NCBI GenBank assembly: GCA_029268515.1
Contig: JAQWNP010000012.1
Span: 62,001 to 126,000, forward strand
Direction: 5' to 3'
Origin: Phycisphaerales bacterium
GTDB taxonomy: Bacteria > Planctomycetota > Phycisphaerae > Phycisphaerales > SM1A02
DNA: 64,000 nucleotides
The translations under genes and the position numbers were made by a program. Position 1 is the stretch's first letter, and every line of letters begins with the position of its first letter. Of the stretch, positions 1-64,000 are shown one piece after another. The notes below the pieces were generated by a model. The model did not search any database. It was given only the letters and a program-made list of their open reading frames with translations, and was not told where the DNA came from.

Positions 1-1
1 T

Positions 2-331
2 GGTGACAGTGGTGATGGAGCAATCCAATACACCAATGAAACCTATGGTGCTTGGTATCTAGGCTTTGGCCTGGAAAATGTTCCATCAATCGATGCACGC
101 GTCGATGTACTGAATGCTGTGTTTGGATTGTGTGCAGATGATCCGGAACCAGAGGACTGCGATGGCGACTTCAATGGTGATAGCCAAATAGATCTGACTG
201 ACTTCTCATCATTCTTGGTGGCCTTCGGCAACCCATGTAGCGATTGCCCTGAAGATATGGATGGAAACGGAAGTGTGGGCCTGGAAGACTTCTCTGCCTT
301 CCTGGTCGTCTTTGGAACCAGCTGCCCATAA
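2..331 (+). CDS. C-terminal part of a secreted dockerin-like protein (5' truncated by window edge)
   Basis: The open frame enters from the left edge and ends at TAA 329-331, giving 109 visible residues. The last ~65 residues hold two calcium-loop modules: the first around DGDFNGDSQIDLTDFSSFL and the second around DMDGNGSVGLEDFSAFLVVF. Each has the D-x-N/D-x-D/N loop followed by D/E-F-S-x-F-L-V-x-F-G, and there are paired cysteines between the modules and at the C-terminus. This is the dockerin-like pattern repeated in four other proteins of the window. The upstream part is unknown, so the catalytic or binding function cannot be named. A strong terminator follows 30 nt downstream, so it is the last gene of its transcript. 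Confidence 0.8.
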   Translation, partial: GDSGDGAIQYTNETYGAWYLGFGLENVPSIDARVDVLNAVFGLCADDPEPEDCDGDFNGDSQIDLTDFSSFLVAFGNPCSDCPEDMDGNGSVGLEDFSAFLVVFGTSCP

Positions 332-360
332 TCAGAGCTTATATTTCTTGTTGATTTCAT

Positions 361-390
361 CGCCCCCCGGAGATTTATCTTCGGGGGGCG
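361..390 (+). terminator. Rho-independent terminator
   Basis: A 13-bp stem (one G-T pair) with a 4-nt TTTA loop: CGCCCCCCGGAGA pairs with TCTTCGGGGGGCG, followed by TTTGCTTG. It lies 30 nt after the stop of the dockerin-like gene and separates it from ubiX. Confidence 0.85.
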
Positions 391-465
391 TTTGCTTGCA
401 AGCAGAATGACGGCCTACAATCTGATTCTGCAGCCGGAATCCAATCCCTTTTTAGAGGCCCTCTG

Positions 466-1101
466 ATGAAAGAACGCATGATCATCGGCGTGACTGGCGC
501 CAGCGGCATCACATATGCCATTCGCTTACTTGAAGTATTACCCCAGATGGGATTTGAGACTCACTTGGTCATGTCTCGCGCTGCCCAACTCGTCCGAGAG
601 TATGAAACTGGTGTCAGCAAACGTGGCATGGAGGCATTGGCCGATCATATCTATGGCCCTGGTGACATTGGCGCGTCCATCGCATCAGGGTCATTCAAGA
701 CCAGAGGAATGATCATTGCCCCATGCTCAATAAAGACGATGTCTGAGATTGCATACGGGACCACCACTAATCTTGTTGCAAGAGCGGCGGATGTCACACT
801 TAAGGAACGCCGCAAACTTGCATTATTGTTACGCGAGTCCCCGCTGCACGCTGGACACATCAAAACCATGCTGCAGGCAACAGAGGCCGGGGCAATCATC
901 GCACCTGCGGTAACAGCCTTCTACGACAAGCCGCAGACAATCCAGGATATGGTTGACCATACCGTTGGAAGATTGCTCAGCCTCTTTGATATTGAGACCG
1001 ATCTCTTCGAGCCCTGGGTCCCGCCTAACACTGAAGCGGACCATTCCAAGACCACTCCGAGCAGAAGTTCGACCGACAAGACACTCACTACCGATGCATA
1101 G
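466..1101 (+). CDS. ubiX: UbiX-type flavin prenyltransferase
   Basis: 211 residues, family length ~190-200 plus a short polar tail. UbiX enzymes join dimethylallyl phosphate to FMN to make prenylated FMN, the cofactor of UbiD decarboxylases. Visible family signatures are the N-terminal nucleotide-binding GVTGASG (8-14), the APCSIKTMSEIAYG stretch (85-98), and ADVTLKERRKLALLLRESPL (108-127), which carries the phosphate/prenyl-site Arg and Glu. The last ~25 residues are Ser/Thr-rich and unconserved. No ubiD is in the window, so the partner decarboxylase must be elsewhere. The next gene starts 149 nt downstream with no clear shared operon. Confidence 0.93.
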   Translation: MKERMIIGVTGASGITYAIRLLEVLPQMGFETHLVMSRAAQLVREYETGVSKRGMEALADHIYGPGDIGASIASGSFKTRGMIIAPCSIKTMSEIAYGTTTNLVARAADVTLKERRKLALLLRESPLHAGHIKTMLQATEAGAIIAPAVTAFYDKPQTIQDMVDHTVGRLLSLFDIETDLFEPWVPPNTEADHSKTTPSRSSTDKTLTTDA

Positions 1102-1250
1102 CGATCATTGCTTGCAGCCAGAGCAATAAAGAAGAGCCTCCTACTATCAATCACTATTGGCCAATGCCGCAAGAGTGAGAGCTACTTCTATTTTGACTTT
1201 TGGCTCTTTCATTACGCATGATCTCGACAGGAGATAATATCTTCAACGCA

Positions 1251-2279
1251 ATGGTCTACCCCCACCTCTATTCTCACCAAGCCATGCTTGAGCATGATCC
1301 TGCGAAAGATATCCATGGCTTCACGAGTCCGGAAGTGCCTGACCGACTTGCAGCCATACTCAAGGAAACCCCGACACAGTCTCTGCAAATGATTCGCGAT
1401 CAAGAGGCTGCAACAGCGACTCAACTGAGCCGTGTCCATAGCGCCAACTACGTTGAGCATCTCATCAACTGCGCTGATCGAAACCTACTCCTTGATTTCG
1501 ACACCGCAATAAGCCCTGGGTCAGTCAAAGCCGCGACCATTGCAGCCGGGGCCGCCATTAAAGCGGTCACGTCTGCATGCGATCAGCCTGGACAACCGAC
1601 ATTGGCCGCCATTCGCCCCCCCGGACATCACGCCGAGATTGCTCGAGCAATGGGGTTCTGTCTCTTTAACAACATCGCTGTTGCTGCACAACACGCTTTG
1701 GACGAACTTAACATCAATCGCATCTGCATCATCGATTGGGATGTACATCACGGCAATGGCACGCAGAACATTTTCTATGACCGCAATGACGTTCTTTTTA
1801 TAAGCATTCACCAATCGCCACTCTATCCTGGATCGGGCTATCTAGAAGAGATCGGCAATGGTCCTGGCAAAGGATTCACCGTCAATGTGCCGATGCCTGC
1901 AGGGCAAATGGATGCCGATTACATACAGATATTTGAACACATCATTGAACCAATTAATAAAAACTTCAAACCCGACCTAATACTAATCTCAGCTGGCTTC
2001 GATGCCCATCAGGATGACCCCTTGGGGGGCATGGGTGTAACCACACATGGATTTGGAGTCATGACACAAATATCTAACAGGCTGGCAAAAGTGCATTGCA
2101 ACGGGAAAATGTCACTCATTCTCGAAGGCGGATATTCAATCCCTGCACTCACAGAGAGCATGGACATTTGCTTGAACACACTTGCGGGGAATCCCATTAG
2201 CGAAATCGCTGATCAGCCAATGCCCAGAACTCTAGAAATCATAAACCGCGTGAAGAAATTGCATCATCGCTGGTTTTGA
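1251..2279 (+). CDS. Histone deacetylase family (class II-like) Zn hydrolase
   Basis: 342 residues from ATG 1251. The frame is open from TTG 1200 and also has ATG 1218. I prefer 1251 because the family begins at about VYPHLYSHQAMLEHD, although no close Shine-Dalgarno decides it. Active-site motifs are complete: RPPGHHAEIARAMGFCLFNN (122-141, the His-His pair), IDWDVHHGNGTQ (161-172, Zn ligands Asp164 and His166), SAGFDAHQDDPLGG (third Zn ligand Asp251) and LEGGY near the C-terminus (transition-state Tyr). Bacterial members deacetylate small acetylated amines such as acetylpolyamines or acetoin-type substrates; the substrate here cannot be told. It is cytoplasmic and has no signal peptide. Confidence 0.92.
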   Translation: MVYPHLYSHQAMLEHDPAKDIHGFTSPEVPDRLAAILKETPTQSLQMIRDQEAATATQLSRVHSANYVEHLINCADRNLLLDFDTAISPGSVKAATIAAGAAIKAVTSACDQPGQPTLAAIRPPGHHAEIARAMGFCLFNNIAVAAQHALDELNINRICIIDWDVHHGNGTQNIFYDRNDVLFISIHQSPLYPGSGYLEEIGNGPGKGFTVNVPMPAGQMDADYIQIFEHIIEPINKNFKPDLILISAGFDAHQDDPLGGMGVTTHGFGVMTQISNRLAKVHCNGKMSLILEGGYSIPALTESMDICLNTLAGNPISEIADQPMPRTLEIINRVKKLHHRWF

Positions 2280-2387
2280 TAAGACCACAAAATAGAGAAC
2301 TCAACATAGATTAGGCCACGCTCTTGTTTTTTATTTTGCTGGCCAGATAAGTTACCATTACAGAGCACCTGGGAACACCTGTCTTAA

Positions 2388-3683
2388 ATGCTGAAAGAAT
2401 TTTCTATGCCTCTGCTTGCATCACCCATGAACACTGGCCTCCACGGGGACATTGCATGGATGCTGACAGCAACGGCGCTCGTTCTCATGATGACACCTGG
2501 CATTGGCTTCTTCTATGGTGGCCTGGTACACCGCAAGAATGCCTACACAATCGTCGTACAGTCTATTCTTGTCATGTGCTTGGTTGGAACAATTTGGCCT
2601 ATTCTTGCTTATAGCCTGGCCTTTGGCCCGGACATGCTTGGTGGCCTGGTTGGGAACTTTGACTTTGTCGGCCTCAAGGAAATGTGGAACTACCCTGGCA
2701 TAAACATTCCTTCGCAGCTCGATATGATTTTTCAATGCGCCTTCGCAATGGTGGCCGCAGCACTGGTCATCGGGGGCTTTGCCGAACGACTTAATCTATC
2801 CGCTTTCTGTTTATTTATTCCACTCTGGATCATCTTGGTGTATTGCCCAGTGGCACACTGGCTCTGGGGCAACCACCCTGGCGAAAATACATTCTTCTCT
2901 CTGAAGAACAAGGGCACCCTTGACTTTGCTGGTGGCATGGTCGTGCACTTGAATGCAGCGACTGCAGCCTTTGTTGCAGGCTGTGTCATTGGACCTCGCG
3001 CCGGGCACAAACACTCAGAAAGACCTTCTGGTCCACATCTTCATTTCTGCTTGCTTGGCGTCAGCCTTCTTTGGTTTGGATGGCTTGGGTTTAATGCTGG
3101 CAGTGCCGGCGCCGCAAACGAGATCGCTGCAACCGCAATGGTGAATACGATCTTTGCGAGCGCTGTGGGCGGGCTCGCTTGGATCGCAATTGAATACAGC
3201 CGATTAAAACGAATCACAGGACCAGGTCTAGCAGCAGGCATGGTTGCAGGACTGGTCGCCATCACGCCGGCTTGTGGCTATATCACACCAATGGCATCAC
3301 TGGTGATTGGAGCCATTGCCAGTTGCGTGTCATACACAGCCATGTACATCATCAACGAGCGACTTGGGTGTGATGACTCTTTAGATGTTTTTAGCGTACA
3401 TGGCATTTCCGCGATATGGGGCGCCATCGCAACTGGGCTCTTCGCCACACTGGCAGTCAATCCCGAAGGAGGCAATGGCCTATTCAATGGTAATGCTGCC
3501 CAGCTCTTGGATCAGCTTCGAGGCATTGGCTATGTACTGGTCTGGAGTGGCGGGGTTTCTTTCCTTCTTCTGAAAGTGCTCGACTGGACTGTTGGCTTGC
3601 GATGCAGTCCTGCTCATGAAGCCTTAGGCCTTGATAAAGTCCAGTTCGGACTCGAGACCATGACCTCAAGCAAAGACACCTGA
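2388..3683 (+). CDS. amt: Ammonium transporter (Amt family)
   Basis: 431 residues with about 11 hydrophobic segments, usual for Amt/MEP/Rh channels that conduct ammonium across the inner membrane. Signatures include GIGFFYGGLVHRKN (first helices), CAFAMVAAALVIGGFAER, and the twin pore histidines in GGMVVHLNAATAAF and VFSVHGISAIWGAI. The start is ATG 2388; ATG 2406 is an alternative. No GlnK/PII gene lies next to it, which is unusual because amt is often paired with glnK. Its 3' end overlaps the convergent desulfhydrase-like gene by 18 nt. Confidence 0.95.
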   Translation: MLKEFSMPLLASPMNTGLHGDIAWMLTATALVLMMTPGIGFFYGGLVHRKNAYTIVVQSILVMCLVGTIWPILAYSLAFGPDMLGGLVGNFDFVGLKEMWNYPGINIPSQLDMIFQCAFAMVAAALVIGGFAERLNLSAFCLFIPLWIILVYCPVAHWLWGNHPGENTFFSLKNKGTLDFAGGMVVHLNAATAAFVAGCVIGPRAGHKHSERPSGPHLHFCLLGVSLLWFGWLGFNAGSAGAANEIAATAMVNTIFASAVGGLAWIAIEYSRLKRITGPGLAAGMVAGLVAITPACGYITPMASLVIGAIASCVSYTAMYIINERLGCDDSLDVFSVHGISAIWGAIATGLFATLAVNPEGGNGLFNGNAAQLLDQLRGIGYVLVWSGGVSFLLLKVLDWTVGLRCSPAHEALGLDKVQFGLETMTSSKDT

Positions 3684-4691
3684 TGTCCACCCCCATTGCT
3701 GAGGCTTGGGTACTGGCGCTCCTGCCAGCAATGGCGAGAGACTTTGCGTCGAGTGGGTTTGCCAATAGAGATCCGGTCCACCTGAGTCATCGAGCGCTGC
3801 GGCAAGGGCTTTTCCGGTATAGGTTTCCTCTAACGCGAACCCCATACTGCGAGCAAGAGCAACACTTCGCTGAGTTAAGGCAGTGTGATGGCCATACCCT
3901 GCACCCAGAAATCTATTGTTAATCTCAGGAACCATAGCATCAGTTTTCGTGATTCGTGATGTGTCCCGTGCCAGTTGCTCTATCTGCTGAACGGAGAGCC
4001 ATGCCTCGGGCACCACACGAACCCCGATCACTCTTGTTTCGAGGCCTGCCGCATGGAAGCCCATTGCCAATCCCACAGCGGTACCTGCAGTACCCAACGG
4101 CACAAAGCACTTTCTTGGCTCAGGGCAAAGGCCCAGCCGAATCTGCTGCGCTAGCTCCAAACCAGCTGCCACAAATCCTAAAACGCCGACCGGGCTCGAT
4201 CCGCCCGCTGGAATGACCGCTCCATACCGCCCAAGTTGCTGTAGCTTCTTGAATGCCTGCAGTTGATTCTTCGCCATTTCGACTGACACGAGTGGCAACG
4301 TCGCTGCCAAGACTTGGGAAGCATGTTCGTCAAAAGGACGACCAAACACAACGGCCTTCACGGGGCGACCTAAACGAGCGCCGTGCACTGCTGTGGCCAG
4401 GATGTGGTGTGATCCGACGGCCCCCATCGTGGCGACAGGACCATCACCTTGCGCGAATAAATACTCTAATTTTCGAACTTTGTTACCAGCCACAAGGTTG
4501 TGACAACAGCCATCATCTTTGATCCAAAGTCCGGGGCGCAAACGCTCAGCATCAAAGACTGGCGTCGGGAATTTGCCTATATGAACTCTTTGCTTGATCC
4601 AATCCAAAAGAGGCTCCCGTCTGAGTCTCTCAAAATTATGGTGTCGCGTGCTCTTTTTCTCGCGGCACCAGATGAAAGATACCGTCCCCAA
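3666..4691 (-). CDS. PLP-dependent D-cysteine desulfhydrase / ACC deaminase family enzyme
   Basis: 341 residues from TTG 4691. A second TTG at 4607 has a better ribosome site (GGGAG, 6 nt spacing) and would remove a 56-nt overlap with the upstream gene, but the extra N-terminus (FERLRREPLL) resembles the start of other family members. It is a fold-type II PLP enzyme. Lys71 in GNKVRKLEYL is the expected Schiff-base lysine, and FPTPVFDAERL before it and GTAGTAVGLAMGF (phosphate loop) fit the family. Family members eliminate sulfide from D-cysteine or deaminate 1-aminocyclopropane-1-carboxylate; substrate choice is not resolved. It is convergent with amt and downstream of the serine hydrolase. 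Confidence 0.85.
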   Translation of the reverse strand: MGTVSFIWCREKKSTRHHNFERLRREPLLDWIKQRVHIGKFPTPVFDAERLRPGLWIKDDGCCHNLVAGNKVRKLEYLFAQGDGPVATMGAVGSHHILATAVHGARLGRPVKAVVFGRPFDEHASQVLAATLPLVSVEMAKNQLQAFKKLQQLGRYGAVIPAGGSSPVGVLGFVAAGLELAQQIRLGLCPEPRKCFVPLGTAGTAVGLAMGFHAAGLETRVIGVRVVPEAWLSVQQIEQLARDTSRITKTDAMVPEINNRFLGAGYGHHTALTQRSVALARSMGFALEETYTGKALAAALDDSGGPDLYWQTHSTQSLSPLLAGAPVPKPQQWGWTSGVFA

Positions 4692-7050
4692 TCTTGAGAT
4701 TGGTTTTAACGTCTTGGAGGCTCATGATCATATCCCCTGCTTCAACCGTCTTTGTTGTCATCACGTGAGGAATTCTCAATCCACGAACCTCTCGGTAGTC
4801 TGCCAATAGAACTGACACTGGAAACTCGCCCATGCCCGGCTGAATGGCAACCGTATCGAACTGTAGAACATCACCTGTATTGGAATCAACATAACATTCA
4901 ACTGAGGGCGCCCCATCGTTTTCGAGCAACAAAAGAATAGCCGGCTGGTCCTCTAATGTTGTTCTTCGAACAACGGTGATATTTTCATAGAAGTCATGCC
5001 AGTCACCAAGAAAGAAACCTGGATGACTTTGTTGGGCCTGGCGCAATAGACGGCCAGACAGTTGTTTGAATGGCTCAAAACTTGATCGCTCTGAAGCCGT
5101 ATCTCCATCGACTGCCATTTCTATCAAACCAAATATCCCAAAATCGATGTCAGTCCGAGCCCGATCAGTACCCGCAAGCCAATGCTTGGCGGCACCAGAG
5201 ACACCCGATTGCTTCATATTGATGGCCCACTCCATTCCAAGCACCCCGAAAGAAGCCAAGGTTTCCCCTCGCTTGGCGGTCCCCCGCAGCTGATCCAGCT
5301 CGGCCAGGGTTGGCAACGTCGCTCCTTCGGCCGTTTTGGTGCGATGGAATTCTCTGATCTGCCCATCCTGTTCCATCAACATTGTCATCGAATGAGGCGT
5401 CTGGCCATCCTTGAACACCACGCCAATGCTCTCCTTTACCCGGAAGGCTCTCCTTCCTGATTCATCTGGCGACTCAAGTTCATAGATCATCTGCCCAGGC
5501 ACATCGACGGCCAGCCTTAAGCCCTGAATCAAGACGGTCAAGACCGGACCCTCATTCTCCTCTGTCATTTCATAGGTCCCCAGATAAGGCTCTAGCAAGG
5601 AGATTGGAATCTCCGGAATCAAGAGCACCCCTTCTCTAGGCATATCAAAAGCAAGACCATTCTGGTGCATGCGCAAAGCCGAGACATCACCTTTATTATT
5701 CTCATCGAACGTCACAAAGATCTCTCGCGTCATCGCGAAGTAGCGACGACCTTGATCATCTGGTGCTACTAACTGGTAGTTCATTTGACCAGGCACATCG
5801 ATATACAAATTGCCTTCACTCTCCGAAACTACAAAATCAGCGTTAACGAATGGGCCAAAGTTCGCTTTATATGTACCCACATATGGCTCAAGCATTTCCA
5901 AGGGCTCGACAACTTGAAGAGCCGGCTCTTCATCAACCTGATCGTTTAGTAGTAAATCGAAGACGGTCTCATACATAGCTTGCAAAGGAGTAGCGCTGAC
6001 ATTGCACAACAGCACATAGCCAAGACCATCTTGTGGCCGGATTGCAACTGATGCTGCAAATCCATCAATGTTACCGCCATGCTCTAGGATTAGATCGTCC
6101 CCTTCGTTGTGTACCATCCAACCAAGTCCGTACTCTGTCTCACCTGCAATGGTGATCCGGCCCTCCCACATCTCATCAAATCGCGCGGCATCAATGAGAC
6201 GGGTACCATTGAACTGCCCTTTCCCCAACTGCAAGCGCAACCACTGAGCCATGTCTTTGACATTTGAATTGATGGCACCAGCAGCCGCCACACTAAGAAG
6301 ATCGCGCATCGGAACTGTTTTAAATATCGACTTCTCATCATTCCAGTAGTAGCCCGTGGCCAAACGATCATCTTTTTGAGCCTCCTTGACCGAAGTAGTG
6401 GAACTGGTCATACCGAGCGGCTTAAAAATCCTGCTTTCCAAAAGCGCACGCCAGGATTGACCGGCTGCCTGAGCAAGTCCCTGACCGGCAACCATGTACA
6501 TCACATTGTTGTAAAGGAATCGTTTACGAAATGGCGCCAGAGGCTCAGCAGAAATCGCCGTCTCCATGATCACCTTGTCACTTGCCTGCCCACCAGCCCA
6601 CAGCAATCCCATTCTCGTAAAGCCAGTCTGATGCGAGAGGAGATCTGTCATCAGCACTTTGGCATCGGGATCATCCGTTTCAATTTGTAGCTGAAAGTCA
6701 GGAAGAAACTTAGTGATCGGATCATCCCAGGCCATCACGCCCTGATCAATTTCCATCGCAATTAATGCTGATGTAAATGCCTTCGTTGTTGACCCGACTG
6801 CAAAAATGGTTTCAGGCGTTACAGGGCGTTCCGACTTGATGTCTGCAAAACCATATCCCTTCATCAGAATAGGTTGATTATCATAGATGACAGCAATTGC
6901 GAGGCCAGGGATCTTATATTCGGTCTGCCACTCCTGCAGTGTTTTATCCAACCGATCAATACGATCCTGAGAAATCCCGTCTGCAAAAACCGCCACTGAA
7001 AAGAGGGATATAAAACAAGACACGAAAGCCAATTTCACGAGACTTTTCAT
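4636..7050 (-). CDS. Secreted class-C beta-lactamase-fold serine hydrolase with duplicated C-terminal domains
   Basis: 804 residues from ATG 7050, chosen because GAAGAG precedes it at good spacing; the frame is open to 7080. There is a signal peptide (1-23). The catalytic domain has S-x-x-K (Ser87-Lys90), Y-N-N (180-182) and HGGN (324-327), the triad of penicillin-binding-protein-like esterases and class C enzymes. Two homologous modules follow at ~387-471 and ~485-570, each opening with LEPY-V/L-GTY and containing DVPGQM-x-Y-x-L; they resemble the DUF3471-like domains found after such hydrolases. A third region (~580-804) reads like a LolA/outer-membrane-lipoprotein-sorting-like beta fold (ADYREVRGLRIPHVM). 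It probably acts in the periplasm on a peptide or ester bond; the true substrate is unknown. Confidence 0.88.
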   Translation of the reverse strand: MKSLVKLAFVSCFISLFSVAVFADGISQDRIDRLDKTLQEWQTEYKIPGLAIAVIYDNQPILMKGYGFADIKSERPVTPETIFAVGSTTKAFTSALIAMEIDQGVMAWDDPITKFLPDFQLQIETDDPDAKVLMTDLLSHQTGFTRMGLLWAGGQASDKVIMETAISAEPLAPFRKRFLYNNVMYMVAGQGLAQAAGQSWRALLESRIFKPLGMTSSTTSVKEAQKDDRLATGYYWNDEKSIFKTVPMRDLLSVAAAGAINSNVKDMAQWLRLQLGKGQFNGTRLIDAARFDEMWEGRITIAGETEYGLGWMVHNEGDDLILEHGGNIDGFAASVAIRPQDGLGYVLLCNVSATPLQAMYETVFDLLLNDQVDEEPALQVVEPLEMLEPYVGTYKANFGPFVNADFVVSESEGNLYIDVPGQMNYQLVAPDDQGRRYFAMTREIFVTFDENNKGDVSALRMHQNGLAFDMPREGVLLIPEIPISLLEPYLGTYEMTEENEGPVLTVLIQGLRLAVDVPGQMIYELESPDESGRRAFRVKESIGVVFKDGQTPHSMTMLMEQDGQIREFHRTKTAEGATLPTLAELDQLRGTAKRGETLASFGVLGMEWAINMKQSGVSGAAKHWLAGTDRARTDIDFGIFGLIEMAVDGDTASERSSFEPFKQLSGRLLRQAQQSHPGFFLGDWHDFYENITVVRRTTLEDQPAILLLLENDGAPSVECYVDSNTGDVLQFDTVAIQPGMGEFPVSVLLADYREVRGLRIPHVMTTKTVEAGDMIMSLQDVKTNLKIGDGIFHLVPREKEHATP

Positions 7051-7105
7051 TTTTTTCTCTTCTAAAAATGCCAATTCCAAGACACCGTGAATACCACTCC
7101 TGCAG

Positions 7106-8386
7106 CTAATCAGCGGCGATTATACCCCACATTTTTTTTGCAATCCGAGGCCTTTCATAAACGGAGATTTCAGCCTCATTCTTAACCAATCCTAATGCGT
7201 CAGGATGTGCCAGAAGTGATTCAATCACTTCAGCAATATGACACTCATTATCACCTAAATGAACACCACGACCAGTTGCTTGAAGGACTTGCGCAATAAC
7301 ACAATCCCCCTCACCAAGGCGACCTCCAATCGCCAGCACAGGCGCATCACAAGGCAGATATTCACAGAGTTTCGTCGTCAAGACACCAGCATCTACATGG
7401 TTCCAATCAAGCACAATTAATGCATTAGCGTTCGCCTGCAAACACAATGACTCCTCTTGAGAAAGCAAACCTCGACCATCAATGAGGTGCTCAATCCCTA
7501 GTTGAATGGCATGCGAACGCCACAGAGATTCACTTGATCCTGCGACAACCAATTGAATTGGAAGCATTGCTTTGTCTCGCCTGCCATCCAAAATCTTAAG
7601 TGCCTTCAGCAACGGTTCTGGGCTTTGGCCGCGCTGATGAATAGATCCTGTATAAACAAGCCGGAAGACACGCGAGTTCTCGGCAGATGGCTCCACAGGA
7701 CGTTCGATAGCGGGATCAAATCCATTTGGCACAACATGGATGGGCGCCTTGCTCCTCTGACGCAGCCAGCTGGCCAATGGGCTACTCACGGCAGTGACGT
7801 GATCCATGGCCGCTAGGCATCGACGCTCAAGATACTTTTCTTTGATCGTGAATGGAAACAATCCATGGTAGATATGATTGCCTGTCCAAAGATCTCTATA
7901 GTCACCGACCCATTGGCCTACGACACCTGCTTGCTTTAGTTTTAATGCCACCAGATGCGCCGTGTACGGACCTATGGAGCTAACCACAATATCCCAAGGT
8001 CCATTGCGTTTTCCCCAGTCAACCGCTGGGCCGACCCATGCATCAGTCACATCTGGCATACGAGCGGCGCTATACGCCCCCGTCCATCGCTTCACCTTTG
8101 CGGCTTTTCCCTCCTGGGCTTGATTGGCGTTTCGTTCATCAAGCTGTTCACGCTTATGACCTGCCCGAGCCCGCTCAACAAATCCCTTGACCTTAAAAGG
8201 AATCTCCTGGACATCAACACCTGCGAATACAGATGGCATACCTTGTTGATCATGGCGCTTCTTCGTTGTGAGCACTGTGACATCGGCGCCAAGCTCTGAC
8301 CAGGCACTCGCAAACGAGGCCGTACGAAGAGATGCTGCAGCATGCTGCGGTGGGAAAAATGGTGTTACTAATAGCAGACGCTTCAT
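7106..8386 (-). CDS. Glycosyltransferase (GT4-like)
   Basis: 426 residues, two Rossmann-like halves of GT-B type. The N-terminus (LLLVTPFFPPQHAAASLRT) is the usual sugar-acceptor start, and the middle contains VVPNGFDP and VYTGSIHQRG, the hinge and nucleotide-sugar region of family 4 enzymes. The classical E-x7-E motif is weak: around ALIVLDWNHVDAGVLTTKLCEYLPCDAPVLA the second acidic residue lies in KLCEYL. It overlaps the upstream glycosyltransferase by 4 nt (ATGA), so the two are translated together. Acceptor and donor sugars cannot be read from sequence; a role in surface polysaccharide assembly is inferred from the neighbours. Confidence 0.85.
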   Translation of the reverse strand: MKRLLLVTPFFPPQHAAASLRTASFASAWSELGADVTVLTTKKRHDQQGMPSVFAGVDVQEIPFKVKGFVERARAGHKREQLDERNANQAQEGKAAKVKRWTGAYSAARMPDVTDAWVGPAVDWGKRNGPWDIVVSSIGPYTAHLVALKLKQAGVVGQWVGDYRDLWTGNHIYHGLFPFTIKEKYLERRCLAAMDHVTAVSSPLASWLRQRSKAPIHVVPNGFDPAIERPVEPSAENSRVFRLVYTGSIHQRGQSPEPLLKALKILDGRRDKAMLPIQLVVAGSSESLWRSHAIQLGIEHLIDGRGLLSQEESLCLQANANALIVLDWNHVDAGVLTTKLCEYLPCDAPVLAIGGRLGEGDCVIAQVLQATGRGVHLGDNECHIAEVIESLLAHPDALGLVKNEAEISVYERPRIAKKMWGIIAAD

Positions 8387-9579
8387 GAGACCTCTCTCAT
8401 TTCACGACGCGGCTGAATCAACGACTGATAGACCTCGATCAAGCGACTGACATAGGCTTGCCTACTTCGTGGCGATAGAAGCGGCTCAGGATCAGTAATT
8501 GGACTTCGCTGCAGACGACAGACATTCTCAATCTCAGCCAAACCAGTCCTGAGGCTGATCTCATCATCCAGTTCAAAGGTCCATCCAGCACCTGTCTCCC
8601 GCACAAACTCTGCCATGCCACCTAAGTTAGAAACCAAGACGGGGGTTCGACGGCTTAAGGCCTCCACCAACACATTGGGCGCACTCTCGTAACAGCGAGA
8701 TGGCAAGAGGACACCATGCACCCTACCCATACGATCCATCACCTCTGACTGCTCGAGATGACCACGCAAGAGCACACTGTTCTCAAGACCGCGTCGCACA
8801 ATCAACTCTTCAATTGCACCGCGACGCGAACCTTCGCCAATGATTTCCAAACGCACCTGATGATCTCTAGGCCAAATTGAAACAACTTGCTCGACACCCT
8901 TTTCTGGTTCTAATCTTCCTGCAAAAAGCAACGTCGGCACGTCTGCTCTTTCATACTCTGAACATTTCTCAGGAGAAGGCGCGGGATTAGGCAGGTATTC
9001 AGAAGGAATACCGAGCACTGACATCACATCGAGGCAAAAGTGGCTTGGACAGAGAAGGCAGTCAATGGTCTTTAGACGATGACGCACACCATAGTTCCAA
9101 TAATGCTGAAACGTTCTCAATAGGTGATAGCCAAACCCACGCTGATCCCAGCGGCCTGCCCAATAACGCCGCCAATTGATTGAGCTTTGTGGATCAATCA
9201 GGTGAGCACCCTCCTGATTAAACCATCGCAGCGTTGGATCGGGACAACGCAAATGGTAATCGTGGGCGGTCATGACCACCCGACATCCAGATGCTTTAAA
9301 TCGCATGATCGGAACAAGAATGGCAGGAGAAAGTTCATGATAGAAATTGTGTAGATGGACAATCTGCGGACGAAATGACTCCAGCCGTTTCGACAAAGCC
9401 CGCGCGGCAGGCCCGTTACTGATATATGACCAAGGCGTGCGACGGTGTGATGCAACATCAGCTACCGTGAAGCAGTCCACATCAACGGCCTGCTCTCTCA
9501 GCGCATGCAGTGTGGAGGCCATCACAGCCTCGGCCCCGCCCTTGCTCTCCGCATAGTCATTGATGTGTAGGGCCCGCAC
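8383..9579 (-). CDS. Glycosyltransferase family 4
   Basis: 398 residues. The start has the GT4 glycine loop (NDYAESKGGAEAVM) and an HLHNFYHELSPAI acceptor-side segment. The donor-binding half includes LFAGRLEPEKGVEQV and LLPSRCYESAPNVLVEALSRRTPVL, in which ESAPNVLVEAL is the E-x7-E motif. Cys-rich CRVVMTAHDYHLRCPDP is common in this subgroup. It is the first gene of a two-gene unit with the next glycosyltransferase (4 nt overlap), and a polysaccharide deacetylase lies 29 nt upstream on the same strand. The acceptor is not identifiable. Confidence 0.92.
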   Translation of the reverse strand: MRALHINDYAESKGGAEAVMASTLHALREQAVDVDCFTVADVASHRRTPWSYISNGPAARALSKRLESFRPQIVHLHNFYHELSPAILVPIMRFKASGCRVVMTAHDYHLRCPDPTLRWFNQEGAHLIDPQSSINWRRYWAGRWDQRGFGYHLLRTFQHYWNYGVRHRLKTIDCLLCPSHFCLDVMSVLGIPSEYLPNPAPSPEKCSEYERADVPTLLFAGRLEPEKGVEQVVSIWPRDHQVRLEIIGEGSRRGAIEELIVRRGLENSVLLRGHLEQSEVMDRMGRVHGVLLPSRCYESAPNVLVEALSRRTPVLVSNLGGMAEFVRETGAGWTFELDDEISLRTGLAEIENVCRLQRSPITDPEPLLSPRSRQAYVSRLIEVYQSLIQPRREMREVS

Positions 9580-9608
9580 GAAGGCATATCATAGCCAGGA
9601 ACTGGCTC

Positions 9609-10592
9609 TCAGTGCTTGTTGATCAACACTTTATGAGCGAAGTCGAAGACACTCCATGGTGACCGCATCATCCGGCACTGTCCATTGATTGGATCCCCGG
9701 TCTTGAGCTCATAGCGACCAATCGACCGCTGACAATGGCCCTGGATGGGTATTCTTGCACGCCCACCATGAGTCCCGAACGCCAGCTGAATGCCCGCGGC
9801 AGCAACTGCCTGAATCGAGGTCTTATCCCAATACCCATATGGATATGCAAAAGCCTTCGCTGGCTGCCCCAGCACATCAACCAGCCACTCTTGAGCATCG
9901 GTGATCTGCTGGACAGCAACTTCAGGCGTGCAATGCGGCAGTGCGTAGTGATTGTGACTGTGGTTGCCGATCTCGACCAAAGAATGAGCTGCTAATTGTT
10001 TGAGCTCATCAATCGTCATAGGGCGATCATGATCTCCTTGCGGCCTGATTGGCCCATCTCCAAAAAGAGTATCAAGAGACCGATGAAATGCGCGGGGAGC
10101 CTGATTTTTTATCTCCAGTTGCAGACGATCAATTTGCCTTCGCCCATGCCCCTGTTCTAATCCGACGTGATACACCGCATCCCACCAAAATGCATCACCA
10201 CTTTCAATATGTCCCGTGGCAATAAAGAACGTGGCAGGCACTTGAAATTGCTCCAGCACTGGAAGCACCGCCAGATTATTGGCATATCCATCATCGAAAC
10301 TCAGATGAACAAACCGGCCATTTCTGGGCAGATCGGCCAAGAGATCCGCACATCGCAGAAATTGAAACCCTTGTGAATGAAAATACTCAATGACCTCGGC
10401 AAATTCATCAATTGTATTAACCAGCTGATCATCACCATATCCACCAAGCACTTGCTCGCTGGCTGAGATGCCATGAAACATTAGACTCACCAGATGATCT
10501 CGATCAGTTCCTCTGCGCGCAGAGAGGCAAGAGTGACTCATATCGATACGCTTTAGCAAGCTAGCGCCAACACTCTTAATTGATCCGTGCAT
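9609..10592 (-). CDS. Polysaccharide deacetylase (NodB/CE4 fold)
   Basis: 327 residues. CE4 motifs are clear: HLSFDDGYANN (motif 1, Asp100-Asp101), HSHNH (211-215, metal-binding H-S-x-x-H) and FAYPYGYWDK (motif 3). These enzymes remove N- or O-acetyl groups from chitin-like oligosaccharides or exopolysaccharide. No signal peptide is visible, so it may act in the cytoplasm on a lipid-linked intermediate. The position directly upstream of two glycosyltransferases, same strand, supports a small polysaccharide-modification unit. The gap to the upstream FMN reductase gene is only 8 nt. Confidence 0.92.
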   Translation of the reverse strand: MHGSIKSVGASLLKRIDMSHSCLSARRGTDRDHLVSLMFHGISASEQVLGGYGDDQLVNTIDEFAEVIEYFHSQGFQFLRCADLLADLPRNGRFVHLSFDDGYANNLAVLPVLEQFQVPATFFIATGHIESGDAFWWDAVYHVGLEQGHGRRQIDRLQLEIKNQAPRAFHRSLDTLFGDGPIRPQGDHDRPMTIDELKQLAAHSLVEIGNHSHNHYALPHCTPEVAVQQITDAQEWLVDVLGQPAKAFAYPYGYWDKTSIQAVAAAGIQLAFGTHGGRARIPIQGHCQRSIGRYELKTGDPINGQCRMMRSPWSVFDFAHKVLINKH

Positions 10593-10600
10593 AGATATTC

Positions 10601-11191
10601 TCAGGCAGCGGACGTTGCAGCTTCTTTAATTTGATGAGCGACCTGTGACCCCAACATTCGTGTCCCCTGATCGAATGATGGCTCAACAAGCCCACCCTTT
10701 TCATTAAAAGAGCGAGATGAATCTGCAATACAAATTTGATGAGCCAAGACTTGGACTTTAATGCCTTGCAGTATGGTGCGAAGGTGCATTAATCCCCGCG
10801 AACCACCCATTTTCCCTGGTGACACTGACATGATGCCAGCAACCTTTCCCGAAAAACAAGCCAGCGGTGGATGCTGCTGATCTGCACGTGAGGCCCAATC
10901 AATCAAGTTCTTAAGAGCTGCTGTGAGTGACCCGTTGTACTCCGGAGATGCGATGAGAAGACCCTGATGAGCCATAAACATCTTCTTGAGTTCAACAACC
11001 TCAGACGGCTCCCCCATACTGTCCTCGATATCCTGGTTATAAAGTGGCAGTGGAAGATCGTTCAGCTCAAGCATGGTCACTTCCGCACCAGCCTCTCTTG
11101 CGCCCATCGCAGCAATCTCAAGCAACATCTTGTTACAAGAGTGTTTTCGTAGACTTCCTGAAATGGCCAAAATACGCGGATGAGTACTCAC
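10601..11191 (-). CDS. NADPH-dependent FMN reductase family protein
   Basis: 196 residues from GTG 11191, chosen because AGGAG precedes it by 7 nt and it removes a non-family N-terminus; the frame is open to 11242. It has a flavodoxin-like fold with the FMN phosphate loop SGSLRKHSCNK (11-21) and the flavin-contact motif SPEYNGSLT (82-90). Such enzymes reduce FMN, quinones, azo dyes or chromate using NAD(P)H. It is only 8 nt upstream of the polysaccharide deacetylase, so it is probably co-transcribed, but no functional link is obvious. Confidence 0.9.
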   Translation of the reverse strand: MSTHPRILAISGSLRKHSCNKMLLEIAAMGAREAGAEVTMLELNDLPLPLYNQDIEDSMGEPSEVVELKKMFMAHQGLLIASPEYNGSLTAALKNLIDWASRADQQHPPLACFSGKVAGIMSVSPGKMGGSRGLMHLRTILQGIKVQVLAHQICIADSSRSFNEKGGLVEPSFDQGTRMLGSQVAHQIKEAATSAA

Positions 11192-11299
11192 ATTAATGCT
11201 CCTGCATTGAGGGGGTGAAGCCTGAATCTTACTGTCCACCATGATCTTTCACCACTACCAAGCGAATGAAAATAGTTTTACACCTGCTAGGCTACGGGC

Positions 11300-12493
11300 A
11301 TGAAAGACCCTGATATCGACACACATTCACATAAAATTTATGTCAATAAACGGCTTCGAGGCTTTGGCGAATCAATCTTTGCTGAAATGAACCGCCTGGC
11401 CCAACAACATAAAGCCGTGAATTTAGGCCAAGGTGCACCAGACTTTGATGGGCCTCAGTTTGTTAAAGATGCCGCCATTGAAGCGATTAATAACAAGTCG
11501 AATCAATATGCACCCCTGGCTGGACTTCCAGCGCTCACTGAAGCAATCGCGGGTCGATTCAAAAAAGACTCGGGCATCGAAACAAATCCACAAACCGAAA
11601 TCACGGTCACATCTGGTTGCACAGAAGCAATTGCTGCCACACTCCTGGGATTACTGGAGCCTGGTGATGAGGTTGTTGTCTTTGAGCCTAGCTATGATTC
11701 ATATGTCCCATGCATCTGCCTTGCAGGGGCAACTGCCCGATTTGTCGCTCTAACACCACCCGATTTTGTGATCGACGCAAAGAAACTTGATGCTGCATGC
11801 AATGAGCGAACGCGTGCAATCATTGTCAATACACCGCACAATCCCTCCGGCCATGCTTGCACAAGAGAAGAACTCAGTGCAATTGCCGAGATCGCTCAAA
11901 AGCGAGATCTCATCGTCATCACTGATGAAGTGTATGAGCATCTCACTTACGAGCGGGAACACATTCGCATGGCCACGTTGCCTGGAATGCGGAATCGAAC
12001 CATCACCTTGTCCAGCCTCGGAAAAACTTACTCGATGACTGGCTGGAAAATAGGATGGGCCATTGCATCACCAGAACTGTCTTTAGCCGTTCGAGCAGCC
12101 CATCAATTTCTCACATTCTCAGCACCTCCGCCACTTCAATGGGCTGCTGCCACAGCACTCTCTTGCAGTGACGACTACTTCACTGAATTATGCAGCACAT
12201 TTAACCATCGTAGAAATTTGCTGATGGAAGGATTAGGCAATGTGGGCTTCACTGTATTTAAGCCTCATGCTGGCTACTTTGTCTTGGTGGATCACCGCGC
12301 ATTTGGCTTTCCATCAGATCGAATGTTCTGCCGTTATATGACTGAAGAAGTTGGCGTCGCAGCAATACCAGCAAGCGCACTCTATGCGAATCCAGAGCAT
12401 GGAGAGAATCTTGTGAGATTTGCATTTTGCAAAAGCGAAAAGACCATTGAAGCTGCCCTCGACCGACTTCACGCGCGACTACGCCGCCCCTGA
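11300..12493 (+). CDS. PLP-dependent class I/II aminotransferase (YbdL/kynurenine aminotransferase-like)
   Basis: 397 residues, normal length. Family signatures are NLGQGAPDFDGP (41-52), NTPHNPSGHACT (177-188) and SSLGKTYSMTGWKIGW (238-253), where Lys242 forms the aldimine with PLP. The LGQGAPDFDGP start and overall spacing match the methionine/kynurenine aminotransferase subgroup, which transfers amino groups from Met, Gln or aromatic amino acids to 2-oxo acids. It is monocistronic: divergent from the FMN reductase gene and convergent with the YigZ gene 25 nt away. Confidence 0.93.
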   Translation: MKDPDIDTHSHKIYVNKRLRGFGESIFAEMNRLAQQHKAVNLGQGAPDFDGPQFVKDAAIEAINNKSNQYAPLAGLPALTEAIAGRFKKDSGIETNPQTEITVTSGCTEAIAATLLGLLEPGDEVVVFEPSYDSYVPCICLAGATARFVALTPPDFVIDAKKLDAACNERTRAIIVNTPHNPSGHACTREELSAIAEIAQKRDLIVITDEVYEHLTYEREHIRMATLPGMRNRTITLSSLGKTYSMTGWKIGWAIASPELSLAVRAAHQFLTFSAPPPLQWAAATALSCSDDYFTELCSTFNHRRNLLMEGLGNVGFTVFKPHAGYFVLVDHRAFGFPSDRMFCRYMTEEVGVAAIPASALYANPEHGENLVRFAFCKSEKTIEAALDRLHARLRRP

Positions 12494-12518
12494 CGAGACC
12501 TTCATCTCATCACTGATT

Positions 12519-13121
12519 TCAAGACAGTGATTCTATGATGGCCTGGCCACTGGTTGCGTCCCGGAGATCCGCAATCACTAGACGGAGCTTTACCTCAGGC
12601 ACGCTCAACTCAAGATAAGTCGTAACGTCATAACGACGAGCAACGATCTCTATCTGATAACGAGCAATCACTGCCGCAATCGCACTGGCATGTTCATATG
12701 CATGGGTGACGCGTAGTGTCGCCATTTTGCGACGTTCTACAAAGACAGCATCAGTGAGCACTGCTTTTGCAGCTGCTGCATAAGCACGTATCAAGCCGCC
12801 AGTGCCAAGTTTGGTGCCACCGTAATACCGCACCACCACCACCAGCACGTCCCAAAGCTCATGGCCGGCAATTTGACTAGCAATTGGCTTACCAGCTGTG
12901 CCAGCGGGTTCACCGTCATCTGAAGATTTCTGCCCCTGAACAACGATTCTCCATGCGTAGCAATGATGCGTCGCCCCCTGATGGGCTTTACGCACGGTAT
13001 CGAGGGCCTTCTCTGCATCGCTGACTGCGCTTAGTGGAAAGGCTGCCGAAAGAAAACGAGAGCCCTTGATCTTCTCGATTTCGCCATAGCTGGGCCCAGC
13101 AATGCTCAGGTAGGAATCCAT
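12519..13121 (-). CDS. yigZ: YigZ/IMPACT family protein
   Basis: 200 residues from ATG 13121 (TTG 13130 is also possible). The MDSYLSIAGPSYGEIEKIKGSRF opening region is a normal YigZ start (positions 1-23). The core contains HHCYAWRI, SSDDGEPAGTAGKP and VVRYYGGTKLGTGGLIRAY, diagnostic of the UPF0029/IMPACT N-terminal domain, followed by a DUF1949-like ferredoxin-fold tail. The biochemical function is unsettled; eukaryotic IMPACT regulates GCN2. Cytoplasmic. It is divergent from the PEP-CTERM protein gene. Confidence 0.93.
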   Translation of the reverse strand: MDSYLSIAGPSYGEIEKIKGSRFLSAAFPLSAVSDAEKALDTVRKAHQGATHHCYAWRIVVQGQKSSDDGEPAGTAGKPIASQIAGHELWDVLVVVVRYYGGTKLGTGGLIRAYAAAAKAVLTDAVFVERRKMATLRVTHAYEHASAIAAVIARYQIEIVARRYDVTTYLELSVPEVKLRLVIADLRDATSGQAIIESLS

Positions 13122-13256
13122 TCGATGCAATCTACCTCGATGCCACCATGTGATGCTTGTTTTCTCACCAAAAAGAGGCTGTTGGACCGAAGAACCTCCT
13201 CAGACCCACTTAGCAGCCGGCGGAGCCAGCGCATCCAACCAATATGGAGACCGCCG

Positions 13257-13844
13257 ATGATCCGCCCTGCGCTACTGCTCTGCTCAATGCTCTTGACCAC
13301 AACAACCGCAACGGCTTCTTTTGTTTTATACGACGCCTCTATCAACATGCAATCGAGTGCAGGAGCCAATGCATCTGCTTCAGCGAGTGGACCCGCCAAT
13401 GCTGCATCACTCTCGATCAGCTCATCGATCTTCGGCAATGGCTCGTTTCAATACCTCCCTGAAACTTTCACGATGCAACTTGAATCTACGGATTCTCTGA
13501 CAGAGTTCAGTGGCCAGGTCAACTTTGGACTTACAAATAACCAGTTGTTACTTGCTTCACTGAACATGAACGTGACCGGACAAGTGGCCTATGCCGGGCT
13601 CTTTGAAACAAATACTGGAGATTCGATCTGGGAGCGAACCATCAGTACTGGCAATTTAGATGAAGATCTGAAACAGATTTTAGGACCAGGGACCTACACG
13701 CTCGACTTACAAGCCAACGACAATGCGCAGGTTGAGATCAACTTCTCGGCGATTCCAGTACCCGAACCCGCAGCAGTCATCATTCTGGCGGCCCTACCGC
13801 TGGCCCTGCCTCTTCGCCGTCGGACGACGAACGAAAACGGATAA
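13257..13844 (+). CDS. PEP-CTERM sorting-domain protein
   Basis: 195 residues from ATG 13257, which has GGAGA 6 nt upstream; the open frame back to 13125 has no signal sequence and overlaps yigZ. A signal peptide (~1-20, LLCSMLLTTTTATA) precedes an Ala/Ser-rich beta region. The C-terminus is VPEPAAVIILAALPLALPLRRR: the PEP motif, a hydrophobic helix and a basic end, the tripartite signal cut by exosortase. No exosortase is in the window. Its last 65 nt overlap the convergent propeller gene. Function unknown; probably an exported surface or matrix protein. Confidence 0.82.
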   Translation: MIRPALLLCSMLLTTTTATASFVLYDASINMQSSAGANASASASGPANAASLSISSSIFGNGSFQYLPETFTMQLESTDSLTEFSGQVNFGLTNNQLLLASLNMNVTGQVAYAGLFETNTGDSIWERTISTGNLDEDLKQILGPGTYTLDLQANDNAQVEINFSAIPVPEPAAVIILAALPLALPLRRRTTNENG

Positions 13845-15261
13845 GCGTGTAGTAAGCATCAGAATGTAACAATGGCTGCTTGCTTTCACTGCGGACGCCA
13901 TCTGCAATGAGCTCATGAACATATCCTTCTCGCAGCGGAAAAACAGAGAGGTGCACCTCGCGCCTATCCGGAGAGACTTCTGCGGAACGAATCTTGAGCG
14001 TCTTCTGATCAACTTCTGGACTCCCATAGGGACTATGAAGTTTATACGTGTAACTCTGCATCCGATACGACGACGGGTCCGCCGCCGTCTCTACATCAAC
14101 AGGCTTTGTGAAACGTAATTGAAATCCATCTTTCGTCAATGACATCCGTTGAATGTCAAATGGAACTTTTCCATTCCAGGCGACACGCTGAAGGCTGTAG
14201 GGCCTGTTGCCAAGCGATGCCCAGCCACGATTGGTCGACCCTGTAATGATTGAACCATCATCCATCCACGCCACACGAATGACACCGCTATCCAGTCCCT
14301 TTAGAAATGGAAAGCATGCGCCTTGCCAGTGGCCATCAACTTTTTCCAGTGCAACGCGCAAGAGTGACGAATCATGCTGGTCACCAACAAAGACCTGCCC
14401 CTGATATGGACCGAATTTTCCATCGGTGGTATCCCAGACCATACCAGCCGGTGATTTGCCCATCTTGCCGTAAGGAAACCATATCGCGGGCAACTTAAAA
14501 TGAGGCACTTCTTCCACAACCTCGTGCATCAAAAGACCATCCGGAATAGTCCCCGGATGCTCAACACGTGAGCGAGGATCATGCGCTGAATCGATGCCCC
14601 ACGGATGCCCATGAAACTCACCCTCGGCCAAATGGGCGAGCTTACTCGCACCACACCATTCTCCTTGGTTGTCGGTATAGAACATTTCACCTTCTGGACT
14701 GCCTTGCACGCCAGCAGGAGAACGCAGCCCTGCAACAGCGGGCACCATTTCTCCTTCTGGCGTCACGTATACCGCCCAGCCACGCCAAAGCTGGCGACCA
14801 AACGGCTCTGACCCAAATGGCTTATTCAGCGTAATCCAAAAATTACCTGCCCCATCTAATCTGGGCCCAAAGGCATATTCATGGTAGTTGCCGCTGATTC
14901 GCCAATCATCGCAAACCGTCTGCAATTCATCCATGCGACCGTCATTGTCCTGATCGCGCATACGACTAAGCTCGCCGCGCTGCACAGTATAAATCCAACC
15001 ATCGTGATTCAGTAATCCCAGTGGCTCCTGAAGCCCTTCAGCAAAGAGTGTCCAAGTTGGCTCAGAGGCATCAAGATCACGCACACGATAAACCTCGCCG
15101 CGGCGCGTCGACACAAGAATTTCATCGGGGCCAAGAACAGCAATTCCCCCAACCTCGAGAACCACATCATCTGGTTCTCGAATCGTGGAGATCGTGTAGT
15201 AATCATGCTCGTGAGTCTTCACCGTTAGAGCCATCGTAGCTATGAGTATTTGAATCCACAT
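13780..15261 (-). CDS. Secreted beta-propeller dehydrogenase-like protein
   Basis: 493 residues from ATG 15261, which overlaps the upstream stop as TGATG; two GTG codons lie just ahead. A short hydrophobic N-terminus (WIQILIATMALTV) suggests export. The body resembles glucose/sorbosone-dehydrogenase or NHL-type propellers: GGIAVLGPDEILVSTRRGEVYRV, RDQDNDGRMDE (a calcium-like loop), SPAGVQGSPEGEMFYTDNQGEW, and VFVGDQHDSSLLRV. A C-terminal beta-sandwich (FQLRFTKPVDVETAADPSSY) resembles those of planctomycete membrane-bound dehydrogenase-like proteins. With the adjoining multihaem cytochrome it probably oxidises a sugar or alcohol in the periplasm, passing electrons to haem; this is inference. 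Confidence 0.8.
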   Translation of the reverse strand: MWIQILIATMALTVKTHEHDYYTISTIREPDDVVLEVGGIAVLGPDEILVSTRRGEVYRVRDLDASEPTWTLFAEGLQEPLGLLNHDGWIYTVQRGELSRMRDQDNDGRMDELQTVCDDWRISGNYHEYAFGPRLDGAGNFWITLNKPFGSEPFGRQLWRGWAVYVTPEGEMVPAVAGLRSPAGVQGSPEGEMFYTDNQGEWCGASKLAHLAEGEFHGHPWGIDSAHDPRSRVEHPGTIPDGLLMHEVVEEVPHFKLPAIWFPYGKMGKSPAGMVWDTTDGKFGPYQGQVFVGDQHDSSLLRVALEKVDGHWQGACFPFLKGLDSGVIRVAWMDDGSIITGSTNRGWASLGNRPYSLQRVAWNGKVPFDIQRMSLTKDGFQLRFTKPVDVETAADPSSYRMQSYTYKLHSPYGSPEVDQKTLKIRSAEVSPDRREVHLSVFPLREGYVHELIADGVRSESKQPLLHSDAYYTLIRFRSSSDGEEAGPAVGPPE

Positions 15262-17981
15262 CACCACGCCATCTCCACTGTCAAGTTTGCTACATAATCA
15301 CCAGCCTCATTCTCACCGTCATACAAAAATTCCAGTGGCACAAGAAGCTCTTGCTGCGATCCCATCTGACGCACAACACCTCCAGATCCTTGCAAGAAAA
15401 TCCATTCCTGCTCACCTACTTGAAATTTAGCTGTTGAGGCTTCACGTATTTCGTCAGCAACTGCTGCCCTAAGATAAAGCCCCTCTTCAGCCTGAGAAGA
15501 ACGAACTTCAAAGTGACGCACGAGCCGAGTGCCACCACGATGCACGACAGGCAAAGGCAACTCTCTCGTGGTCACCTCATCTAATTTATAAAGAAAACTA
15601 GGGCGTCGCTTGGCATCATATGAAACAGATGCCATCTGCCAAGATGCGTCGTCAGCCTCTGGCCAAACAGTCTCAAGATCTTCGAGTCGCGCTAACGCTG
15701 GCCCAGCTGGCATGACCTTAAGGTCAGCGCCATCTGGAAACTCCAGTTCCCCAGCTCTTCCCTCCCAAGTACCTTGCGTATTGATGAACTCACCTCGCCA
15801 CACTTGTGCCAAGCGCGCAGACTGAGCATCAAAGGCAAAATGGAGCTTCTCGGGGTAGCCAACTGCCAGGGTCCGAGGACTTACCGCGTCCATAAATACA
15901 CCGACCACACGGGGCTCATCAACTGGGACAATATCGAATTCCCCCCGATCAACATTGACCCCATCAGGCAATGGCATCGATGCTCCCAACGAACAGTAGT
16001 TCCATATGGCATCAATCTGCTGCTCTGGATTACCCCCAGCAAGATGAGGAAAGATGGCCGCATCCTTTGAAAAGTACTTAGGCATTCGAGTCTGAGCATT
16101 CTTTGACATCGGATCCATCATGAATTCATGAAACCAACCGGGCCTGATCCGCCCATGTATCCCCGCCAGATCGACAGAAGATACGCCTGATGCTTGGTGA
16201 CCAGCCACATCATGGCACGTCGTACAAGACAATCCAGATGTTCCAACTATTTGCCGGCCAATCTCTACATCTTCTAGCTGGAATACTGGCTGGACTGTAT
16301 CACGTGGAGTTGAGTCTGCCTCTTCTAACAAAGATGCGAAGGCCTGTATCTGCTGGGGCGCATAACGAGGCATTCGCGTAGACATGCCAGGCCTTACCTT
16401 TTGTCCAGTGGCCAAGACATGATCAATCCACGGCTTTTCTAACTTGTGACCGACATCTGTTAAATTTGGCGGCACACGCCCTTCATCACCAAGCTCAACA
16501 GTTGAAACAAATGCGAGCATCGCTTTATCTGATGGTTGATGTGGAATACCCTCGCGTACATGGCATGCCCCACAGCCAAGGGCCGTCATCCGCCAGGCCA
16601 CTTCTGTTTGAGGACTTATCCCCCCGGGTATTGCGCCGCGTGCCGCCAACACACCCAGCACTGCCTGACGCGCTTCATCAGTAAATGGATAGGCTGGCAA
16701 CATTAATGGTGGCTTCTCTGCAAGACATCCCGTCATTGTTGCTGGCAAATTCTGCCATGAAGTGGCCGATCGGTAAACAGATTGATCATGAGCCTCGGGT
16801 TCATGACATTGGGCACAACCAAACGTGACGAAGTACGTTTGACCTCGATCCACACGAGCCGGGTCAAGTGTGATGGCTCCAGATGGTGCGACCAGCCTCG
16901 TACCTAGATGACGAAGTGATTCACCCTCTAATAGTCTTTCTTCAAATCCCGGGCCGGACCAGAAGACTTCCAGCCCTTGCCCGCCGCTACCCTCAAACAT
17001 TTCCACTCTGATCTCATGCAAGCCTGCACTTAACTCAATTTCTTCTTCTTGCCATGCCATTCCATGAATGCCGCCATTATCAACCACCAATTGCCCATCT
17101 ATCCAAAGCCATGATCCATCATCACTGTTTGTTGCAAATACATAAGTGCCCTCTTGGGGTATCTCAATGGTGCCTTGGAAGCGAAGCGCGAAGTGATCCT
17201 CCCGAGGCGCTGGCCCCGCTGTAATACGATCAGCAACGCCGCTATCAACCGGCTCTAAACCGTCAAGCTCTAGTGGACCATCATCAAAATGTCCCTCATA
17301 GGCAAACCATCGAAGGCCAGGAAGCGGCGACAGTTGTTCACCAGCTTGCTCTCGCAAAAGATACGCAGCAATTGCATCTGCCTCTGATTGAGTCAGGCTT
17401 AGGTCAGGCATGCGACCACCAGGACGTATGTGATTTGGATCTTTCAAGAACTTTGAGAGGCTTGCATGTGTCGTCTGGCGTGCTAAACGAGTTGGATCAA
17501 TCCCCGCATCATGACAAGGCACACATCCAATTGTTTCATAGAGTCCTTGCCCTTCCGCAACTAAGTATGCATCGATTTCAGTATCGGTGTCTAAGAGTGG
17601 GCCACCGCGAGCGACAAGGTATTGAACCAGATCCCCGACAGTGCTATCTAAAATATGCACCTCTAGACCATGCAGCACGTTGGGCATGGGCGTGCCTGGC
17701 TTAACCGCTGATGGATTCACCAAGAAGTCATACAGATATTCAGGAGAAAGCCGAGCCCCAACCTGATCAAGCCGAGGGCCTGGCATCATTCCTGTCACCA
17801 GATCAGAAGGAGCAAATTCCCCTGCCTGATGACAAGCAAGACAGTTCGCATGAGCAACCAGAGCCAGCCCGCCGACGGTTGGGGGTGGCGGGGGCTTGCT
17901 ACATGAAAAGACAGTGAGCGAGCAGCCCAAAATAAGAAGCAAGAACTTCACAGTCACCCAGTGTAGAGAACTCACAGCCAC
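15261..17981 (-). CDS. Lipoprotein multihaem cytochrome c with internal PA14 domain
   Basis: 906 residues from GTG 17981; GTG 17975 after GAGG is an alternative. Lipoprotein signal LTVFSC (Cys27). Five C-x-x-C-H haem sites: CLACH 47-51, CVPCH 153-157, CAQCH 389-393, CGACH 470-474 and CTTCH 586-590. Between the second and third lies a PA14-type carbohydrate-binding domain (~225-365, with GTYVFATNSDDGSWLWIDG). The C-terminal ~300 residues form a beta-rich domain seen in planctomycete cytochrome proteins. The lipid anchor plus haems suggest electron transfer at the membrane surface, with substrate held by PA14. It overlaps the propeller gene at TGATG, so the two are translationally coupled. Confidence 0.9.
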   Translation of the reverse strand: MAVSSLHWVTVKFLLLILGCSLTVFSCSKPPPPPTVGGLALVAHANCLACHQAGEFAPSDLVTGMMPGPRLDQVGARLSPEYLYDFLVNPSAVKPGTPMPNVLHGLEVHILDSTVGDLVQYLVARGGPLLDTDTEIDAYLVAEGQGLYETIGCVPCHDAGIDPTRLARQTTHASLSKFLKDPNHIRPGGRMPDLSLTQSEADAIAAYLLREQAGEQLSPLPGLRWFAYEGHFDDGPLELDGLEPVDSGVADRITAGPAPREDHFALRFQGTIEIPQEGTYVFATNSDDGSWLWIDGQLVVDNGGIHGMAWQEEEIELSAGLHEIRVEMFEGSGGQGLEVFWSGPGFEERLLEGESLRHLGTRLVAPSGAITLDPARVDRGQTYFVTFGCAQCHEPEAHDQSVYRSATSWQNLPATMTGCLAEKPPLMLPAYPFTDEARQAVLGVLAARGAIPGGISPQTEVAWRMTALGCGACHVREGIPHQPSDKAMLAFVSTVELGDEGRVPPNLTDVGHKLEKPWIDHVLATGQKVRPGMSTRMPRYAPQQIQAFASLLEEADSTPRDTVQPVFQLEDVEIGRQIVGTSGLSCTTCHDVAGHQASGVSSVDLAGIHGRIRPGWFHEFMMDPMSKNAQTRMPKYFSKDAAIFPHLAGGNPEQQIDAIWNYCSLGASMPLPDGVNVDRGEFDIVPVDEPRVVGVFMDAVSPRTLAVGYPEKLHFAFDAQSARLAQVWRGEFINTQGTWEGRAGELEFPDGADLKVMPAGPALARLEDLETVWPEADDASWQMASVSYDAKRRPSFLYKLDEVTTRELPLPVVHRGGTRLVRHFEVRSSQAEEGLYLRAAVADEIREASTAKFQVGEQEWIFLQGSGGVVRQMGSQQELLVPLEFLYDGENEAGDYVANLTVEMAW

Positions 17982-18053
17982 CTCGCCGAAAGGCCAAATT
18001 CAGTATGATAAACGGTAGGCAAGGTTCATTTTAGCTAACAGAGGAAGGTCTTG

Positions 18054-18914
18054 GTGAATCAAGTTCACAATGCCACCCAGACATGTCAAGTCACGCGCAT
18101 CAATGGCGTAACAACGATGGGTCTTCAAGATGATCTTGCTGTAGAGTCACCGCTCACCGTCGTGCTAGAAGACTGGTCTCGTGGCGTCATCAGAAGCGAA
18201 AATATTGCTGTCACCATGCGAACTCCAGGCGAGGACGCCAATCTTGGAATTGGCCTTCTTTTTACCGAGAGATTGATACGCCAGCGAAGTGATATTGAGT
18301 CTGTACAAGTGGTGCCAGCTCCATCACAAACAGCGACCGTCGATAAGGTTGTCATAAAACTACGGCAAGGCGTCACCCGTGCCCGCGAACCAATGTTGCG
18401 TAGAGGGCATGTGCATTCAAGCTGTGGCGTCTGCGCCACCGTGAGCCCAGATGACCTTCAAATGCCTAGTGATGAGTTACCGACAAGCCCCACACCCAAT
18501 ATTAGCGCCAACAATATTCAACAACTCATTGACCACCTTCGGGAAAACCAAGCGATTTTTCAGGCGACCGGCGGCTTACATGCTGCCTCAATAGGAAACT
18601 GCCAAGGGCACCTACTTTCGACCCATGAAGATATTGGCCGACACAATGCTCTAGACAAACTTATTGGAAAGAAATTCTTCGAACAACAGCTACCGCTTAA
18701 CGACTTTGTCCTACTAGTCAGTGGCCGAACAAGCTATGAACTTGTGCACAAGGCCCATATCGCTGGCCTTCGAATTGTCATTGGAGTCGGCGCCGCATCT
18801 TCACTTGCTGTTGACTACGCAATTGCCGCCCACATGACCCTCATTGGCTTTGCTCGAAAGAATCGATTGACCATTTATACGGGTGAAGCTCAGATCTTGG
18901 AGAATCAACTTTGA
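18054..18914 (+). CDS. fdhD: Formate dehydrogenase accessory sulfurtransferase FdhD
   Basis: 286 residues from GTG 18054, which sits 5 nt after GAGGAAGG; TTG 18051 is too close to that site. FdhD passes sulfur from a cysteine desulfurase to the molybdenum cofactor of formate dehydrogenase-type enzymes. The active-site pair CGVC (Cys124, Cys127) is preceded by HSS, and FQATGGLHAA and THEDIGRHNALDKLIG are family hallmarks. Its stop overlaps the start of the molybdopterin oxidoreductase gene (TTGA), placing maturation factor and client together. Confidence 0.95.
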   Translation: MNQVHNATQTCQVTRINGVTTMGLQDDLAVESPLTVVLEDWSRGVIRSENIAVTMRTPGEDANLGIGLLFTERLIRQRSDIESVQVVPAPSQTATVDKVVIKLRQGVTRAREPMLRRGHVHSSCGVCATVSPDDLQMPSDELPTSPTPNISANNIQQLIDHLRENQAIFQATGGLHAASIGNCQGHLLSTHEDIGRHNALDKLIGKKFFEQQLPLNDFVLLVSGRTSYELVHKAHIAGLRIVIGVGAASSLAVDYAIAAHMTLIGFARKNRLTIYTGEAQILENQL

Positions 18915-21220
18915 AAAAGAACGAGAACAATGACGTCCGTGATGTCTCGATCGAATCAGGGGTGTCCTCTGAGAAACTGACCATTAAGCCGTCAATGAAA
19001 CATGCCGCTGGAGTACATGCCGTCACAGCGGCGATGCAACACCAGTCACGTGAACCGGGCCTCCTTCGTGGACTCAAAGTGCTCTCAAACATCAACCAAA
19101 AGGATGGCTTCGACTGCCCTAGTTGCGCATGGCCAGATCCAGATCAGGATCGGTCTATCTTTGAGTACTGCGAAAACGGCGCCAAAGCAGTGGCTTCAGA
19201 AGCAACACGCAAACGGATCACACCCGAATTTTTCAAAACACACAGCATCAACGAGCTGTCACGACAGTCGGATCACTGGCTTGAAAAACAAGGCAGAATC
19301 ACCCATCCAATGCTTCTTGATCACAACAGAACGCACTACCAGCCAATCTCTTGGGAGGATGCCTACGCGCTTATCGGAGAGGAAATAAAATCGCTTGATG
19401 ATCCGAATGAGGCGCTTTTCTATACCTCTGGCCGCGCCAGCAATGAAGCCTCTTTTGTCTACCAGCTCTTCGTAAGAGCCCTAGGCACCAATAACCTGCC
19501 TGACTGCTCAAACATGTGCCATGAATCAAGTGGCGTTGCCCTAGGTGAAACAATTGGCATCGGAAAGGGAACGGTGCGACTGGAAGACTTCGAAGAAGCA
19601 GGCGCTATTTTTGTCATCGGACAGAATCCTGCCACGAATCACCCCCGAATGCTCAGCGCTTTACAAAAAGCCGCCCGCAATGGCACCAAGATCGTGTCCG
19701 TCAATCCACTTCCTGAAGCCGGTCTCATTGGCTTTCGACATCCCCAGGAACTAAAGGGCATGCTTGGGGTTACCACCCCACTTGCAAGCCTGCACCTGCC
19801 GGTACGTCTCGGCGGCGACCAAGCGCTCTTTCAAGGCATTGCCAAATTACTTATCGAACGAGATGGGGGCGCTCATAGCAAGATTGATCATGCATTTATT
19901 GCGGAGCACACCAAAGGATTTGAAACACTCAAAGATCAGGTTGCCAATCTGCAATGGCCAACCCTCGAGGAACTGAGCGGGCTTAGCCGCAAGCAAATTG
20001 AAGCGGCAGCTGACATTATTACTGAATCAAAAGGCACTATTTATTGCTGGGCAATGGGTCTCACACAACATGTCCATTCAGTCCCAACTCTACAACAAAT
20101 TGTCAACGTATGTTTGCTTTGCGGAGACATTGGCCGCCCAGGGGCGGGCCTCTGCCCAGTAAGAGGACACAGTAATGTGCAGGGCAATCGCACCATGGGC
20201 ATTGGCCACAATATGCCAGAAGCGTTTCTTGATGCGCTCGACAAAACGTGCCATTTTTCAGCACCACGCAAACGAGGCTTGGATGTTGTCGAGTCAATTA
20301 TGGCAATGCAAGATGGCCGAGCCCATGTACTGGTTGCGCTCGGCGGTAATTTTCTATCCGCTTCGCCTGATACAGGATTCACAGCCAAGGCGATTCAACG
20401 ATGCCGCCTCACTGTGCAAATATCAACCAAGCTTAATCGCTCACACCTTGTCACCGGACAGCGTGCGCTGATTCTTCCCTGCAGAGGCCGAACCGAGACT
20501 GATCAACAAGCAAGCGGCACACAGTACATCACCGTCGAAGACTCGATGAGCAAAGTTCACCGTTCGCATGGACAGCTGGAACCAGCATCACCTGACCTCC
20601 GCAGCGAGGTATCAATCATCTGTCATATGGCCGCAGCAACACTTGGCCCACTCAATCCAGTCCCCTGGCTCGAACTGACTGGCGACTACAACAAGATCCG
20701 TGACCTTATTGGCAAGGTCGTGCCTGATTGTGAAGATTACACACGCAGAAGCTCGACCTCTGAAGGTTTTTACCTACCGGTGCCCCCTCGTGATCGTTGG
20801 TTCGTGTCACCTGATGGCCTGGCTCGGTTTATGTGCGCCGAGCCGTTTGCGCCTCATGCCGAAGGCGAAGAGCTTCTACTGGCCACACTTCGCAGCCATG
20901 ATCAATTCAACACTACTATTTACGGACTCCATGACCGCTACCGTGGAATACACGGAGATCGCCGCGTCATCTTCATGAACAAAGATGACATGGCCGCCCG
21001 ATCACTCAAAGCTCGGCAACATGTCAACATCACCTGCAATATCGAAGGCCGAACTCGCTGCGTACAGAACTTTAGCGTCGTTCCCTACGATATACCCGCT
21101 GGCTGCGTAGGCGCCTATTACCCGGAAACAAACATGCTTGTCCCACTAGAGCGGACAGCGCAAGGCAGCAATACACCAATCTCTAAGTCAGTTCCGGTGA
21201 CTGTTCAAGCTGTAACGTAA
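18911..21220 (+). CDS. FdhF/YdeP-family molybdopterin oxidoreductase
   Basis: 769 residues from TTG 18911 (overlaps the fdhD stop), the usual length for YdeP. Near the N-terminus DCPSCAWPDP (Cys69, Cys72) is the short cysteine motif of this subgroup. The bis-molybdopterin core follows: YTSGRASNEASF, NLPDCSNMCHESSG, IFVIGQNPATNHPRML, CLLCGDIGRPGAGLCPVRGHSNVQG, and a C-terminal beta-barrel domain. Family members are formate-dehydrogenase-like; E. coli YdeP is tied to acid resistance. No Fe-S electron-transfer subunit or membrane subunit is nearby, as is usual for YdeP. Cytoplasmic; the physiological electron acceptor is unknown. Confidence 0.93.
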   Translation: MKKNENNDVRDVSIESGVSSEKLTIKPSMKHAAGVHAVTAAMQHQSREPGLLRGLKVLSNINQKDGFDCPSCAWPDPDQDRSIFEYCENGAKAVASEATRKRITPEFFKTHSINELSRQSDHWLEKQGRITHPMLLDHNRTHYQPISWEDAYALIGEEIKSLDDPNEALFYTSGRASNEASFVYQLFVRALGTNNLPDCSNMCHESSGVALGETIGIGKGTVRLEDFEEAGAIFVIGQNPATNHPRMLSALQKAARNGTKIVSVNPLPEAGLIGFRHPQELKGMLGVTTPLASLHLPVRLGGDQALFQGIAKLLIERDGGAHSKIDHAFIAEHTKGFETLKDQVANLQWPTLEELSGLSRKQIEAAADIITESKGTIYCWAMGLTQHVHSVPTLQQIVNVCLLCGDIGRPGAGLCPVRGHSNVQGNRTMGIGHNMPEAFLDALDKTCHFSAPRKRGLDVVESIMAMQDGRAHVLVALGGNFLSASPDTGFTAKAIQRCRLTVQISTKLNRSHLVTGQRALILPCRGRTETDQQASGTQYITVEDSMSKVHRSHGQLEPASPDLRSEVSIICHMAAATLGPLNPVPWLELTGDYNKIRDLIGKVVPDCEDYTRRSSTSEGFYLPVPPRDRWFVSPDGLARFMCAEPFAPHAEGEELLLATLRSHDQFNTTIYGLHDRYRGIHGDRRVIFMNKDDMAARSLKARQHVNITCNIEGRTRCVQNFSVVPYDIPAGCVGAYYPETNMLVPLERTAQGSNTPISKSVPVTVQAVT

Positions 21221-21223
21221 TGC

Positions 21224-21916
21224 CTAAGAACTCGTTGATGCGCGGCGAATTTTTCTCGCTCTAGCAAACCAACTCCGAAGCGTATCTGGAGATACATCAA
21301 AGTGAGCGGCAACTCGAGCCTGTGCTTGTCGTGGCTCGTAGCCATTGGCCTGGAGTCTCTCATAGGTATCAAGTGCATGTAATACACGTTGGTTTTGACG
21401 CTCTGTATCACGTCTCAACTGCTGCCGAGCTTGGGCAAACTTAACCCGAGCCGGACCAGTAAGAATACCTGTCTGTGCTTCACGCTCGAGAATTTTCTCA
21501 GCCAAAGCACCCGCCTGCATCGACTCAAGAATTGACGTCTCATCGAACTTACCCTCTGCGACCTGAAATCGTAGCTTGGTAATGCAGTGCATTAATGCAC
21601 GAGCGTCGTAGTAGAGCGATAGGTAGAAATCTCGCTTCTTTCTTGTCATCCCCTGAATCAGGGCGCGCTGATCACGAGGTAGATCCCAAGGCGCCCCTGT
21701 GACTCCATAGTCCCACAGAATGACAAGCGCGGTCTGTTCAAATCGGTCCAGGTGGTAGTCCAGGTCGTGTGATGAGCTTATGGAGGCTAAAACGGGCGTC
21801 ATTTCTTCTGCCTCGCGCACCAAAGGCCTAGTCCCGCGTCGCGCGCGCGGCTGAAGCTCTCTGACTGCCTCAGGGAGTGGTGTCTGCGTCCTTGCAGTGG
21901 TCATAATATTGGTCAT
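21224..21916 (-). CDS. Hypothetical protein with C-terminal helix-turn-helix
   Basis: 230 residues, not recognised as a named family. The first ~40 residues are Pro/Arg-rich and probably disordered. The middle is helical. The last ~35 residues (EPRQAQARVAAHFDVSPDTL then RSWFARARK) look like a helix-turn-helix of the transposase-IS3/MerR-like kind, in which a repeating QARVAAHFDVS helix is followed by a recognition helix ending in basic residues. It is probably DNA-binding. It is convergent with the ydeP-like gene (3 nt gap) and divergent from the next hydrolase. ATG 21904 (MTTARTQ) is an alternative start. Confidence 0.7.
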   Translation of the reverse strand: MTNIMTTARTQTPLPEAVRELQPRARRGTRPLVREAEEMTPVLASISSSHDLDYHLDRFEQTALVILWDYGVTGAPWDLPRDQRALIQGMTRKKRDFYLSLYYDARALMHCITKLRFQVAEGKFDETSILESMQAGALAEKILEREAQTGILTGPARVKFAQARQQLRRDTERQNQRVLHALDTYERLQANGYEPRQAQARVAAHFDVSPDTLRSWFARARKIRRASTSS

Positions 21917-22207
21917 GAATCTTGTACCTTGCCAGTATCTACCGGCTGCTTAGTGGGTTGTCCTTAAATAGCGTTGCATCCTTGCGTCCCACCCCAAGAA
22001 GCCTGGGCCTCATGATTCAATCGTACTGTACCCGAATCACCGCTTTGAGTCCTCAAAAAAAGGGGTTAGTTTGCCGCCATCAGGAGAATCTCAGCGAACC
22101 GCAGATGCCCCATGACGTAGAATCAAACGTTGCGGCCTGGAACCGAATTCAGCATGGGCTCACAAGAGCCCCACACTCAATTTCACTGTCTTAGCATTCT
22201 CTAAACC

Positions 22208-23704
22208 ATGAAAAAAACACCCTGGTTGACCCATTTTCAAACAGCAGGCCTACTCCTACTCGCCATCGTTGGGGCAGAAGTCAGCGCCGTTGGACAAAGT
22301 CGAGCCCCTGCGGCCTTGACCATTGCTGATGGCGTCTACCCCTACATTCGTTTCGAGCAGCTCCTGGAGAGGATGCCCCGCTCCCCAGAGTACCTCGCCC
22401 CACTTCAGGAGCAGGTTGATCGCGCGGTTGGAGCGCTTTTTGGACGTGATATGGAGCGCGCATTACGCCTTCTTGACCAGGCAGTGCTCTTTGAGATGGT
22501 TAAAGCTACCCCAGAAACAGCACACATGGCAGCGGCCAGCTTGAGCATCGAAGCGACAGGCACTCCACCCAAAGAACTCACATTGACCAGCCGCTATAGC
22601 CTCGGTCAGCCGACAGAATCCTCACTGAGCTACATGCTTCGTCTCAGGTCACCGCAAGGAGAGCTCAGGTGGCAACAGCCCCTGGAACTCCCCCCCTCAT
22701 CGGATGGCTCCTGGAATGTGAGTATGCCGGTCCAACTCAGTAATTACGATCTGGCAGGCTCGACTGGACCAATCGGCATTTCATTGTTGTGCCAAGATGG
22801 AATCGAAATACCTATTGGGCAAATTTATTTGTACAGCCAACCGCTTAGCAAACAACGCCAATCACAAAACGCCCAACTAGAAAAAGCAGCCCCACTGCCA
22901 CCAGAGCTCACTCGCCCAGCCTCTCGTTTTGCTGATCGCAATGCTCAGCTCAGGGATTTTCGCCATCCGAGCCGGCTTGACGACCATCTACTCGATAGAA
23001 GTTTGCTTGCAAACCAATTAGATGAAGAGCTGACTGCTCTGAAATCAGGCATCGACCCCTACGAAAATGCGACGGGCGATCGCTGGTTCTTAATCAACTG
23101 TGCTCAAGGAAAGCTACCCTACCGAATCTATGCGCCTCAAACGCTGATAAACAAAAGCCAAGACAGCCCATTACCGGTCATCATTGCGCTACATGGAATG
23201 GGCGGAAATGAGCACCTCTTTCCAGAGGGCTACGGTGGTGGCACGATTAAAACACTCGCTGATGAGCATGGATTCCTGCTCGTTTCACCACGAACTTATG
23301 AGCTGGCGCAATCAGCTGATTATCTTGATGCACTGCTTGAAGACGTCGCAAACATGTACTCAATTGACCATGATCGTGTCTACTTGCTGGGACACTCACT
23401 TGGCGCGATGACGACCATGACACTCGCAGCGCAACGCCCTGGTGACATCGCTGCAATCTGCGCTATCGCAGGCGATGGCCGAATTCCTGAAAATGCAACC
23501 ATCCCACCGACCCTTGCATATCTTGCAGAGAATGATTGGATGGTTCCAGCCAAAGCTGCTGAAGAACGCATTGAGCAAGCACAGCGAGCTGGGACAGACA
23601 TTCGATCACGTCTGGTACCAACAGCCGGGCATGTTCTCATCGTGCATATGGTGCTCCCTGATGCGATCGCCTGGCTCATGTCTCAAGGCGTAATCCCAAA
23701 ATGA
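22208..23704 (+). CDS. Secreted alpha/beta hydrolase (PHB-depolymerase/phospholipase-like esterase)
   Basis: 498 residues. A signal peptide covers ~1-27. The N-terminal ~280 residues are of unknown fold. The catalytic domain starts at ~RWFLINCAQGKLPYRIYAP, contains PVIIALHGMGGNEHLF (oxyanion strand), LLGHSLGAMT (nucleophile Ser), YLAENDWMVP (Asp) and PTAGHVLIVHM (His), giving a full triad. Closest recognisable relatives are secreted carboxylesterases acting on polymer or glycan esters; substrate unknown. A terminator follows directly. Confidence 0.88.
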   Translation: MKKTPWLTHFQTAGLLLLAIVGAEVSAVGQSRAPAALTIADGVYPYIRFEQLLERMPRSPEYLAPLQEQVDRAVGALFGRDMERALRLLDQAVLFEMVKATPETAHMAAASLSIEATGTPPKELTLTSRYSLGQPTESSLSYMLRLRSPQGELRWQQPLELPPSSDGSWNVSMPVQLSNYDLAGSTGPIGISLLCQDGIEIPIGQIYLYSQPLSKQRQSQNAQLEKAAPLPPELTRPASRFADRNAQLRDFRHPSRLDDHLLDRSLLANQLDEELTALKSGIDPYENATGDRWFLINCAQGKLPYRIYAPQTLINKSQDSPLPVIIALHGMGGNEHLFPEGYGGGTIKTLADEHGFLLVSPRTYELAQSADYLDALLEDVANMYSIDHDRVYLLGHSLGAMTTMTLAAQRPGDIAAICAIAGDGRIPENATIPPTLAYLAENDWMVPAKAAEERIEQAQRAGTDIRSRLVPTAGHVLIVHMVLPDAIAWLMSQGVIPK

Positions 23705-23708
23705 ACAA

Positions 23709-23734
23709 GAGCGGCGTTTCCTGGCACGCCGCTC
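23709..23734 (+). terminator. Rho-independent terminator
   Basis: GAGCGGCGT (23709-23717) pairs with ACGCCGCTC (23726-23734) across an 8-nt loop, followed by CGTTCTCTTT. It starts 4 nt after the hydrolase stop codon; flanking GAAC/GTTC extends the stem. Confidence 0.75.
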
Positions 23735-23784
23735 CGTTCTCTTTGATTTACATGACCAACTCTCAATAGAGCTGATGAGATTTA

Positions 23785-24750
23785 TTATGAACTCGTTGAA
23801 GGTGCGGTATCGATCTTTACTGTAATACTCGCATCCTGAACTAATGTCTGCTTCCCTCCAGGGCCAGCCTCTATTTCCATCTTCGAATGAGATTTCACCT
23901 CAGACATACCGCTTGTAGCCCCAAGCATTGCCAAATCAACAGTCACCTGCCCCGTACCAGTCGCTGACATGCTATCTACATGCATCTTCTGGCCGCCTGG
24001 CATAGAGACATCCTGTGGCTTCGCAGTCTGACTAACATCAATTGTCAAATCAAGAATTGATTGATTTCGCTTATTGAGTGTCACTGTCCGTGTTTGCTCT
24101 AGCTTAATGCCCTGCGTATCTATCTGACCAACGATCTTCCACTGACCACCTTCACCAATCGCTTCTTTTGGAAGCGGCAGACTGAATTGATCCATCGACT
24201 GCGACATACTCTCCATTTGAGAACGGATCATTGGCGCAACATCTGGACCAAAGACCCAATTAACAGGGGAAGAGATGCCGCGATCACTGATCGTAAAGTC
24301 ACCACTTAGATTGATCAGACCCTTCATCATCTTATCAATCATGTCACCAATTCCTGGCGTATCACCTGCCTCCTGTTTGACCTGGAATGCAGTAAATGTA
24401 ACTTTGCAGTGTGCAGTGCCATCAGGATCAACTGACTCGACTGACTGTTTAAGTGTCATGACCAATGTTGGAATTGATTGTGCAGGCAGGGCATTGTCAC
24501 CCATTTTCGTCGTCATCGACATCTTGGTTGTGACTGTAAGCGTCACATCCGTACCAGCCACGGGCTTCATTCGCAATTCTGCGGGATTCTCTCCAACCTT
24601 CAGAACTGTGATTTTCATATCCGATGCAGGGGCTTTGGCATCAGCTTGGGTAGTCGGCGCATCGCCTCCTGGCACTGGTGGCGTATTCTGAGCCAGCGCG
24701 GTTGATGCTCCAAATAGCATGGTCAGGGCAAAGACAATGGGTAGCTTCAT
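23785..24750 (-). CDS. Secreted protein of DUF6263-like type
   Basis: 321 residues from ATG 24750, where a clear signal peptide begins (MKLPIVFALTMLFGASTALA); the frame is open to 24792 but that extension is Cys-rich and unlikely. After a Pro/Asp-rich linker the mature protein is a beta-rich domain with repeated Met-rich strands (TVTTKMSMTTKMGD, SMSQSMDQFSLPLPKEAIG, GGQWKIVGQIDTQGIKLEQT). The layout matches DUF6263 proteins that occur in planctomycetes. Function unknown; periplasmic or extracellular. Met content is notably high. Confidence 0.7.
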   Translation of the reverse strand: MKLPIVFALTMLFGASTALAQNTPPVPGGDAPTTQADAKAPASDMKITVLKVGENPAELRMKPVAGTDVTLTVTTKMSMTTKMGDNALPAQSIPTLVMTLKQSVESVDPDGTAHCKVTFTAFQVKQEAGDTPGIGDMIDKMMKGLINLSGDFTISDRGISSPVNWVFGPDVAPMIRSQMESMSQSMDQFSLPLPKEAIGEGGQWKIVGQIDTQGIKLEQTRTVTLNKRNQSILDLTIDVSQTAKPQDVSMPGGQKMHVDSMSATGTGQVTVDLAMLGATSGMSEVKSHSKMEIEAGPGGKQTLVQDASITVKIDTAPSTSS

Positions 24751-24894
24751 GAATCGAACTCCAAATTGACAGCAACATGTTTCAGGCCCCATGACAATTG
24801 CCCGTCATTTGACGCGGCGGCGACCTGGCAGGCCCATCAGTATAACCGTGCATGACGAGGATGGGCCGCAGGCATCGCTCACAGGCCCATAAAC

Positions 24895-25773
24895 CTATCT
24901 CAGGAACCGCCTGACCTCTTGGAAGGTGGCTTGTGGATTCTCGCGGAACATGACGTGCCCCTCATTGATCAGCCGGATCACCTCAATATCAGTGACTGCC
25001 TGCTCAAAAATATCAGCCGTGGAGCTATCGAGCATGTCGTCATGGGTGCCCCACAATAGCTGAGTGGGCACTGAGATCTCGCCAAGCCGATGGCGAATTC
25101 CATCAAAAAGCATCTCTCTAAAATCTGCATAGACTTTCAGCACGCGATCCATTTCCTGAGCAAACTTTGCTGCGACACACCACCGCAATAGCTTGGGTAA
25201 TCGGGGCGGGTTTCGAAATACAACCGACAAAAAGGAATCAAAGGTATCCAGATCTCGAATCAGAAGTTGCGAGTGGTCGGCTTGAGCTTTTTTAATAAAC
25301 GGTGATGGCTCCGGAGCCATGACACCCGCTGGTGCAAAAAGCACGAGTCGGTCAACATCCTGTGGCCGAGCCAAGGCCAGCAGAACTGCCAAGCAACCAC
25401 CCATTGATGAACCCATGAGCGTGACGGGTTTGTTTGGCTCTGGCACAATTGAATCAATAAAACCCCATAGTGCCTTGATATAGAAAGATTCGTCATAACA
25501 AATCGATGAGTCAACACTGTGCTCACCAAAAGGCGGAACATCAGGAAGAATGAGTTTATGACGATCCATAAGCTGCTTGCATACTGGAAGCATCATTGTT
25601 TTGTCGGTTGCCAGACCATGAAACACGATAATGGGATGACCATCATCTGGACCAGACTCATAGAACGCCCACCGATGCTGCCCAACATATTGACTTTGAT
25701 GCCGGGCACCAAAATGACGCGATTCTGCGCTGGCATAACACTTAAATAACAGCCGGCCCATCATGGATCGCAC
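24895..25773 (-). CDS. Alpha/beta hydrolase
   Basis: 292 residues from GTG 25773 (ATG 25764 is possible). It has a classic serine hydrolase core: PIIVFHGLATDKTMM (oxyanion HG), LMGSSMGGCLAVLLAL (nucleophile Ser in G-S-S-M-G-G), LLWGTHDDMLD (acid) and NEGHVMF (His). A cap region of ~60 residues (SPFIKKAQADHSQ onward) lies between strand 6 and the acid. No signal peptide. The substrate cannot be told; relatives include esterases, C-C hydrolases and haloperoxidase-like enzymes. 30 nt downstream of the glutamine synthetase-like gene on the same strand, so possibly in one transcript. Confidence 0.88.
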   Translation of the reverse strand: MRSMMGRLLFKCYASAESRHFGARHQSQYVGQHRWAFYESGPDDGHPIIVFHGLATDKTMMLPVCKQLMDRHKLILPDVPPFGEHSVDSSICYDESFYIKALWGFIDSIVPEPNKPVTLMGSSMGGCLAVLLALARPQDVDRLVLFAPAGVMAPEPSPFIKKAQADHSQLLIRDLDTFDSFLSVVFRNPPRLPKLLRWCVAAKFAQEMDRVLKVYADFREMLFDGIRHRLGEISVPTQLLWGTHDDMLDSSTADIFEQAVTDIEVIRLINEGHVMFRENPQATFQEVRRFLR

Positions 25774-25803
25774 GTTAACTTAAACTCCCGCATGCCAGCA
25801 TTA

Positions 25804-27135
25804 TCAATGCCGATCTAAAAGACACTCAATTTCATCTTCAAGTGAAAGGGATGAGAACATTTTCACCTCATCACGCTTGATACCAAGATAAGACTCAAAG
25901 AGATCATCACCCATAGCCTTTGCAAAGACACGATTTTCTTCAAAGTGATTGAGTGATTTCGCCAGCGAATCAGGCAGCCTGACAGCCCCCAGTGCCTTAA
26001 GATCTTCAGAAGACATTGCTTCTGGAAAAGTTGGAACCGGCTTACCCAGCACACTGCTTTCTTCAAGGCCATTCATTCCCGCAGCAAGCAGTACCCCTAA
26101 GGCTAAGTAAGGATTCGCTGTCGCATCACACGACTTGAATTCGATATTTGAAGGAAGCTTTGGCGCCGGTTGTGTCGGAACCCGAAGCGGCATACCTCTG
26201 TTGTTAAAGCCCCACCCTTGGAAAGCACCGCTCCAATGCCCTGGCTGCAGCCTACGAAATGAATTCGTTGTTGGTGTGGTCACTGCCAGCATCGACGGCA
26301 GATGCCTCAATACACCCGCCATAAAATGTTGGGTCCAACTGGAAAGACCTGAGGCACTTTCCGGATCACCAGTAACATTGACCCCATCGCGCCAGAGACT
26401 GAAGTGAACATGCGAACCATTACCGCCCTCTTCAGAAAATAAAACGGGCAAAAATGATGCGACCATTCCATGCTGATGTGCTATCGCATGCACGGTCTCG
26501 CGCACGACTAGCTGCTGATCAGCAGCCTGAAGAAGATCTGAATGCTCAATAACAACCTCATGCTGGCCAGAAGCTGACTCTGCCAACAATCCTAATACCT
26601 TGATGTCCTGTACTGTGAGGGCAGCCCTCATAGCCTCAAGTACCGCGTATTTCATATTGAGTGATTGCACCGACGCATATGAATGATGGTCTGTTGGAGA
26701 CAAGCCTTCCTCAGTTGGCGTAAACAGCACGAATTCACTCTCAAAAGCTGCCTGCATCTGGAGCCCCATCTGGCCGAGCCTTTCAACCTGCCGCTGGAGA
26801 AAAGTACGCGGGCAGAATTGCCATGGCTGAGCATTTTCATCCAGCAGATTCCCATAAGCGCTGGCATGTCCAGGTGCATAGGGCAGCACCCTCAGGCTCG
26901 ACTCATCAAGATGAAGAAATACCTGACCAGTCGTGGGTATCGGGCAGTCCAACTTTGGCTGATCAACCATGACACCCAAAGCCATTTCGACTGTTGCAAA
27001 TGGTGCCCATGGCGATGCCTGAAGTCCATCAATCCGATGGGCGATACCACGAGTAATACCGACAAGATCACACCACAACAGCCTCACCATCTCAATATTC
27101 TGTTGCGCCAGCGAGTTTAGATCATGATGGACCAC
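25804..27135 (-). CDS. Glutamine synthetase family enzyme (GS-like)
   Basis: 443 residues with the GS beta-grasp and catalytic domains: MVRLLWCDLVGITRG at the start, ESEFVLF (metal-binding acidic pair), EEGGNGSHVHFSLW (normally GSGMHVH), PGHWSGAFQGWGFNNRGMPLRVP and CDATANPYLALGVLLAAG. The arginine that usually precedes the acidic residue of the E-x-R-x-x-D...NPYL segment is replaced (EFKSCDATANPYLA), so this may be a gamma-glutamyl ligase for an amine other than ammonia, as in PuuA-type or GlnA-homologue groups. Divergent from a D-serine-dehydratase-like gene across 176 nt, suggesting related nitrogen metabolism. Confidence 0.85.
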   Translation of the reverse strand: MVHHDLNSLAQQNIEMVRLLWCDLVGITRGIAHRIDGLQASPWAPFATVEMALGVMVDQPKLDCPIPTTGQVFLHLDESSLRVLPYAPGHASAYGNLLDENAQPWQFCPRTFLQRQVERLGQMGLQMQAAFESEFVLFTPTEEGLSPTDHHSYASVQSLNMKYAVLEAMRAALTVQDIKVLGLLAESASGQHEVVIEHSDLLQAADQQLVVRETVHAIAHQHGMVASFLPVLFSEEGGNGSHVHFSLWRDGVNVTGDPESASGLSSWTQHFMAGVLRHLPSMLAVTTPTTNSFRRLQPGHWSGAFQGWGFNNRGMPLRVPTQPAPKLPSNIEFKSCDATANPYLALGVLLAAGMNGLEESSVLGKPVPTFPEAMSSEDLKALGAVRLPDSLAKSLNHFEENRVFAKAMGDDLFESYLGIKRDEVKMFSSLSLEDEIECLLDRH

Positions 27136-27311
27136 ACCTGGAACCTCCGAAGAATTCTATGGCAGCGAGATTGACGATCACACTACCTTTGACAGATAGT
27201 TTTCCAAACCCGATCATAATATCTGATGCTTCTTAAAAAGCCCATCACAGCGGTGGATTGGTTTGCATCAGTGTAAACAATCAACCTTTATACAAATAGG
27301 TTACCAAACCG

Positions 27312-28469
27312 ATGACGCTTTTTGAACACCTGGAATTAGCCGATTACCAACTCCCCCCCCAACTCACGGAGAACATGCTGACTCCAGCATTAACAATTCA
27401 TCTGCCACTCGTTCGCCATAATATCAACTGCCTTATTCAAGCCCTATCGGGAGACGTCAGTCGCTGGCGCCCCCACTTGAAGACCACAAAAATTCCTAAG
27501 ATCTATCAGATGCTGTGTCTCGCGGGCGTCCGACACTTTAAGTGCGCCACGACACGCGAAGCCCACACCCTACTGCAAGTGCTATCTGATCTTAAGATCG
27601 ATGATGCTGACCTACTGATCGCGCATCCTCTAGCGTGTTCTGAACTTGAACGGCTCAAACAACTCGCAGAAGAATTCCCCAAGACCATCGTAAGCGTCCT
27701 ATGCGAAGACTTGGAAACAATTGATGCCCTTGGACCTTCTATTGGCGTGTTTATTGATGTCAACTCTGGCATGAACCGTAGCGGCATGCCACTGGAAGAT
27801 GAGCAGACCATATTTTCAATCGTGAGAAAGAGCGGCGATCGCTTTCGAGGCATCCATTTTTACGAAGGCCATATTCGAAACGAAGAAGCTTCTACGCGCC
27901 GCAGGCTTGCATTTGATGGGTATGCACGGCTTGTCTGTTTACTTAACAATCTAAGAGATGAAAATTTGCCATGCCCTGAAGTACTCACCAGCGGTACTTT
28001 GAGTTTTCTTGACGCGATTGCCTATGGGCCCTTCGAACTACTGGACGGTACCAATCACCGAATCTCACCCGGTACCGTGGTTTTCCATGACGCCCAAAGC
28101 CAACGAGCCCTTCAGAATTTAGATCTACGCCCCGCTGCACTTCTACGTACAAGAGCCATCAGCCAACCCACCACGGATACCATTACAACAAATGCGGGCT
28201 CGAAGTCTATTGCTGCAGAGATTGGGGACCCCTGCTGCGTTGCACTTGAATACCCTGATCTCACTGCGATGCATCCAAGCGAAGAACACCTACCTTTTAG
28301 AACTCATGGCGAAGTACCTAAACGCGGCGAACTACTGTCGCTGATTCCTGAGCATATCTGCCCGACGGTTAACCTGGCAGAAGAGGCTGTACTGATCGAT
28401 GAGAATGGGTCTTTCTCGATCGCTCAGGTCAGCGCAAGGGCCCATGAAATAATGTTAACCAAGTCATAA
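27312..28469 (+). CDS. D-serine dehydratase / D-threonine aldolase-like PLP enzyme (DSD1-like)
   Basis: 385 residues, fold-type III (alanine-racemase-like barrel). The PLP lysine is expected in RWRPHLKTTKIPKI (Lys57). The barrel includes VFIDVNSGMNRSGMP and FYEGHIRN, and the C-terminal DSD1 domain carries FRTHGEVPKRGELL and LIPEHICPTVNLAEEA, in which His and Cys of EHIC are the zinc ligands of this family. Known members deaminate D-serine or split D-threonine-type 3-hydroxy amino acids. Substrate unresolved. Divergently paired with the GS-like gene. Confidence 0.9.
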   Translation: MTLFEHLELADYQLPPQLTENMLTPALTIHLPLVRHNINCLIQALSGDVSRWRPHLKTTKIPKIYQMLCLAGVRHFKCATTREAHTLLQVLSDLKIDDADLLIAHPLACSELERLKQLAEEFPKTIVSVLCEDLETIDALGPSIGVFIDVNSGMNRSGMPLEDEQTIFSIVRKSGDRFRGIHFYEGHIRNEEASTRRRLAFDGYARLVCLLNNLRDENLPCPEVLTSGTLSFLDAIAYGPFELLDGTNHRISPGTVVFHDAQSQRALQNLDLRPAALLRTRAISQPTTDTITTNAGSKSIAAEIGDPCCVALEYPDLTAMHPSEEHLPFRTHGEVPKRGELLSLIPEHICPTVNLAEEAVLIDENGSFSIAQVSARAHEIMLTKS

Positions 28470-28491
28470 ACAAGACAGTATCAATCTTGTT
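28469..28491. terminator. Possible weak bidirectional terminator hairpin
   Basis: AACAAGA pairs with TCTTGTT across a 9-nt loop in the 11-nt gap between two convergent genes, overlapping the stop of the minus-strand gene. No strong T-run on either side. Confidence 0.35.
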
Positions 28492-29005
28492 CAGAGACAT
28501 CATGCGTGAGAGACGCTTTCTCACGGACATACCACTTCTCAAGTGCATCAGTCTCTGATGAATCTAAATTTGGTTTTGTCACCAGTGGCGAGATACGCCA
28601 GAGGTCATCTATCTCATTGAGATAAACAGGTGTTAGATCAGAAGTAAATTGCCCGTCGGCAGTCATACGCATCACAGCCACCACAGCGCTATGGCCATTA
28701 ATTTTTACGCCCATCACATCGCCTGAACCACCATTGGCGCTCCATCTATGAGTGATCGCGTCTAACTCTGTCTGAGATAACTGCTGACCAGCCTGACGAT
28801 GATCCATAAGTGAATGGACCCGTGAATCATTTCCACTTGCCAAAGCTTGCATGAATTGCTCTACAACAATCTCTGGCAATGGTTGGGGCTCAGTCGGAAT
28901 CTGACCAGGCGTTATACAGCTTGCTAATGGAAGAAGAGCAGCAATCATCACTGCAAACCAGAAACTTGATACACGCAAACCAAACTCCCGTCTCAAGAAC
29001 GACAT
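28481..29005 (-). CDS. Hypothetical lipoprotein
   Basis: 174 residues from ATG 29005 (ATG 29029 possible). Basic N-terminus, hydrophobic stretch FWFAVMIAALLPLASC, so a lipobox with Cys as the lipidated residue, then a Pro-rich linker. The mature part (EIVVEQFMQALASGNDSRV, a MDHRQAGQQLSQTELDAI region, ending EKWYVREKASL) resembles NTF2-like/DUF4878-type small domains that follow lipid anchors, but this is only a shape resemblance. Function unknown. It lies 61 nt downstream of the EF-hand protein on the same strand. Confidence 0.7.
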   Translation of the reverse strand: MSFLRREFGLRVSSFWFAVMIAALLPLASCITPGQIPTEPQPLPEIVVEQFMQALASGNDSRVHSLMDHRQAGQQLSQTELDAITHRWSANGGSGDVMGVKINGHSAVVAVMRMTADGQFTSDLTPVYLNEIDDLWRISPLVTKPNLDSSETDALEKWYVREKASLTHDVSEQD

Positions 29006-29066
29006 CACTTCGATTCTTCGCGACCGCATCTACGATCGCGAAACATAACTCGTCATTAAGAGCAGT

Positions 29067-30821
29067 CTAGATTTCAACTCCGCCACGACCACCACGGCCA
29101 CCGCCGCCTTCACCACCACGGCCACCGCCGCCTTCACCACCACGGCCGCCACGACCGCCACGACCGCCGCCGCCTTCGCCACCACGACCGCCGCCATTAA
29201 ACCGCTCTCTCATTTGCTGACGAAGCGCGTCCCGTTCCTCATCGTCAAGTTCACCATCACCATTCTTGTCATATTGCTTCATCATCTCTTGGTAATTTGC
29301 CCCGCCCTGCTGCCAACCACGGTTGTTTCCTCTGCCGCGGGTGAATCTTTCATCTGTACCAGGCAATGAGGCATACTGCTCTTCTGTCAAAATCATTGCG
29401 AGCTGTTCAAGATAGCCTTTCCCACTGTCGTACCGGACCCGGTATGTTTCATTCAACCGGTCACCAGTCGAATCGTCATCTCGCTCCATTGACTCGCCTG
29501 CCAACATCACCAAACGTCGAGCAGTACGTTCCTGGAATTCCTCAGGCTCAGCTACTCGAGTCAACTCTAAGATTGACTCATTGTTAACAGCAAGGTCAAC
29601 CATAAATTGCTCGGTGAGAGCAGCGATTGCTTCACGCTTATTATCGTCAACATCGCTCAGTTTATTGGCAGCATCAAATGCTCGCTGGGCGCCGATTGGC
29701 GAATAAATATCTGGGTAGCCAGCTCGCAAAGCCTCTTGCGAAAACGCTGCTGCCTTATCCTCTGGAAGCTGCATCGCGATCATCACAATGTACTGATCTT
29801 GCACGTTACGGACACTCTGATGTATCGCGGATTGCTCTCGCACCAAGCGTTCAATTGATTTTGGCGCAGATCGTTCCAACGCATTAAGTAAAGTTGGAAC
29901 CTGAGAAATCAATAATTGATTACGGGCTTGTATCGCGTCATCCAGATCAGACATATAGGTGCTCAAAGAAGTTGCCAACTCTATATCACCGCCAGTTTCA
30001 TCAACACCCACTTCTCGAAGGACGTTCACGAGATTCGTTCCCTCGCCAGCAAAACGACCGCGTCCAGCAGAATTAACCCGGCGTACTTCTCGGTTGGCTG
30101 AGGGCAATATCATATTCTGCTCTTCAGTCAGCACGACAGATAGGTTTGATTGAAACTCAGTATCAAGTTGATCTCGCAACGCCAGCCAAGTTGACAGAAT
30201 CCTTGCCCCTTCTGCATACATCGTTTTGAAACGATTTGTTTGCATGAACTCTGACATCGATTCCTGCATCTCCGTACGCATATCACTCATACGTGATCGC
30301 CATAATTCCCGAGTCGCAGAGCGATCATCACCGTCGATCTCACCGGCTTCTCGCATCTGTTCGATTTGCTCTTCAATATCTGCACGAACCTCTTGAAATC
30401 GCTCGCGCAATACTTCTCGCCGTTCCTCTACCTCTGGATCATTTTCTAGGTCGGGGCGAGAATCCTGTAGCTCAGCTTGAATCTCATCAACATTGACACG
30501 AAAGGCTGCGTCATAATCCTCAATCAGTGTTTTCACCATGGACTGCTGGTCACGATCAAGCCCTAGCTCTGTTGTGTAGATATTGAGATCTCTGACCATG
30601 TACGTGGGACGAAAAATCTCATCACCAACGATTTGAGTAAGGCCAGGCATTCGATTCATGCCACCCATACCTCTGCCACCCGGCTGCCGGTCACCACGCT
30701 CATTCTGACCTTGGCGATTTCCACGATCTTGACCATGGGCAAAGCCAGCTATGATCGAAACTGACAAAATGGTCAAGCCAAGACTCTTACGTACTGAATT
30801 CAAATTTAAAACGGGTCGCAT
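29067..30821 (-). CDS. Secreted helical EF-hand protein with RGG-like C-terminal tail
   Basis: 584 residues, signal peptide ~1-30 (LGLTILSVSIIAGFAHG), then a Gly/Arg/Asn-rich linker. Residues ~80-500 are charged, helical and rich in D/E/R/Q with Spy-like repeats (ELGLDRDQQSMVKTLIEDYD, SVVLTEEQNMILP, AMILTEEQYASLPG), resembling periplasmic chaperone-like proteins that sense their own folding load. One canonical EF-hand follows (DKNGDGELDDEE), then a tail of about 45 residues of almost only Gly, Arg and Glu. It is divergent from the ECF sigma gene, whose anti-sigma partner also has EF-hands. Confidence 0.8.
   Translation of the reverse strand: MRPVLNLNSVRKSLGLTILSVSIIAGFAHGQDRGNRQGQNERGDRQPGGRGMGGMNRMPGLTQIVGDEIFRPTYMVRDLNIYTTELGLDRDQQSMVKTLIEDYDAAFRVNVDEIQAELQDSRPDLENDPEVEERREVLRERFQEVRADIEEQIEQMREAGEIDGDDRSATRELWRSRMSDMRTEMQESMSEFMQTNRFKTMYAEGARILSTWLALRDQLDTEFQSNLSVVLTEEQNMILPSANREVRRVNSAGRGRFAGEGTNLVNVLREVGVDETGGDIELATSLSTYMSDLDDAIQARNQLLISQVPTLLNALERSAPKSIERLVREQSAIHQSVRNVQDQYIVMIAMQLPEDKAAAFSQEALRAGYPDIYSPIGAQRAFDAANKLSDVDDNKREAIAALTEQFMVDLAVNNESILELTRVAEPEEFQERTARRLVMLAGESMERDDDSTGDRLNETYRVRYDSGKGYLEQLAMILTEEQYASLPGTDERFTRGRGNNRGWQQGGANYQEMMKQYDKNGDGELDDEERDALRQQMRERFNGGGRGGEGGGGRGGRGGRGGEGGGGRGGEGGGGRGGRGGVEI
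29089..29200 (-). repeat. Gly/Arg-coding tandem repeat
   Basis: Two perfect 24-nt copies in tandem (29089-29112 and 29113-29136) followed by degenerate copies to about 29200. They encode the GGRGG/EGGGG tail of the EF-hand protein. Length polymorphism is likely. Confidence 0.8.
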
Positions 30822-31197
30822 TGTTTAACTGCTCCTGCCTAATCTGGGCTTACTTTGCCAGCTCGGCGGTTTTGAATAGAAGAATTTCATGATACTTGCC
30901 ATACTCAAGGCCATCGCTCAATGAAGTTTTGGAACTCCACACATATGGGCTCCAGAAAAATAAAAAGCACAGGCTGTAAGACGAGGGACTCCCAAGGGAG
31001 CTTCCGCTCAATTAAGATTGTCTCATATCTGGCCAAGGGGACAACCTAAACCCAATTTGATACTGCTCAATGAGAATTTTATCTCGATTTTGACCAAATA
31101 ACCTAGTTCTAGTCCCTCAAAACACCACGAGAGACAATAAGTGGGGGCGAGACACTTTCTTGAAGCGTCCTATGATGATTAAAGGTCACTCTAAAGC
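30822..31197. other. Divergent intergenic region between EF-hand protein and ECF sigma factor
   Basis: 376 nt with no convincing ORF or RNA. It must hold the promoters of the two divergent transcription units. A G-rich stretch (AGTGGGGGCGAGACAC) lies ~50 nt before the sigma-factor start. I could not define a -35/-10 pair with confidence. Confidence 0.4.
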
Positions 31198-31752
31198 ATG
31201 CAAGACTCCGCTCCATCAAGAGATCCAAAAGCTGTCTTTGAAATCCTCATGCGCGAGAATGCTGACCGGCTCATGATCTTTCTCAGGGCAACGGTCCGCG
31301 ACTCAGCGGTCGTCGATGATCTATTCCAAGAAACCATGCTGACCGCATGGCGCCGGCTCGATGACTTTGACCGTAACCGCCCCTTTGGCCCTTGGCTGCG
31401 TGGAATCGGGGCCCGCTTAGTGATGGCCCACTTCCGAAAAACCAAGCGCGATTTCATGCTTATTGATCAACCAGTTCTTGAGCGTATTAGCCAACAGATG
31501 AATCAGCTTGATGAAAGTTCGCGGCACAGCTTTGATGAATCAATTGAACAACTAAGAGATTGCATAAAGTCCCTGCCTGAAAAATTAGGAACGGCGATCT
31601 CAGCTCGATACCTCAATGACCACAGCATGCTGCAAGCTGCTGGACAACTAGGCATATCTCAAGAAGCAACAAAAAAACGACTCCAGAGAGCACGCACACA
31701 GCTACTGGAATGCATGCAGCGAAAAGAAGTACTGGCCAGGGAAATAGCATGA
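31198..31752 (+). CDS. ECF-type RNA polymerase sigma factor
   Basis: 184 residues. Region 2 is VFEILMRENADRLMIFLRA then DDLFQETMLTAWRRLDDFD with GPWLRGIGARLVMAHFRK (DNA melting), and region 4 is SLPEKLGTAISARYLND followed by the helix-turn-helix AAGQLGISQEATKKRLQRAR. The last codon overlaps the start of the membrane-bound EF-hand protein (ATGA), the usual arrangement for a sigma factor and its anti-sigma factor. It resembles planctomycete-specific ECF groups. Probably released from the anti-sigma on an envelope signal. Confidence 0.92.
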   Translation: MQDSAPSRDPKAVFEILMRENADRLMIFLRATVRDSAVVDDLFQETMLTAWRRLDDFDRNRPFGPWLRGIGARLVMAHFRKTKRDFMLIDQPVLERISQQMNQLDESSRHSFDESIEQLRDCIKSLPEKLGTAISARYLNDHSMLQAAGQLGISQEATKKRLQRARTQLLECMQRKEVLAREIA

Positions 31753-33176
31753 ACAATGAAGATCACACAAATCCTCCGACACCTCCAGCCTTATGGAGTG
31801 AGCTGATTGATGGCACCGATCAGAATATGCCCACAGATGAACCGACCCCTCAAGAGATTGATCATGTTGCTGACCAACAACTCATGCATGCCCTTCTACA
31901 GCACTGGTTTGGTGACCGGGATGCTGTAAACAACAACATTGCATCAACTGCGGAACAACTACAATACGATGAACAAACGAAGCCACTTCTTGCAGGGCGC
32001 ATCGGAAGTCGCTTATATCTGCTCTCATCTTCGATCGCAGCAGCTTTTTTAATCGTATGCGGTGTATGGTTCCTGTCAAACTCGAGTCAACCTGCTATTG
32101 CCACTGTTGAAGCTGCGATAAAAGCTGACCAACAACTCCTCGATCGTAGCTATGTCATTACGATGGAGCATGCAATGCCGCACCCTGCCGGCCCAGTCAC
32201 AACCGTGCATTTAGATCTTCGTGGGAACATGTATGTAGCACGGTTTATCAACCATCGTGGCCACCCCGTTGTGATCGGAAACAATGGAGAGCAGTCATGG
32301 ATCGTGCGCCCTGATGGCCAAGCTATCCTCCAAGACCATGGACGTGGTCTTCAAGATCTATTGATCAAAGACAGTGATATCTCCATCCCCTTCCTAACCG
32401 TCGAGAATGTGCTCAACCGCCTTGGCGACAACTACGACCTAAGTCTCATTTCTTCACAAAGACTGTCAACTGACGACCGCGTCTCATGGCAGCATCTCAT
32501 TGGAAACCGCACCAGTGGCAGTGGTCCCGATCGAATCGAAATGTGGTCGCACCCTGACACTGGTGTTGCGCAGAAATTCACCTTGCAGTGGAGCGACTCT
32601 GCCAAACCAGGACATCCACAGAAGATTGTCTTTCAGCGCATAGACGCAAGCCCACAAGAAGACGTGTACTACGAACCAGGCTCACACACTCATGAAGGCA
32701 GCGACCGAAATCCGCGCCGGTGGCGTGGACCAGATAGAGGACACCGTAATCCCACAGACAGGCGGCCACACCTTATGGACCGAGACGAAAATGGAGATGG
32801 CGCACTGAGTCTGGAAGAACTGGGGCCAAATGGCGCCCGGTTGATTCAGAGGTTCGACATTAATAAGGATGGCATCCTAGATGAGTCAGAAATTAACAAG
32901 ATGCCTACGCCGCGGCCTGGCGATGGTGAAATAGCCATACCACCTACCAATGTTGATGCGGCCGGATTTATCAACCCCTTCTATAGCATGGGGCTTGATT
33001 GGACGGCATTGACTGCTGCAGGCCCTGTTGAGTTCGTGTTGCCACAGCCCAGGAGTGAGTGGGCATCGACTCAGATTAAATCGCGTCACAAATGTATGCA
33101 TCAATGCTCACGTCGCTGGGCCAAAGGCATTAACTGTGATAAGTATGACTATCTTGGCGAATTTGATTTGCAGTAA
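31749..33176 (+). CDS. Membrane anti-sigma-like protein with two EF-hands
   Basis: 475 residues from ATG 31749 (ATGA overlap with the sigma gene); the frame is open upstream to 31710. The cytoplasmic N-terminus (~1-88) has an acidic DHVADQQLMHALLQHWFGD segment that could bind the sigma factor. One membrane helix (~89-110, LLSSSIAAAFLIVCGVWFLS) follows, then an exported domain of ~230 residues with LolA/MucB-like strands, and two canonical EF-hand loops at 346-357 and 370-381 (DINKDGILDESE). The C-terminus holds Cys/His (KCMHQC, GINCDKYDY). Likely an envelope sensor controlling the sigma factor, perhaps through calcium; regulation is inferred from gene order. Confidence 0.75.
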   Translation: MNNEDHTNPPTPPALWSELIDGTDQNMPTDEPTPQEIDHVADQQLMHALLQHWFGDRDAVNNNIASTAEQLQYDEQTKPLLAGRIGSRLYLLSSSIAAAFLIVCGVWFLSNSSQPAIATVEAAIKADQQLLDRSYVITMEHAMPHPAGPVTTVHLDLRGNMYVARFINHRGHPVVIGNNGEQSWIVRPDGQAILQDHGRGLQDLLIKDSDISIPFLTVENVLNRLGDNYDLSLISSQRLSTDDRVSWQHLIGNRTSGSGPDRIEMWSHPDTGVAQKFTLQWSDSAKPGHPQKIVFQRIDASPQEDVYYEPGSHTHEGSDRNPRRWRGPDRGHRNPTDRRPHLMDRDENGDGALSLEELGPNGARLIQRFDINKDGILDESEINKMPTPRPGDGEIAIPPTNVDAAGFINPFYSMGLDWTALTAAGPVEFVLPQPRSEWASTQIKSRHKCMHQCSRRWAKGINCDKYDYLGEFDLQ

Positions 33177-33185
33177 TATGCATCA

Positions 33186-33917
33186 ATGAATTCAACGATT
33201 GATCAAATTGCCAAACATCGCTCCATTCGAAAATTCACAGAAGAGCCGGTACCCCAGGAAGCCATTTCCCAGGCGGTAGAAGCTGCCCAACAAGCCGCAA
33301 CCAGTTCGAACGTACAGGCCTACAGCATTCTGCAAATTCGCGACCACAACGTACGCTCCGATCTATCTAAGCTCTGTGGTAATCAAGAAAAGGTCGTGGC
33401 TTGCGGGGCATTCTTCATTGTCTGCGCTGACTCTAGAAGGCATCGTCTTCTTGCCAAACAAGCAGAAAAGAAATATGAGTCCCATCTAGAAGGTTTTCTT
33501 GTGGGCGTCATTGACGCCAGCCTCTTTGCTCAGAATCTTGCACTTGCCTTTGAGTCAATGAACCTGGGCATCTGCTACATCGGCGGGCTACGCAATGATC
33601 TTCCTAAAGTGGGCAAGCTGCTGAGGTTTCCAGAAGGCGTCTACCCGCTCTTTGGCTTATGTGTCGGGCACCCGGGAGAAGAACCATTCAAACGACCCAG
33701 ATTACCCGCTGAGGCTGTTCTCTTCACTGACCAATACCCCACTGATCAAGAGATGCTGGACCTGGTTGCTCGCTATGACCAACAGATGTCTGACTACTAC
33801 ACAAAGCGTGGCGCATCAGGCCGCACCTGGTCTCCAACAATCGCAGCTTTTCATGAGGCACCCCGACGCGAAAGTCTTGCCGCGTTCTATGTAAAGCAAG
33901 GTGCCGACCTCAGTTGA
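33186..33917 (+). CDS. NfsA-like NAD(P)H nitroreductase
   Basis: 243 residues, usual for the NfsA/FRP group. The FMN-binding start KHRSIRKFTEEPVP and the segment AAQQAATSSNVQAYS are typical, as are GICYIGGLRNDLPKVGKLL and LFGLCVGHPGE. Such enzymes reduce nitroaromatics and flavins with NADPH, two electrons at a time. It starts 9 nt after the anti-sigma gene, so it may be in the same transcript as the sigma factor. Confidence 0.92.
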   Translation: MNSTIDQIAKHRSIRKFTEEPVPQEAISQAVEAAQQAATSSNVQAYSILQIRDHNVRSDLSKLCGNQEKVVACGAFFIVCADSRRHRLLAKQAEKKYESHLEGFLVGVIDASLFAQNLALAFESMNLGICYIGGLRNDLPKVGKLLRFPEGVYPLFGLCVGHPGEEPFKRPRLPAEAVLFTDQYPTDQEMLDLVARYDQQMSDYYTKRGASGRTWSPTIAAFHEAPRRESLAAFYVKQGADLS

Positions 33918-33950
33918 TGAACTCTATTTTGAGCCGTCTGATCAGACAAT

Positions 33951-36302
33951 TCAATATGCAGATGCTTCTGTGATCAGCCGCTTGGTCGCTTTGTGAAGTA
34001 CATCCGCCGGAAGCGCGTAGGTTTTTGTCTGATCTGAACGGGAGATGTTCATTCCTATAACCCGTCCCTCAACATCCACCAAAGCGCTTCCACACTGCTC
34101 GGGATAAACAATTCCGTCATGCTGAATCACACGGCCAAAGCCACTCGTACGCCTGCTTAATGCCCGATGGCCTTTTCGCGGCGCCCCACCTGCATCTGCA
34201 CCAACGCCTGGGAGTCGACCCAACGACGCTGTCACTGTTTTCGTTACTCCATTGCGGGTGAACTTCAATTCAACTTTTTCGCCAATGGCGCGATCGCGAA
34301 TCAAATCAATCAGCCCCTGACGTGTCTTAACTTCAACACCATCAACAGCGGTGATCACATCCTCAGCACGCAAACGTGCGTAGGAGGCGCCAGTATTTTC
34401 ACGAACCGAGATGATCTCAACGCCTTCTGAGTCGCCTCTGGCCAGCACGACACCAAGGAAGGGGCGGTCCGACCGCCCGATCTTCGATATGTAATCTCCT
34501 AGCGATCGCACGCCTACCGATAGTGGCGTGGCAGCATTGCCAACTGCAAATACAAAACTCCCAACCTCAGGTTTTTGGCCGGTTGCAAAGATGATGGGCT
34601 TTAGATTCTCTGTTTCAATCTTCAATAAACCAAGGTCGAGATCCTTATCATGTGCAACGACTTGCGCATCAAACCTTCGACCATTTGGACCAATGACGAC
34701 TAATGGCTCGTCACCAAAAACAAGATCTGAGTACTTCCCAACGATAAACCCATCACGATGAACAGCCAGACCGTAACCAATTGTGCTTCCACCACGGCTT
34801 ACCTGTACGACCGAATCAGAAATGGTTCCCGTCTTGGAAAGCATCGCCTCCCGAAAGTTCAAGTCGTCCTTAGAAACTCGTTTCCTAAAACTGGACTCAG
34901 GCCAACGCCCACCCATCTTGCACTCAATCACGCTCCGTTTTTCCGCGTGGCTGACAGTCAACGTAATCTCATCATTAGGCCGGTAAGACAACTCAGCAGC
35001 TTTCAAGTCAGCAAGGTTTCGTATTCGCTGGCCACCAATCAGTAGAAGCACATCATCAATATCGACGCCCGCTCCCCGAGCGGTTCCAAATGGATCCAGA
35101 CGCGTAATGCGTAGGCCGCCCTCATCTGCGACGCCTTCAAGTCCAAGACTTGCTTGTTGGCCACAATTGCGCCGAACCACATTGAGGATGTCACGAAAAC
35201 GGCGGCTCATCCGGATCGGCTGCATATCCGGATCACTCGCAATGTGATTAATTTGAGCCCATCCCCTGGCGACAGCAACCTCAAGGGTTTCTAACGCAAG
35301 ATCATGGAATTGCTCTTGCTGTATTTCATCTTTTGAATTGGTTCCCTGTCTCACATAGCAACATGCCAGATGGTAATACCCATCCCCAAGATGTGGCTGT
35401 GCGTCAATGCAATCTTGAAAAGCGAGCTGGGCCTCAGAAAAACGACCCTGGTCAAGAAGGCTGTAGGCATTCGTAATTGAAGTCCCAAAATCGTTAGGCC
35501 AGAGTTCTCGACCTAATCGTATCTCATCCTTGAGCCGGCCAATAAACCCCTTTGTAATATTGATTGCTGTTGAAGAATTTTCATCTGGAGAATCACCGGT
35601 TGCCACATTGATGCCAACAAGATTGCCACGCAAGTCAATCAGCGGCCCGCCCGAGTCACCACCATTCAAAGTCGCGTCGGTCTCGACAAGCGGACCAAAG
35701 TTGGTCATGACCCGACCAGCACGTACGCTTGGTGGGCGAAAAGGCGATGTCTCAATACCAAGTGTGTGACCGAGGGATAGAACCCACTGTCCTTGCTCTA
35801 ATGCATCACTGTTTCCAAAATTGATAACTGGCAGCTTCGCTCCCTTTGGATCGCATTTGATCAGCCCATAGTCAATTGGACCTTCCATATGTTGCCCGAG
35901 CGTCCGACCACGGAGCGCTGTTCCGTCAGCCAGATAGACCCAGCAGCGACGCCCTGGCTCCTCAATCACATGGGCAGCGGTAATGATGTACCCGTCAGAC
36001 GAAATAATGGCGCCTGTTCCACCACGGACTGAGCCTGGCAAGTTGATTCGCAGCCCCACAACCGACGGAAGTGTTGATGCTGCGGCCTGCTTAATGGCTT
36101 GTTCGAGCTGCGTAACCTGACGATGATCAGCGGGAGTGATTAAATCAATATTGGCTGGCACATCAAGATGGCGCTGGATCGCCGCATCTGGAATTTCAGC
36201 TTGAGCCGAAAGACTTGGCCATACCCCAGCACCGACAGCCAAGAATGCAATACACAACAGACCACGACTTCTCAAACCTGCTTGACCGTCTTTTCTAATC
36301 AC
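33951..36302 (-). CDS. Secreted S1C-type serine protease with TPR and PDZ regions and a second, degenerate protease domain
   Basis: 783 residues with a signal peptide (~1-35). The first trypsin-like domain (~65-250) has the full triad: His111 in TAAH, Asp144 in DYGL and Ser217 in GGDSGGPL. A TPR-like helical segment (~275-365) and a PDZ-like domain (~385-465) follow. A second trypsin-like domain starts at ~495: the Asp strand is kept (HDKDLDLGLLKI) but the TAAH position reads VGKYSD and the serine loop reads PEQCGSALVD. A second PDZ (~610-695) lies inside this domain before the serine loop. It is therefore a DegP-like protease with a probable pseudoprotease module. Periplasmic quality control is inferred. 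Confidence 0.88.
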   Translation of the reverse strand: MIRKDGQAGLRSRGLLCIAFLAVGAGVWPSLSAQAEIPDAAIQRHLDVPANIDLITPADHRQVTQLEQAIKQAAASTLPSVVGLRINLPGSVRGGTGAIISSDGYIITAAHVIEEPGRRCWVYLADGTALRGRTLGQHMEGPIDYGLIKCDPKGAKLPVINFGNSDALEQGQWVLSLGHTLGIETSPFRPPSVRAGRVMTNFGPLVETDATLNGGDSGGPLIDLRGNLVGINVATGDSPDENSSTAINITKGFIGRLKDEIRLGRELWPNDFGTSITNAYSLLDQGRFSEAQLAFQDCIDAQPHLGDGYYHLACCYVRQGTNSKDEIQQEQFHDLALETLEVAVARGWAQINHIASDPDMQPIRMSRRFRDILNVVRRNCGQQASLGLEGVADEGGLRITRLDPFGTARGAGVDIDDVLLLIGGQRIRNLADLKAAELSYRPNDEITLTVSHAEKRSVIECKMGGRWPESSFRKRVSKDDLNFREAMLSKTGTISDSVVQVSRGGSTIGYGLAVHRDGFIVGKYSDLVFGDEPLVVIGPNGRRFDAQVVAHDKDLDLGLLKIETENLKPIIFATGQKPEVGSFVFAVGNAATPLSVGVRSLGDYISKIGRSDRPFLGVVLARGDSEGVEIISVRENTGASYARLRAEDVITAVDGVEVKTRQGLIDLIRDRAIGEKVELKFTRNGVTKTVTASLGRLPGVGADAGGAPRKGHRALSRRTSGFGRVIQHDGIVYPEQCGSALVDVEGRVIGMNISRSDQTKTYALPADVLHKATKRLITEASAY

Positions 36303-36583
36303 CCAAACCTCTCCTTATCAGCATGCGTCCCTGATAAATAATAGGTCCTTTGATGCTCTCTTATTGAGCTCTAGAAACCCGCGTACCAACTTTAATACGA
36401 TCCTCACACGGGCTGAGTTCGATTTGGTTGGAGGCGAACGATCCAGAGCAATGAGATCACTTGGCAGACTGATGCCGAACTCGCCACAATGCCAGCCCAA
36501 TAATGGGATATGTGGAGCCACAAGGGCTCTTCGACACAATCCAGCAGCCATCTGGCGCCATCTTCATCCTGCCGCTAGCTGGA

Positions 36584-39304
36584 TCACTGGCTCAGGTAAA
36601 TTGCCTCACGTGCTCGGTCAGTACGAATCTTCAGGTCCTCAAGATGAGCCGCTGAGTACGCGTCAATCGAATCTTCATCCATGGCAAGATTGATTTCCTT
36701 GAGCCTCTCATTGAGCTTTCGTAGATTTGCCTGTGCCAATTGACGGGTCGCCGTACTGACATTGGCATTACCAGTCGCCATCGCGATCAAGCGATCTGTC
36801 ATCCCTGATTGAAGATTGCGACGCAAACTTGACACCATTGGTTGACGATTGGTGTATCCGTCATCCAAGTTTGAAACGTCAACTTCCGAGTAGATCTCCA
36901 GCATCATTGCATCAAAAACCTCTGGAAGAGTGAGTGCATCTTGATCAGCAGGCGTACGCAACTCATTGTCACGGATTTGCTCAAGCGTGCTTGGATTCAG
37001 AATGAGCGTTAAGGCCGTATTCTGCGTCCCCGAAACACGATCATGAATTGGCAGTGTCGGATCACCCGAGACGCCTCCTGCACGCCCCCACTTCTCCACG
37101 GTCAAAATATTGACAAGTTCAGGCGAAAGGCCGAATGCCTCATCTCGGAAAGCGTTCTCCATCATGAATGCAAGTGCTTCACGCTGTCGCTCAACGTCAA
37201 CAACTTCAAGTGGCGCCCCGGTATTCTCATCACCTTTATTGACGCGGGCCACGTGTGTACCCCCAACCCAATTGCCCATCATGTCGATCATTCGACGCTG
37301 ACGACTAAGCGTAGCGTTGTATGTTTTACGTGCCTTTTGCCAACTCTCACCATCTTTCACTCCATCTTCAAGCAACCGAGCTCGGTGCTCTTGAATGAGA
37401 TCCATTTGTGAATTGGCATAGTCGATTGGATTGCGACTAAAGTCATATCGGCGAGCCAGAGGATCCGGACCATACGTATCATCATCGGTCTGATACGCAT
37501 GCTCTCGCTGACCAACGCGTAACAGTACGTCCTTGGGATCATCAAGCGTGTAGCCATACTCAACTGCCCACATGTCATACGGGCCGATATCAATCATGGT
37601 GTAATCGCCCTGAATCGCATCAGGATTCGTATTGAAATTGGATGGCAGGTAATCCATCACCGAAGCAGCCATTGGCTTCTTGCCTTTGATTTCTTCGGAG
37701 TTGATTTCATCCATCGTATAGAGCGATGAGGCTTTGAAATTGTGTCGCAGGCCGATGGTGTGCCCCACTTCATGGGCGACCAAATTTGAGAGATGGGGAC
37801 CAATGTACCACTCTGGAATGCCATCGAGCATATCGCCTTCAGGCTCTTCGAGTGCACCCATTGCATCAAGCTCCATATGAGCAAACGCCATGTCAACTGC
37901 CATGTTGTGGGCTGCCATGCAGTGCTGGCAATCATCACCTAACCAAGTACTGATAGCTGTTTGCTCCACGTTTTCCGCAAGCAGTGGATCCGCCTCTGAT
38001 CGACTTGGATCCAAATCTCCGGCAGCTCGCCTTGCTTCACGCTCCGCCAAAATGTCTCTTCGCTTTTCTGGCTCGGCCAAAATGATTCGTGGATCCCACT
38101 GTGGATAGTCCTCAAGCCAAGCCAATGCCTCTGGCGTAAGACTGGTGGCTTGTTCCTGTGGTCGATCTTCGTACCACGAATAGAACGCACGAATCCAACC
38201 ATCAGTCAATACCACATCAGCATCGAGAATCTGTCCAGTCAATGGATGAACACGACTGGGGCCAATCGCTGTAGAGACATCGTTATTCAGCCAACGAATG
38301 AAGTTATAACGCACATCTTCTGGATCTTTATCCATGTGTGCTCCAGTAGGTGCATCTTGCTGGTAGACCTCAATCGCATTCGCAATGCCAACTGCCTCAA
38401 ATGCCTTATTCCAAGACAAAATGCCCTCACGCACCCAACGGCGATAACGAACAGGGGTCGTGTGCTCGATGTAAAAAACGATTGGCTTTGCCGGTGGACT
38501 GACTGAGAGACTTGGATCTGCTTTTTGTAGATCCCAACGGTTGATATACCTTGTCCAATTCTCATCGGTGCCATAGCGAGCCAAATCTCGATAAGACGTC
38601 AGAAAATAACCAACTCTGTGATCAGCTTCGCGCGGCTTGTAACCAGTGTCATCAGGAATCAAGCTAATCGAGTAATGCATGCCTCGATAGCCACCACTCG
38701 AATCAGGGCCTTCAACGGCCACTTCAATATTGTCTGGGAATGCCTTGGCTTTGGTAATCTCAGTCAAACGCTTGTTCAGACTACGACCACCCAACGCACT
38801 AGGTTTGTTGATCAGTATTTCATCAAGATCGATCACGGGCTGGCCATTTGGACCCATCGCCACAATTGGAACCTCAAGAATGACTTCATCAGTAAAGATG
38901 CGCTTGACAGATCGCTCGGTGGCTTCGTCACCATCAGCTCTGATATCGAGCTGCGGCGAGATCAGTGCCAGACGATCTCCATAACGACGCCAAAAGACAT
39001 AGCGATCTGGCCCCTGAAGACCTGCAAAGATGACGCCCTTTGCAGGTGTTGAAGCGACAAAGTACTTCTGGTTCTTCCAGTCCGCTGGAAGCTCAGCCAA
39101 AAGCTGGTGGTCTTCACTATTAAGATAGAGGCCATAAAGTGAATCTTTGCCACTGGCCGTCGAAATAACGCGTTCATATCCATCCGATACCGAATCGAAC
39201 GCGGGCAAATCAGCCGAAGCGGCTGTCGCCATCCACAAAGTGCCAAAGAACAAGCTCGCAAATCGCTTAACATGATATTGGCGGGGAATCCGCAATATGG
39301 TCAT
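36584..39304 (-). CDS. Secreted zinc-dependent metalloprotease (DUF5117/DUF5118-like)
   Basis: 906 residues with a signal peptide (~1-31). The metzincin motif HEVGHTIGLRHNF (511-523) supplies the three His ligands and the catalytic Glu, and the Met-turn SVMDYLP starts at 548. The N-terminal ~250 residues match DUF5118/DUF5117-type regions (YFVASTPAKGVIFAGLQGPD area) of large bacterial metalloproteases. A possible extra metal or disulfide site is DDCQHCMAAH (458-467). The C-terminal ~200 residues are helical. It probably acts outside the cytoplasm. It is next to the S1C protease and a chagasin-type inhibitor. Confidence 0.92.
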   Translation of the reverse strand: MTILRIPRQYHVKRFASLFFGTLWMATAASADLPAFDSVSDGYERVISTASGKDSLYGLYLNSEDHQLLAELPADWKNQKYFVASTPAKGVIFAGLQGPDRYVFWRRYGDRLALISPQLDIRADGDEATERSVKRIFTDEVILEVPIVAMGPNGQPVIDLDEILINKPSALGGRSLNKRLTEITKAKAFPDNIEVAVEGPDSSGGYRGMHYSISLIPDDTGYKPREADHRVGYFLTSYRDLARYGTDENWTRYINRWDLQKADPSLSVSPPAKPIVFYIEHTTPVRYRRWVREGILSWNKAFEAVGIANAIEVYQQDAPTGAHMDKDPEDVRYNFIRWLNNDVSTAIGPSRVHPLTGQILDADVVLTDGWIRAFYSWYEDRPQEQATSLTPEALAWLEDYPQWDPRIILAEPEKRRDILAEREARRAAGDLDPSRSEADPLLAENVEQTAISTWLGDDCQHCMAAHNMAVDMAFAHMELDAMGALEEPEGDMLDGIPEWYIGPHLSNLVAHEVGHTIGLRHNFKASSLYTMDEINSEEIKGKKPMAASVMDYLPSNFNTNPDAIQGDYTMIDIGPYDMWAVEYGYTLDDPKDVLLRVGQREHAYQTDDDTYGPDPLARRYDFSRNPIDYANSQMDLIQEHRARLLEDGVKDGESWQKARKTYNATLSRQRRMIDMMGNWVGGTHVARVNKGDENTGAPLEVVDVERQREALAFMMENAFRDEAFGLSPELVNILTVEKWGRAGGVSGDPTLPIHDRVSGTQNTALTLILNPSTLEQIRDNELRTPADQDALTLPEVFDAMMLEIYSEVDVSNLDDGYTNRQPMVSSLRRNLQSGMTDRLIAMATGNANVSTATRQLAQANLRKLNERLKEINLAMDEDSIDAYSAAHLEDLKIRTDRAREAIYLSQ

Positions 39305-39560
39305 CTCTCACCCTCCTAAAGGTTTCAGTCATTTATCGTACGGTCTTCAACGGCCTGGTACCACGGCCCATTGCAAACTTCGACACTCAATATGGAAATA
39401 TCGTCCGATCATTGGCTGCTGGAATACACGCAGATGGCACTTTTGAGGCCAATTGGCCCAAAAAGGCACTGCAAATAGCCCAAACTTGCCCCATACCTGC
39501 CCTGGACTTAGTTTGTGCCTGAAATAGACCTACCTTTGTCATCGAATGGAGAGCGAAAAT

Positions 39561-39977
39561 ATGCATATTTCCAAAGTCGTACGGACGAGCAACGTCATTG
39601 TCTTGATGGGCCTGTTAGCTTTTTTTACGGCCGCCTGCCAGAACAAACCAAGTAAGCCCAATCTCACCGTAGGACCTGCAGCAAATGATCAGGGTACGAT
39701 TATGGAGAAGGGGCAGATTCTAGAAATCAGACTCCCATCGAATCCATCTACAGGATATCGCTGGGTGCGTATGGGACCTCTCACCCCCAACATGATGAGG
39801 CCCATCAACCATAACTACGAACCACCGAACTCTGATCTTCTTGGCGCAGAAGGAACAGATGTTTTCCAGTGGGAAACGTATGGCCCCGGCTTGTACACCG
39901 TCAATTACAGCTACCGAAAGTCTTCTACCTCGAACGACGCAGACAAGGGCTTTAAGTACACCGTTACGGTCAAGTAA
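39561..39977 (+). CDS. Chagasin-type (I42) protease inhibitor lipoprotein
   Basis: 138 residues from ATG 39561, preceded by GGAGAG at good spacing (ATG 39546 is the longer option). The lipoprotein signal ends at FFTAAC. The mature protein has the first two of the three chagasin loops: NPSTGYRW and the glycine-rich GAEGTDVFQWE; the third (RPW in chagasin) is not obvious (YSYRKS at its place). Family members block papain-type cysteine proteases. Being lipid-anchored it would guard the envelope. It is divergent from the metalloprotease. Confidence 0.82.
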   Translation: MHISKVVRTSNVIVLMGLLAFFTAACQNKPSKPNLTVGPAANDQGTIMEKGQILEIRLPSNPSTGYRWVRMGPLTPNMMRPINHNYEPPNSDLLGAEGTDVFQWETYGPGLYTVNYSYRKSSTSNDADKGFKYTVTVK

Positions 39978-40124
39978 GACCCCTCGGTTTTTAGCTTTTC
40001 AGACGCTTCACTCATGCCGGCATGGCCTTGAGCATTGGTCATTGCGCAGTTATCGATGACTTCTGGACCAGACGGATGGGACAGCACAGCACTCATGTAG
40101 CCAATCATTAATGGCGCCAACTCA

Positions 40125-41624
40125 ATGGACCAACAGTTCCTTAATATTGCCTACGTGACGCTCGCCTTGGGGCTGCTCCTCGGCATCAGCTGTTCTGTAA
40201 GCCGCCTGAGTTCTTGGGCGGGAATTCCAATCTCACTATTATTCCTGGGACTGGGAATGCTTACGGGCCAGGATGGGCTCGGGCACATCCAATTTGCCAA
40301 TTACAATGCGGCCTATTGGGTCGGCGTCATGGCGCTCATCCTCATCCTCTACCACGGTGGATTAAATACTGACTTCAAGACTGTCCGTCGCAGCCTCGCC
40401 CCAAGCGTCGTACTGGCTACTGCAGGCGTTGTAGGCGTCGCTTCTATTACTGCTGCTGGCGCCTTCTTCGTTCTTGGTTGGTTCGATATCCTAAGCTGGA
40501 AACATGCATTACTGTTCGGCGCCATTGTTGCCTCAACCGATGCAGCATCTACCTTTGCTGTGCTCAAGGGGCTCAGGCTAAAGGGACGGGTCAGCCACAC
40601 CATTGAACTTGAGTCAGGGCTTAATGATCCCGTGGCTTTTATTCTGGTGATTGCACTAACCGAATGGGTGATTGGCAGTGTGGACTTGTCATGGTGGCTC
40701 ATTGGGCTGATTTTCTATCAGCTCATTATTGGTGCAGCGGTTGGACTCTATGTCGGATTTATCCATCGAAAGATTATGAACTGGATTCGCCTTCCGATGC
40801 TCGGGCTTTACCCCGTGCGTACGGTCGCCATGGCATTGGCCTCATATGGGCTTGCATCAGTCCTTCAAGGGAGTGGTTTCATGGCGGTCTATATTGCAGG
40901 CATTACTGCCGCAAGTGGGCACCTTCCACTCAAGTCAGTCTTACTCCGTGTCCATGATGCATTGGCCTGGCTTGGTCAAATCTCAATGTTCATTGTGCTT
41001 GGACTACTAATTAAACCTTCAAACCTAGGATCCGTTGCTATTCCAGGCACACTGCTGGGCCTCTTTATTGCATTCGTTGCTAGACCCACATCAGTCATTC
41101 TGTGCCTGTTGCCCTTTCGCTATCGCTGGAATGAACGGCTTGCAGTTAGTTTTTTAGGATTGCGAGGCGCGGTCCCAATTATCCTCGCAATCATCCCAGT
41201 ACTATCAATCCAAGCTGCCCATGAACATAGCGAAAACATGAAAGAACTTTTTGGCCTTGTGTTTTTTGCAGTTGTTGTAAGCTGTATTGTGCCTGGGGCC
41301 TTTGTCCGACCAATCACAAGAATATTACGCATTCGAAACGACACTCCACGACAACCAGTTGCTGAAATCGAAATCCTCTCCATTGATAAACTCGATCGAC
41401 ATCAACAAACATTCCTTATTACTGAAGATTCGCCCGCCGCTGGTGTTAAGCTGCGAGACTTCCCACTTCCAGAAGACATAAATGTGATGATGATCATGCG
41501 TGGCCCCAAGATTTTTGCCGCTCGCGGCAAGACCGTACTTGAACCCGGCGATCATGCATTCATTCTCTACCCGCCGGACCAAGAAGAGGCCGTACGCAAG
41601 CTTGTTTACGGTACAGACAGATAG
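40125..41624 (+). CDS. Cation/proton antiporter (CPA1, NhaP2/CvrA-like) with TrkA-C domain
   Basis: 499 residues. About 12-13 membrane segments follow the CPA1 pattern: SWAGIPISLLFLGLGMLTGQDG, ILILYHGGLNTDFKTVRRS, GAIVASTDAASTFAVLKG with the conserved Asp of the transport site, and LESGLNDPVAFILVI. The C-terminal ~90 residues (IEILSIDKLDRHQQTF to GDHAFILYPPD) match an RCK_C/TrkA-C domain that binds a regulatory ligand. It exchanges K+ or Na+ for protons at the inner membrane. Peptidase E starts 23 nt downstream. Confidence 0.93.
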   Translation: MDQQFLNIAYVTLALGLLLGISCSVSRLSSWAGIPISLLFLGLGMLTGQDGLGHIQFANYNAAYWVGVMALILILYHGGLNTDFKTVRRSLAPSVVLATAGVVGVASITAAGAFFVLGWFDILSWKHALLFGAIVASTDAASTFAVLKGLRLKGRVSHTIELESGLNDPVAFILVIALTEWVIGSVDLSWWLIGLIFYQLIIGAAVGLYVGFIHRKIMNWIRLPMLGLYPVRTVAMALASYGLASVLQGSGFMAVYIAGITAASGHLPLKSVLLRVHDALAWLGQISMFIVLGLLIKPSNLGSVAIPGTLLGLFIAFVARPTSVILCLLPFRYRWNERLAVSFLGLRGAVPIILAIIPVLSIQAAHEHSENMKELFGLVFFAVVVSCIVPGAFVRPITRILRIRNDTPRQPVAEIEILSIDKLDRHQQTFLITEDSPAAGVKLRDFPLPEDINVMMIMRGPKIFAARGKTVLEPGDHAFILYPPDQEEAVRKLVYGTDR

Positions 41625-41647
41625 CTCATAACGAATCGGAGACCAGT

Positions 41648-42367
41648 TTGACATCAATGCACCGTCACATTCTGGCAATTGGTGGATGTCCACAAGAAGG
41701 CGATTGGATACGATTTGTACGATTCATGGCCAAGCTCACTGGCAAGAGAACGCCCCGACTGGCCGTTCTCCCCACCGCCGGCGGAGATGCGGAGCATTCA
41801 ATATCAATGGCGAAGCAATGGGCGAGCCAAGTTCCAGTCCAGCTTGATGTCATTTCTTTGTTCCGCCGCGAGCACGAGCAACTTCGCCCTGCGATCCTAA
41901 AAGCGGATGCAATTTTTGTTGGCGGCGGGAACACCGTCAATATGCTTGCTATTTGGCGAGCACATGGCGTCGACCATGTCCTTAAGGAAGCTTATCATTC
42001 TGGCGTCGTGCTCGGCGGGGTCAGTGCGGGCATGATCTGCTGGTTCCAGGCTGGCATGACTGATTCTTATCTGAAAAACACCTCCGCTCCAATCCGCGAT
42101 GGCCTTGGGCTGCTGCCAGGTAGCGCGTGTCCCCATTTCGATAGTGAGCATCATCGTAGACCAGCTTATCTTGCCGCGATTGCTGGCGGGTTTCCAAATG
42201 GAATTGCTGCTGACGACAGATGTGGTGTGCTTTATCGTGATGAACAGATTGCTGAGGTCATCACAACCACCCCTAGCGCCAAGGCCTACCGCATCACCAA
42301 GGCTAAAAGTGATCAACAAATTGAACCCCTCGACACTAAATTGCTGCCGCCTCTCGATACTGCCTGA
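41648..42367 (+). CDS. pepE: Peptidase E (family S51, alpha-aspartyl dipeptidase)
   Basis: 239 residues from TTG 41648, which has GGAG 6 nt upstream; ATG 41657 is an alternative with no such site. Flavodoxin-like fold with AIFVGGGNTVNML and the nucleophile elbow GGVSAGMICWF (Ser), then SACPHFDSEHHRRPAY that supplies the His region. These enzymes hydrolyse dipeptides with N-terminal Asp, and related cyanophycinases act on beta-linked Asp. Cytoplasmic. Confidence 0.93.
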   Translation: MTSMHRHILAIGGCPQEGDWIRFVRFMAKLTGKRTPRLAVLPTAGGDAEHSISMAKQWASQVPVQLDVISLFRREHEQLRPAILKADAIFVGGGNTVNMLAIWRAHGVDHVLKEAYHSGVVLGGVSAGMICWFQAGMTDSYLKNTSAPIRDGLGLLPGSACPHFDSEHHRRPAYLAAIAGGFPNGIAADDRCGVLYRDEQIAEVITTTPSAKAYRITKAKSDQQIEPLDTKLLPPLDTA

Positions 42368-42426
42368 CCTTTGCCGCCACTAAAGGGTATGCTGCCATCG
42401 AACTTGATTGCTAAAGGAGCGTTGCC

Positions 42427-43119
42427 ATGCGTATTGTGACCATGAGTTTGCTACTGATCATTTCATTTCTAATAGTTGGATGCAATACTCATACGGTCTT
42501 GGGGTCGGATATCCCCCCTATTCCCGGGATGCACAAAGTAAAGCTGAATGCGAAGTACTCCAGCTCACAAAAAGGCCTCATCGGCCACGTTCACTTTGAA
42601 GGTACCTCCCACAACGCGTTGGATTCTATCGATGCTGCTGTCGTCGAATTCGAAGGCCAAGGCTGGGCGATGATCAATGTCGACGGCAGCCAGGATGAAG
42701 CAACCGCAACCCTTTGGAAAGAAGGTCGCGATGCCCACCTACTCGTCAAACGCAATCCCACCGTACCTGATCAATCTGTAGGCGCGCTTGTCGTTGAGCC
42801 AGGCCCCTGGACTCCACCAATGACGACGCCCTCATACGTTGCACCGGAAGCGACACCCGCCCCGACGAACGAAACTGAGGAAGCCGATCTTCAAAGCGAC
42901 CAGGAACAGACGATCTCTGAGCTGAATGAAGAAATGCAATCGGAACAAACAGAATTGCCAACCACTGATGCTTCTGATGAAAGTGAACCTCAAGCAAGCC
43001 CAACGACGGCACCAGCATCCACACCCTCGACTGGAGATGATGCTGACACGCCTCCATCACCAGACGACGAATTGATGGATATCTTGGATGAGGATCCAGA
43101 ACCAGATGAGAATCAATAG
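42427..43119 (+). CDS. Hypothetical lipoprotein with acidic Pro/Thr-rich tail
   Basis: 230 residues. Lipoprotein signal MSLLLIISFLIVGC (Cys about residue 19). A compact domain of ~90 residues follows (MHKVKLNAKYSSSQKGLIGH to DAHLLVKRNPTV). From about residue 135 to the end the sequence is low-complexity and rich in Asp, Glu, Pro, Ser, Thr and Gln, likely disordered and strongly acidic. No family recognised. Confidence 0.75.
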   Translation: MRIVTMSLLLIISFLIVGCNTHTVLGSDIPPIPGMHKVKLNAKYSSSQKGLIGHVHFEGTSHNALDSIDAAVVEFEGQGWAMINVDGSQDEATATLWKEGRDAHLLVKRNPTVPDQSVGALVVEPGPWTPPMTTPSYVAPEATPAPTNETEEADLQSDQEQTISELNEEMQSEQTELPTTDASDESEPQASPTTAPASTPSTGDDADTPPSPDDELMDILDEDPEPDENQ

Positions 43120-43145
43120 GCCGGAACCAAGGAACCAACCACTGT

Positions 43146-43517
43146 CTAGTTAATGGTTACCTTGTTGGGATATTCAGTCTTTATTTCCAGTCGGCCATCC
43201 GCTTTTTCTTGACTCACCTGGACGCCCCGAACATTGCTCGGATCCGCCTGATAAGTTTGGCCTGGCCCTAGGAATATTAAGACATCTTGATTGCCTTCTG
43301 GGTCGGTTGCTTTTATTTGCACCACATGCGAACCGGTATTCTTGAAGATCACTGGTTGATTAAGTGATGCGTCAATAGTCACGTCAATTGGCGTCGCCCC
43401 CACGACCAGTGATCTCGATTTCATCTGATGATCGCCACAACTCGCTAACAGAATTGTCATTGAGAAAGTCATGACAATCACGGTGATTGACGCAAATCTG
43501 TGTGGATGGAATGTCAT
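43146..43517 (-). CDS. Small hypothetical lipoprotein
   Basis: 123 residues. The signal VIVMTFSMTILLASC ends in a clear lipobox. The mature ~95 residues look like a small beta-sandwich (PIDVTIDASLNQPVIFKNTG then SHVVQIKATDPEGN), reminiscent of cupredoxin-like or Ig-like folds but without visible metal ligands. Convergent with the acidic-tail lipoprotein. Function unknown. Confidence 0.72.
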   Translation of the reverse strand: MTFHPHRFASITVIVMTFSMTILLASCGDHQMKSRSLVVGATPIDVTIDASLNQPVIFKNTGSHVVQIKATDPEGNQDVLIFLGPGQTYQADPSNVRGVQVSQEKADGRLEIKTEYPNKVTIN

Positions 43518-43775
43518 TTCAAATAGCTCCTTGCTGGCTCATGACAATGTTCTAGGCAATGGCCTTCTATCGAACACCCACCATCGGACAGCGCGTTCCA
43601 TCTCTATGAATTCATGTGTCACAGAGGCGCCCAAAAGAGACCTCATCGCCCAAAAACGCCACTTGGGACCCATAACATAAATTCAAAGGCGTCAAGCACA
43701 ACAATGTTTGCCCCCAACAGTCGCTTTCCTCGCTACCTCTTTTGAACAGGACACTAAAAAGCAGGAGCTAACCAA

Positions 43776-45014
43776 ATGAACTTTTCAACTCAGACAACAA
43801 AACTTTTTGCCGCGGCAGCAACCCTGACCATTGCTGGTACCGTTTCGGCTCAACTACCTCACCATGAAGACCTGATTCTTGGTCCCATTCCAATGACAGG
43901 CCTTTCAAAAGGTGTGGCCTTCAATTACCAACCTTTTCTTGATTCTTCAGGAACCTTGAACTGGGGCGGCGTGTTCATTGAGCCAGGTGGACGATCTGGT
44001 GGACACAACCAAGAAGTACATCTTGACAATGCAGGCCTCCACTACGACTTCGACTCGTCTGGTGGCTGGGTTCCCGGACCACAACGAAATCTACTGCTCT
44101 ACATAGGAGAATACGGAGGTGAACTACGCATTAGGTTCTCCAATTCACTCGGCATGTACAACCAGGTTCATCCTGATGTCATTGATTTCAATGGCACTGG
44201 AGCTGCCGGCGTCATGATTGATGTGGTTTCAGGAGGCACTGATGGCAATCCCGCCCTGGTACGCCTTGTTGGTGATGTAAACGATTTGGAAATCACTGGC
44301 CTACATGTTTGGGTCGACATGGGCGTGCGGCCCTGTACCGATGGACTTTGGGACGACCTACCATTAGGAAGCACCTACAACGTTGGTGATTTGGTAACGA
44401 CTCTTGGCTTGGCAGTACAGCTTTCGCCTTACTTTGGATCAGGCGCCCCCGGCTATGCCGAGATCCAAGATGGCCGTGATAGCCTTCCAGACTTCTTTGA
44501 CAATCAGGCCTTAGGAGCAGATTACGAGATCCACCTCAATAATATCACGGCAAATATCGACCTGACCTCAACTGGTGCCCTTCACTACCAGGACGCAAAA
44601 CTACGCTTCGGTGAGTATGGCGGTGGTGTTGAATTCCTCATCAACGGCAACTTCATCGCCGTACCCGATATCCGTAATCTTGACGGCCTCACACTCGGCG
44701 GCTGCTACCTCGACGTCTATGCCGGTGGTAATGGAAACGACGCTGGTGAAATCCACATTCTCGGCCCCGTCAAGTCTATCGGTATCGGCGGTGAAGAACT
44801 TTGGATTGACTGCCTCGACGGAACACCTGTCTACCCAATGTTGATGGGTGACGCAGATGGTGACGGCTTCGTGGGCCTCTCAGACTTCACAGTACTACTC
44901 CTCGAATACGGAAGCGCATGTAAGGGAGGCTGCAGTGCTGACTTTGACGATGACGGAGACGTAGACACTGATGATTTCTCCACACTACTCGTCAACTGGG
45001 GCGCCAGCCTCTAA
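43776..45014 (+). CDS. Secreted protein with two related beta domains and C-terminal dockerin-like pair
   Basis: 412 residues with a signal peptide (~1-26). Two related beta-rich regions are visible: each contains an x-E/I-H-L-D/N-N segment, a strand pair around L-x-Y/F-x-G-E-Y-G-G-E/G-x-x-x-x-I/F, and an I-D/L-V-x-G-G block. The C-terminus (~356-412) holds two calcium-loop modules, DADGDGFVGLSDFTVLLLEY and DFDDDGDVDTDDFSTLLVNW. No catalytic motif is seen. Probably an extracellular structural or binding protein. A strong terminator follows ~100 nt downstream. Confidence 0.82.
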   Translation: MNFSTQTTKLFAAAATLTIAGTVSAQLPHHEDLILGPIPMTGLSKGVAFNYQPFLDSSGTLNWGGVFIEPGGRSGGHNQEVHLDNAGLHYDFDSSGGWVPGPQRNLLLYIGEYGGELRIRFSNSLGMYNQVHPDVIDFNGTGAAGVMIDVVSGGTDGNPALVRLVGDVNDLEITGLHVWVDMGVRPCTDGLWDDLPLGSTYNVGDLVTTLGLAVQLSPYFGSGAPGYAEIQDGRDSLPDFFDNQALGADYEIHLNNITANIDLTSTGALHYQDAKLRFGEYGGGVEFLINGNFIAVPDIRNLDGLTLGGCYLDVYAGGNGNDAGEIHILGPVKSIGIGGEELWIDCLDGTPVYPMLMGDADGDGFVGLSDFTVLLLEYGSACKGGCSADFDDDGDVDTDDFSTLLVNWGASL

Positions 45015-45110
45015 CAAATTCAAGGGGGGCTCAAGAGTTGAGAGCCGCACCGTTTTAGATCTGGCTCATAAGCCATACCTAACAGGATCTAACGGAGCGA
45101 AACCCAAGAG

Positions 45111-45138
45111 ACATCGGCCTTCCAAGGGAGGCCGATGT
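45111..45138 (+). terminator. Rho-independent terminator
   Basis: ACATCGGCCT pairs perfectly with AGGCCGATGT across an 8-nt loop, followed by six T. It ends the dockerin-like gene and also separates it from the convergent sixA. Confidence 0.9.
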
Positions 45139-45185
45139 TTTTTAACACCCAAACATAATGACTGGCGTTCAAAGCCAGGCCCCAA

Positions 45186-45674
45186 TCAAATTTCCTTCGG
45201 TCGCCAGAGACCGATCAGACGAACGGGATCTCCCAGATCAAACGAACCCCAATCCATAACATCACAATCAAAGGCGCCAATCGCTGCCGTCGGGAAGACC
45301 TGATAGGACCCAGCAAGACTACTTGCAAGCATCTCCATACCTGGATTATGTCCAACTAGCATGACGCATGATTCATCTGATGCCTCGCGATTGAGCACTG
45401 AAATAATCTGCCCCGGCGAAGAGTGATACAAAGACTCTGTCTCCATGAGACGAGCATCGAATCCACCTGACTCCGCCACCGCATGTGCCGTAGTCCGGGC
45501 CCGACAGGCTGTGGAGCTGATGATGAGATCCGGAATGAGCTGTTTCTCAGCAAGCAAGAGGCCCATACGCGGGGCATCACGTATACCTCGAGCCGCAAGA
45601 GGTCGATCATGATCAGAGAGGGTTTCATCATCCCAGTCCGACTTCGCATGCCGTAGCAAGATTAATTTTCGCAT
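45186..45674 (-). CDS. sixA: SixA-type histidine phosphatase
   Basis: 162 residues from ATG 45674; the open frame to 45947 runs into the divergent dCMP deaminase gene and has no family match. The start KLILLRHAKSDWDD carries the catalytic RHAKS motif, with AARG and LIISSTACRARTTA following, and LVGHNPGMEML supplies the second catalytic His. In E. coli SixA dephosphorylates phosphohistidine on a phosphotransfer protein. The target here is unknown. Confidence 0.92.
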   Translation of the reverse strand: MRKLILLRHAKSDWDDETLSDHDRPLAARGIRDAPRMGLLLAEKQLIPDLIISSTACRARTTAHAVAESGGFDARLMETESLYHSSPGQIISVLNREASDESCVMLVGHNPGMEMLASSLAGSYQVFPTAAIGAFDCDVMDWGSFDLGDPVRLIGLWRPKEI

Positions 45675-45719
45675 GACCAGATTGTACCGAACCCCGACCA
45701 TCACACTACACTGCAGCAA

Positions 45720-46193
45720 ATGTCTGACAAATGGCATATTCGTTTCTTGGCCCTGGCAGACTCCATCGCTACATGGAGCAAGGATCCGAGCCGCGGTGTC
45801 GGATGCGTTATTGTGAATCCAGCCAAGCAAATCTGCGCAACTGGATTCAATGGACTCCCCCGTGGAATTGAAGATCTGCCAGAGCGACTTGAACGCCCCG
45901 CCAAGTATGACCTGATCTGCCATGCTGAGATGAATGCGATCGTCCAATGTGCTTTTAGTGGAACCGCCTGTTCAGGCACCACGCTCTACGCTTCATTCAG
46001 CCCCTGCTCGCATTGCGCTATTGCGATCGTCCAAGCGGGCATCTCTCGGGTTGTCACCTGGAAGGAAGAGACGATTGACCCTCAATGGGCCGCAAGCCTT
46101 AGCGGAGCGATCGAGATGTTTAGTGAAGCAGGCATTGACTATGTGGCACTACCTCGACCAAGAACAGGCGATGTCACAACTGAAGAAAAATGA
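45720..46193 (+). CDS. Deoxycytidylate (dCMP) deaminase family protein
   Basis: 157 residues. Zinc-dependent deaminase core: CHAEMNAIVQ (His plus catalytic Glu) and SFSPCSHCAIAIVQAGI (two zinc Cys). GVGCVIVN and the ATGFNGLPRGIEDLPERLERPAKYD segment (positions ~42-64) match dCMP deaminases/ComEB, which feed dUMP to thymidylate synthesis. Cytoplasmic. Divergent from sixA; the next gene starts 9 nt downstream. Confidence 0.92.
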   Translation: MSDKWHIRFLALADSIATWSKDPSRGVGCVIVNPAKQICATGFNGLPRGIEDLPERLERPAKYDLICHAEMNAIVQCAFSGTACSGTTLYASFSPCSHCAIAIVQAGISRVVTWKEETIDPQWAASLSGAIEMFSEAGIDYVALPRPRTGDVTTEEK

Positions 46194-46202
46194 GAACGAG
46201 TC

Positions 46203-46760
46203 ATGCGAATCACCGTGAACAAGGATGTTGCAAAAAAAGAATTCCAGCCATTCAAGGATGACCCTGTCTTTGCTGAAAGCGCTGCCCTGGTCAGCCAAGG
46301 GCGAGATCCAGTGCAAATGCTCCAAGCACTTTCCATGGTTCCAGGTGGACTTCGCACTCTGGCAGCAGCAAGCCAGGCTGTCTACCCTGGCGGCACACTT
46401 GATCAGACCACAAAAGAACTCGTGATTATCAAGGCATCACAATCAAACAACTGCCAGTTCTGCCTCAATTCTCACGTTGATATTTGTCGCAATGCTGGCA
46501 TTAGCGATGATCCGATCAACATGCTTCTCGACAGTGAATCGCAGACACCAGCTCAACGAGCAGCCCTTCAATTTGTGGCTGCAGCAATGCAGGACAGCAA
46601 TGCGATCGCAGATAACATATTTGATGAGCTACGGACTCATTTTACAGAAGCACAGATTGCAGAACTCGCCCTGCTTCTTGGATACATCAACATGCTCAAC
46701 ATGTTCAATAACTGCCTACAAGTTCGCTATCAAAGTGACTACAAGCCTGCCTCTGATTAG
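46203..46760 (+). CDS. AhpD/carboxymuconolactone-decarboxylase-like peroxidase-related protein
   Basis: 185 residues. All-helical AhpD fold with the redox pair in SNNCQFCLNSHVDICRNAGI (C-x-x-C-x-x-x-H), preceded by LDQTTKELVIIKASQ. Such proteins reduce peroxides or act in the antioxidant relay with AhpC; many are uncharacterised. It starts 9 nt after the dCMP deaminase gene, so it is probably co-transcribed, and overlaps the convergent threonine dehydratase gene by 4 nt. Confidence 0.88.
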   Translation: MRITVNKDVAKKEFQPFKDDPVFAESAALVSQGRDPVQMLQALSMVPGGLRTLAAASQAVYPGGTLDQTTKELVIIKASQSNNCQFCLNSHVDICRNAGISDDPINMLLDSESQTPAQRAALQFVAAAMQDSNAIADNIFDELRTHFTEAQIAELALLLGYINMLNMFNNCLQVRYQSDYKPASD

Positions 46761-47704
46761 GCAGGGGCCACATTTCCGCCGCAGATCACCACAGCGACAA
46801 CCGCATCTGTTGCAAATGAGTCCGCTATCTGTGTAAGCCCTGCAACCGCGACGCCAGCAGCACCCTCCACACGCATCGCGTGCTGGTCGAAGACCATTGC
46901 CATGGCCTGGGCGATTTCTTCTTCCTCTACCTGAATCCACTGATCAACAAATTCGGCACATGGACCCACTGTGATCGAACCTTCTTCAAGACGACCTGCC
47001 GTTCCATCGGAAAGCGTGGGCTTCAGAATAGATTCAACAATATGCCCTGCTCGTACGGCGTCATACATTGCTGGACTATTGGCAGGCACGACGCCAACCG
47101 CATGAAGGCCTGGCTTAAGCTTTTTTCCACCCGCGGCCATGCCACCAATCAATCCCCCGCCCCCAACTGATACAACGATGGCGTCAACACCCGGTTCCTG
47201 CTCAAGGATTTCAGAGGCAACGGTTCCTTGTCCGGCCATCACCTGCAGATCGTTATAAGGAGAGACATAAGTCATGCCCTCTTCTTTCGCCACATCACGC
47301 GCTTTCAATTCAGACTCCAACGGATCTTCGCCAATCTGCTGAATCTGTACACCAGCATCTCTCAACTTATCGACCTTTGCCTGAGCCGCTGTCGTCGGCA
47401 TATAAAGTGTGCCATTCGTACTGGTCACCTTCATCGCATACGCGACCGCCAAAGCGTGATTACCTGTCGATGCTGCCGTAATCCCACAAGATCGTTGTTC
47501 ATCGGTCAGACTAAGCAACTTATTCAGAGCCCCCCGAGCCTTGAATGATCCGGTGTGCTGCAAGTTCTCAAGCTTCAGCAATACACGGCAGCCCAATCGT
47601 TTTGACAAGACATTTGATTCAATCAAATCAGTTCGTACGACATATGGCGCAATACGCTGCCGCGCAAGCTCAATCTCTTTCAACAGATCGCTCACTTTAA
47701 TCAC
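46757..47704 (-). CDS. Threonine/serine dehydratase (catabolic-type, no ACT domain)
   Basis: 315 residues from GTG 47704, which has GAGGAAA just upstream. Fold-type II PLP enzyme: LENLQHTGSFKARGA holds the Schiff-base Lys, ASTGNHALAVAYA and VVSVGGGGLIGGMAAG bind cofactor phosphate. The absence of a C-terminal regulatory domain fits the TdcB/serine racemase-like group rather than biosynthetic IlvA. It converts threonine to 2-oxobutyrate or serine to pyruvate. Its start overlaps the end of the upstream membrane protein gene by 8 nt. Confidence 0.92.
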   Translation of the reverse strand: MIKVSDLLKEIELARQRIAPYVVRTDLIESNVLSKRLGCRVLLKLENLQHTGSFKARGALNKLLSLTDEQRSCGITAASTGNHALAVAYAMKVTSTNGTLYMPTTAAQAKVDKLRDAGVQIQQIGEDPLESELKARDVAKEEGMTYVSPYNDLQVMAGQGTVASEILEQEPGVDAIVVSVGGGGLIGGMAAGGKKLKPGLHAVGVVPANSPAMYDAVRAGHIVESILKPTLSDGTAGRLEEGSITVGPCAEFVDQWIQVEEEEIAQAMAMVFDQHAMRVEGAAGVAVAGLTQIADSFATDAVVAVVICGGNVAPA

Positions 47705-48179
47705 TGCTTTCCTCTGGAGACATGAGTTGCATACACCAAAGAGGACCTCTTATCACAAATCGACCATCAACCCTAGCCGCTGTTTTTGAATTGTGCATCG
47801 GATCCATACTTGCCCATGGAATACTACAAGAATGAGCGCCTAGAAGACGCCACAACTTAATAGGCCTGAGATGTAAGTGCTCTGAGTCAGCTGCTGCGTG
47901 AATGCTCAGCCCCATATTGACCACACCTAAAGAGAAACTTTGGTAGCTTCGATGGACCGAATTGGGGTTCGGTTTCTGAGGCAAATAGACATCGACCATT
48001 GGATTCCACAGTAAGCAGAAAGCAAGCCAAGCCATGATCGGGATCATCGCTATGGCATCAATTATGAGCAGCGTGACTGCCACAGGACTATTGGTCTCAA
48101 TGATCCAGATCAGTAAGCCGGCAAAGACCGCCGCCTCAACGAATACAAACAACCAGAAGTAGAGCGCCTTTCTTGTCAC
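47697..48179 (-). CDS. Two-helix membrane protein, hypothetical
   Basis: 160 residues from GTG 48179, chosen because GGAGGAG lies 6 nt upstream; the open frame to 48338 adds a non-hydrophobic, Arg-rich stretch. Two hydrophobic helices (ALYFWLFVFVEAAVFAGLLI and VTLLIIDAIAMIPIMAWLAF) are followed by a soluble C-terminal domain of ~90 residues (SLGVVNMGLSIHAAADSEHL area) that looks like a PH-like or bPH domain but is not certain. Coupled to threonine dehydratase by an 8-nt overlap. Confidence 0.75.
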   Translation of the reverse strand: MTRKALYFWLFVFVEAAVFAGLLIWIIETNSPVAVTLLIIDAIAMIPIMAWLAFCLLWNPMVDVYLPQKPNPNSVHRSYQSFSLGVVNMGLSIHAAADSEHLHLRPIKLWRLLGAHSCSIPWASMDPMHNSKTAARVDGRFVIRGPLWCMQLMSPEESSD

Positions 48180-48432
48180 AGTAAACTCCTCCGATGGTCG
48201 AATTCTACCAGTGGCTAATTTAACAGAACAAGCTTGTTCTCGGACGCTTATAAGGATCCATCTGAAGTGATAAAACCTCCTTTTGAGCAACTTTAGGTGG
48301 GCCCTACTGATGCCAAACATGGCCGCACTCCAAGCCATTCAATTACTATGAGATGACGTTGAGAGGCAGTATCATCATTGCCAACAAATACAGGCTGGCT
48401 CGATCGAGCCCAAACGAAGTAAAGGAGCCAGT

Positions 48433-48678
48433 ATGTCAGAGCAGACAAGAGGTTCGTGGAGTGGTTATCAGTGGATTATGGTGGTGCTCGTCGCTTGCTT
48501 AGTTGTGCTTCAGATTATATTTGTAGTCCGCATCAGCCAGGGTGTCAGCGCTCTCGAAGACGTTGGCAAGACGGCCAAACACCAAATGAAAAATGTCGGC
48601 ACCGCCGCTATTGGAGCAACTGATATCGCGGGCGCCTTGCTTAATCCAGATGGGAAAAAGAAGGACAAAAAGAAGTGA
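48433..48678 (+). CDS. Small single-helix membrane protein, hypothetical
   Basis: 81 residues: a short polar start, one helix (WIMVVLVACLVVLQIIFVV), then a helical stretch ending in a Lys-rich tail (DGKKKDKKK). AAGGAG precedes the start by 8 nt. No family recognised. A terminator follows. It stands alone between the threonine-dehydratase unit and the GG-repeat gene. Confidence 0.72.
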   Translation: MSEQTRGSWSGYQWIMVVLVACLVVLQIIFVVRISQGVSALEDVGKTAKHQMKNVGTAAIGATDIAGALLNPDGKKKDKKK

Positions 48679-48732
48679 TGGCCTAAAAGAACCCTCATTG
48701 ATCTGAATCCCATTATCGCCCTCAAACAAATT

Positions 48733-48758
48733 ACCCTGCAGGCATCATCCTGAAGGGT
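48733..48758 (+). terminator. Rho-independent terminator
   Basis: ACCCT pairs with AGGGT and CAGG with CCTG around a 6-nt loop, with a one-base bulge on each side, followed by TTTTTC. It ends the 81-residue membrane protein gene. Confidence 0.75.
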
Positions 48759-48878
48759 TTTTCTTGCTTAAAAATAGTCACAAAAATGCCTCCTTCATTG
48801 CAAGATATGTGAGGTCTCATGTCATTTGCATAAAGAGAGACCATGCTTAGTTGACACCCCCTCAAGGAGCATTCAGAG

Positions 48879-49643
48879 ATGAGTTTTAACCAAACAGGTA
48901 ATAAGGACGAGATCGCGATACTTCAGAGGCAAGTGAGAACCCTCAAATTCGTGATGTTTGGAGGAATGTGCTTACTTGCTGCCGGTATTGCCGTTGCAGC
49001 CACAAGCATCCAAGACGCCACTGATGTCGTAAAAGCAAGAGAATTCAAACTTGTCGATGATGAAGGAAAAACACTTGCGATACTTGGCCGAAATGACGAC
49101 GGCAGTGGTGGACTTTTGATCAATAACAAGGATCAACAGATTGCTGTAGGACTTGGTGCTGGCCCTGACGGTGGCGTGTTGGCCATTCGCAACAAGAATG
49201 GCCAACGTGCAGCAATACTGACCGCTGCCCCCCATGGCGGCAAGTTGATGACACTCAATGAAAATGGGAAAGCCAGCGTATCACTCGGTTCAGACTCCTC
49301 AAATGGTGGCATGTTGATGACACTCAATGAAAATGGGGACGTCAGCGTATTACTCGATTCAGATTTCAATGGTGGCCTGTTGTCCATCCGTAACAAGGAT
49401 GGAAAGCAAGTCGCGGGACTTGCTACGAATCCAAAGGGTGGCGTGTTGAACATCGCCAACAAGGATGGGAAAACCGGTGCGTTACTGAATGCGACTCCAC
49501 TTGGTGGCAGGCTTTTCATCAACAACAAGAACGAGAAGCCAGCTGCAACACTTAGTGGGTTTCCAGATGGTGGCGTCTTGCGCATCCGCGACAACACCAA
49601 CAAGACAATCTTCTCAGCACCTCAAAGTAACGAAAAGAATTAG
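48879..49643 (+). CDS. GG-repeat protein A (membrane-anchored, about eight 22-residue repeats)
   Basis: 254 residues. The N-terminus is a short coiled coil (IAILQRQVRTLKF) and a membrane/signal-anchor helix (VMFGGMCLLAAGIAVAATS), then a REFKLVDDEGKTLAIL block. From about residue 77 come eight tandem ~22-residue units, each beginning GG-x-L-x-I-x-N-K-D/N-G-K and ending x-L-x-x-x-P-x. One unit is duplicated almost unchanged (MTLNENG at both). The regular hydrophobic spacing suggests a beta-solenoid exposed outside the cytoplasm. Related short-repeat proteins exist in other bacteria, but I know no function. AAGGAG lies 12 nt before the start. Confidence 0.8.
   Translation: MSFNQTGNKDEIAILQRQVRTLKFVMFGGMCLLAAGIAVAATSIQDATDVVKAREFKLVDDEGKTLAILGRNDDGSGGLLINNKDQQIAVGLGAGPDGGVLAIRNKNGQRAAILTAAPHGGKLMTLNENGKASVSLGSDSSNGGMLMTLNENGDVSVLLDSDFNGGLLSIRNKDGKQVAGLATNPKGGVLNIANKDGKTGALLNATPLGGRLFINNKNEKPAATLSGFPDGGVLRIRDNTNKTIFSAPQSNEKN
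49244..49337 (+). repeat. Recent 69-nt in-frame tandem duplication
   Basis: A 25-nt segment at 49244-49268 recurs exactly at 49313-49337, 69 nt (23 codons) apart, and the bases after each copy remain similar. It duplicates one GG-repeat unit. Confidence 0.85.
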
Positions 49644-50662
49644 TAACAAGACGATTCTTAAAATAGCCGAGCTGTGTGACATCTTTGAATTGTGATTTCA
49701 AGATGTTCCTATAGCTGCGGCAACGCAACTGCCTAGATACAGCAATGGCGTCCTACATGACAACATGACGCATTTCTTGCCAATATTCCGTGTCCCACCT
49801 CAAACCAGGAGCACCAAGACATGAAAGTGAATTCCAGCACGATAGGAGCAATGCTCTTCATCGCTCTCATCATCACAGGAAGCGCCACGGCCATCGCAGA
49901 TCTCTCGAGAATACACAACTGGAACATGGACAACGATCCTGGGTGGACTCGCAATGGCGAATGGGAATTTGGACAGCCGCAGGGACTTGGTGGATCATTT
50001 GGACTGCCAGATCCAACCAGCGGACATACCGGCGACAATGTGATGGGCATGAATCTTGCCGGCGACTATTCTGTCGAGATCGGCGGCCCCTACGAGCTCA
50101 TTGCAGGTCCGATCGATTGCACTGGATTTGTCTCTAGCGAACTACACTTCCAACGCTGGCTCAATATCGACTGGCAACCATGGGTGTACTCTTGGATCCA
50201 TATCAGTTACGACGGTGAGAAGTGGTCTGAACTGTGGAACAACGGCAACGTTAATGAAATTACCGAAGACCAATGGACAAAATGGACTTTTGATATTTCA
50301 TCTGTTGCGGACAATCAACCAACTGTCTACATCAAATGGTCTTACCAAGTATCGAGCGCCGCGTGGGACTACTCAGGCTGGAATCTTGATGACGTTGAAA
50401 TATGGGCCCGACCAATTAGATGCGAAGGCGATACCAATCAGGATCAAGTTGTGGATATAGAAGATTTTAGTGAACTACTTATTCAGTTTGGTGAAGTAGG
50501 CATTGGGCTTTCCGCTGACTTCAACGGCGATTTTAATGTTGACGCTGATGACTTTTCGCTTCTTCTGATAAACTTTGGAAATGACTGCAACACAGATTCC
50601 ATAGCAGCCAGTGCGGTGTTGCAAACACCAAAGGGTGGCGTGTTGAACATCGCCAACAAGGA
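49431..50662 (+). repeat. 35-nt perfect direct repeat pair (49431-49465 and 50628-50662)
   Basis: Exact 35-nt match, 1197 nt apart, between GG-repeat protein A and the 3' end of the neighbouring dockerin-like gene. Both copies are read in the same frame (PKGGVLNIANKD). This is a probable recombination or capture junction. Confidence 0.9.
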
Positions 50663-50705
50663 CGAGAGGCCAACGGGATTTACCCCTGCAGGAGCAAAGC
50701 AATGA
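49821..50705 (+). CDS. Secreted beta-sandwich protein with dockerin-like pair and captured GG-repeat tail
   Basis: 294 residues with a signal peptide (~1-26). Residues ~30-198 form a jelly-roll/MAM-like beta domain (HNWNMDNDPGWTRNGEWEFG, SWIHISYDGEKWSELW, SGWNLDDVEIWARP) as seen in carbohydrate-binding proteins. The dockerin-like pair occupies 201-256 (DTNQDQVVDIEDFSELL and DFNGDFNVDADDFSLLL). It should end at FGNDCN, but 38 more residues follow, including PKGGVLNIANKDE (270-282), a GG-repeat unit identical in DNA to protein A. The stop overlaps the next GG-repeat gene start (ATGA). It may be a fusion created by recombination. Confidence 0.78.
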   Translation: MKVNSSTIGAMLFIALIITGSATAIADLSRIHNWNMDNDPGWTRNGEWEFGQPQGLGGSFGLPDPTSGHTGDNVMGMNLAGDYSVEIGGPYELIAGPIDCTGFVSSELHFQRWLNIDWQPWVYSWIHISYDGEKWSELWNNGNVNEITEDQWTKWTFDISSVADNQPTVYIKWSYQVSSAAWDYSGWNLDDVEIWARPIRCEGDTNQDQVVDIEDFSELLIQFGEVGIGLSADFNGDFNVDADDFSLLLINFGNDCNTDSIAASAVLQTPKGGVLNIANKDERPTGFTPAGAKQ

Positions 50706-51118
50706 ACTCAGAAAAACGTATTGAATCGCTCGAAGGTCAGGTGAGAACACTCAAACGCATCGTTTACGGCTTCGCCTGTTTACTTGTAGCAGGCATTGCA
50801 CTGGCTACAACAAGTGTGCAAGACATTCCTGATTTGATTCAGGCAAAAAAGTTTGAGGTCATCGATAAAGAAGGCAAGGCTGTTGGACATTTCAGTGCTG
50901 GCACCAATGGCGGGAAGTTAAACATCTTCAATAAGAAAGGGAATTCAGTTGCAGGCCTTACTTCTGGAAAGAATGGTGGTGGATTGGTCATCATGAGTAA
51001 TGACGAGAGAATCCTTGCAGGGCTTACTGCGCATGAAGATGGTGGCGGCCTAATCATCTACAACAATCAGATGAAGACACTCTTCCGAATACCTGAAAAA
51101 GAAGCCGCCGAAATTTAA
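50702..51118 (+). CDS. GG-repeat protein B (short, three repeats)
   Basis: 138 residues. The N-terminal 40 residues (coiled coil KRIESLEGQVRTLKRIVYG, then anchor helix ACLLVAGIALA) are nearly identical to protein C 10.5 kb away. Then comes a KKFEVIDKEGKAV block and three 22-residue GG units, ending EKEAAEI. AGGAG is 7 nt before the start, inside the upstream dockerin-like gene, so the two are translated together. Function unknown; probably exposed on the outer face of the inner membrane or secreted after signal cleavage. Confidence 0.8.
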   Translation: MNSEKRIESLEGQVRTLKRIVYGFACLLVAGIALATTSVQDIPDLIQAKKFEVIDKEGKAVGHFSAGTNGGKLNIFNKKGNSVAGLTSGKNGGGLVIMSNDERILAGLTAHEDGGGLIIYNNQMKTLFRIPEKEAAEI

Positions 51119-51150
51119 ACTGACGGCCTTGCTTAAGCCACAAAAGAAAC

Positions 51151-51178
51151 ACAGCCCCGGCTCTAAAACCGGGGCCGT
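51151..51178. terminator. Bidirectional terminator
   Basis: ACAGCCCCGG pairs with CCGGGGCCGT (one mismatch) across an 8-nt loop. It lies between convergent GG-repeat gene B and uup. The T-rich side is on the minus strand. Closely related hairpins occur at 58911 and 60520. Confidence 0.75.
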
Positions 51179-51250
51179 GTTACAAAAACCAAAGAAAAGC
51201 ATTGCCGCTTCCATAGCAATCACGCTGATCGCATTTGTATTTTAAAAACC

Positions 51251-53056
51251 TCAGATGCTCTCAAGCTCTGCCCATCGAGCGTAAAGCGCCTTCACATTTT
51301 TTTGCGCTGCTGATAACGCCTGAAAGGTTTCAGAAGATTGCTTATGATTCTTTGCCAGCGACGGATCTGCCGCTGCTGTTTCTAACTGCTTAAGCTCAGC
51401 CTCTGCAGTCAAGATAGCTGCTTCCATTCCCTCATACTCTCGCTTCTCTTTGTACGAAAGTTTTCTCTTACTTGTATTGACAACGTTTGGGGCAGGCTCC
51501 TTATCTTTCTTTACCGCGGCCGCACCCGAGGAACCACCTTTCTTCAGATATGTGATCCACTGCTTACGCGTTGCAAACTCTCTTGCGTTACCACCATCGT
51601 CAATACCGACATATTCAGTGGCAATTCGATCCATCATGAATCGATCGTGTGTCACAAGTACCATCGCCCCTGGAAATTCCAAGAGAGCCTGCTCAAGAAC
51701 TTCAAGGGACGGAATATCCAGATCATTGGTTGGCTCATCAAGCAATAGAACGTCAGCTGGCTTCAACATCAAATTAGCAATCAATACCCGTGCTTGTTCA
51801 CCGCCTGAGAGATTACTGACAAAGGTCGTCAATTGAGATTTGTCAAACAGAAATCGTTTCGCCCAACCACTCACGTGCACCTGCTTGCCACGATAATCAA
51901 CCATATCACCGATAGGACAAAGTGCTTCCTGTAATGTTTGCGTCGGCACAAGCATGTCACGATGCTGACTAAACGTGACGACTCGCAAATCTGCGGCACG
52001 CTTAATGGTGCCTGAGTCAGGTTTCAAATCACCAGACATCAGCCGCAACAACGTAGTCTTGCCAGCCCCATTAACACCGAGAAGCCCAATGCGACGCCCA
52101 GGCGTCAACGTGAGATCTAGGGAATCAAATAACTTCTTTTCGCCCATTGCCTTGGCAACATTATGTAATGCCAGAAGTTTCTTTGTCTTTCGCTCAGTCG
52201 CCTGAAACTCGATCGTTGTCGCACGAGTTGGTGCTGCATTTCTTTCTTTGGTCGCCTTTAATTCAGCTCGGCGACTCACCGTGTCACGTACTTGTGTCTT
52301 GTTGCGAGTTTGCCGCCCTTGAATCCCCTGCCGCAACCAAGCTGTATCGCGACGCACTTTATTCGCCAATGCTGACTCGGCAGCCTCTTGCGCATCAAGA
52401 AATGCTTCCTTGCGATTGACAAATTCAGTGTAGTTACCCACGACCTCAAAAATACCACCCGGATAAGCCGGCGAAAGCTCCACGATCCGACTCGCCGTAT
52501 TCTCTAAAAATTGACGATCATGGGTTACGAATAGCATGGCAATTCGAGATCGCAAAACAAACTGCTCAAGCCACAACACCCCCTCAAGATCAAGATGATT
52601 TGTTGGCTCGTCCAGCATCAAGACATCAGGCTCACGGCAAAGTGCACGCGCAATAGAGAGACGTTTTTTCCATCCTCCTGACAAGGTGCTGACAAGGCGA
52701 TCAAAATCCTCAAATCCGAGCTTTGACAATGAGATGGCTGCCAATGATTCGGTATCAACACGATCATTAACTTCAGATTTCAACGCTTCCCGAATCACAG
52801 ACATTGGCGTGGCCCCGTCGGGAAACACGTCATCTTGTTCGATATATACGAGGCGCAATCCGCGACGCCTATTAACTTCGCCTTCATCTGGTTCTTCAAG
52901 ATCGGCCAGAATTTTGAGTAGTGTCGACTTGCTAGCGCCATTGGGGCCAATAAGCCCCAGCCGATCACCATCACCAACATGCAGCGATAGACCTTCAAAC
53001 AGCACATTTGAAGGGAATGATTTCGCTAGGTCACGGACGGAAAGAAGTGTGCTCAT
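51251..53056 (-). CDS. uup: ABC-F family ATPase, Uup type
   Basis: 601 residues, two ABC domains joined by an alpha-helical linker and a C-terminal coiled-coil domain (LSYKEKREYEGMEAAI to the end) that marks Uup. Signature and Walker B: STLSGGWKKRLSIARAL, VLMLDEPTNHLD and SNLSGGEQARVLIANLM, VLLLDEPTNDLD. Uup binds branched DNA or ribosomes. In the first domain Walker A is GPNGASKST (37-45): the usual Gly before Lys is Ser. The second is normal (GVNGAGKTT). Soluble; no membrane partner, as expected for ABC-F. Confidence 0.93.
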   Translation of the reverse strand: MSTLLSVRDLAKSFPSNVLFEGLSLHVGDGDRLGLIGPNGASKSTLLKILADLEEPDEGEVNRRRGLRLVYIEQDDVFPDGATPMSVIREALKSEVNDRVDTESLAAISLSKLGFEDFDRLVSTLSGGWKKRLSIARALCREPDVLMLDEPTNHLDLEGVLWLEQFVLRSRIAMLFVTHDRQFLENTASRIVELSPAYPGGIFEVVGNYTEFVNRKEAFLDAQEAAESALANKVRRDTAWLRQGIQGRQTRNKTQVRDTVSRRAELKATKERNAAPTRATTIEFQATERKTKKLLALHNVAKAMGEKKLFDSLDLTLTPGRRIGLLGVNGAGKTTLLRLMSGDLKPDSGTIKRAADLRVVTFSQHRDMLVPTQTLQEALCPIGDMVDYRGKQVHVSGWAKRFLFDKSQLTTFVSNLSGGEQARVLIANLMLKPADVLLLDEPTNDLDIPSLEVLEQALLEFPGAMVLVTHDRFMMDRIATEYVGIDDGGNAREFATRKQWITYLKKGGSSGAAAVKKDKEPAPNVVNTSKRKLSYKEKREYEGMEAAILTAEAELKQLETAAADPSLAKNHKQSSETFQALSAAQKNVKALYARWAELESI

Positions 53057-53430
53057 AACATAAAAACGGAAACACTAAAAAAACGGAACCAATGCTGCCA
53101 CAGAAGAGGCAATAAGAGAGGCCTTTAACCAGCGACTCGTTCTGACTACCTATCTGATCCTTGGCGGAGAGAAAGAATGATAGTTAGATTGCGGAGCAGC
53201 GATCAAGAATATCTGGCTTTTTCTCAAGCATTGATCTCATCTTCAGATCCCATGAAGCAATCGTCGCCTCTTAGCAACAAAACGATGCAAGAACGGCCAC
53301 GGGATAGCAATCTAGCGAGAATCATATGGGCCAGCTATCGAATTGATAGTGGGTCAATTTGCAACAACTTGAGCGAGTAGCTACTTGCTGAGATCTCCAA
53401 TGCAAATGATCTCACATCTGCCTCTAGGCC
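53057..53430. other. Intergenic region, no convincing gene
   Basis: 374 nt between uup and the convergently unrelated esterase gene. A 67-codon frame at 53177-53380 has GGAG 7 nt before its ATG, but no recognisable protein pattern. I do not call it a gene. Confidence 0.4.
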
Positions 53431-54465
53431 TTATGGCGCACAGGGGCCCCACTGCTCAAGAAGAATAGTGAAGTCATCAATATTGACAATGAGATCATTA
53501 TTGATGTCCGCAACATTAACACCTGCGGCTCCATAGTTGACCAGCAACAATGAAAAGTCAGTAATATTCACCACTCCGGACTGATCAATATCTGCTTCAC
53601 AATTATCCTCTGACTCAGGTTGCTTGGGATGACTGTCAAAGAAGTCGAAGATCAGATTCTTAGCCGCGTTGTTATAGTTCGGCCAGTGGTCCACATTTTC
53701 ATATCGCCACAACTCCACATCACCATTGTCTGGACAACCTTCGAAAACCACTCGGTTGACCTGACCATTACTATCAAATGCGGGCCCCATTTCTACAGGG
53801 CCAGAAGTACAACCATTAAAGGCGGCCCATTGGGCTGTTGAGCCAGGTGCTCCCGGATAGTCATTCCAGCCAAAGGTGCCACCGTTGTAACTGACCGTAT
53901 CATCAGCGGTGCCATGGGTGTGGAGTACGCTCACTGGTTGGCTAGGATCACACTGCGCCGGGTCATCCCAAGTCGCGCCTGATCCAGGAACAATAGAGGC
54001 AATAAGATCTGCTCGATCACACGCGATTCGGTAGCACATAAAACCACCGTTTGAATGGCCAATCAGATGAATCTTATTGAAATCGACGTTGTACTGGGTA
54101 TCGATGTACGCAATAAGGTCTTCAAAATAACCGACATGATCTGGACTGTTTGGTGAGCCGCCAAAACTACAGCAAGCATTCGTTGCATTCCAATAAGTGT
54201 TACCGAACAAGTCTGTTGGCGCTGTGGGGTAAGCGTAGATATAACCACGACTGGTGGCCAGATCTTTGAATCGATACCAATTTTCTGTATCTGGGCCCGT
54301 ACTTGTATAACCATGAATGAGCAGTACCAAGCCAGAGGGCTCTGATGCATCATGCCCTGCAGGAAGATGCACTGGCACTTGATCGACGGCCTGTTGAGCA
54401 TTGAGGCTTGTTGATGATGCTATGCCGATGGTCAATACACTAATAAGTAGGAAGGGGTGTCGCAT
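53431..54465 (-). CDS. Secreted PHB-depolymerase/feruloyl-esterase-like hydrolase with dockerin-like pair
   Basis: 344 residues from ATG 54465, preceded by ACGGAG at 5 nt (ATG 54486 is longer). A signal peptide covers ~1-23. The esterase domain is complete: VLLIHGYTSTGPDTENW (oxyanion), LIGHSNGGFMCYRIAC (nucleophile Ser), HTHGTADDTVSY (acid) and NVDHWPNY (His); this is the LpqC-like family of secreted polyester/feruloyl esterases. The last ~60 residues hold two dockerin-like loops (DIDQSGVVNITDFSLLLVNY and DINNDLIVNIDDFTILLEQW) ending CAP. Extracellular; substrate likely an ester-linked polymer. Confidence 0.9.
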   Translation of the reverse strand: MRHPFLLISVLTIGIASSTSLNAQQAVDQVPVHLPAGHDASEPSGLVLLIHGYTSTGPDTENWYRFKDLATSRGYIYAYPTAPTDLFGNTYWNATNACCSFGGSPNSPDHVGYFEDLIAYIDTQYNVDFNKIHLIGHSNGGFMCYRIACDRADLIASIVPGSGATWDDPAQCDPSQPVSVLHTHGTADDTVSYNGGTFGWNDYPGAPGSTAQWAAFNGCTSGPVEMGPAFDSNGQVNRVVFEGCPDNGDVELWRYENVDHWPNYNNAAKNLIFDFFDSHPKQPESEDNCEADIDQSGVVNITDFSLLLVNYGAAGVNVADINNDLIVNIDDFTILLEQWGPCAP

Positions 54466-55227
54466 GTTATCTCCGTTTAACTGCATTCACGTAAACCCGT
54501 CCCCACTAAGTATTTATTAGGAATACGATCTCCACGACCATTCGCCTACTTTAATTCATAAATTTTTTTATTCTGACGTAAACGAGTGTTTACATCAGGA
54601 ACATTAGGCACAACTGCAAATGGCCTGTTCATCTGCTTTACTCTTCATGCTTAATTCTTCAATTTCATCAAGATTTCTATATGAGGACTCGCTTCTACTC
54701 ACCTCCATCACCAGCAATACAATCGTCGTGAAGCTCAATACTCAACTGATTGATAACCCCATAACTGTTCAGACTAGAATGTTAAGATTCCACTTTGAGC
54801 GAACCCAGGCCAGATGGGTACAAAGACAATGACAGCGCCGAGAATCTGACGAGGCGCAGCAGACCTCGCTCATTGACTCGCGTTGATGCGACGGCATTTC
54901 GTGACATTTTTGACACAATTGTGACTGGAGAATAAAGAACACCCCCATCATTTTGATTTTTTGCTTGCGATCGGCACACAAGACTGCTTCACTAATTGTT
55001 TACAAGCATTTTCACTAATGATATTCGGGGGGATCGATGCGCTACTTATTAGTCACATTTGTGATCACATGCACAATGACTGCGCTGCCCCACTTCGCCA
55101 AGCACCAATGCACGCCCCCAAGAAACTCCATCGGCTGATTAGATAATTAAGGCCCCACCGAAGAGGCCGTCAGATGCAGCCAGGCAATAATTGCTGCATT
55201 GCCTCGCATCCGACATAATGCGAACTC
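54466..55227. other. Long intergenic region, mostly featureless
   Basis: 762 nt that is AT-richer than its surroundings, with only short unconvincing frames on either strand. A 10-bp inverted repeat at 54574-54597 lies ~110 nt before the esterase. A weak hairpin (ATGCAGC 55174-55180 with GCTGCAT 55193-55199) precedes the flavoprotein gene. Confidence 0.5.
54574..54597. promoter_or_regulatory. Operator-like inverted repeat
   Basis: TGACGTAAAC and GTTTACATCA, nearly perfect inverse arms (one mismatch) around GAGT. It lies ~110 nt upstream of the esterase start. A dimeric regulator could bind here; nothing identifies which. Confidence 0.3.
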
Positions 55228-56502
55228 GTGGCAGACACCAAGAATATTGATATCGCGATAGTGGGAGCTGGCGCCGCGGGCCTGATGGCGGCCATCTGCG
55301 CTGGTCGTACCGCCAAGAAACACCATCGATCTCTTCAGATTGCTGCATTTGATGGCGCACGAAAGGTCGGAGCCAAGATTCTCGTCGCTGGTGGCGGACG
55401 CTGTAATGTGACGCATCATCATGTCGATGAATCTTCTTACGCTGGTGGATCTAGCAATACCATTCGCAATGTTCTTCAGCGCTTTGATGTGGCACAGACC
55501 ATCGAATTTTTCAGAGAACTCGATGTTCACCTCAAACAGGAAGAAACAGGAAAGCTCTTTCCCACGACCGACTCCGCGCGCACGGTGCTTGATGCACTGC
55601 TTAAGGAAATGAAAAGTGCAGGCGTTGAACTTCATCATCCCCAGCGAGTCCATACCGTTGAACAAACAAGCCCAGGCTTTGTTATCGAAAGCGAGCAAGG
55701 ACGGATTCACTGCAAACGACTTATTCTCGCCAGCGGCGGCATGGCGCTTCCAAAGACAGGCTCAGACGGAGGTGGGTATAAGCTTGCCAAGTCACTAGGA
55801 CATTCCATAACGGAGCGTGTGTTTCCTGCACTTGTTCCACTTATTCTCGAGAAAAGCAGCAGCTTACGCTTACTTTCAGGACTAACCGTTCGCACCACCA
55901 TCGAACTTCGAAGCTGCACCGGCAGACGCCTTCAGTCATTTACAGACTCAACACTCTGCACACACTTTGGCTTATCCGGCCCATCGGTGATGGATATCAG
56001 CCGATACTTCACCGCTGCACGTTTTAGCGATCCAGATGCACATCTCGTCATATGCTGGCTTCCAGAATCCACGCGTGACCAGGCCGATGTCGAACTTCGT
56101 GAGCTTGGCAAACGAAGTGTCGGCCGATGGCTTCGTGATCAACTCCCAGATCGACTGGCCGATGCAATCTTCCAGTTTGCTGATATCGACCCTACTACCG
56201 CCGGCCATCAATTCGACCGCAGCGCACGCAGTCGGTTCCTTGACGCGATCTTTCAGATGCCTCTACCAGTTACTGGAGACCGTGGATTCACACATGCGGA
56301 AGTCACCGCTGGAGGCATCCCACTCAGTGAATTAAAAGCAAGCTCAATGGCCTCAAAATGCTGCGACGGCCTCTACCTCTGCGGAGAAATCTGCGACGTG
56401 GATGGTCGCATTGGCGGCTACAACTTCCAATGGGCCTGGGCCAGTGGACATGTGGCTGGATCTCATGCCGTTGAGTCACTGCTCCCCGCTGCTGATGGAT
56501 AG
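55228..56502 (+). CDS. NAD(P)/FAD-dependent oxidoreductase (HI0933/YhiN/BaiN family)
   Basis: 424 residues from GTG 55228. The Rossmann motif IAIVGAGAAGLMAAI binds FAD ADP, GARKVGAKILVAGGGRCNVTH is the family hallmark, LILASGGMALPKTGSDGGGY follows, and the C-terminal YLCGEICDVDGRIGGYNFQW closes the FAD site. Family members reduce bile-acid-like or other conjugated C=C bonds in gut bacteria, but most are uncharacterised. Cytoplasmic. Convergent with the cyclase gene, 99 nt apart. Confidence 0.93.
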   Translation: MADTKNIDIAIVGAGAAGLMAAICAGRTAKKHHRSLQIAAFDGARKVGAKILVAGGGRCNVTHHHVDESSYAGGSSNTIRNVLQRFDVAQTIEFFRELDVHLKQEETGKLFPTTDSARTVLDALLKEMKSAGVELHHPQRVHTVEQTSPGFVIESEQGRIHCKRLILASGGMALPKTGSDGGGYKLAKSLGHSITERVFPALVPLILEKSSSLRLLSGLTVRTTIELRSCTGRRLQSFTDSTLCTHFGLSGPSVMDISRYFTAARFSDPDAHLVICWLPESTRDQADVELRELGKRSVGRWLRDQLPDRLADAIFQFADIDPTTAGHQFDRSARSRFLDAIFQMPLPVTGDRGFTHAEVTAGGIPLSELKASSMASKCCDGLYLCGEICDVDGRIGGYNFQWAWASGHVAGSHAVESLLPAADG

Positions 56503-56601
56503 CATGCCTCCCCCGGCAAACTTGCTCGGCCCACCAATCTTTTATTTGGTGCACGTTTGTTCCGATGTCGCACCCTGCGTTACGGTGGCCCAATCTCTTA
56601 A

Positions 56602-57390
56602 TCACGAAGAACACAATGCGACCGCTCGACACCAACCAGCACTGGCACGAGCAATTTTGACGGGTAAACACGAAATCCAAAAGCCATGGGCGCGGGGCAA
56701 TTGATCAAGATTCGCTAACTTTTCAATCTGACAATATTCCTGACTGATACCTGCAAAGTGAGCTGGCCAAATATAACGACCATCACCGGTTCTCATATAA
56801 TCTTCTTTCATGTCCACGAAAGGTCGATCAATGGTGTACGCATCAATACCAATGACGCGTACCCCCTGCTCTACCAACCAGAGCACACCATCGCGCCCCA
56901 GACCTGGCTGGCGAAAGTATTCGCTTGTATGAATTCGTTGATCAGCACCAGTCCACAGCAAGACAATATCGCGATGTTTCAATCTGTATTGCATACGATC
57001 CAAGGCGAGCTTGAGATCCTCAACTGCAATCTCCTGCCCTGATTCCTTATGCCTCACATCAATGCGCACGCCAGGAGCAAAGCACCACTCAAGAGGAACC
57101 TCATCAATACGCCGAGCAGGACGTCCACCGGATTCCGGTCCATAATGATATGGAGCATCAACATGGGTACCAGTGTGTGTTGTCGCCTGGATGTTTTCTA
57201 TCGCCCACCCCTTACCTTGCGAGTACACCAAATCATCGGTTTTGACGCCAAAGCATTCCTGAATTTGCTCTCGTCCTTGCTCTTCGTGCGTCACATATTC
57301 AATTGAAGGTGGCCACGGCTCACTGACTGCTGCATCTTGCAATGGAACAGATAAATCAATTATCCGCAGTTGGCCTAAAACATCATTCAT
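56602..57390 (-). CDS. Cyclase family protein (kynurenine formamidase-like)
   Basis: 262 residues. The metal motif TTHTGTHVDAPYHY is the HxGTHxDxPxH signature of the cyclase/kynurenine formamidase family, preceded by RIIDLSVPLQDAA. Additional conserved VIGIDAYTIDRPF follows. Members hydrolyse N-formylkynurenine or isatin or act in polyketide cyclisation. Substrate unresolved. No other tryptophan-degradation gene is adjacent. Start ATG 57390. Confidence 0.9.
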   Translation of the reverse strand: MNDVLGQLRIIDLSVPLQDAAVSEPWPPSIEYVTHEEQGREQIQECFGVKTDDLVYSQGKGWAIENIQATTHTGTHVDAPYHYGPESGGRPARRIDEVPLEWCFAPGVRIDVRHKESGQEIAVEDLKLALDRMQYRLKHRDIVLLWTGADQRIHTSEYFRQPGLGRDGVLWLVEQGVRVIGIDAYTIDRPFVDMKEDYMRTGDGRYIWPAHFAGISQEYCQIEKLANLDQLPRAHGFWISCLPVKIARASAGWCRAVALCSS

Positions 57391-57768
57391 GACTCACCCC
57401 TTATTCAAGTTGCATACCCTTGTGCAGCACATTATTGCACATGAGTATTCTCGGCTTCAATACCTGAACCGTGCGTGAATCCAGATGGTGACAGGTTTGG
57501 CCACGTGGAGAATGACCAAAATCTGGCCTGCCAAGCACCACCAGCATAAAAGGCGACATGAACAACCCCGATGGATTGCAAGCAATCGATGATTCCATTT
57601 TCGATTGCTGCCATACCCGACATTTCAACCATCACCGCTGATTTATGGCTATTTGAGCTTACCTTCACGAAGAGCTTATGCCGACAAATAACCGTAGTAG
57701 ATCCATATGGTTGTCGTGCCTCAGACAGTGAACCTGAGCGACTCTAAACCCAACTCGAGTAAGTCACT
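57391..57768. other. Intergenic region, possible decayed coding material
   Basis: 378 nt upstream of the cyclase gene and before the membrane protein. A 78-codon minus-strand frame from GTG 57668 to 57432 has protein-like texture (VVHVAFYAGGAWQARFW) but no ribosome site and no family match. It may be a gene remnant; I do not call it. Confidence 0.35.
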
Positions 57769-58782
57769 TTGAATCGTGAGAGTCCTGCTTTGATTAAGTG
57801 GTTTAGAACGCACACCTCTGAGCTAGTTTTTCTACTGGCACTCGTCATTGTCACTTACAATTTCGTCGGCCTCAGAATCCAATTTGGTCAAGATCCTTGG
57901 ATCGATTATATATTTCCTCGCGTTTTGGACTTTGACGGCGAGAAGCCGTGGCAGTACCGAATTTTGATTCCGCTCCTTTATAACCAAATATGGTCGCTAC
58001 AAATCCCATTTCTCGACCTAACACGAATCGTCAAACTTATCGAAATAGCCTCAACGATAATGCTGGTGTTGGCATTCAGGTATTACCTGTCGTTGTTTAT
58101 CAAGGACAAACAAGCAACTTGGATGATGTCACTGTTACTGTTTTTTGTCCTACCGTTCCATTATTTCTTTCCAGACAGCTATCACGCATTCTATTGGTTT
58201 GATACGCCTTCACTACTCTTTTTTACAGTTGGAATGATTCTGCTGTACAAGAAGAAGTGGATTTGGTTCTATCCGTTGTTCGCTGTTGCCACCTTAAACC
58301 GTGAGACAACTTGCTTTCTGACTTTTATATATCTTTTTACCGCACTGGGAAATGAGAGACTGCTGACAATTGTCTTTCACTGCGCCGCTCAATTCTTTAT
58401 ATGGATGATCATTAAGACTGCACTTTTCGTATTGTTTATTGATAATCCAGGGAGTCAAGCCGGCTTTGAAATATCCTTCCATGAACAAGATGTGACTCAC
58501 TTGGCCGACAACTTCCATTACTTCATGAATCCAAAAAACGTGCCATCATTTTTGAGTATATTTGGGTTTGTATGGATTCCCGTCTTGTTCCTACACGGCC
58601 AAATCAAAGATCAATTCGTAAAGAGATCCTTGCTCGTATTTATCCCTCAGGTATGCGGAATGATGATCGTAGCGAACATCTACGAATTACGAATATTTTC
58701 AGAGACGATCCCTGTTTTCCTCGCTGCCTTTTGCATCATCTTGAGTGAACGGTGCTCATTTTCCAGACCACAATTACAGTGA
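57769..58782 (+). CDS. Polytopic membrane protein, function unknown
   Basis: 337 residues from TTG 57769, which has only a weak GAG upstream. About eight to nine hydrophobic helices (LVFLLALVIVTYNFVGLRI, TIMLVLAFRYYLSLFI, WMMSLLLFFVLPFHYFF, LLFFTVGMILLYKKKWIWFY). A short loop has TLNRETTCFL, a motif common in undescribed bacterial membrane proteins that resemble lipid-linked-sugar transferases. Composition is clearly richer in A/T and Phe/Trp/Ile than neighbours. No partner gene nearby. Function not assigned. Confidence 0.8.
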   Translation: MNRESPALIKWFRTHTSELVFLLALVIVTYNFVGLRIQFGQDPWIDYIFPRVLDFDGEKPWQYRILIPLLYNQIWSLQIPFLDLTRIVKLIEIASTIMLVLAFRYYLSLFIKDKQATWMMSLLLFFVLPFHYFFPDSYHAFYWFDTPSLLFFTVGMILLYKKKWIWFYPLFAVATLNRETTCFLTFIYLFTALGNERLLTIVFHCAAQFFIWMIIKTALFVLFIDNPGSQAGFEISFHEQDVTHLADNFHYFMNPKNVPSFLSIFGFVWIPVLFLHGQIKDQFVKRSLLVFIPQVCGMMIVANIYELRIFSETIPVFLAAFCIILSERCSFSRPQLQ

Positions 58783-58910
58783 TATGCATTCATCTCCCTA
58801 CGGCCCAGCCCGCTGCTAAGCGAAGTTTCAATCTCCTAAAAAACTCTCATAAGACAGCCGGCAGAGCCAAGCCGTAATAACCCGTTGAATTTGAATACTC
58901 CACACAAATA

Positions 58911-58940
58911 AACAGCCCCGGCTCTAAAGCCGGGGCTGTT
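58911..58940. terminator. Bidirectional terminator
   Basis: A perfect 13-bp stem: AACAGCCCCGGCT with AGCCGGGGCTGTT around CTAA, between two convergent genes. Related to the hairpins at 51151 and 60520. Confidence 0.88.
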
Positions 58941-58986
58941 CTTCAATAAATACCAACTCGTGGTTTACTGGCAATCAATCTCTCAT

Positions 58987-59991
58987 TTACAGATTATTTC
59001 CTACCGGATCTCCAAGATTCACCATGCTTTGGAAGTATTCGATCACACCAGAGTCTGAAACATTTAGTGCGGGCCACTGTGGCCAGTCGAAGGTATCGTT
59101 CATGAATGGTTGCATCTGATCCCAACTGAGTACTGGAAGGTGATTCACGTCGTGATTAATAGCAACGCCTTCAATCGATCGGAAGCCGTGTGTTCTTCCA
59201 TGCATCCAACCACCGTAGTGAGGCTCCATCTTGAGTGTGTTGATAAACCGATCCGCAAGTCCATTGTCTTCGAGATAGTCGGCGTATCCTGCATGGCTAA
59301 AGTCACGAACCATATCCATAACAAGCGCTTTCATCTCGACCGGGTCTTCAACAAGTCGCGCGGTTCGCTGAATGTCTGCCATGATTTGTGGATCATATTT
59401 GTCATCAGCAATCCAGCCAACTTTGGCGCCTTGCATGGCATACCAGAGACCAACACCCAGAAGGTCGTTGCCCCAAGCCTGGCTGTTATTGGTCAGAGAT
59501 TCGTCAAATGCCCACTGACCAACTTCTTCGATTTCCGCTGAGGACAATCCAAAGAATGCTCGGAGATCGTTGTAGGCCAACATAGCCTCGGTCGTAATAG
59601 GGGTTCGGCCACCCACCAGTTCATCATGATGTGAGTTGTTATTCGAGCCGTGGAAGTCTCCCCAGCACGTGATATCGACAAATTCGCCCATGCACGGATC
59701 CATATGATCGTGCGGGCATGCACCCCACCCAGTAAGCATTAACGTGAAGTCATCAAAGTCGACAACAAAGTCACCATTAATGTCTGCGACATTACTTCCA
59801 GTCATGCCATAGTTGACTAAAAGAATGCTGAAGTCATTGACATCAACAACTTCGTTTTGATCGATATCTTCTGGGCACATAGACATTTCGCCTTCAGCCA
59901 AAGCATTGCTAGCAACACAAACTGGCGTCAAGGCAATAAGTCCACAAATACCACTCCTCCAAGTGCGTTTATTCATTCTTTGCTTTCTCAT
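58987..59991 (-). CDS. Secreted protein with N-terminal dockerin-like pair and unknown helical domain
   Basis: 334 residues from ATG 59991, which has GAGGAG 6 nt upstream; the open frame continues to 60066. Signal peptide ~9-32. Unlike the other four, the two calcium-loop modules sit at the start of the mature protein (39-92: DIDQNEVVDVNDFSILLVNY and DINGDFVVDFDDFTLMLTGW), followed by a ~240-residue domain rich in His, Asp, Trp (DITCWGDFHGSNNNSHHDE, EPHYGGWMHGRTHG). Clustered His and Asp could bind metal; no enzyme family recognised. It ends near the terminator at 58911. Confidence 0.8.
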   Translation of the reverse strand: MRKQRMNKRTWRSGICGLIALTPVCVASNALAEGEMSMCPEDIDQNEVVDVNDFSILLVNYGMTGSNVADINGDFVVDFDDFTLMLTGWGACPHDHMDPCMGEFVDITCWGDFHGSNNNSHHDELVGGRTPITTEAMLAYNDLRAFFGLSSAEIEEVGQWAFDESLTNNSQAWGNDLLGVGLWYAMQGAKVGWIADDKYDPQIMADIQRTARLVEDPVEMKALVMDMVRDFSHAGYADYLEDNGLADRFINTLKMEPHYGGWMHGRTHGFRSIEGVAINHDVNHLPVLSWDQMQPFMNDTFDWPQWPALNVSDSGVIEYFQSMVNLGDPVGNNL

Positions 59992-60579
59992 TGCGTACTC
60001 CTCTGCCCCACCACTTTTCCTTAGTGCGTCCCTCTCAGGTGTCGCCTTTGACTTTGGCGATTTCACCTGAATTACGTTCGTGGATTCAGCTTGTTCCTCT
60101 CTTTTGAAAAGACTTTGTGACAGATTTGACCTCTACTCAGAGGCCTAAGAGTTCAGAGCAGAAAATCTAATGCAACACTGAGCAATGCCAACACAAACAA
60201 GTAGAAATGCTTTTCATGTGCTTTAGAGCGTCATAGCGGCTGATTTCATCACTACACACCGAGTAAACGAATGATTACAAACTGTTCAAATGATCCTAAT
60301 TGTTCTAGAAAATGGTAAGACAGTGCAAAATCCTACAAACGATATATTCCGTTGAAGCACTGCCTCTAGCAGTTTTGTATTGAACTTTTTAGGGGATAAA
60401 AATACACCTTTGCGGATGGTTAAGGAGAGATTTATCCGGCATCACCGGCCTTACTTCAAGACGCCGTCGCCGAAATTAAACACTCAATAGGATCGTTGCA
60501 TTAATTGCAAAAAATCTAAAACCGCTCCGGCGTCACAACCGGAGCTGTTGTTTTATTCATGTCATAGCGCACCGCCTGA
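59992..60579. other. Intergenic region with decayed GG-repeat material
   Basis: 588 nt without a real gene. It holds an imperfect duplication of a CATAGCG...CTGATTTCAT block (about 60231-60250 and 60560-60584), a terminator at 60520 and, at about 60455-60475, codons reading DAVAEIK before TAAACAC. The latter resembles the EAAEI ending of GG-repeat gene B. The region is probably the scar of an old gene copy. Confidence 0.4.
60520..60549 (+). terminator. Rho-independent terminator
   Basis: AACCGCTCCGG pairs with CCGGAGCTGTT (one mismatch) across an 8-nt loop, followed by GTTTTATT. It sits downstream of the decayed material rather than an intact gene, suggesting a lost gene. Confidence 0.65.
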
Positions 60580-60789
60580 TTTCATGGCGGCGGCTTCTTG
60601 GTCCTGGCCAATAAAGACAAAAACATCGGCGCAGTACTAGCTGCAACCTCAGATGGTGGCAGTTTGGATATCTTTGATAATCGCGATAATGTGACCTTTC
60701 AAGCTCCGCAAAAAGAAGCGGCAAGACAATGGAACAAATCGCCAAGAACGTTCGCCCAAACAAGTTTGTTGTTCCACTATTCGTATTAG
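60580..60789 (+). pseudogene. GG-repeat protein fragment (fourth family copy, N-terminus missing)
   Basis: In one frame following TGA 60577, the DNA encodes GGGFLVLANKDKNIGAVLAAT, then SDGGSLDIFDNRDNVTFQAP followed by QKEAAR: two GG units and the family C-terminus. No anchor helix, no start codon and no ribosome site remain upstream. The tail runs past the normal family stop to 60789. It is a truncated remnant. Confidence 0.7.
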
Positions 60790-61181
60790 CGTGGCTATTT
60801 TAGATCGTGAGCCTTTTTATCTCATGCGTTTACATGGTATACCCCGACGAAAACTCAATAGAGATGCTCGGGATTGAACTCTTTTTTATCGTTATGTTCC
60901 CTTGGGACTGGTTTGCTATTTTTCCAGCTATTTATTTCGTTATCAATATCTTGTTTCTATGGTCTCCGAAGTACTTGTTTCGATGCCTTCGCATTAAGAA
61001 TACGCCCGTTTTGTATTGCTGCCTCATGGCAGTCGGCGCGGCTTTGGGATGGCATTGTTTGTTTTTTATAGCGAGAATAGAAAACGTCTACGTTGGAGGC
61101 TACCTCTGGGTGATTACGCTCACTCTTATACCAATAGCCGTCTTGCTACCGAATACCACAAAAGAAGCCGCAGAGGCTTAG
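60729..61181 (+). pseudogene. Polytopic membrane protein interrupted by in-frame amber codon
   Basis: From ATG 60729 the frame encodes MEQIAKNVRPNKFVVPLFVL then AWLF, meets TAG at 60801-60803, and continues unbroken to the stop at 61181 (about 151 codons). The stop falls inside what reads as one hydrophobic helix (LFVLAWLF, stop, IVSLFISC), so the original protein crossed the membrane here. Three more helices follow. The frame could restart at GTG 60807 (124 residues), but that start has no ribosome site. The C-terminus TTKEAAEA resembles GG-repeat protein endings. Sequencing error cannot be excluded. Confidence 0.65.
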
Positions 61182-61199
61182 CTCAACAGGAGTCGCATA

Positions 61200-61874
61200 A
61201 TGAATTCAGAGAAACGTATTGAATCGCTCGAAGGCCAAGTCAGAACACTCAAGCGAATCGTTTACGGTGTGGCCTGCCTACTCGTGGCAGGCATTGCCTT
61301 AGCTGCGACAAATATGCAAGGCGTGCCGAACATCATTGAAGCCAAGATGTTCCGCGTAATCAATGATGACGGAAAACCAATGGCCGAACTCTTTGCAGAA
61401 CATGGCGGCAATTTGGCCATCTTTAACAAGGACGAGAAAGTGGTCGTAGGAATAGGCGCCATACAAAATGGTGGCGTGTTGCAAATCAATAACAATGCCC
61501 AAAAGAAGGTGGCGGCACTCGGCGCCGATTCAGAATGTGGCATGCTCACCATCGCCAACAATGATGAGAAAACACTCGCAATAATCTATGCGACCCCAGA
61601 TGGTGGCTTGTTGCAACTCAAGAACAAGGCCGAAGAGACACGTGCAGCGATCGGCGTGAATTCAGATGGTGGCCTACTTGCCATCGCCGATAAAGATGGC
61701 AAGCTGGCTGCAGAACTGATTGCAACCCCAAATGGTGGTGAGCTTGCTATCCTCAACAAGAAGTCGAAGGTCGTTGCGGAACTCACTTCGGAGCCAGATG
61801 GTGGCGCGCTGATCATTAACAGCAACGACGGCAAAACAAACTTCAAAGCACCACCATCAAAGGAAATCGACTAG
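61200..61874 (+). CDS. GG-repeat protein C (seven repeats)
   Basis: 224 residues. AGGAG is 8 nt before the start. The first 40 residues match protein B almost exactly (KRIESLEGQVRTLKRIVYG, ACLLVAGIALAATN). A MFRVINDDGKPMAEL block follows, then seven ~22-residue units, each GG/CG-x-L-x-I-x-N; one unit begins CG rather than GG and one lacks the Asn. It ends FKAPPSKEID. Its 3' end overlaps the convergent thioredoxin-like gene by 4 nt. Anchored by the N-terminal helix with repeats outside; function unknown. Confidence 0.82.
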   Translation: MNSEKRIESLEGQVRTLKRIVYGVACLLVAGIALAATNMQGVPNIIEAKMFRVINDDGKPMAELFAEHGGNLAIFNKDEKVVVGIGAIQNGGVLQINNNAQKKVAALGADSECGMLTIANNDEKTLAIIYATPDGGLLQLKNKAEETRAAIGVNSDGGLLAIADKDGKLAAELIATPNGGELAILNKKSKVVAELTSEPDGGALIINSNDGKTNFKAPPSKEID

Positions 61875-62890
61875 GGCCGATCAGCCCCGCGTGATCGGCG
61901 ATCGCCTCGGTCAGGCTCTTCAGATCGCCGGTTCCGCCTGCGACTCTTATCATCCATGGGTCGCTCGCCCATCTTGATGGCTTCCTCCCATTCCACGCCG
62001 AGGTTCTTTCCAAGTTCAACGTGCTCCTTGTAAGGGAGTTTCGCGAAGGAAGAATCAAAAGCCTTAAGAGCAAGTAAGAGCGATATGCATTGGTCGGCCA
62101 AAGGTTGTTCTACGTCTATTGTTCCAATCACCGTCGCGTTTCGGCCAAACGGTTCCGACTGCACAACAATCACCCCGCGATCAGCAACAGGCGCGTCCTG
62201 AATAAGCTCACGGATTTCGGCACTGGTTGCGAAATCCCAGTGGAATCGACCAACAATCCCATTTCTCCAAGCGAGTGGGCGGAGCGCCTGTTCAAGTTTC
62301 GTCTGTTGCTCACTATCCGAGGCCCAGGCAATGACGAGCGGCCGCTCATCGCATGCACTGGCATTTACCGCTTCGCGAAGGCTGCTGAAGTCCGGCGTGT
62401 GCGCCGGCTCCTTCATTGTGACACCTGGGTATTGACGAGCGATCTCCATCAATCCCTTCGGCACCGACCGTACATCAAAAGCGAACCTCATCGATCGTGA
62501 TTGCTTCGTGAGTTTCGTTTCTCCATCAGGCGCAAACACTGCAAAAGCAGTATTGAGCAATTCGCCCTCATTGAGACGCTTCACCATCGCCATGGTCTCT
62601 TCATTCTCGTAGGCGTCGAGGCGAACACACACAAAATTTCGGGTCGCTTCGATGAACTCAGGAGTGAATTCTCGTTCTTCCGTAATGGTGTACCCCGGGC
62701 AGAAGACCCCAGATACCCCTTGACAAGAAACGCGAGCAAACTCAAGCATGATTGGACGCTGGCTTCGCTCCGCTTCCACAAGCGCCACATCCCAACTGCC
62801 ATACCATGCGACGCCTGGTTCTGAATTGCTAACCTCCGCCGCATGAACTGCGGAAAGGACCGCGACTGCGAAACATATCGATAATGGCAT
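61871..62890 (-). CDS. Secreted thioredoxin-fold-like protein with basic C-terminal tail
   Basis: 339 residues from ATG 62890, with AGGAAGG 8 nt upstream and a signal peptide (1-17); the frame is open to 62947. The mature N-terminus resembles planctomycete thioredoxin-like proteins: WYGSWDVALVEAERSQRPIMLEFA, but the redox site is SCQGVSGVFCPG (Cys56 and Cys64) rather than C-x-x-C. A second thioredoxin-like half may follow (~135-290). The last ~25 residues are Arg/Asp/Ser/Glu repeats. Function unknown; possibly metal- or disulfide-related. Confidence 0.72.
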   Translation of the reverse strand: MPLSICFAVAVLSAVHAAEVSNSEPGVAWYGSWDVALVEAERSQRPIMLEFARVSCQGVSGVFCPGYTITEEREFTPEFIEATRNFVCVRLDAYENEETMAMVKRLNEGELLNTAFAVFAPDGETKLTKQSRSMRFAFDVRSVPKGLMEIARQYPGVTMKEPAHTPDFSSLREAVNASACDERPLVIAWASDSEQQTKLEQALRPLAWRNGIVGRFHWDFATSAEIRELIQDAPVADRGVIVVQSEPFGRNATVIGTIDVEQPLADQCISLLLALKAFDSSFAKLPYKEHVELGKNLGVEWEEAIKMGERPMDDKSRRRNRRSEEPDRGDRRSRGADRP

Positions 62891-63212
62891 CAGTGAGACC
62901 TTCCTAAAAAGCAACCGATTCTTATAAGAACTTCGTTTTCGGCTCAATCACAAGATGTTCGAAACAGATTAACAATGGGCCGCTTCTACTATGAGGTATT
63001 TGTTGCAAAACCGGCTGGCGTGGACAAATTTTCTAATATCTTTTAGCTAAACACACCGCCTAGGTATCCTTTATTAGGAAGCTCACGACCACCAGTGCGT
63101 CTGAGGACCCCATATCCCCCATTTGTCACCATTTTAACTAAGAAACAGCGTTCCTTATGCTCCGGTGTTTGGTTTAATGGACCAACATGAGGACCTCGAG
63201 GGGAGAAGAGGA
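62891..63212. other. Divergent intergenic region
   Basis: 322 nt between two divergent genes that must contain both promoters. I see only a short TCCT...AGGA inverted repeat near 63068-63080 and no ORF or RNA gene. Confidence 0.45.
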
Positions 63213-64000
63213 ATGAAGACCATGGTTCGACCCTTCAGCATGTTGGCTAAGTGCCTGAGACATCAGCGTCTGTTCACGGCTGTGATCTTGTTTCTATTGG
63301 CACTCATGCCCAGCCAATCCAAGGCCGATGAAGGGCTGCTCGATCGCCATCGCGCGACCGATGTACGTGTTGTGACATGGAACACCTACAACAAACTTCG
63401 CCCTGACGGCACTGGCGACTATGCGGCGAGACTTCCTCGATTTGCGCGCGTTCTTCAAGCGATTGATCCAGATGTCATTGTCTTCCAAGAGATAGGTACC
63501 GGATCGGCCGTCGCGGCTCTGCCTGCATGGCTCAGTGCCAACCTTGATCCAGGAACTTGGTATGTCCTTGAAGGTATGGATACAGGAATACGAAATGCGA
63601 TCGCATCGCGATTCCCGTTACAGCTTCAGCGCACTGATACAACACCTGCAAGTTCAACACGAGGCGTCACCATGGCGCTCGTCGACTGCCCAGACACCAG
63701 GGGCATGACCGACCTCTACCTTCTTGCTGTCCATATGAAAGCTCAAGAGGATTCTGAAAGCGAAGCCAAGCGACAGCGCCATTGTGACGCCATTGCCAAC
63801 TGGCTTGGCGATGCCCGAACACCCGGAGAGGATTTTGATGATCTTCCCCAGGACACACCAATGGTTGTTGTCGGTGACATGAACTTCTATCTAGAAGGCG
63901 GCCAGCCGGAGCTCACCCTTCGCACAGGTGAGATCCAAGATGAGGGGACCTTCGGCCAAAGCATCAAGGGTGATTGGGACAACAGCGATCTGACCGACCC
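63213..64000 (+). CDS. Secreted endonuclease/exonuclease/phosphatase family protein (3' truncated by window edge)
   Basis: 262 visible residues from ATG 63213, preceded by GGGGAG at 7 nt (ATG 63222 possible), and running off the end. A signal peptide covers ~1-36. The EEP fold motifs are VVTWNTYN, DVIVFQEIGTGSA (metal-binding Glu), LLAVHMKA and VVVGDMNFYLEG (catalytic Asp/Asn). The GTG D-Y-A-A-R segment resembles secreted nucleases. Members include DNase I-like, phosphodiesterase and sphingomyelinase enzymes. Likely an extracellular nuclease or phosphodiesterase; a C-terminal dockerin-like region could follow outside the window. Confidence 0.87.
   Translation, partial: MKTMVRPFSMLAKCLRHQRLFTAVILFLLALMPSQSKADEGLLDRHRATDVRVVTWNTYNKLRPDGTGDYAARLPRFARVLQAIDPDVIVFQEIGTGSAVAALPAWLSANLDPGTWYVLEGMDTGIRNAIASRFPLQLQRTDTTPASSTRGVTMALVDCPDTRGMTDLYLLAVHMKAQEDSESEAKRQRHCDAIANWLGDARTPGEDFDDLPQDTPMVVVGDMNFYLEGGQPELTLRTGEIQDEGTFGQSIKGDWDNSDLTD

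What the first reader, a model, noticed from the sequence alone, without database searches (positions are those of the whole stretch)
48879..61874. Paralogous family of membrane-anchored 22-residue GG-repeat proteins
Three intact genes (48879, 50702, 61200) and one remnant (60580) share a coiled coil plus anchor helix followed by 8, 3, 7 and about 2 copies of a 22-residue unit, GG-x-L-x-I-x-N-K-D-G-K-x-x-A-x-L-x-x-x-P-D. The repeat number differs widely while the anchors of the second and third are almost identical, so repeats expand and contract on a fixed base. Comparable short-repeat proteins are known in other bacteria but I know of no assigned role. A beta-solenoid fold outside the membrane is inferred. 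This is the best candidate here for an undescribed system.
Basis: partly seen in the sequence, partly recalled or inferred. Interest (0 to 1): 0.75.

Follow-up and report, generated by a model that had tools for sequence, protein, structure and literature searches.

The report
Anchored beta-hairpin repeat protein family
These genes make a little-known family of bacterial proteins, probably held in the cell membrane by one helix, whose main part is predicted to be a ribbon of beta-hairpins that varies in length and appears to be swapped between copies of the gene.

Summary
Three intact genes (254, 138, 224 aa) and a remnant at 60580 lie where stated; 0 of 500 shuffles reach the 22-residue signal. 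A second remnant is fused to the 3' end of the dockerin ORF 49821-50705. The genome holds six further copies, and 53 of 61 genomes listed in its bacterial family match. No Pfam, NCBIfam or PHROGs model covers the three proteins. The beta-solenoid guess is not supported: AlphaFold models have two strands per unit, and the best matches are single-layer hairpin sheets (engineered OspA, MORN1, CPAP TCP). Hydrophobic positions lie mainly on one face. 'Repeats on a fixed base' is supported and extended: the syntenic orthologue of w48879 lacks four units; in six orthologue pairs anchor and array diverge alike, but close paralogues share anchors and not arrays; w50702 shares its anchor with w61200 and its array with a gene of another species. 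In three orthologue pairs the more polar face is well conserved; between paralogues it is diverse. I read it as an exported binding scaffold with exchangeable arrays. Recombination is well supported, the fold is predicted only, function and export are inferred. A new variant of a known kind of fold, not a wholly new system.

The parts
48879..49643 (+). w48879: N-terminal helix (coil plus hydrophobic stretch, model residues 8-42), then 9 hairpin units (8 GG units plus the first)
49234..49382 (+). two near-identical units of w48879 at DNA level (period 69, 85% matches): a recent unit duplication
50628..50662 (+). second remnant: 35 bases identical to 49431-49465 of w48879, in frame at the 3' end of dockerin ORF 49821-50705; not found at the syntenic site in G001
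50702..51118 (+). w50702: anchor like that of w61200, array (4 units) like that of G001 locus L077; lies in a stretch (about 50612-51218) without match in the syntenic G001 contig
60580..60738 (+). remnant of about 2 units and a C-terminal tail, no anchor
61200..61874 (+). w61200: anchor helix (model residues 3-37), 8 units (7 GG units plus the first)

Best explanation
A family of exported scaffold proteins. A short coiled coil and one membrane helix hold each protein in the cell membrane. Outside, 22-23-residue units each form a beta-hairpin, and successive hairpins join edge to edge into one long single-layer antiparallel sheet, about 1 nm per unit. Hydrophobic positions gather on one face, which is probably buried against another copy gathered by the coiled coil, or against a partner. 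The other face carries the residues that differ between paralogues and probably binds a partner or ligand. One long copy is widespread in the bacterial family, in several genera between a nitrilase-like gene and a small gene of unknown function. Short copies duplicate, gain or lose units, and recombine so that arrays and anchors are re-paired. Shown by computation: family, period, unit-number change, anchor/array recombination. Predicted: fold. Inferred: membrane anchoring, export, oligomer, binding role.
For: Fold: w48879 model mean pLDDT 82.0, ten-residue means 84-93 from residue 61 to 250; Foldseek best 3cka_A E 7.6e-9, and 2fkj_A TMq 0.64; VIA Z 14.7, rmsd 5.0, 216 aligned to 2fkj_A, then MORN1 and CPAP TCP/G-box at 12.7. 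w61200: Z 12.8, rmsd 4.2, 154 aligned to 6kk9_O. A sequence profile of the same alignment hits engineered OspA 3eex_A at E 7.2e-6. Faces: columns 3, 5, 14, 16, 18 are 85% hydrophobic, columns 2, 4, 6, 15, 17, 19 34%; with Asn column 7 and hydrophobic column 13 put back, 72% and 41%. Second face identical in orthologues at 73/84 (C11), 34/36 and 31/36 (L106 with L107, L105); in paralogues at 2/28, 13/48, 2/24. Recombination: anchor minus array nucleotide identity -0.01 to +0.05 in 6 orthologue pairs; with one common cut, L098a/b 0.94 against 0.50, C5a/b 0.90 against 0.53, w50702/w61200 0.82 against 0.54, and the reverse, w50702/G001 L077, 0.58 against 0.77. Export: relatives with an apparent lipobox (L130) or signal peptide (L134) carry the same units (by eye). 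Constraint: C11 pair dN 0.10, dS 1.9.
Against: Models rest on 18 and 11 sequences, pTM 0.56-0.57, monomer only; residues 135-155 of w61200 are below pLDDT 50. The tool warns that Z under about 13 can mean only a common arrangement for repeats; only the w48879 match stands clearly above. The best single-sequence PDB hit of w48879 is a de novo protein, 4d8h_A, E 0.0096. The face columns were chosen after seeing the hydropathy table, and column 13 breaks the pattern. The same spacing would fit a two-sheet solenoid. D or N precedes the turn glycines in only 22-23% of 396 units. CPAP TCP has no hydrophobic core, both its faces are exposed and it is mostly monomeric (PMC3776556 passages). Over all 42 within-genome pairs the mean anchor-array difference is 0.055, with 28 positive, and w61200/C5b shows none (0.67, 0.67). 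Two faster pairs do not keep the second face better (w48879-L078 13/31 against 13/25 on the hydrophobic face; w50702-L077 17/24 against 19/20). No ligand or partner is known.
Confidence: 0.5

Rival explanations
1. Structural spacer or tether: the sheet is a stiff rod of set length in the periplasm or at the surface (ruler, strut or coat), and residues on the polar face carry no specific recognition.
For: Unit number would set length: 3 to 21 units found, roughly 3-20 nm (nm per unit is general knowledge). The core copy keeps 14 units and 435 aa within the genus.
Against: In the core copy and in L105-L107 the more polar face is at least as conserved between orthologues as the hydrophobic face, yet nearly unrelated between paralogues; a plain spacer would not need that. 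Core unit counts vary from 12 to 21 among 13 loci with shared neighbours.
Confidence: 0.25
2. Parallel two-sheet beta-solenoid (curlin-like): each 22-residue unit is one coil with its hydrophobic residues inside.
For: Hydrophobic columns 3, 5, 14, 16 and the amide at 7 resemble the curlin unit (curlin pattern recalled, no call), and a solenoid would hide the hydrophobic side chains without a partner.
Against: Both models match single-layer meander sheets best, over most of the array; a sequence profile also points to engineered OspA; turns such as N-K-D-G-K and P-D-G-G in the window proteins recall the PDG turns of CPAP TCP (PMC3776556 passages). No curlin match in the proteins scanned against Pfam.
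Confidence: 0.13
3. Decaying, selfishly spreading gene family: short copies multiply by recombination with little function, as the remnants and chimaeras suggest.
For: Two remnants beside three intact genes; copies at different sites in the sister species.
Against: The core copy is under strong constraint (dN 0.10, dS 1.9), w50702-L077 less so (dN 0.23, dS 1.1); the three window frames are intact.
Confidence: 0.12

Closest known systems
Engineered OspA 'peptide self-assembly mimics' and the central sheet of Borrelia OspA
   Same: Single-layer hairpin sheet; first in the structural and profile searches.
   Different: In the engineered forms globular parts cap the sheet, and in OspA only three strands are exposed (PMC3776556 passages); no Pfam OspA match here; these proteins have an N-terminal helix and a largely hydrophobic face.
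MORN repeat proteins (MORN1, junctophilin)
   Same: Hairpin per 23-residue unit (PMC7725318 passages); VIA Z 12.7 to T. brucei MORN1; unit number varies.
   Different: No MORN match in Pfam for the window proteins, no YEGEW motif in the unit; the MORN1 structures dimerise through C-termini (abstract).
TCP10/G-box domain of CPAP
   Same: Free-standing meander of hairpins with PDG turns (PMC3776556 passages); VIA Z 12.7.
   Different: Centriole protein, mostly monomeric, both faces exposed, binds a proline-rich peptide (same passages and abstract); no Pfam match here.
PE_PGRS proteins of mycobacteria and Vsa/Vlp proteins of mycoplasmas (recalled, not searched)
   Same: Conserved N-terminal anchor with variable repeat arrays; recombination between copies.
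   Different: Different sequences; no evidence here of switching within a population.

Membership tests
OspA family (Pfam lipoprotein family) | Pfam profile match | tested here: not met
   No such match at E up to 1 for the three window proteins.
OspA family (Pfam lipoprotein family) | Single-layer antiparallel sheet | tested here: met
   Predicted models match engineered OspA, Z 12.8 and 14.7; predicted only.
OspA family (Pfam lipoprotein family) | Lipoprotein anchor | tested here: not met
   Window proteins start with a 35-residue predicted helix (w61200, w48879); each of the three has a cysteine near the start of the hydrophobic stretch but no strict lipobox (by eye; motif recalled).
MORN repeats | Pfam MORN match and GxG/YEGEW motif | tested here: not met
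   No MORN match for window proteins; unit consensus lacks YEGEW. Relative L133 hits MORN_2 only at E 0.11.
MORN repeats | 23-residue hairpin units in one layer | tested here: met
   Unit spacing mostly 22-23; VIA Z 12.7, rmsd 5.5, 197 aligned to 6t4r_CCC; predicted only.
CPAP TCP10 domain | Pfam profile match | tested here: not met
   No match.
CPAP TCP10 domain | Free meander, both faces exposed, PDG turns | tested here: inconclusive
   Fold matches (Z 12.7); D or N precedes the turn glycine in 22% and 23% of 396 units for the two turns; one face is largely hydrophobic.
Curlin / beta-solenoid amyloid | Pfam curlin match | tested here: not met
   No curlin row for the window proteins at E up to 1, nor for the relatives.
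Curlin / beta-solenoid amyloid | Parallel two-sheet solenoid | tested here: inconclusive
   Predicted models match meander sheets; no coordinates inspected, no solved structure.
RHS/YD repeats | Pfam RHS match | tested here: not met
   None for window proteins; relative L133 RHS E 5e-4, below cut-off. RHS shells do appear in the Foldseek lists with query TM about 0.2.
Membrane anti-sigma factors | NCBIfam antisigma match | tested here: not met
   No such match in the window proteins at E up to 1; L133 at 24 bits against a cut-off of 100.

The most novel reading that the evidence does not exclude
A recombination-driven recognition system of planctomycetes: a small set of fixed membrane anchors onto which single-layer beta-sheet arrays are exchanged, extended or shortened, so that the variable face of each array gives each copy a different partner (polymer, neighbour cell or phage), beside one long copy kept under strong constraint.
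Probability: 0.25. Interest if true: 0.75.

Novelty: new variant of a known kind. Interest (0 to 1): 0.55.

Why it matters
Single-layer beta-sheets with no core are rare; the CPAP authors knew only three other natural proteins in the PDB with such a stretch in 2013 (PMC3776556, passage of the author response). A bacterial family with many natural arrays, 3 to 21 units long, would give a large sample for asking how such a sheet folds and binds. The anchor/array exchange is a concrete, testable case of modular diversification in planctomycetes. The members scanned match no curated profile, so the family is invisible to routine annotation.

Tried and rejected
Dockerin docking: short copies often lie near GC-type dockerin genes (5 of 7 loci in this genome within 3.1 kb; no formal test, and the 3.1 kb limit was read off the data). 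I asked whether the arrays could receive dockerins. Against it: dockerin matches at E up to 1e-5 are confined to 32 of 392 genomes, in families f1, f2, f8 and f9, while arrays are found in 88 of 392, many in other families; f2 genomes G061, G066, G070 and G074 have several to many dockerin matches and no array match.

Anti-sigma role: a weak NCBIfam hit in relative L133. The family model matches 112 of 119 genomes, in most listed rows over its first half; the window's genome has 2 matches whose places were not listed. No window protein matched it.

Plasmid or phage origin: no plasmid match for w61200, though plasmids of a Nitrospirota bacterium carry relatives of L133; no PHROGs match for 18 members. 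In the BFVD fold list 23 of the 50 rows shown are named MORN-repeat proteins, a shared fold only.

Holin-like hit of the small ORF 48433 (TIGR01673, E 0.012, below cut-off) was not followed. The Nitrospirota protein has no PDB sequence hit below E 0.7.

Curlin and other solenoids did not appear in the VIA rows; that is not evidence against them. TarM and, in Foldseek, RHS and teneurin shells do appear.

Limits of the samples: loci L094-L109 were found with a pattern in the anchor, so their anchors are alike by selection; the orthologue control and the pairs within G000 do not depend on it, except that L105, L106 and L107 (three of the six orthologue pairs) came from that call. In one search the anchor cut for C5a was misplaced; one search repeats the key pairs with one common cut. 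G001 is fragmentary (540 contigs), so absence there is weak. The 40 loci of the synteny map were my choice. The 54 of 101 includes the window's own genome; 27 genomes without a match were not listed.

Literature: searches listed no paper that describes this family; some searches listed only part of their hits, I judged by title and start of abstract, and the library holds open-licence papers only. Seen: abstracts and passages of PMC3776556 and PMC7725318, search listings for the rest.
Full report
What is there. The 22-residue period exceeds all 500 shuffles in each of the three proteins. A matrix of the unit finds 396 units in the 47 family proteins it was trained on and 26 in one shuffle of each. 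The unit is roughly G-x-L-x-I-x-N-x-x-G-K-x-V-A-x-L-x-A-x-x-D-G. A second remnant was missed: 35 bases at 50628-50662 are identical to part of the array of w48879 and are read in frame as the tail of the dockerin ORF 49821-50705.

How far the family goes. The window is part of a 3.2 Mb genome in 20 contigs; a search with w61200 gives 18 matches at E up to 1. Apart from the window genes they resolve into six further genes on five contigs, two on C5, one each on C11 (435 aa), C14 and C20, and one cut by the end of C4, plus the 60580 remnant, two weak matches (E 0.09 and 0.97) and repeat matches to the same genes. Of 101 related genomes searched, 54 match at E up to 0.001: 53 of the 61 listed as family f1 (own genome included) and G097 of family f2. 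A profile of 16 anchors plus first units matches 88 of 392 genomes of the phylum. Of 16 named loci found with an anchor pattern, 12 are from MAGs titled Phycisphaerales, Phycisphaerae or Phycisphaera. Relatives outside the phylum: a 264-aa hypothetical protein on plasmids of Candidatus Manganitrophus, Nitrospirota. No window protein and no family member scanned passes a curated cut-off in Pfam or NCBIfam, and none of 18 members matches PHROGs at E up to 0.01.

Core copy and short copies. I mapped 41 loci, 40 chosen plus L022. The map labelled an array gene in 33; in 8 its ORF choice hid or missed it. In 13 loci a long copy lies next to a nitrilase-like gene (9), a small gene of about 165 aa (10), or both (6); in a fourteenth, L086, an array gene found lies beside the small gene. 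The nitrilase-like protein of L022 passes the Pfam CN_hydrolase cut-off but no NCBIfam cut-off. Unit counts in the 13 run from 12 to 21. The two species of the window's genus both have 435 aa and 14 units, 83% identical, dN 0.10, dS 1.9. In other genera a long copy lies near squalene-hopene cyclase or an oxidoreductase gene.

Fold. AlphaFold gave w61200 mean pLDDT 76.5 and w48879 82.0: a 35-residue N-terminal helix, then two strands per unit. Foldseek and VIA-align rank engineered OspA first for both (Foldseek E 1.1e-6 and 7.6e-9; VIA Z 12.8 and 14.7). Next in VIA come the CPAP TCP/G-box domain and MORN1, and for w48879 also radial-spoke MORN proteins and junctophilins. RHS and teneurin shells follow in Foldseek with low TM-scores, TarM in VIA for w61200. 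A profile of the same alignment also finds engineered OspA first by sequence (3eex_A, E 7.2e-6), while w48879 alone hits only a de novo protein (4d8h_A, E 0.0096). So a solenoid is unlikely, not excluded. I did not inspect coordinates; the antiparallel reading rests on these matches and on DSSP. The tool warns that Z below about 13 may be only a common arrangement for repeats.

Faces. In 396 units columns 3, 5, 14, 16, 18 are 85% hydrophobic and columns 2, 4, 6, 15, 17, 19 34%. I chose these columns after seeing the hydropathy of each; with the conserved Asn 7 and the hydrophobic column 13 put back the figures are 72% and 41%. A monomer would expose a greasy face, so a partner or oligomer is likely; the CPAP authors mention a phage protein whose meander has one hydrophobic face buried in a trimer interface (PMC3776556, passage). 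The coil (I-L-V-L heptads, by eye) would suit that.

Export. Relatives with the same units carry other export signals: L130 begins with an apparent lipobox and L134 with an apparent signal peptide (by eye). Basic residues precede the hydrophobic stretch in the window proteins, which suggests an outside array. This is inference.

Unit gain and loss. In G001, of the same genus, the contig syntenic to 45001-54476 has a copy of 166 aa in place of w48879 (254 aa): 88 aa and four units fewer. About 600 bases with the second remnant and w50702 have no match there; about 210 bases stand in their place. The gene most like the array of w50702 lies in G001 beside a stretch that matches contig C5 of the window's genome, where C5a and C5b lie. 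Against fast turnover, three of four same-genus pairs have equal lengths: 435/435, 184/184, 138/138. The first and the w48879 pair rest on synteny, the other two on similarity.

Anchor and array recombine. In six orthologue pairs anchor and array have nearly the same nucleotide identity (differences -0.01 to +0.05). With one common cut, close within-genome pairs do not: L098a/b 0.94 against 0.50, C5a/b 0.90 against 0.53, w50702/w61200 0.82 against 0.54, w50702/C5b 0.72 against 0.59, but w61200/C5b 0.67 and 0.67. The opposite case, w50702 and G001 L077, has anchor 0.58 and array 0.77, which a difference in rate alone does not explain. Over all 42 within-genome pairs the mean difference is 0.055, 28 of them positive, so the signal lies in the pairs whose anchors are alike. 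Fast divergence of arrays after duplication may contribute.

A recognition face. Identity on the second face against the hydrophobic face is, between orthologues, 73/84 against 55/70 (core copy), 34/36 against 26/30 and 31/36 against 23/30 (L106 with L107 and L105); between paralogues 2/28 against 12/23 (C5b/C5a), 13/48 against 26/40 (w61200/w48879) and 2/24 against 8/20 (L098a/b). The two faster pairs do not follow: w50702-L077 17/24 against 19/20, w48879-L078 13/31 against 13/25. Hydrophobic positions swap among I, V and L, which lowers their identity. Conserved within a copy and different between copies is what a specificity face would give. No partner is known.

Verdict. A real, broadly spread family without a curated profile; a new variant of the single-layer hairpin sheet, with a predicted anchor helix, a largely hydrophobic face and modular arrays. 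Its role as a binding scaffold is the likeliest of several and is not shown.

Noticed in passing
window 51138-51178 and 58900-58939: A 41-base intergenic stretch occurs twice (85% identical), and 58911-58940 pairs with its own reverse complement (93%): possibly a small palindromic element.
   Followed up: no
L023 5889-6443 and L079 (G001:C432): Copy C20 and its G001 partner are 176 of 184 residues identical with dS 0.31, while the seven other gene pairs of these genomes compared have dS of 1.1 or more, or saturated: recent transfer, or a misplaced contig.
   Followed up: no
window 49821-50705, 53431-54486, 58987-60066; L024 3165-4424: Proteins with dockerin-like C-termini surround the array genes; 51 GC-type dockerin matches at E up to 0.001 in the genome.
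   Followed up: partly
L020 913-1362 and 4443-5093; L024 5716-6189: Small membrane proteins ending in a CxxCG...CxxCG zinc-ribbon-like motif lie near array genes on two contigs (by eye).
   Followed up: no
ends of contigs C4 and C14 and small contig C5 (6.5 kb) of G000: Several array genes lie at or near contig ends, as expected if the repeats break the assembly; copy number may be underestimated.
   Followed up: no
L067, L087, L088, L089: In other f1 genera a long copy lies near an oxidoreductase gene and/or squalene-hopene cyclase: a second shared neighbourhood.
   Followed up: partly
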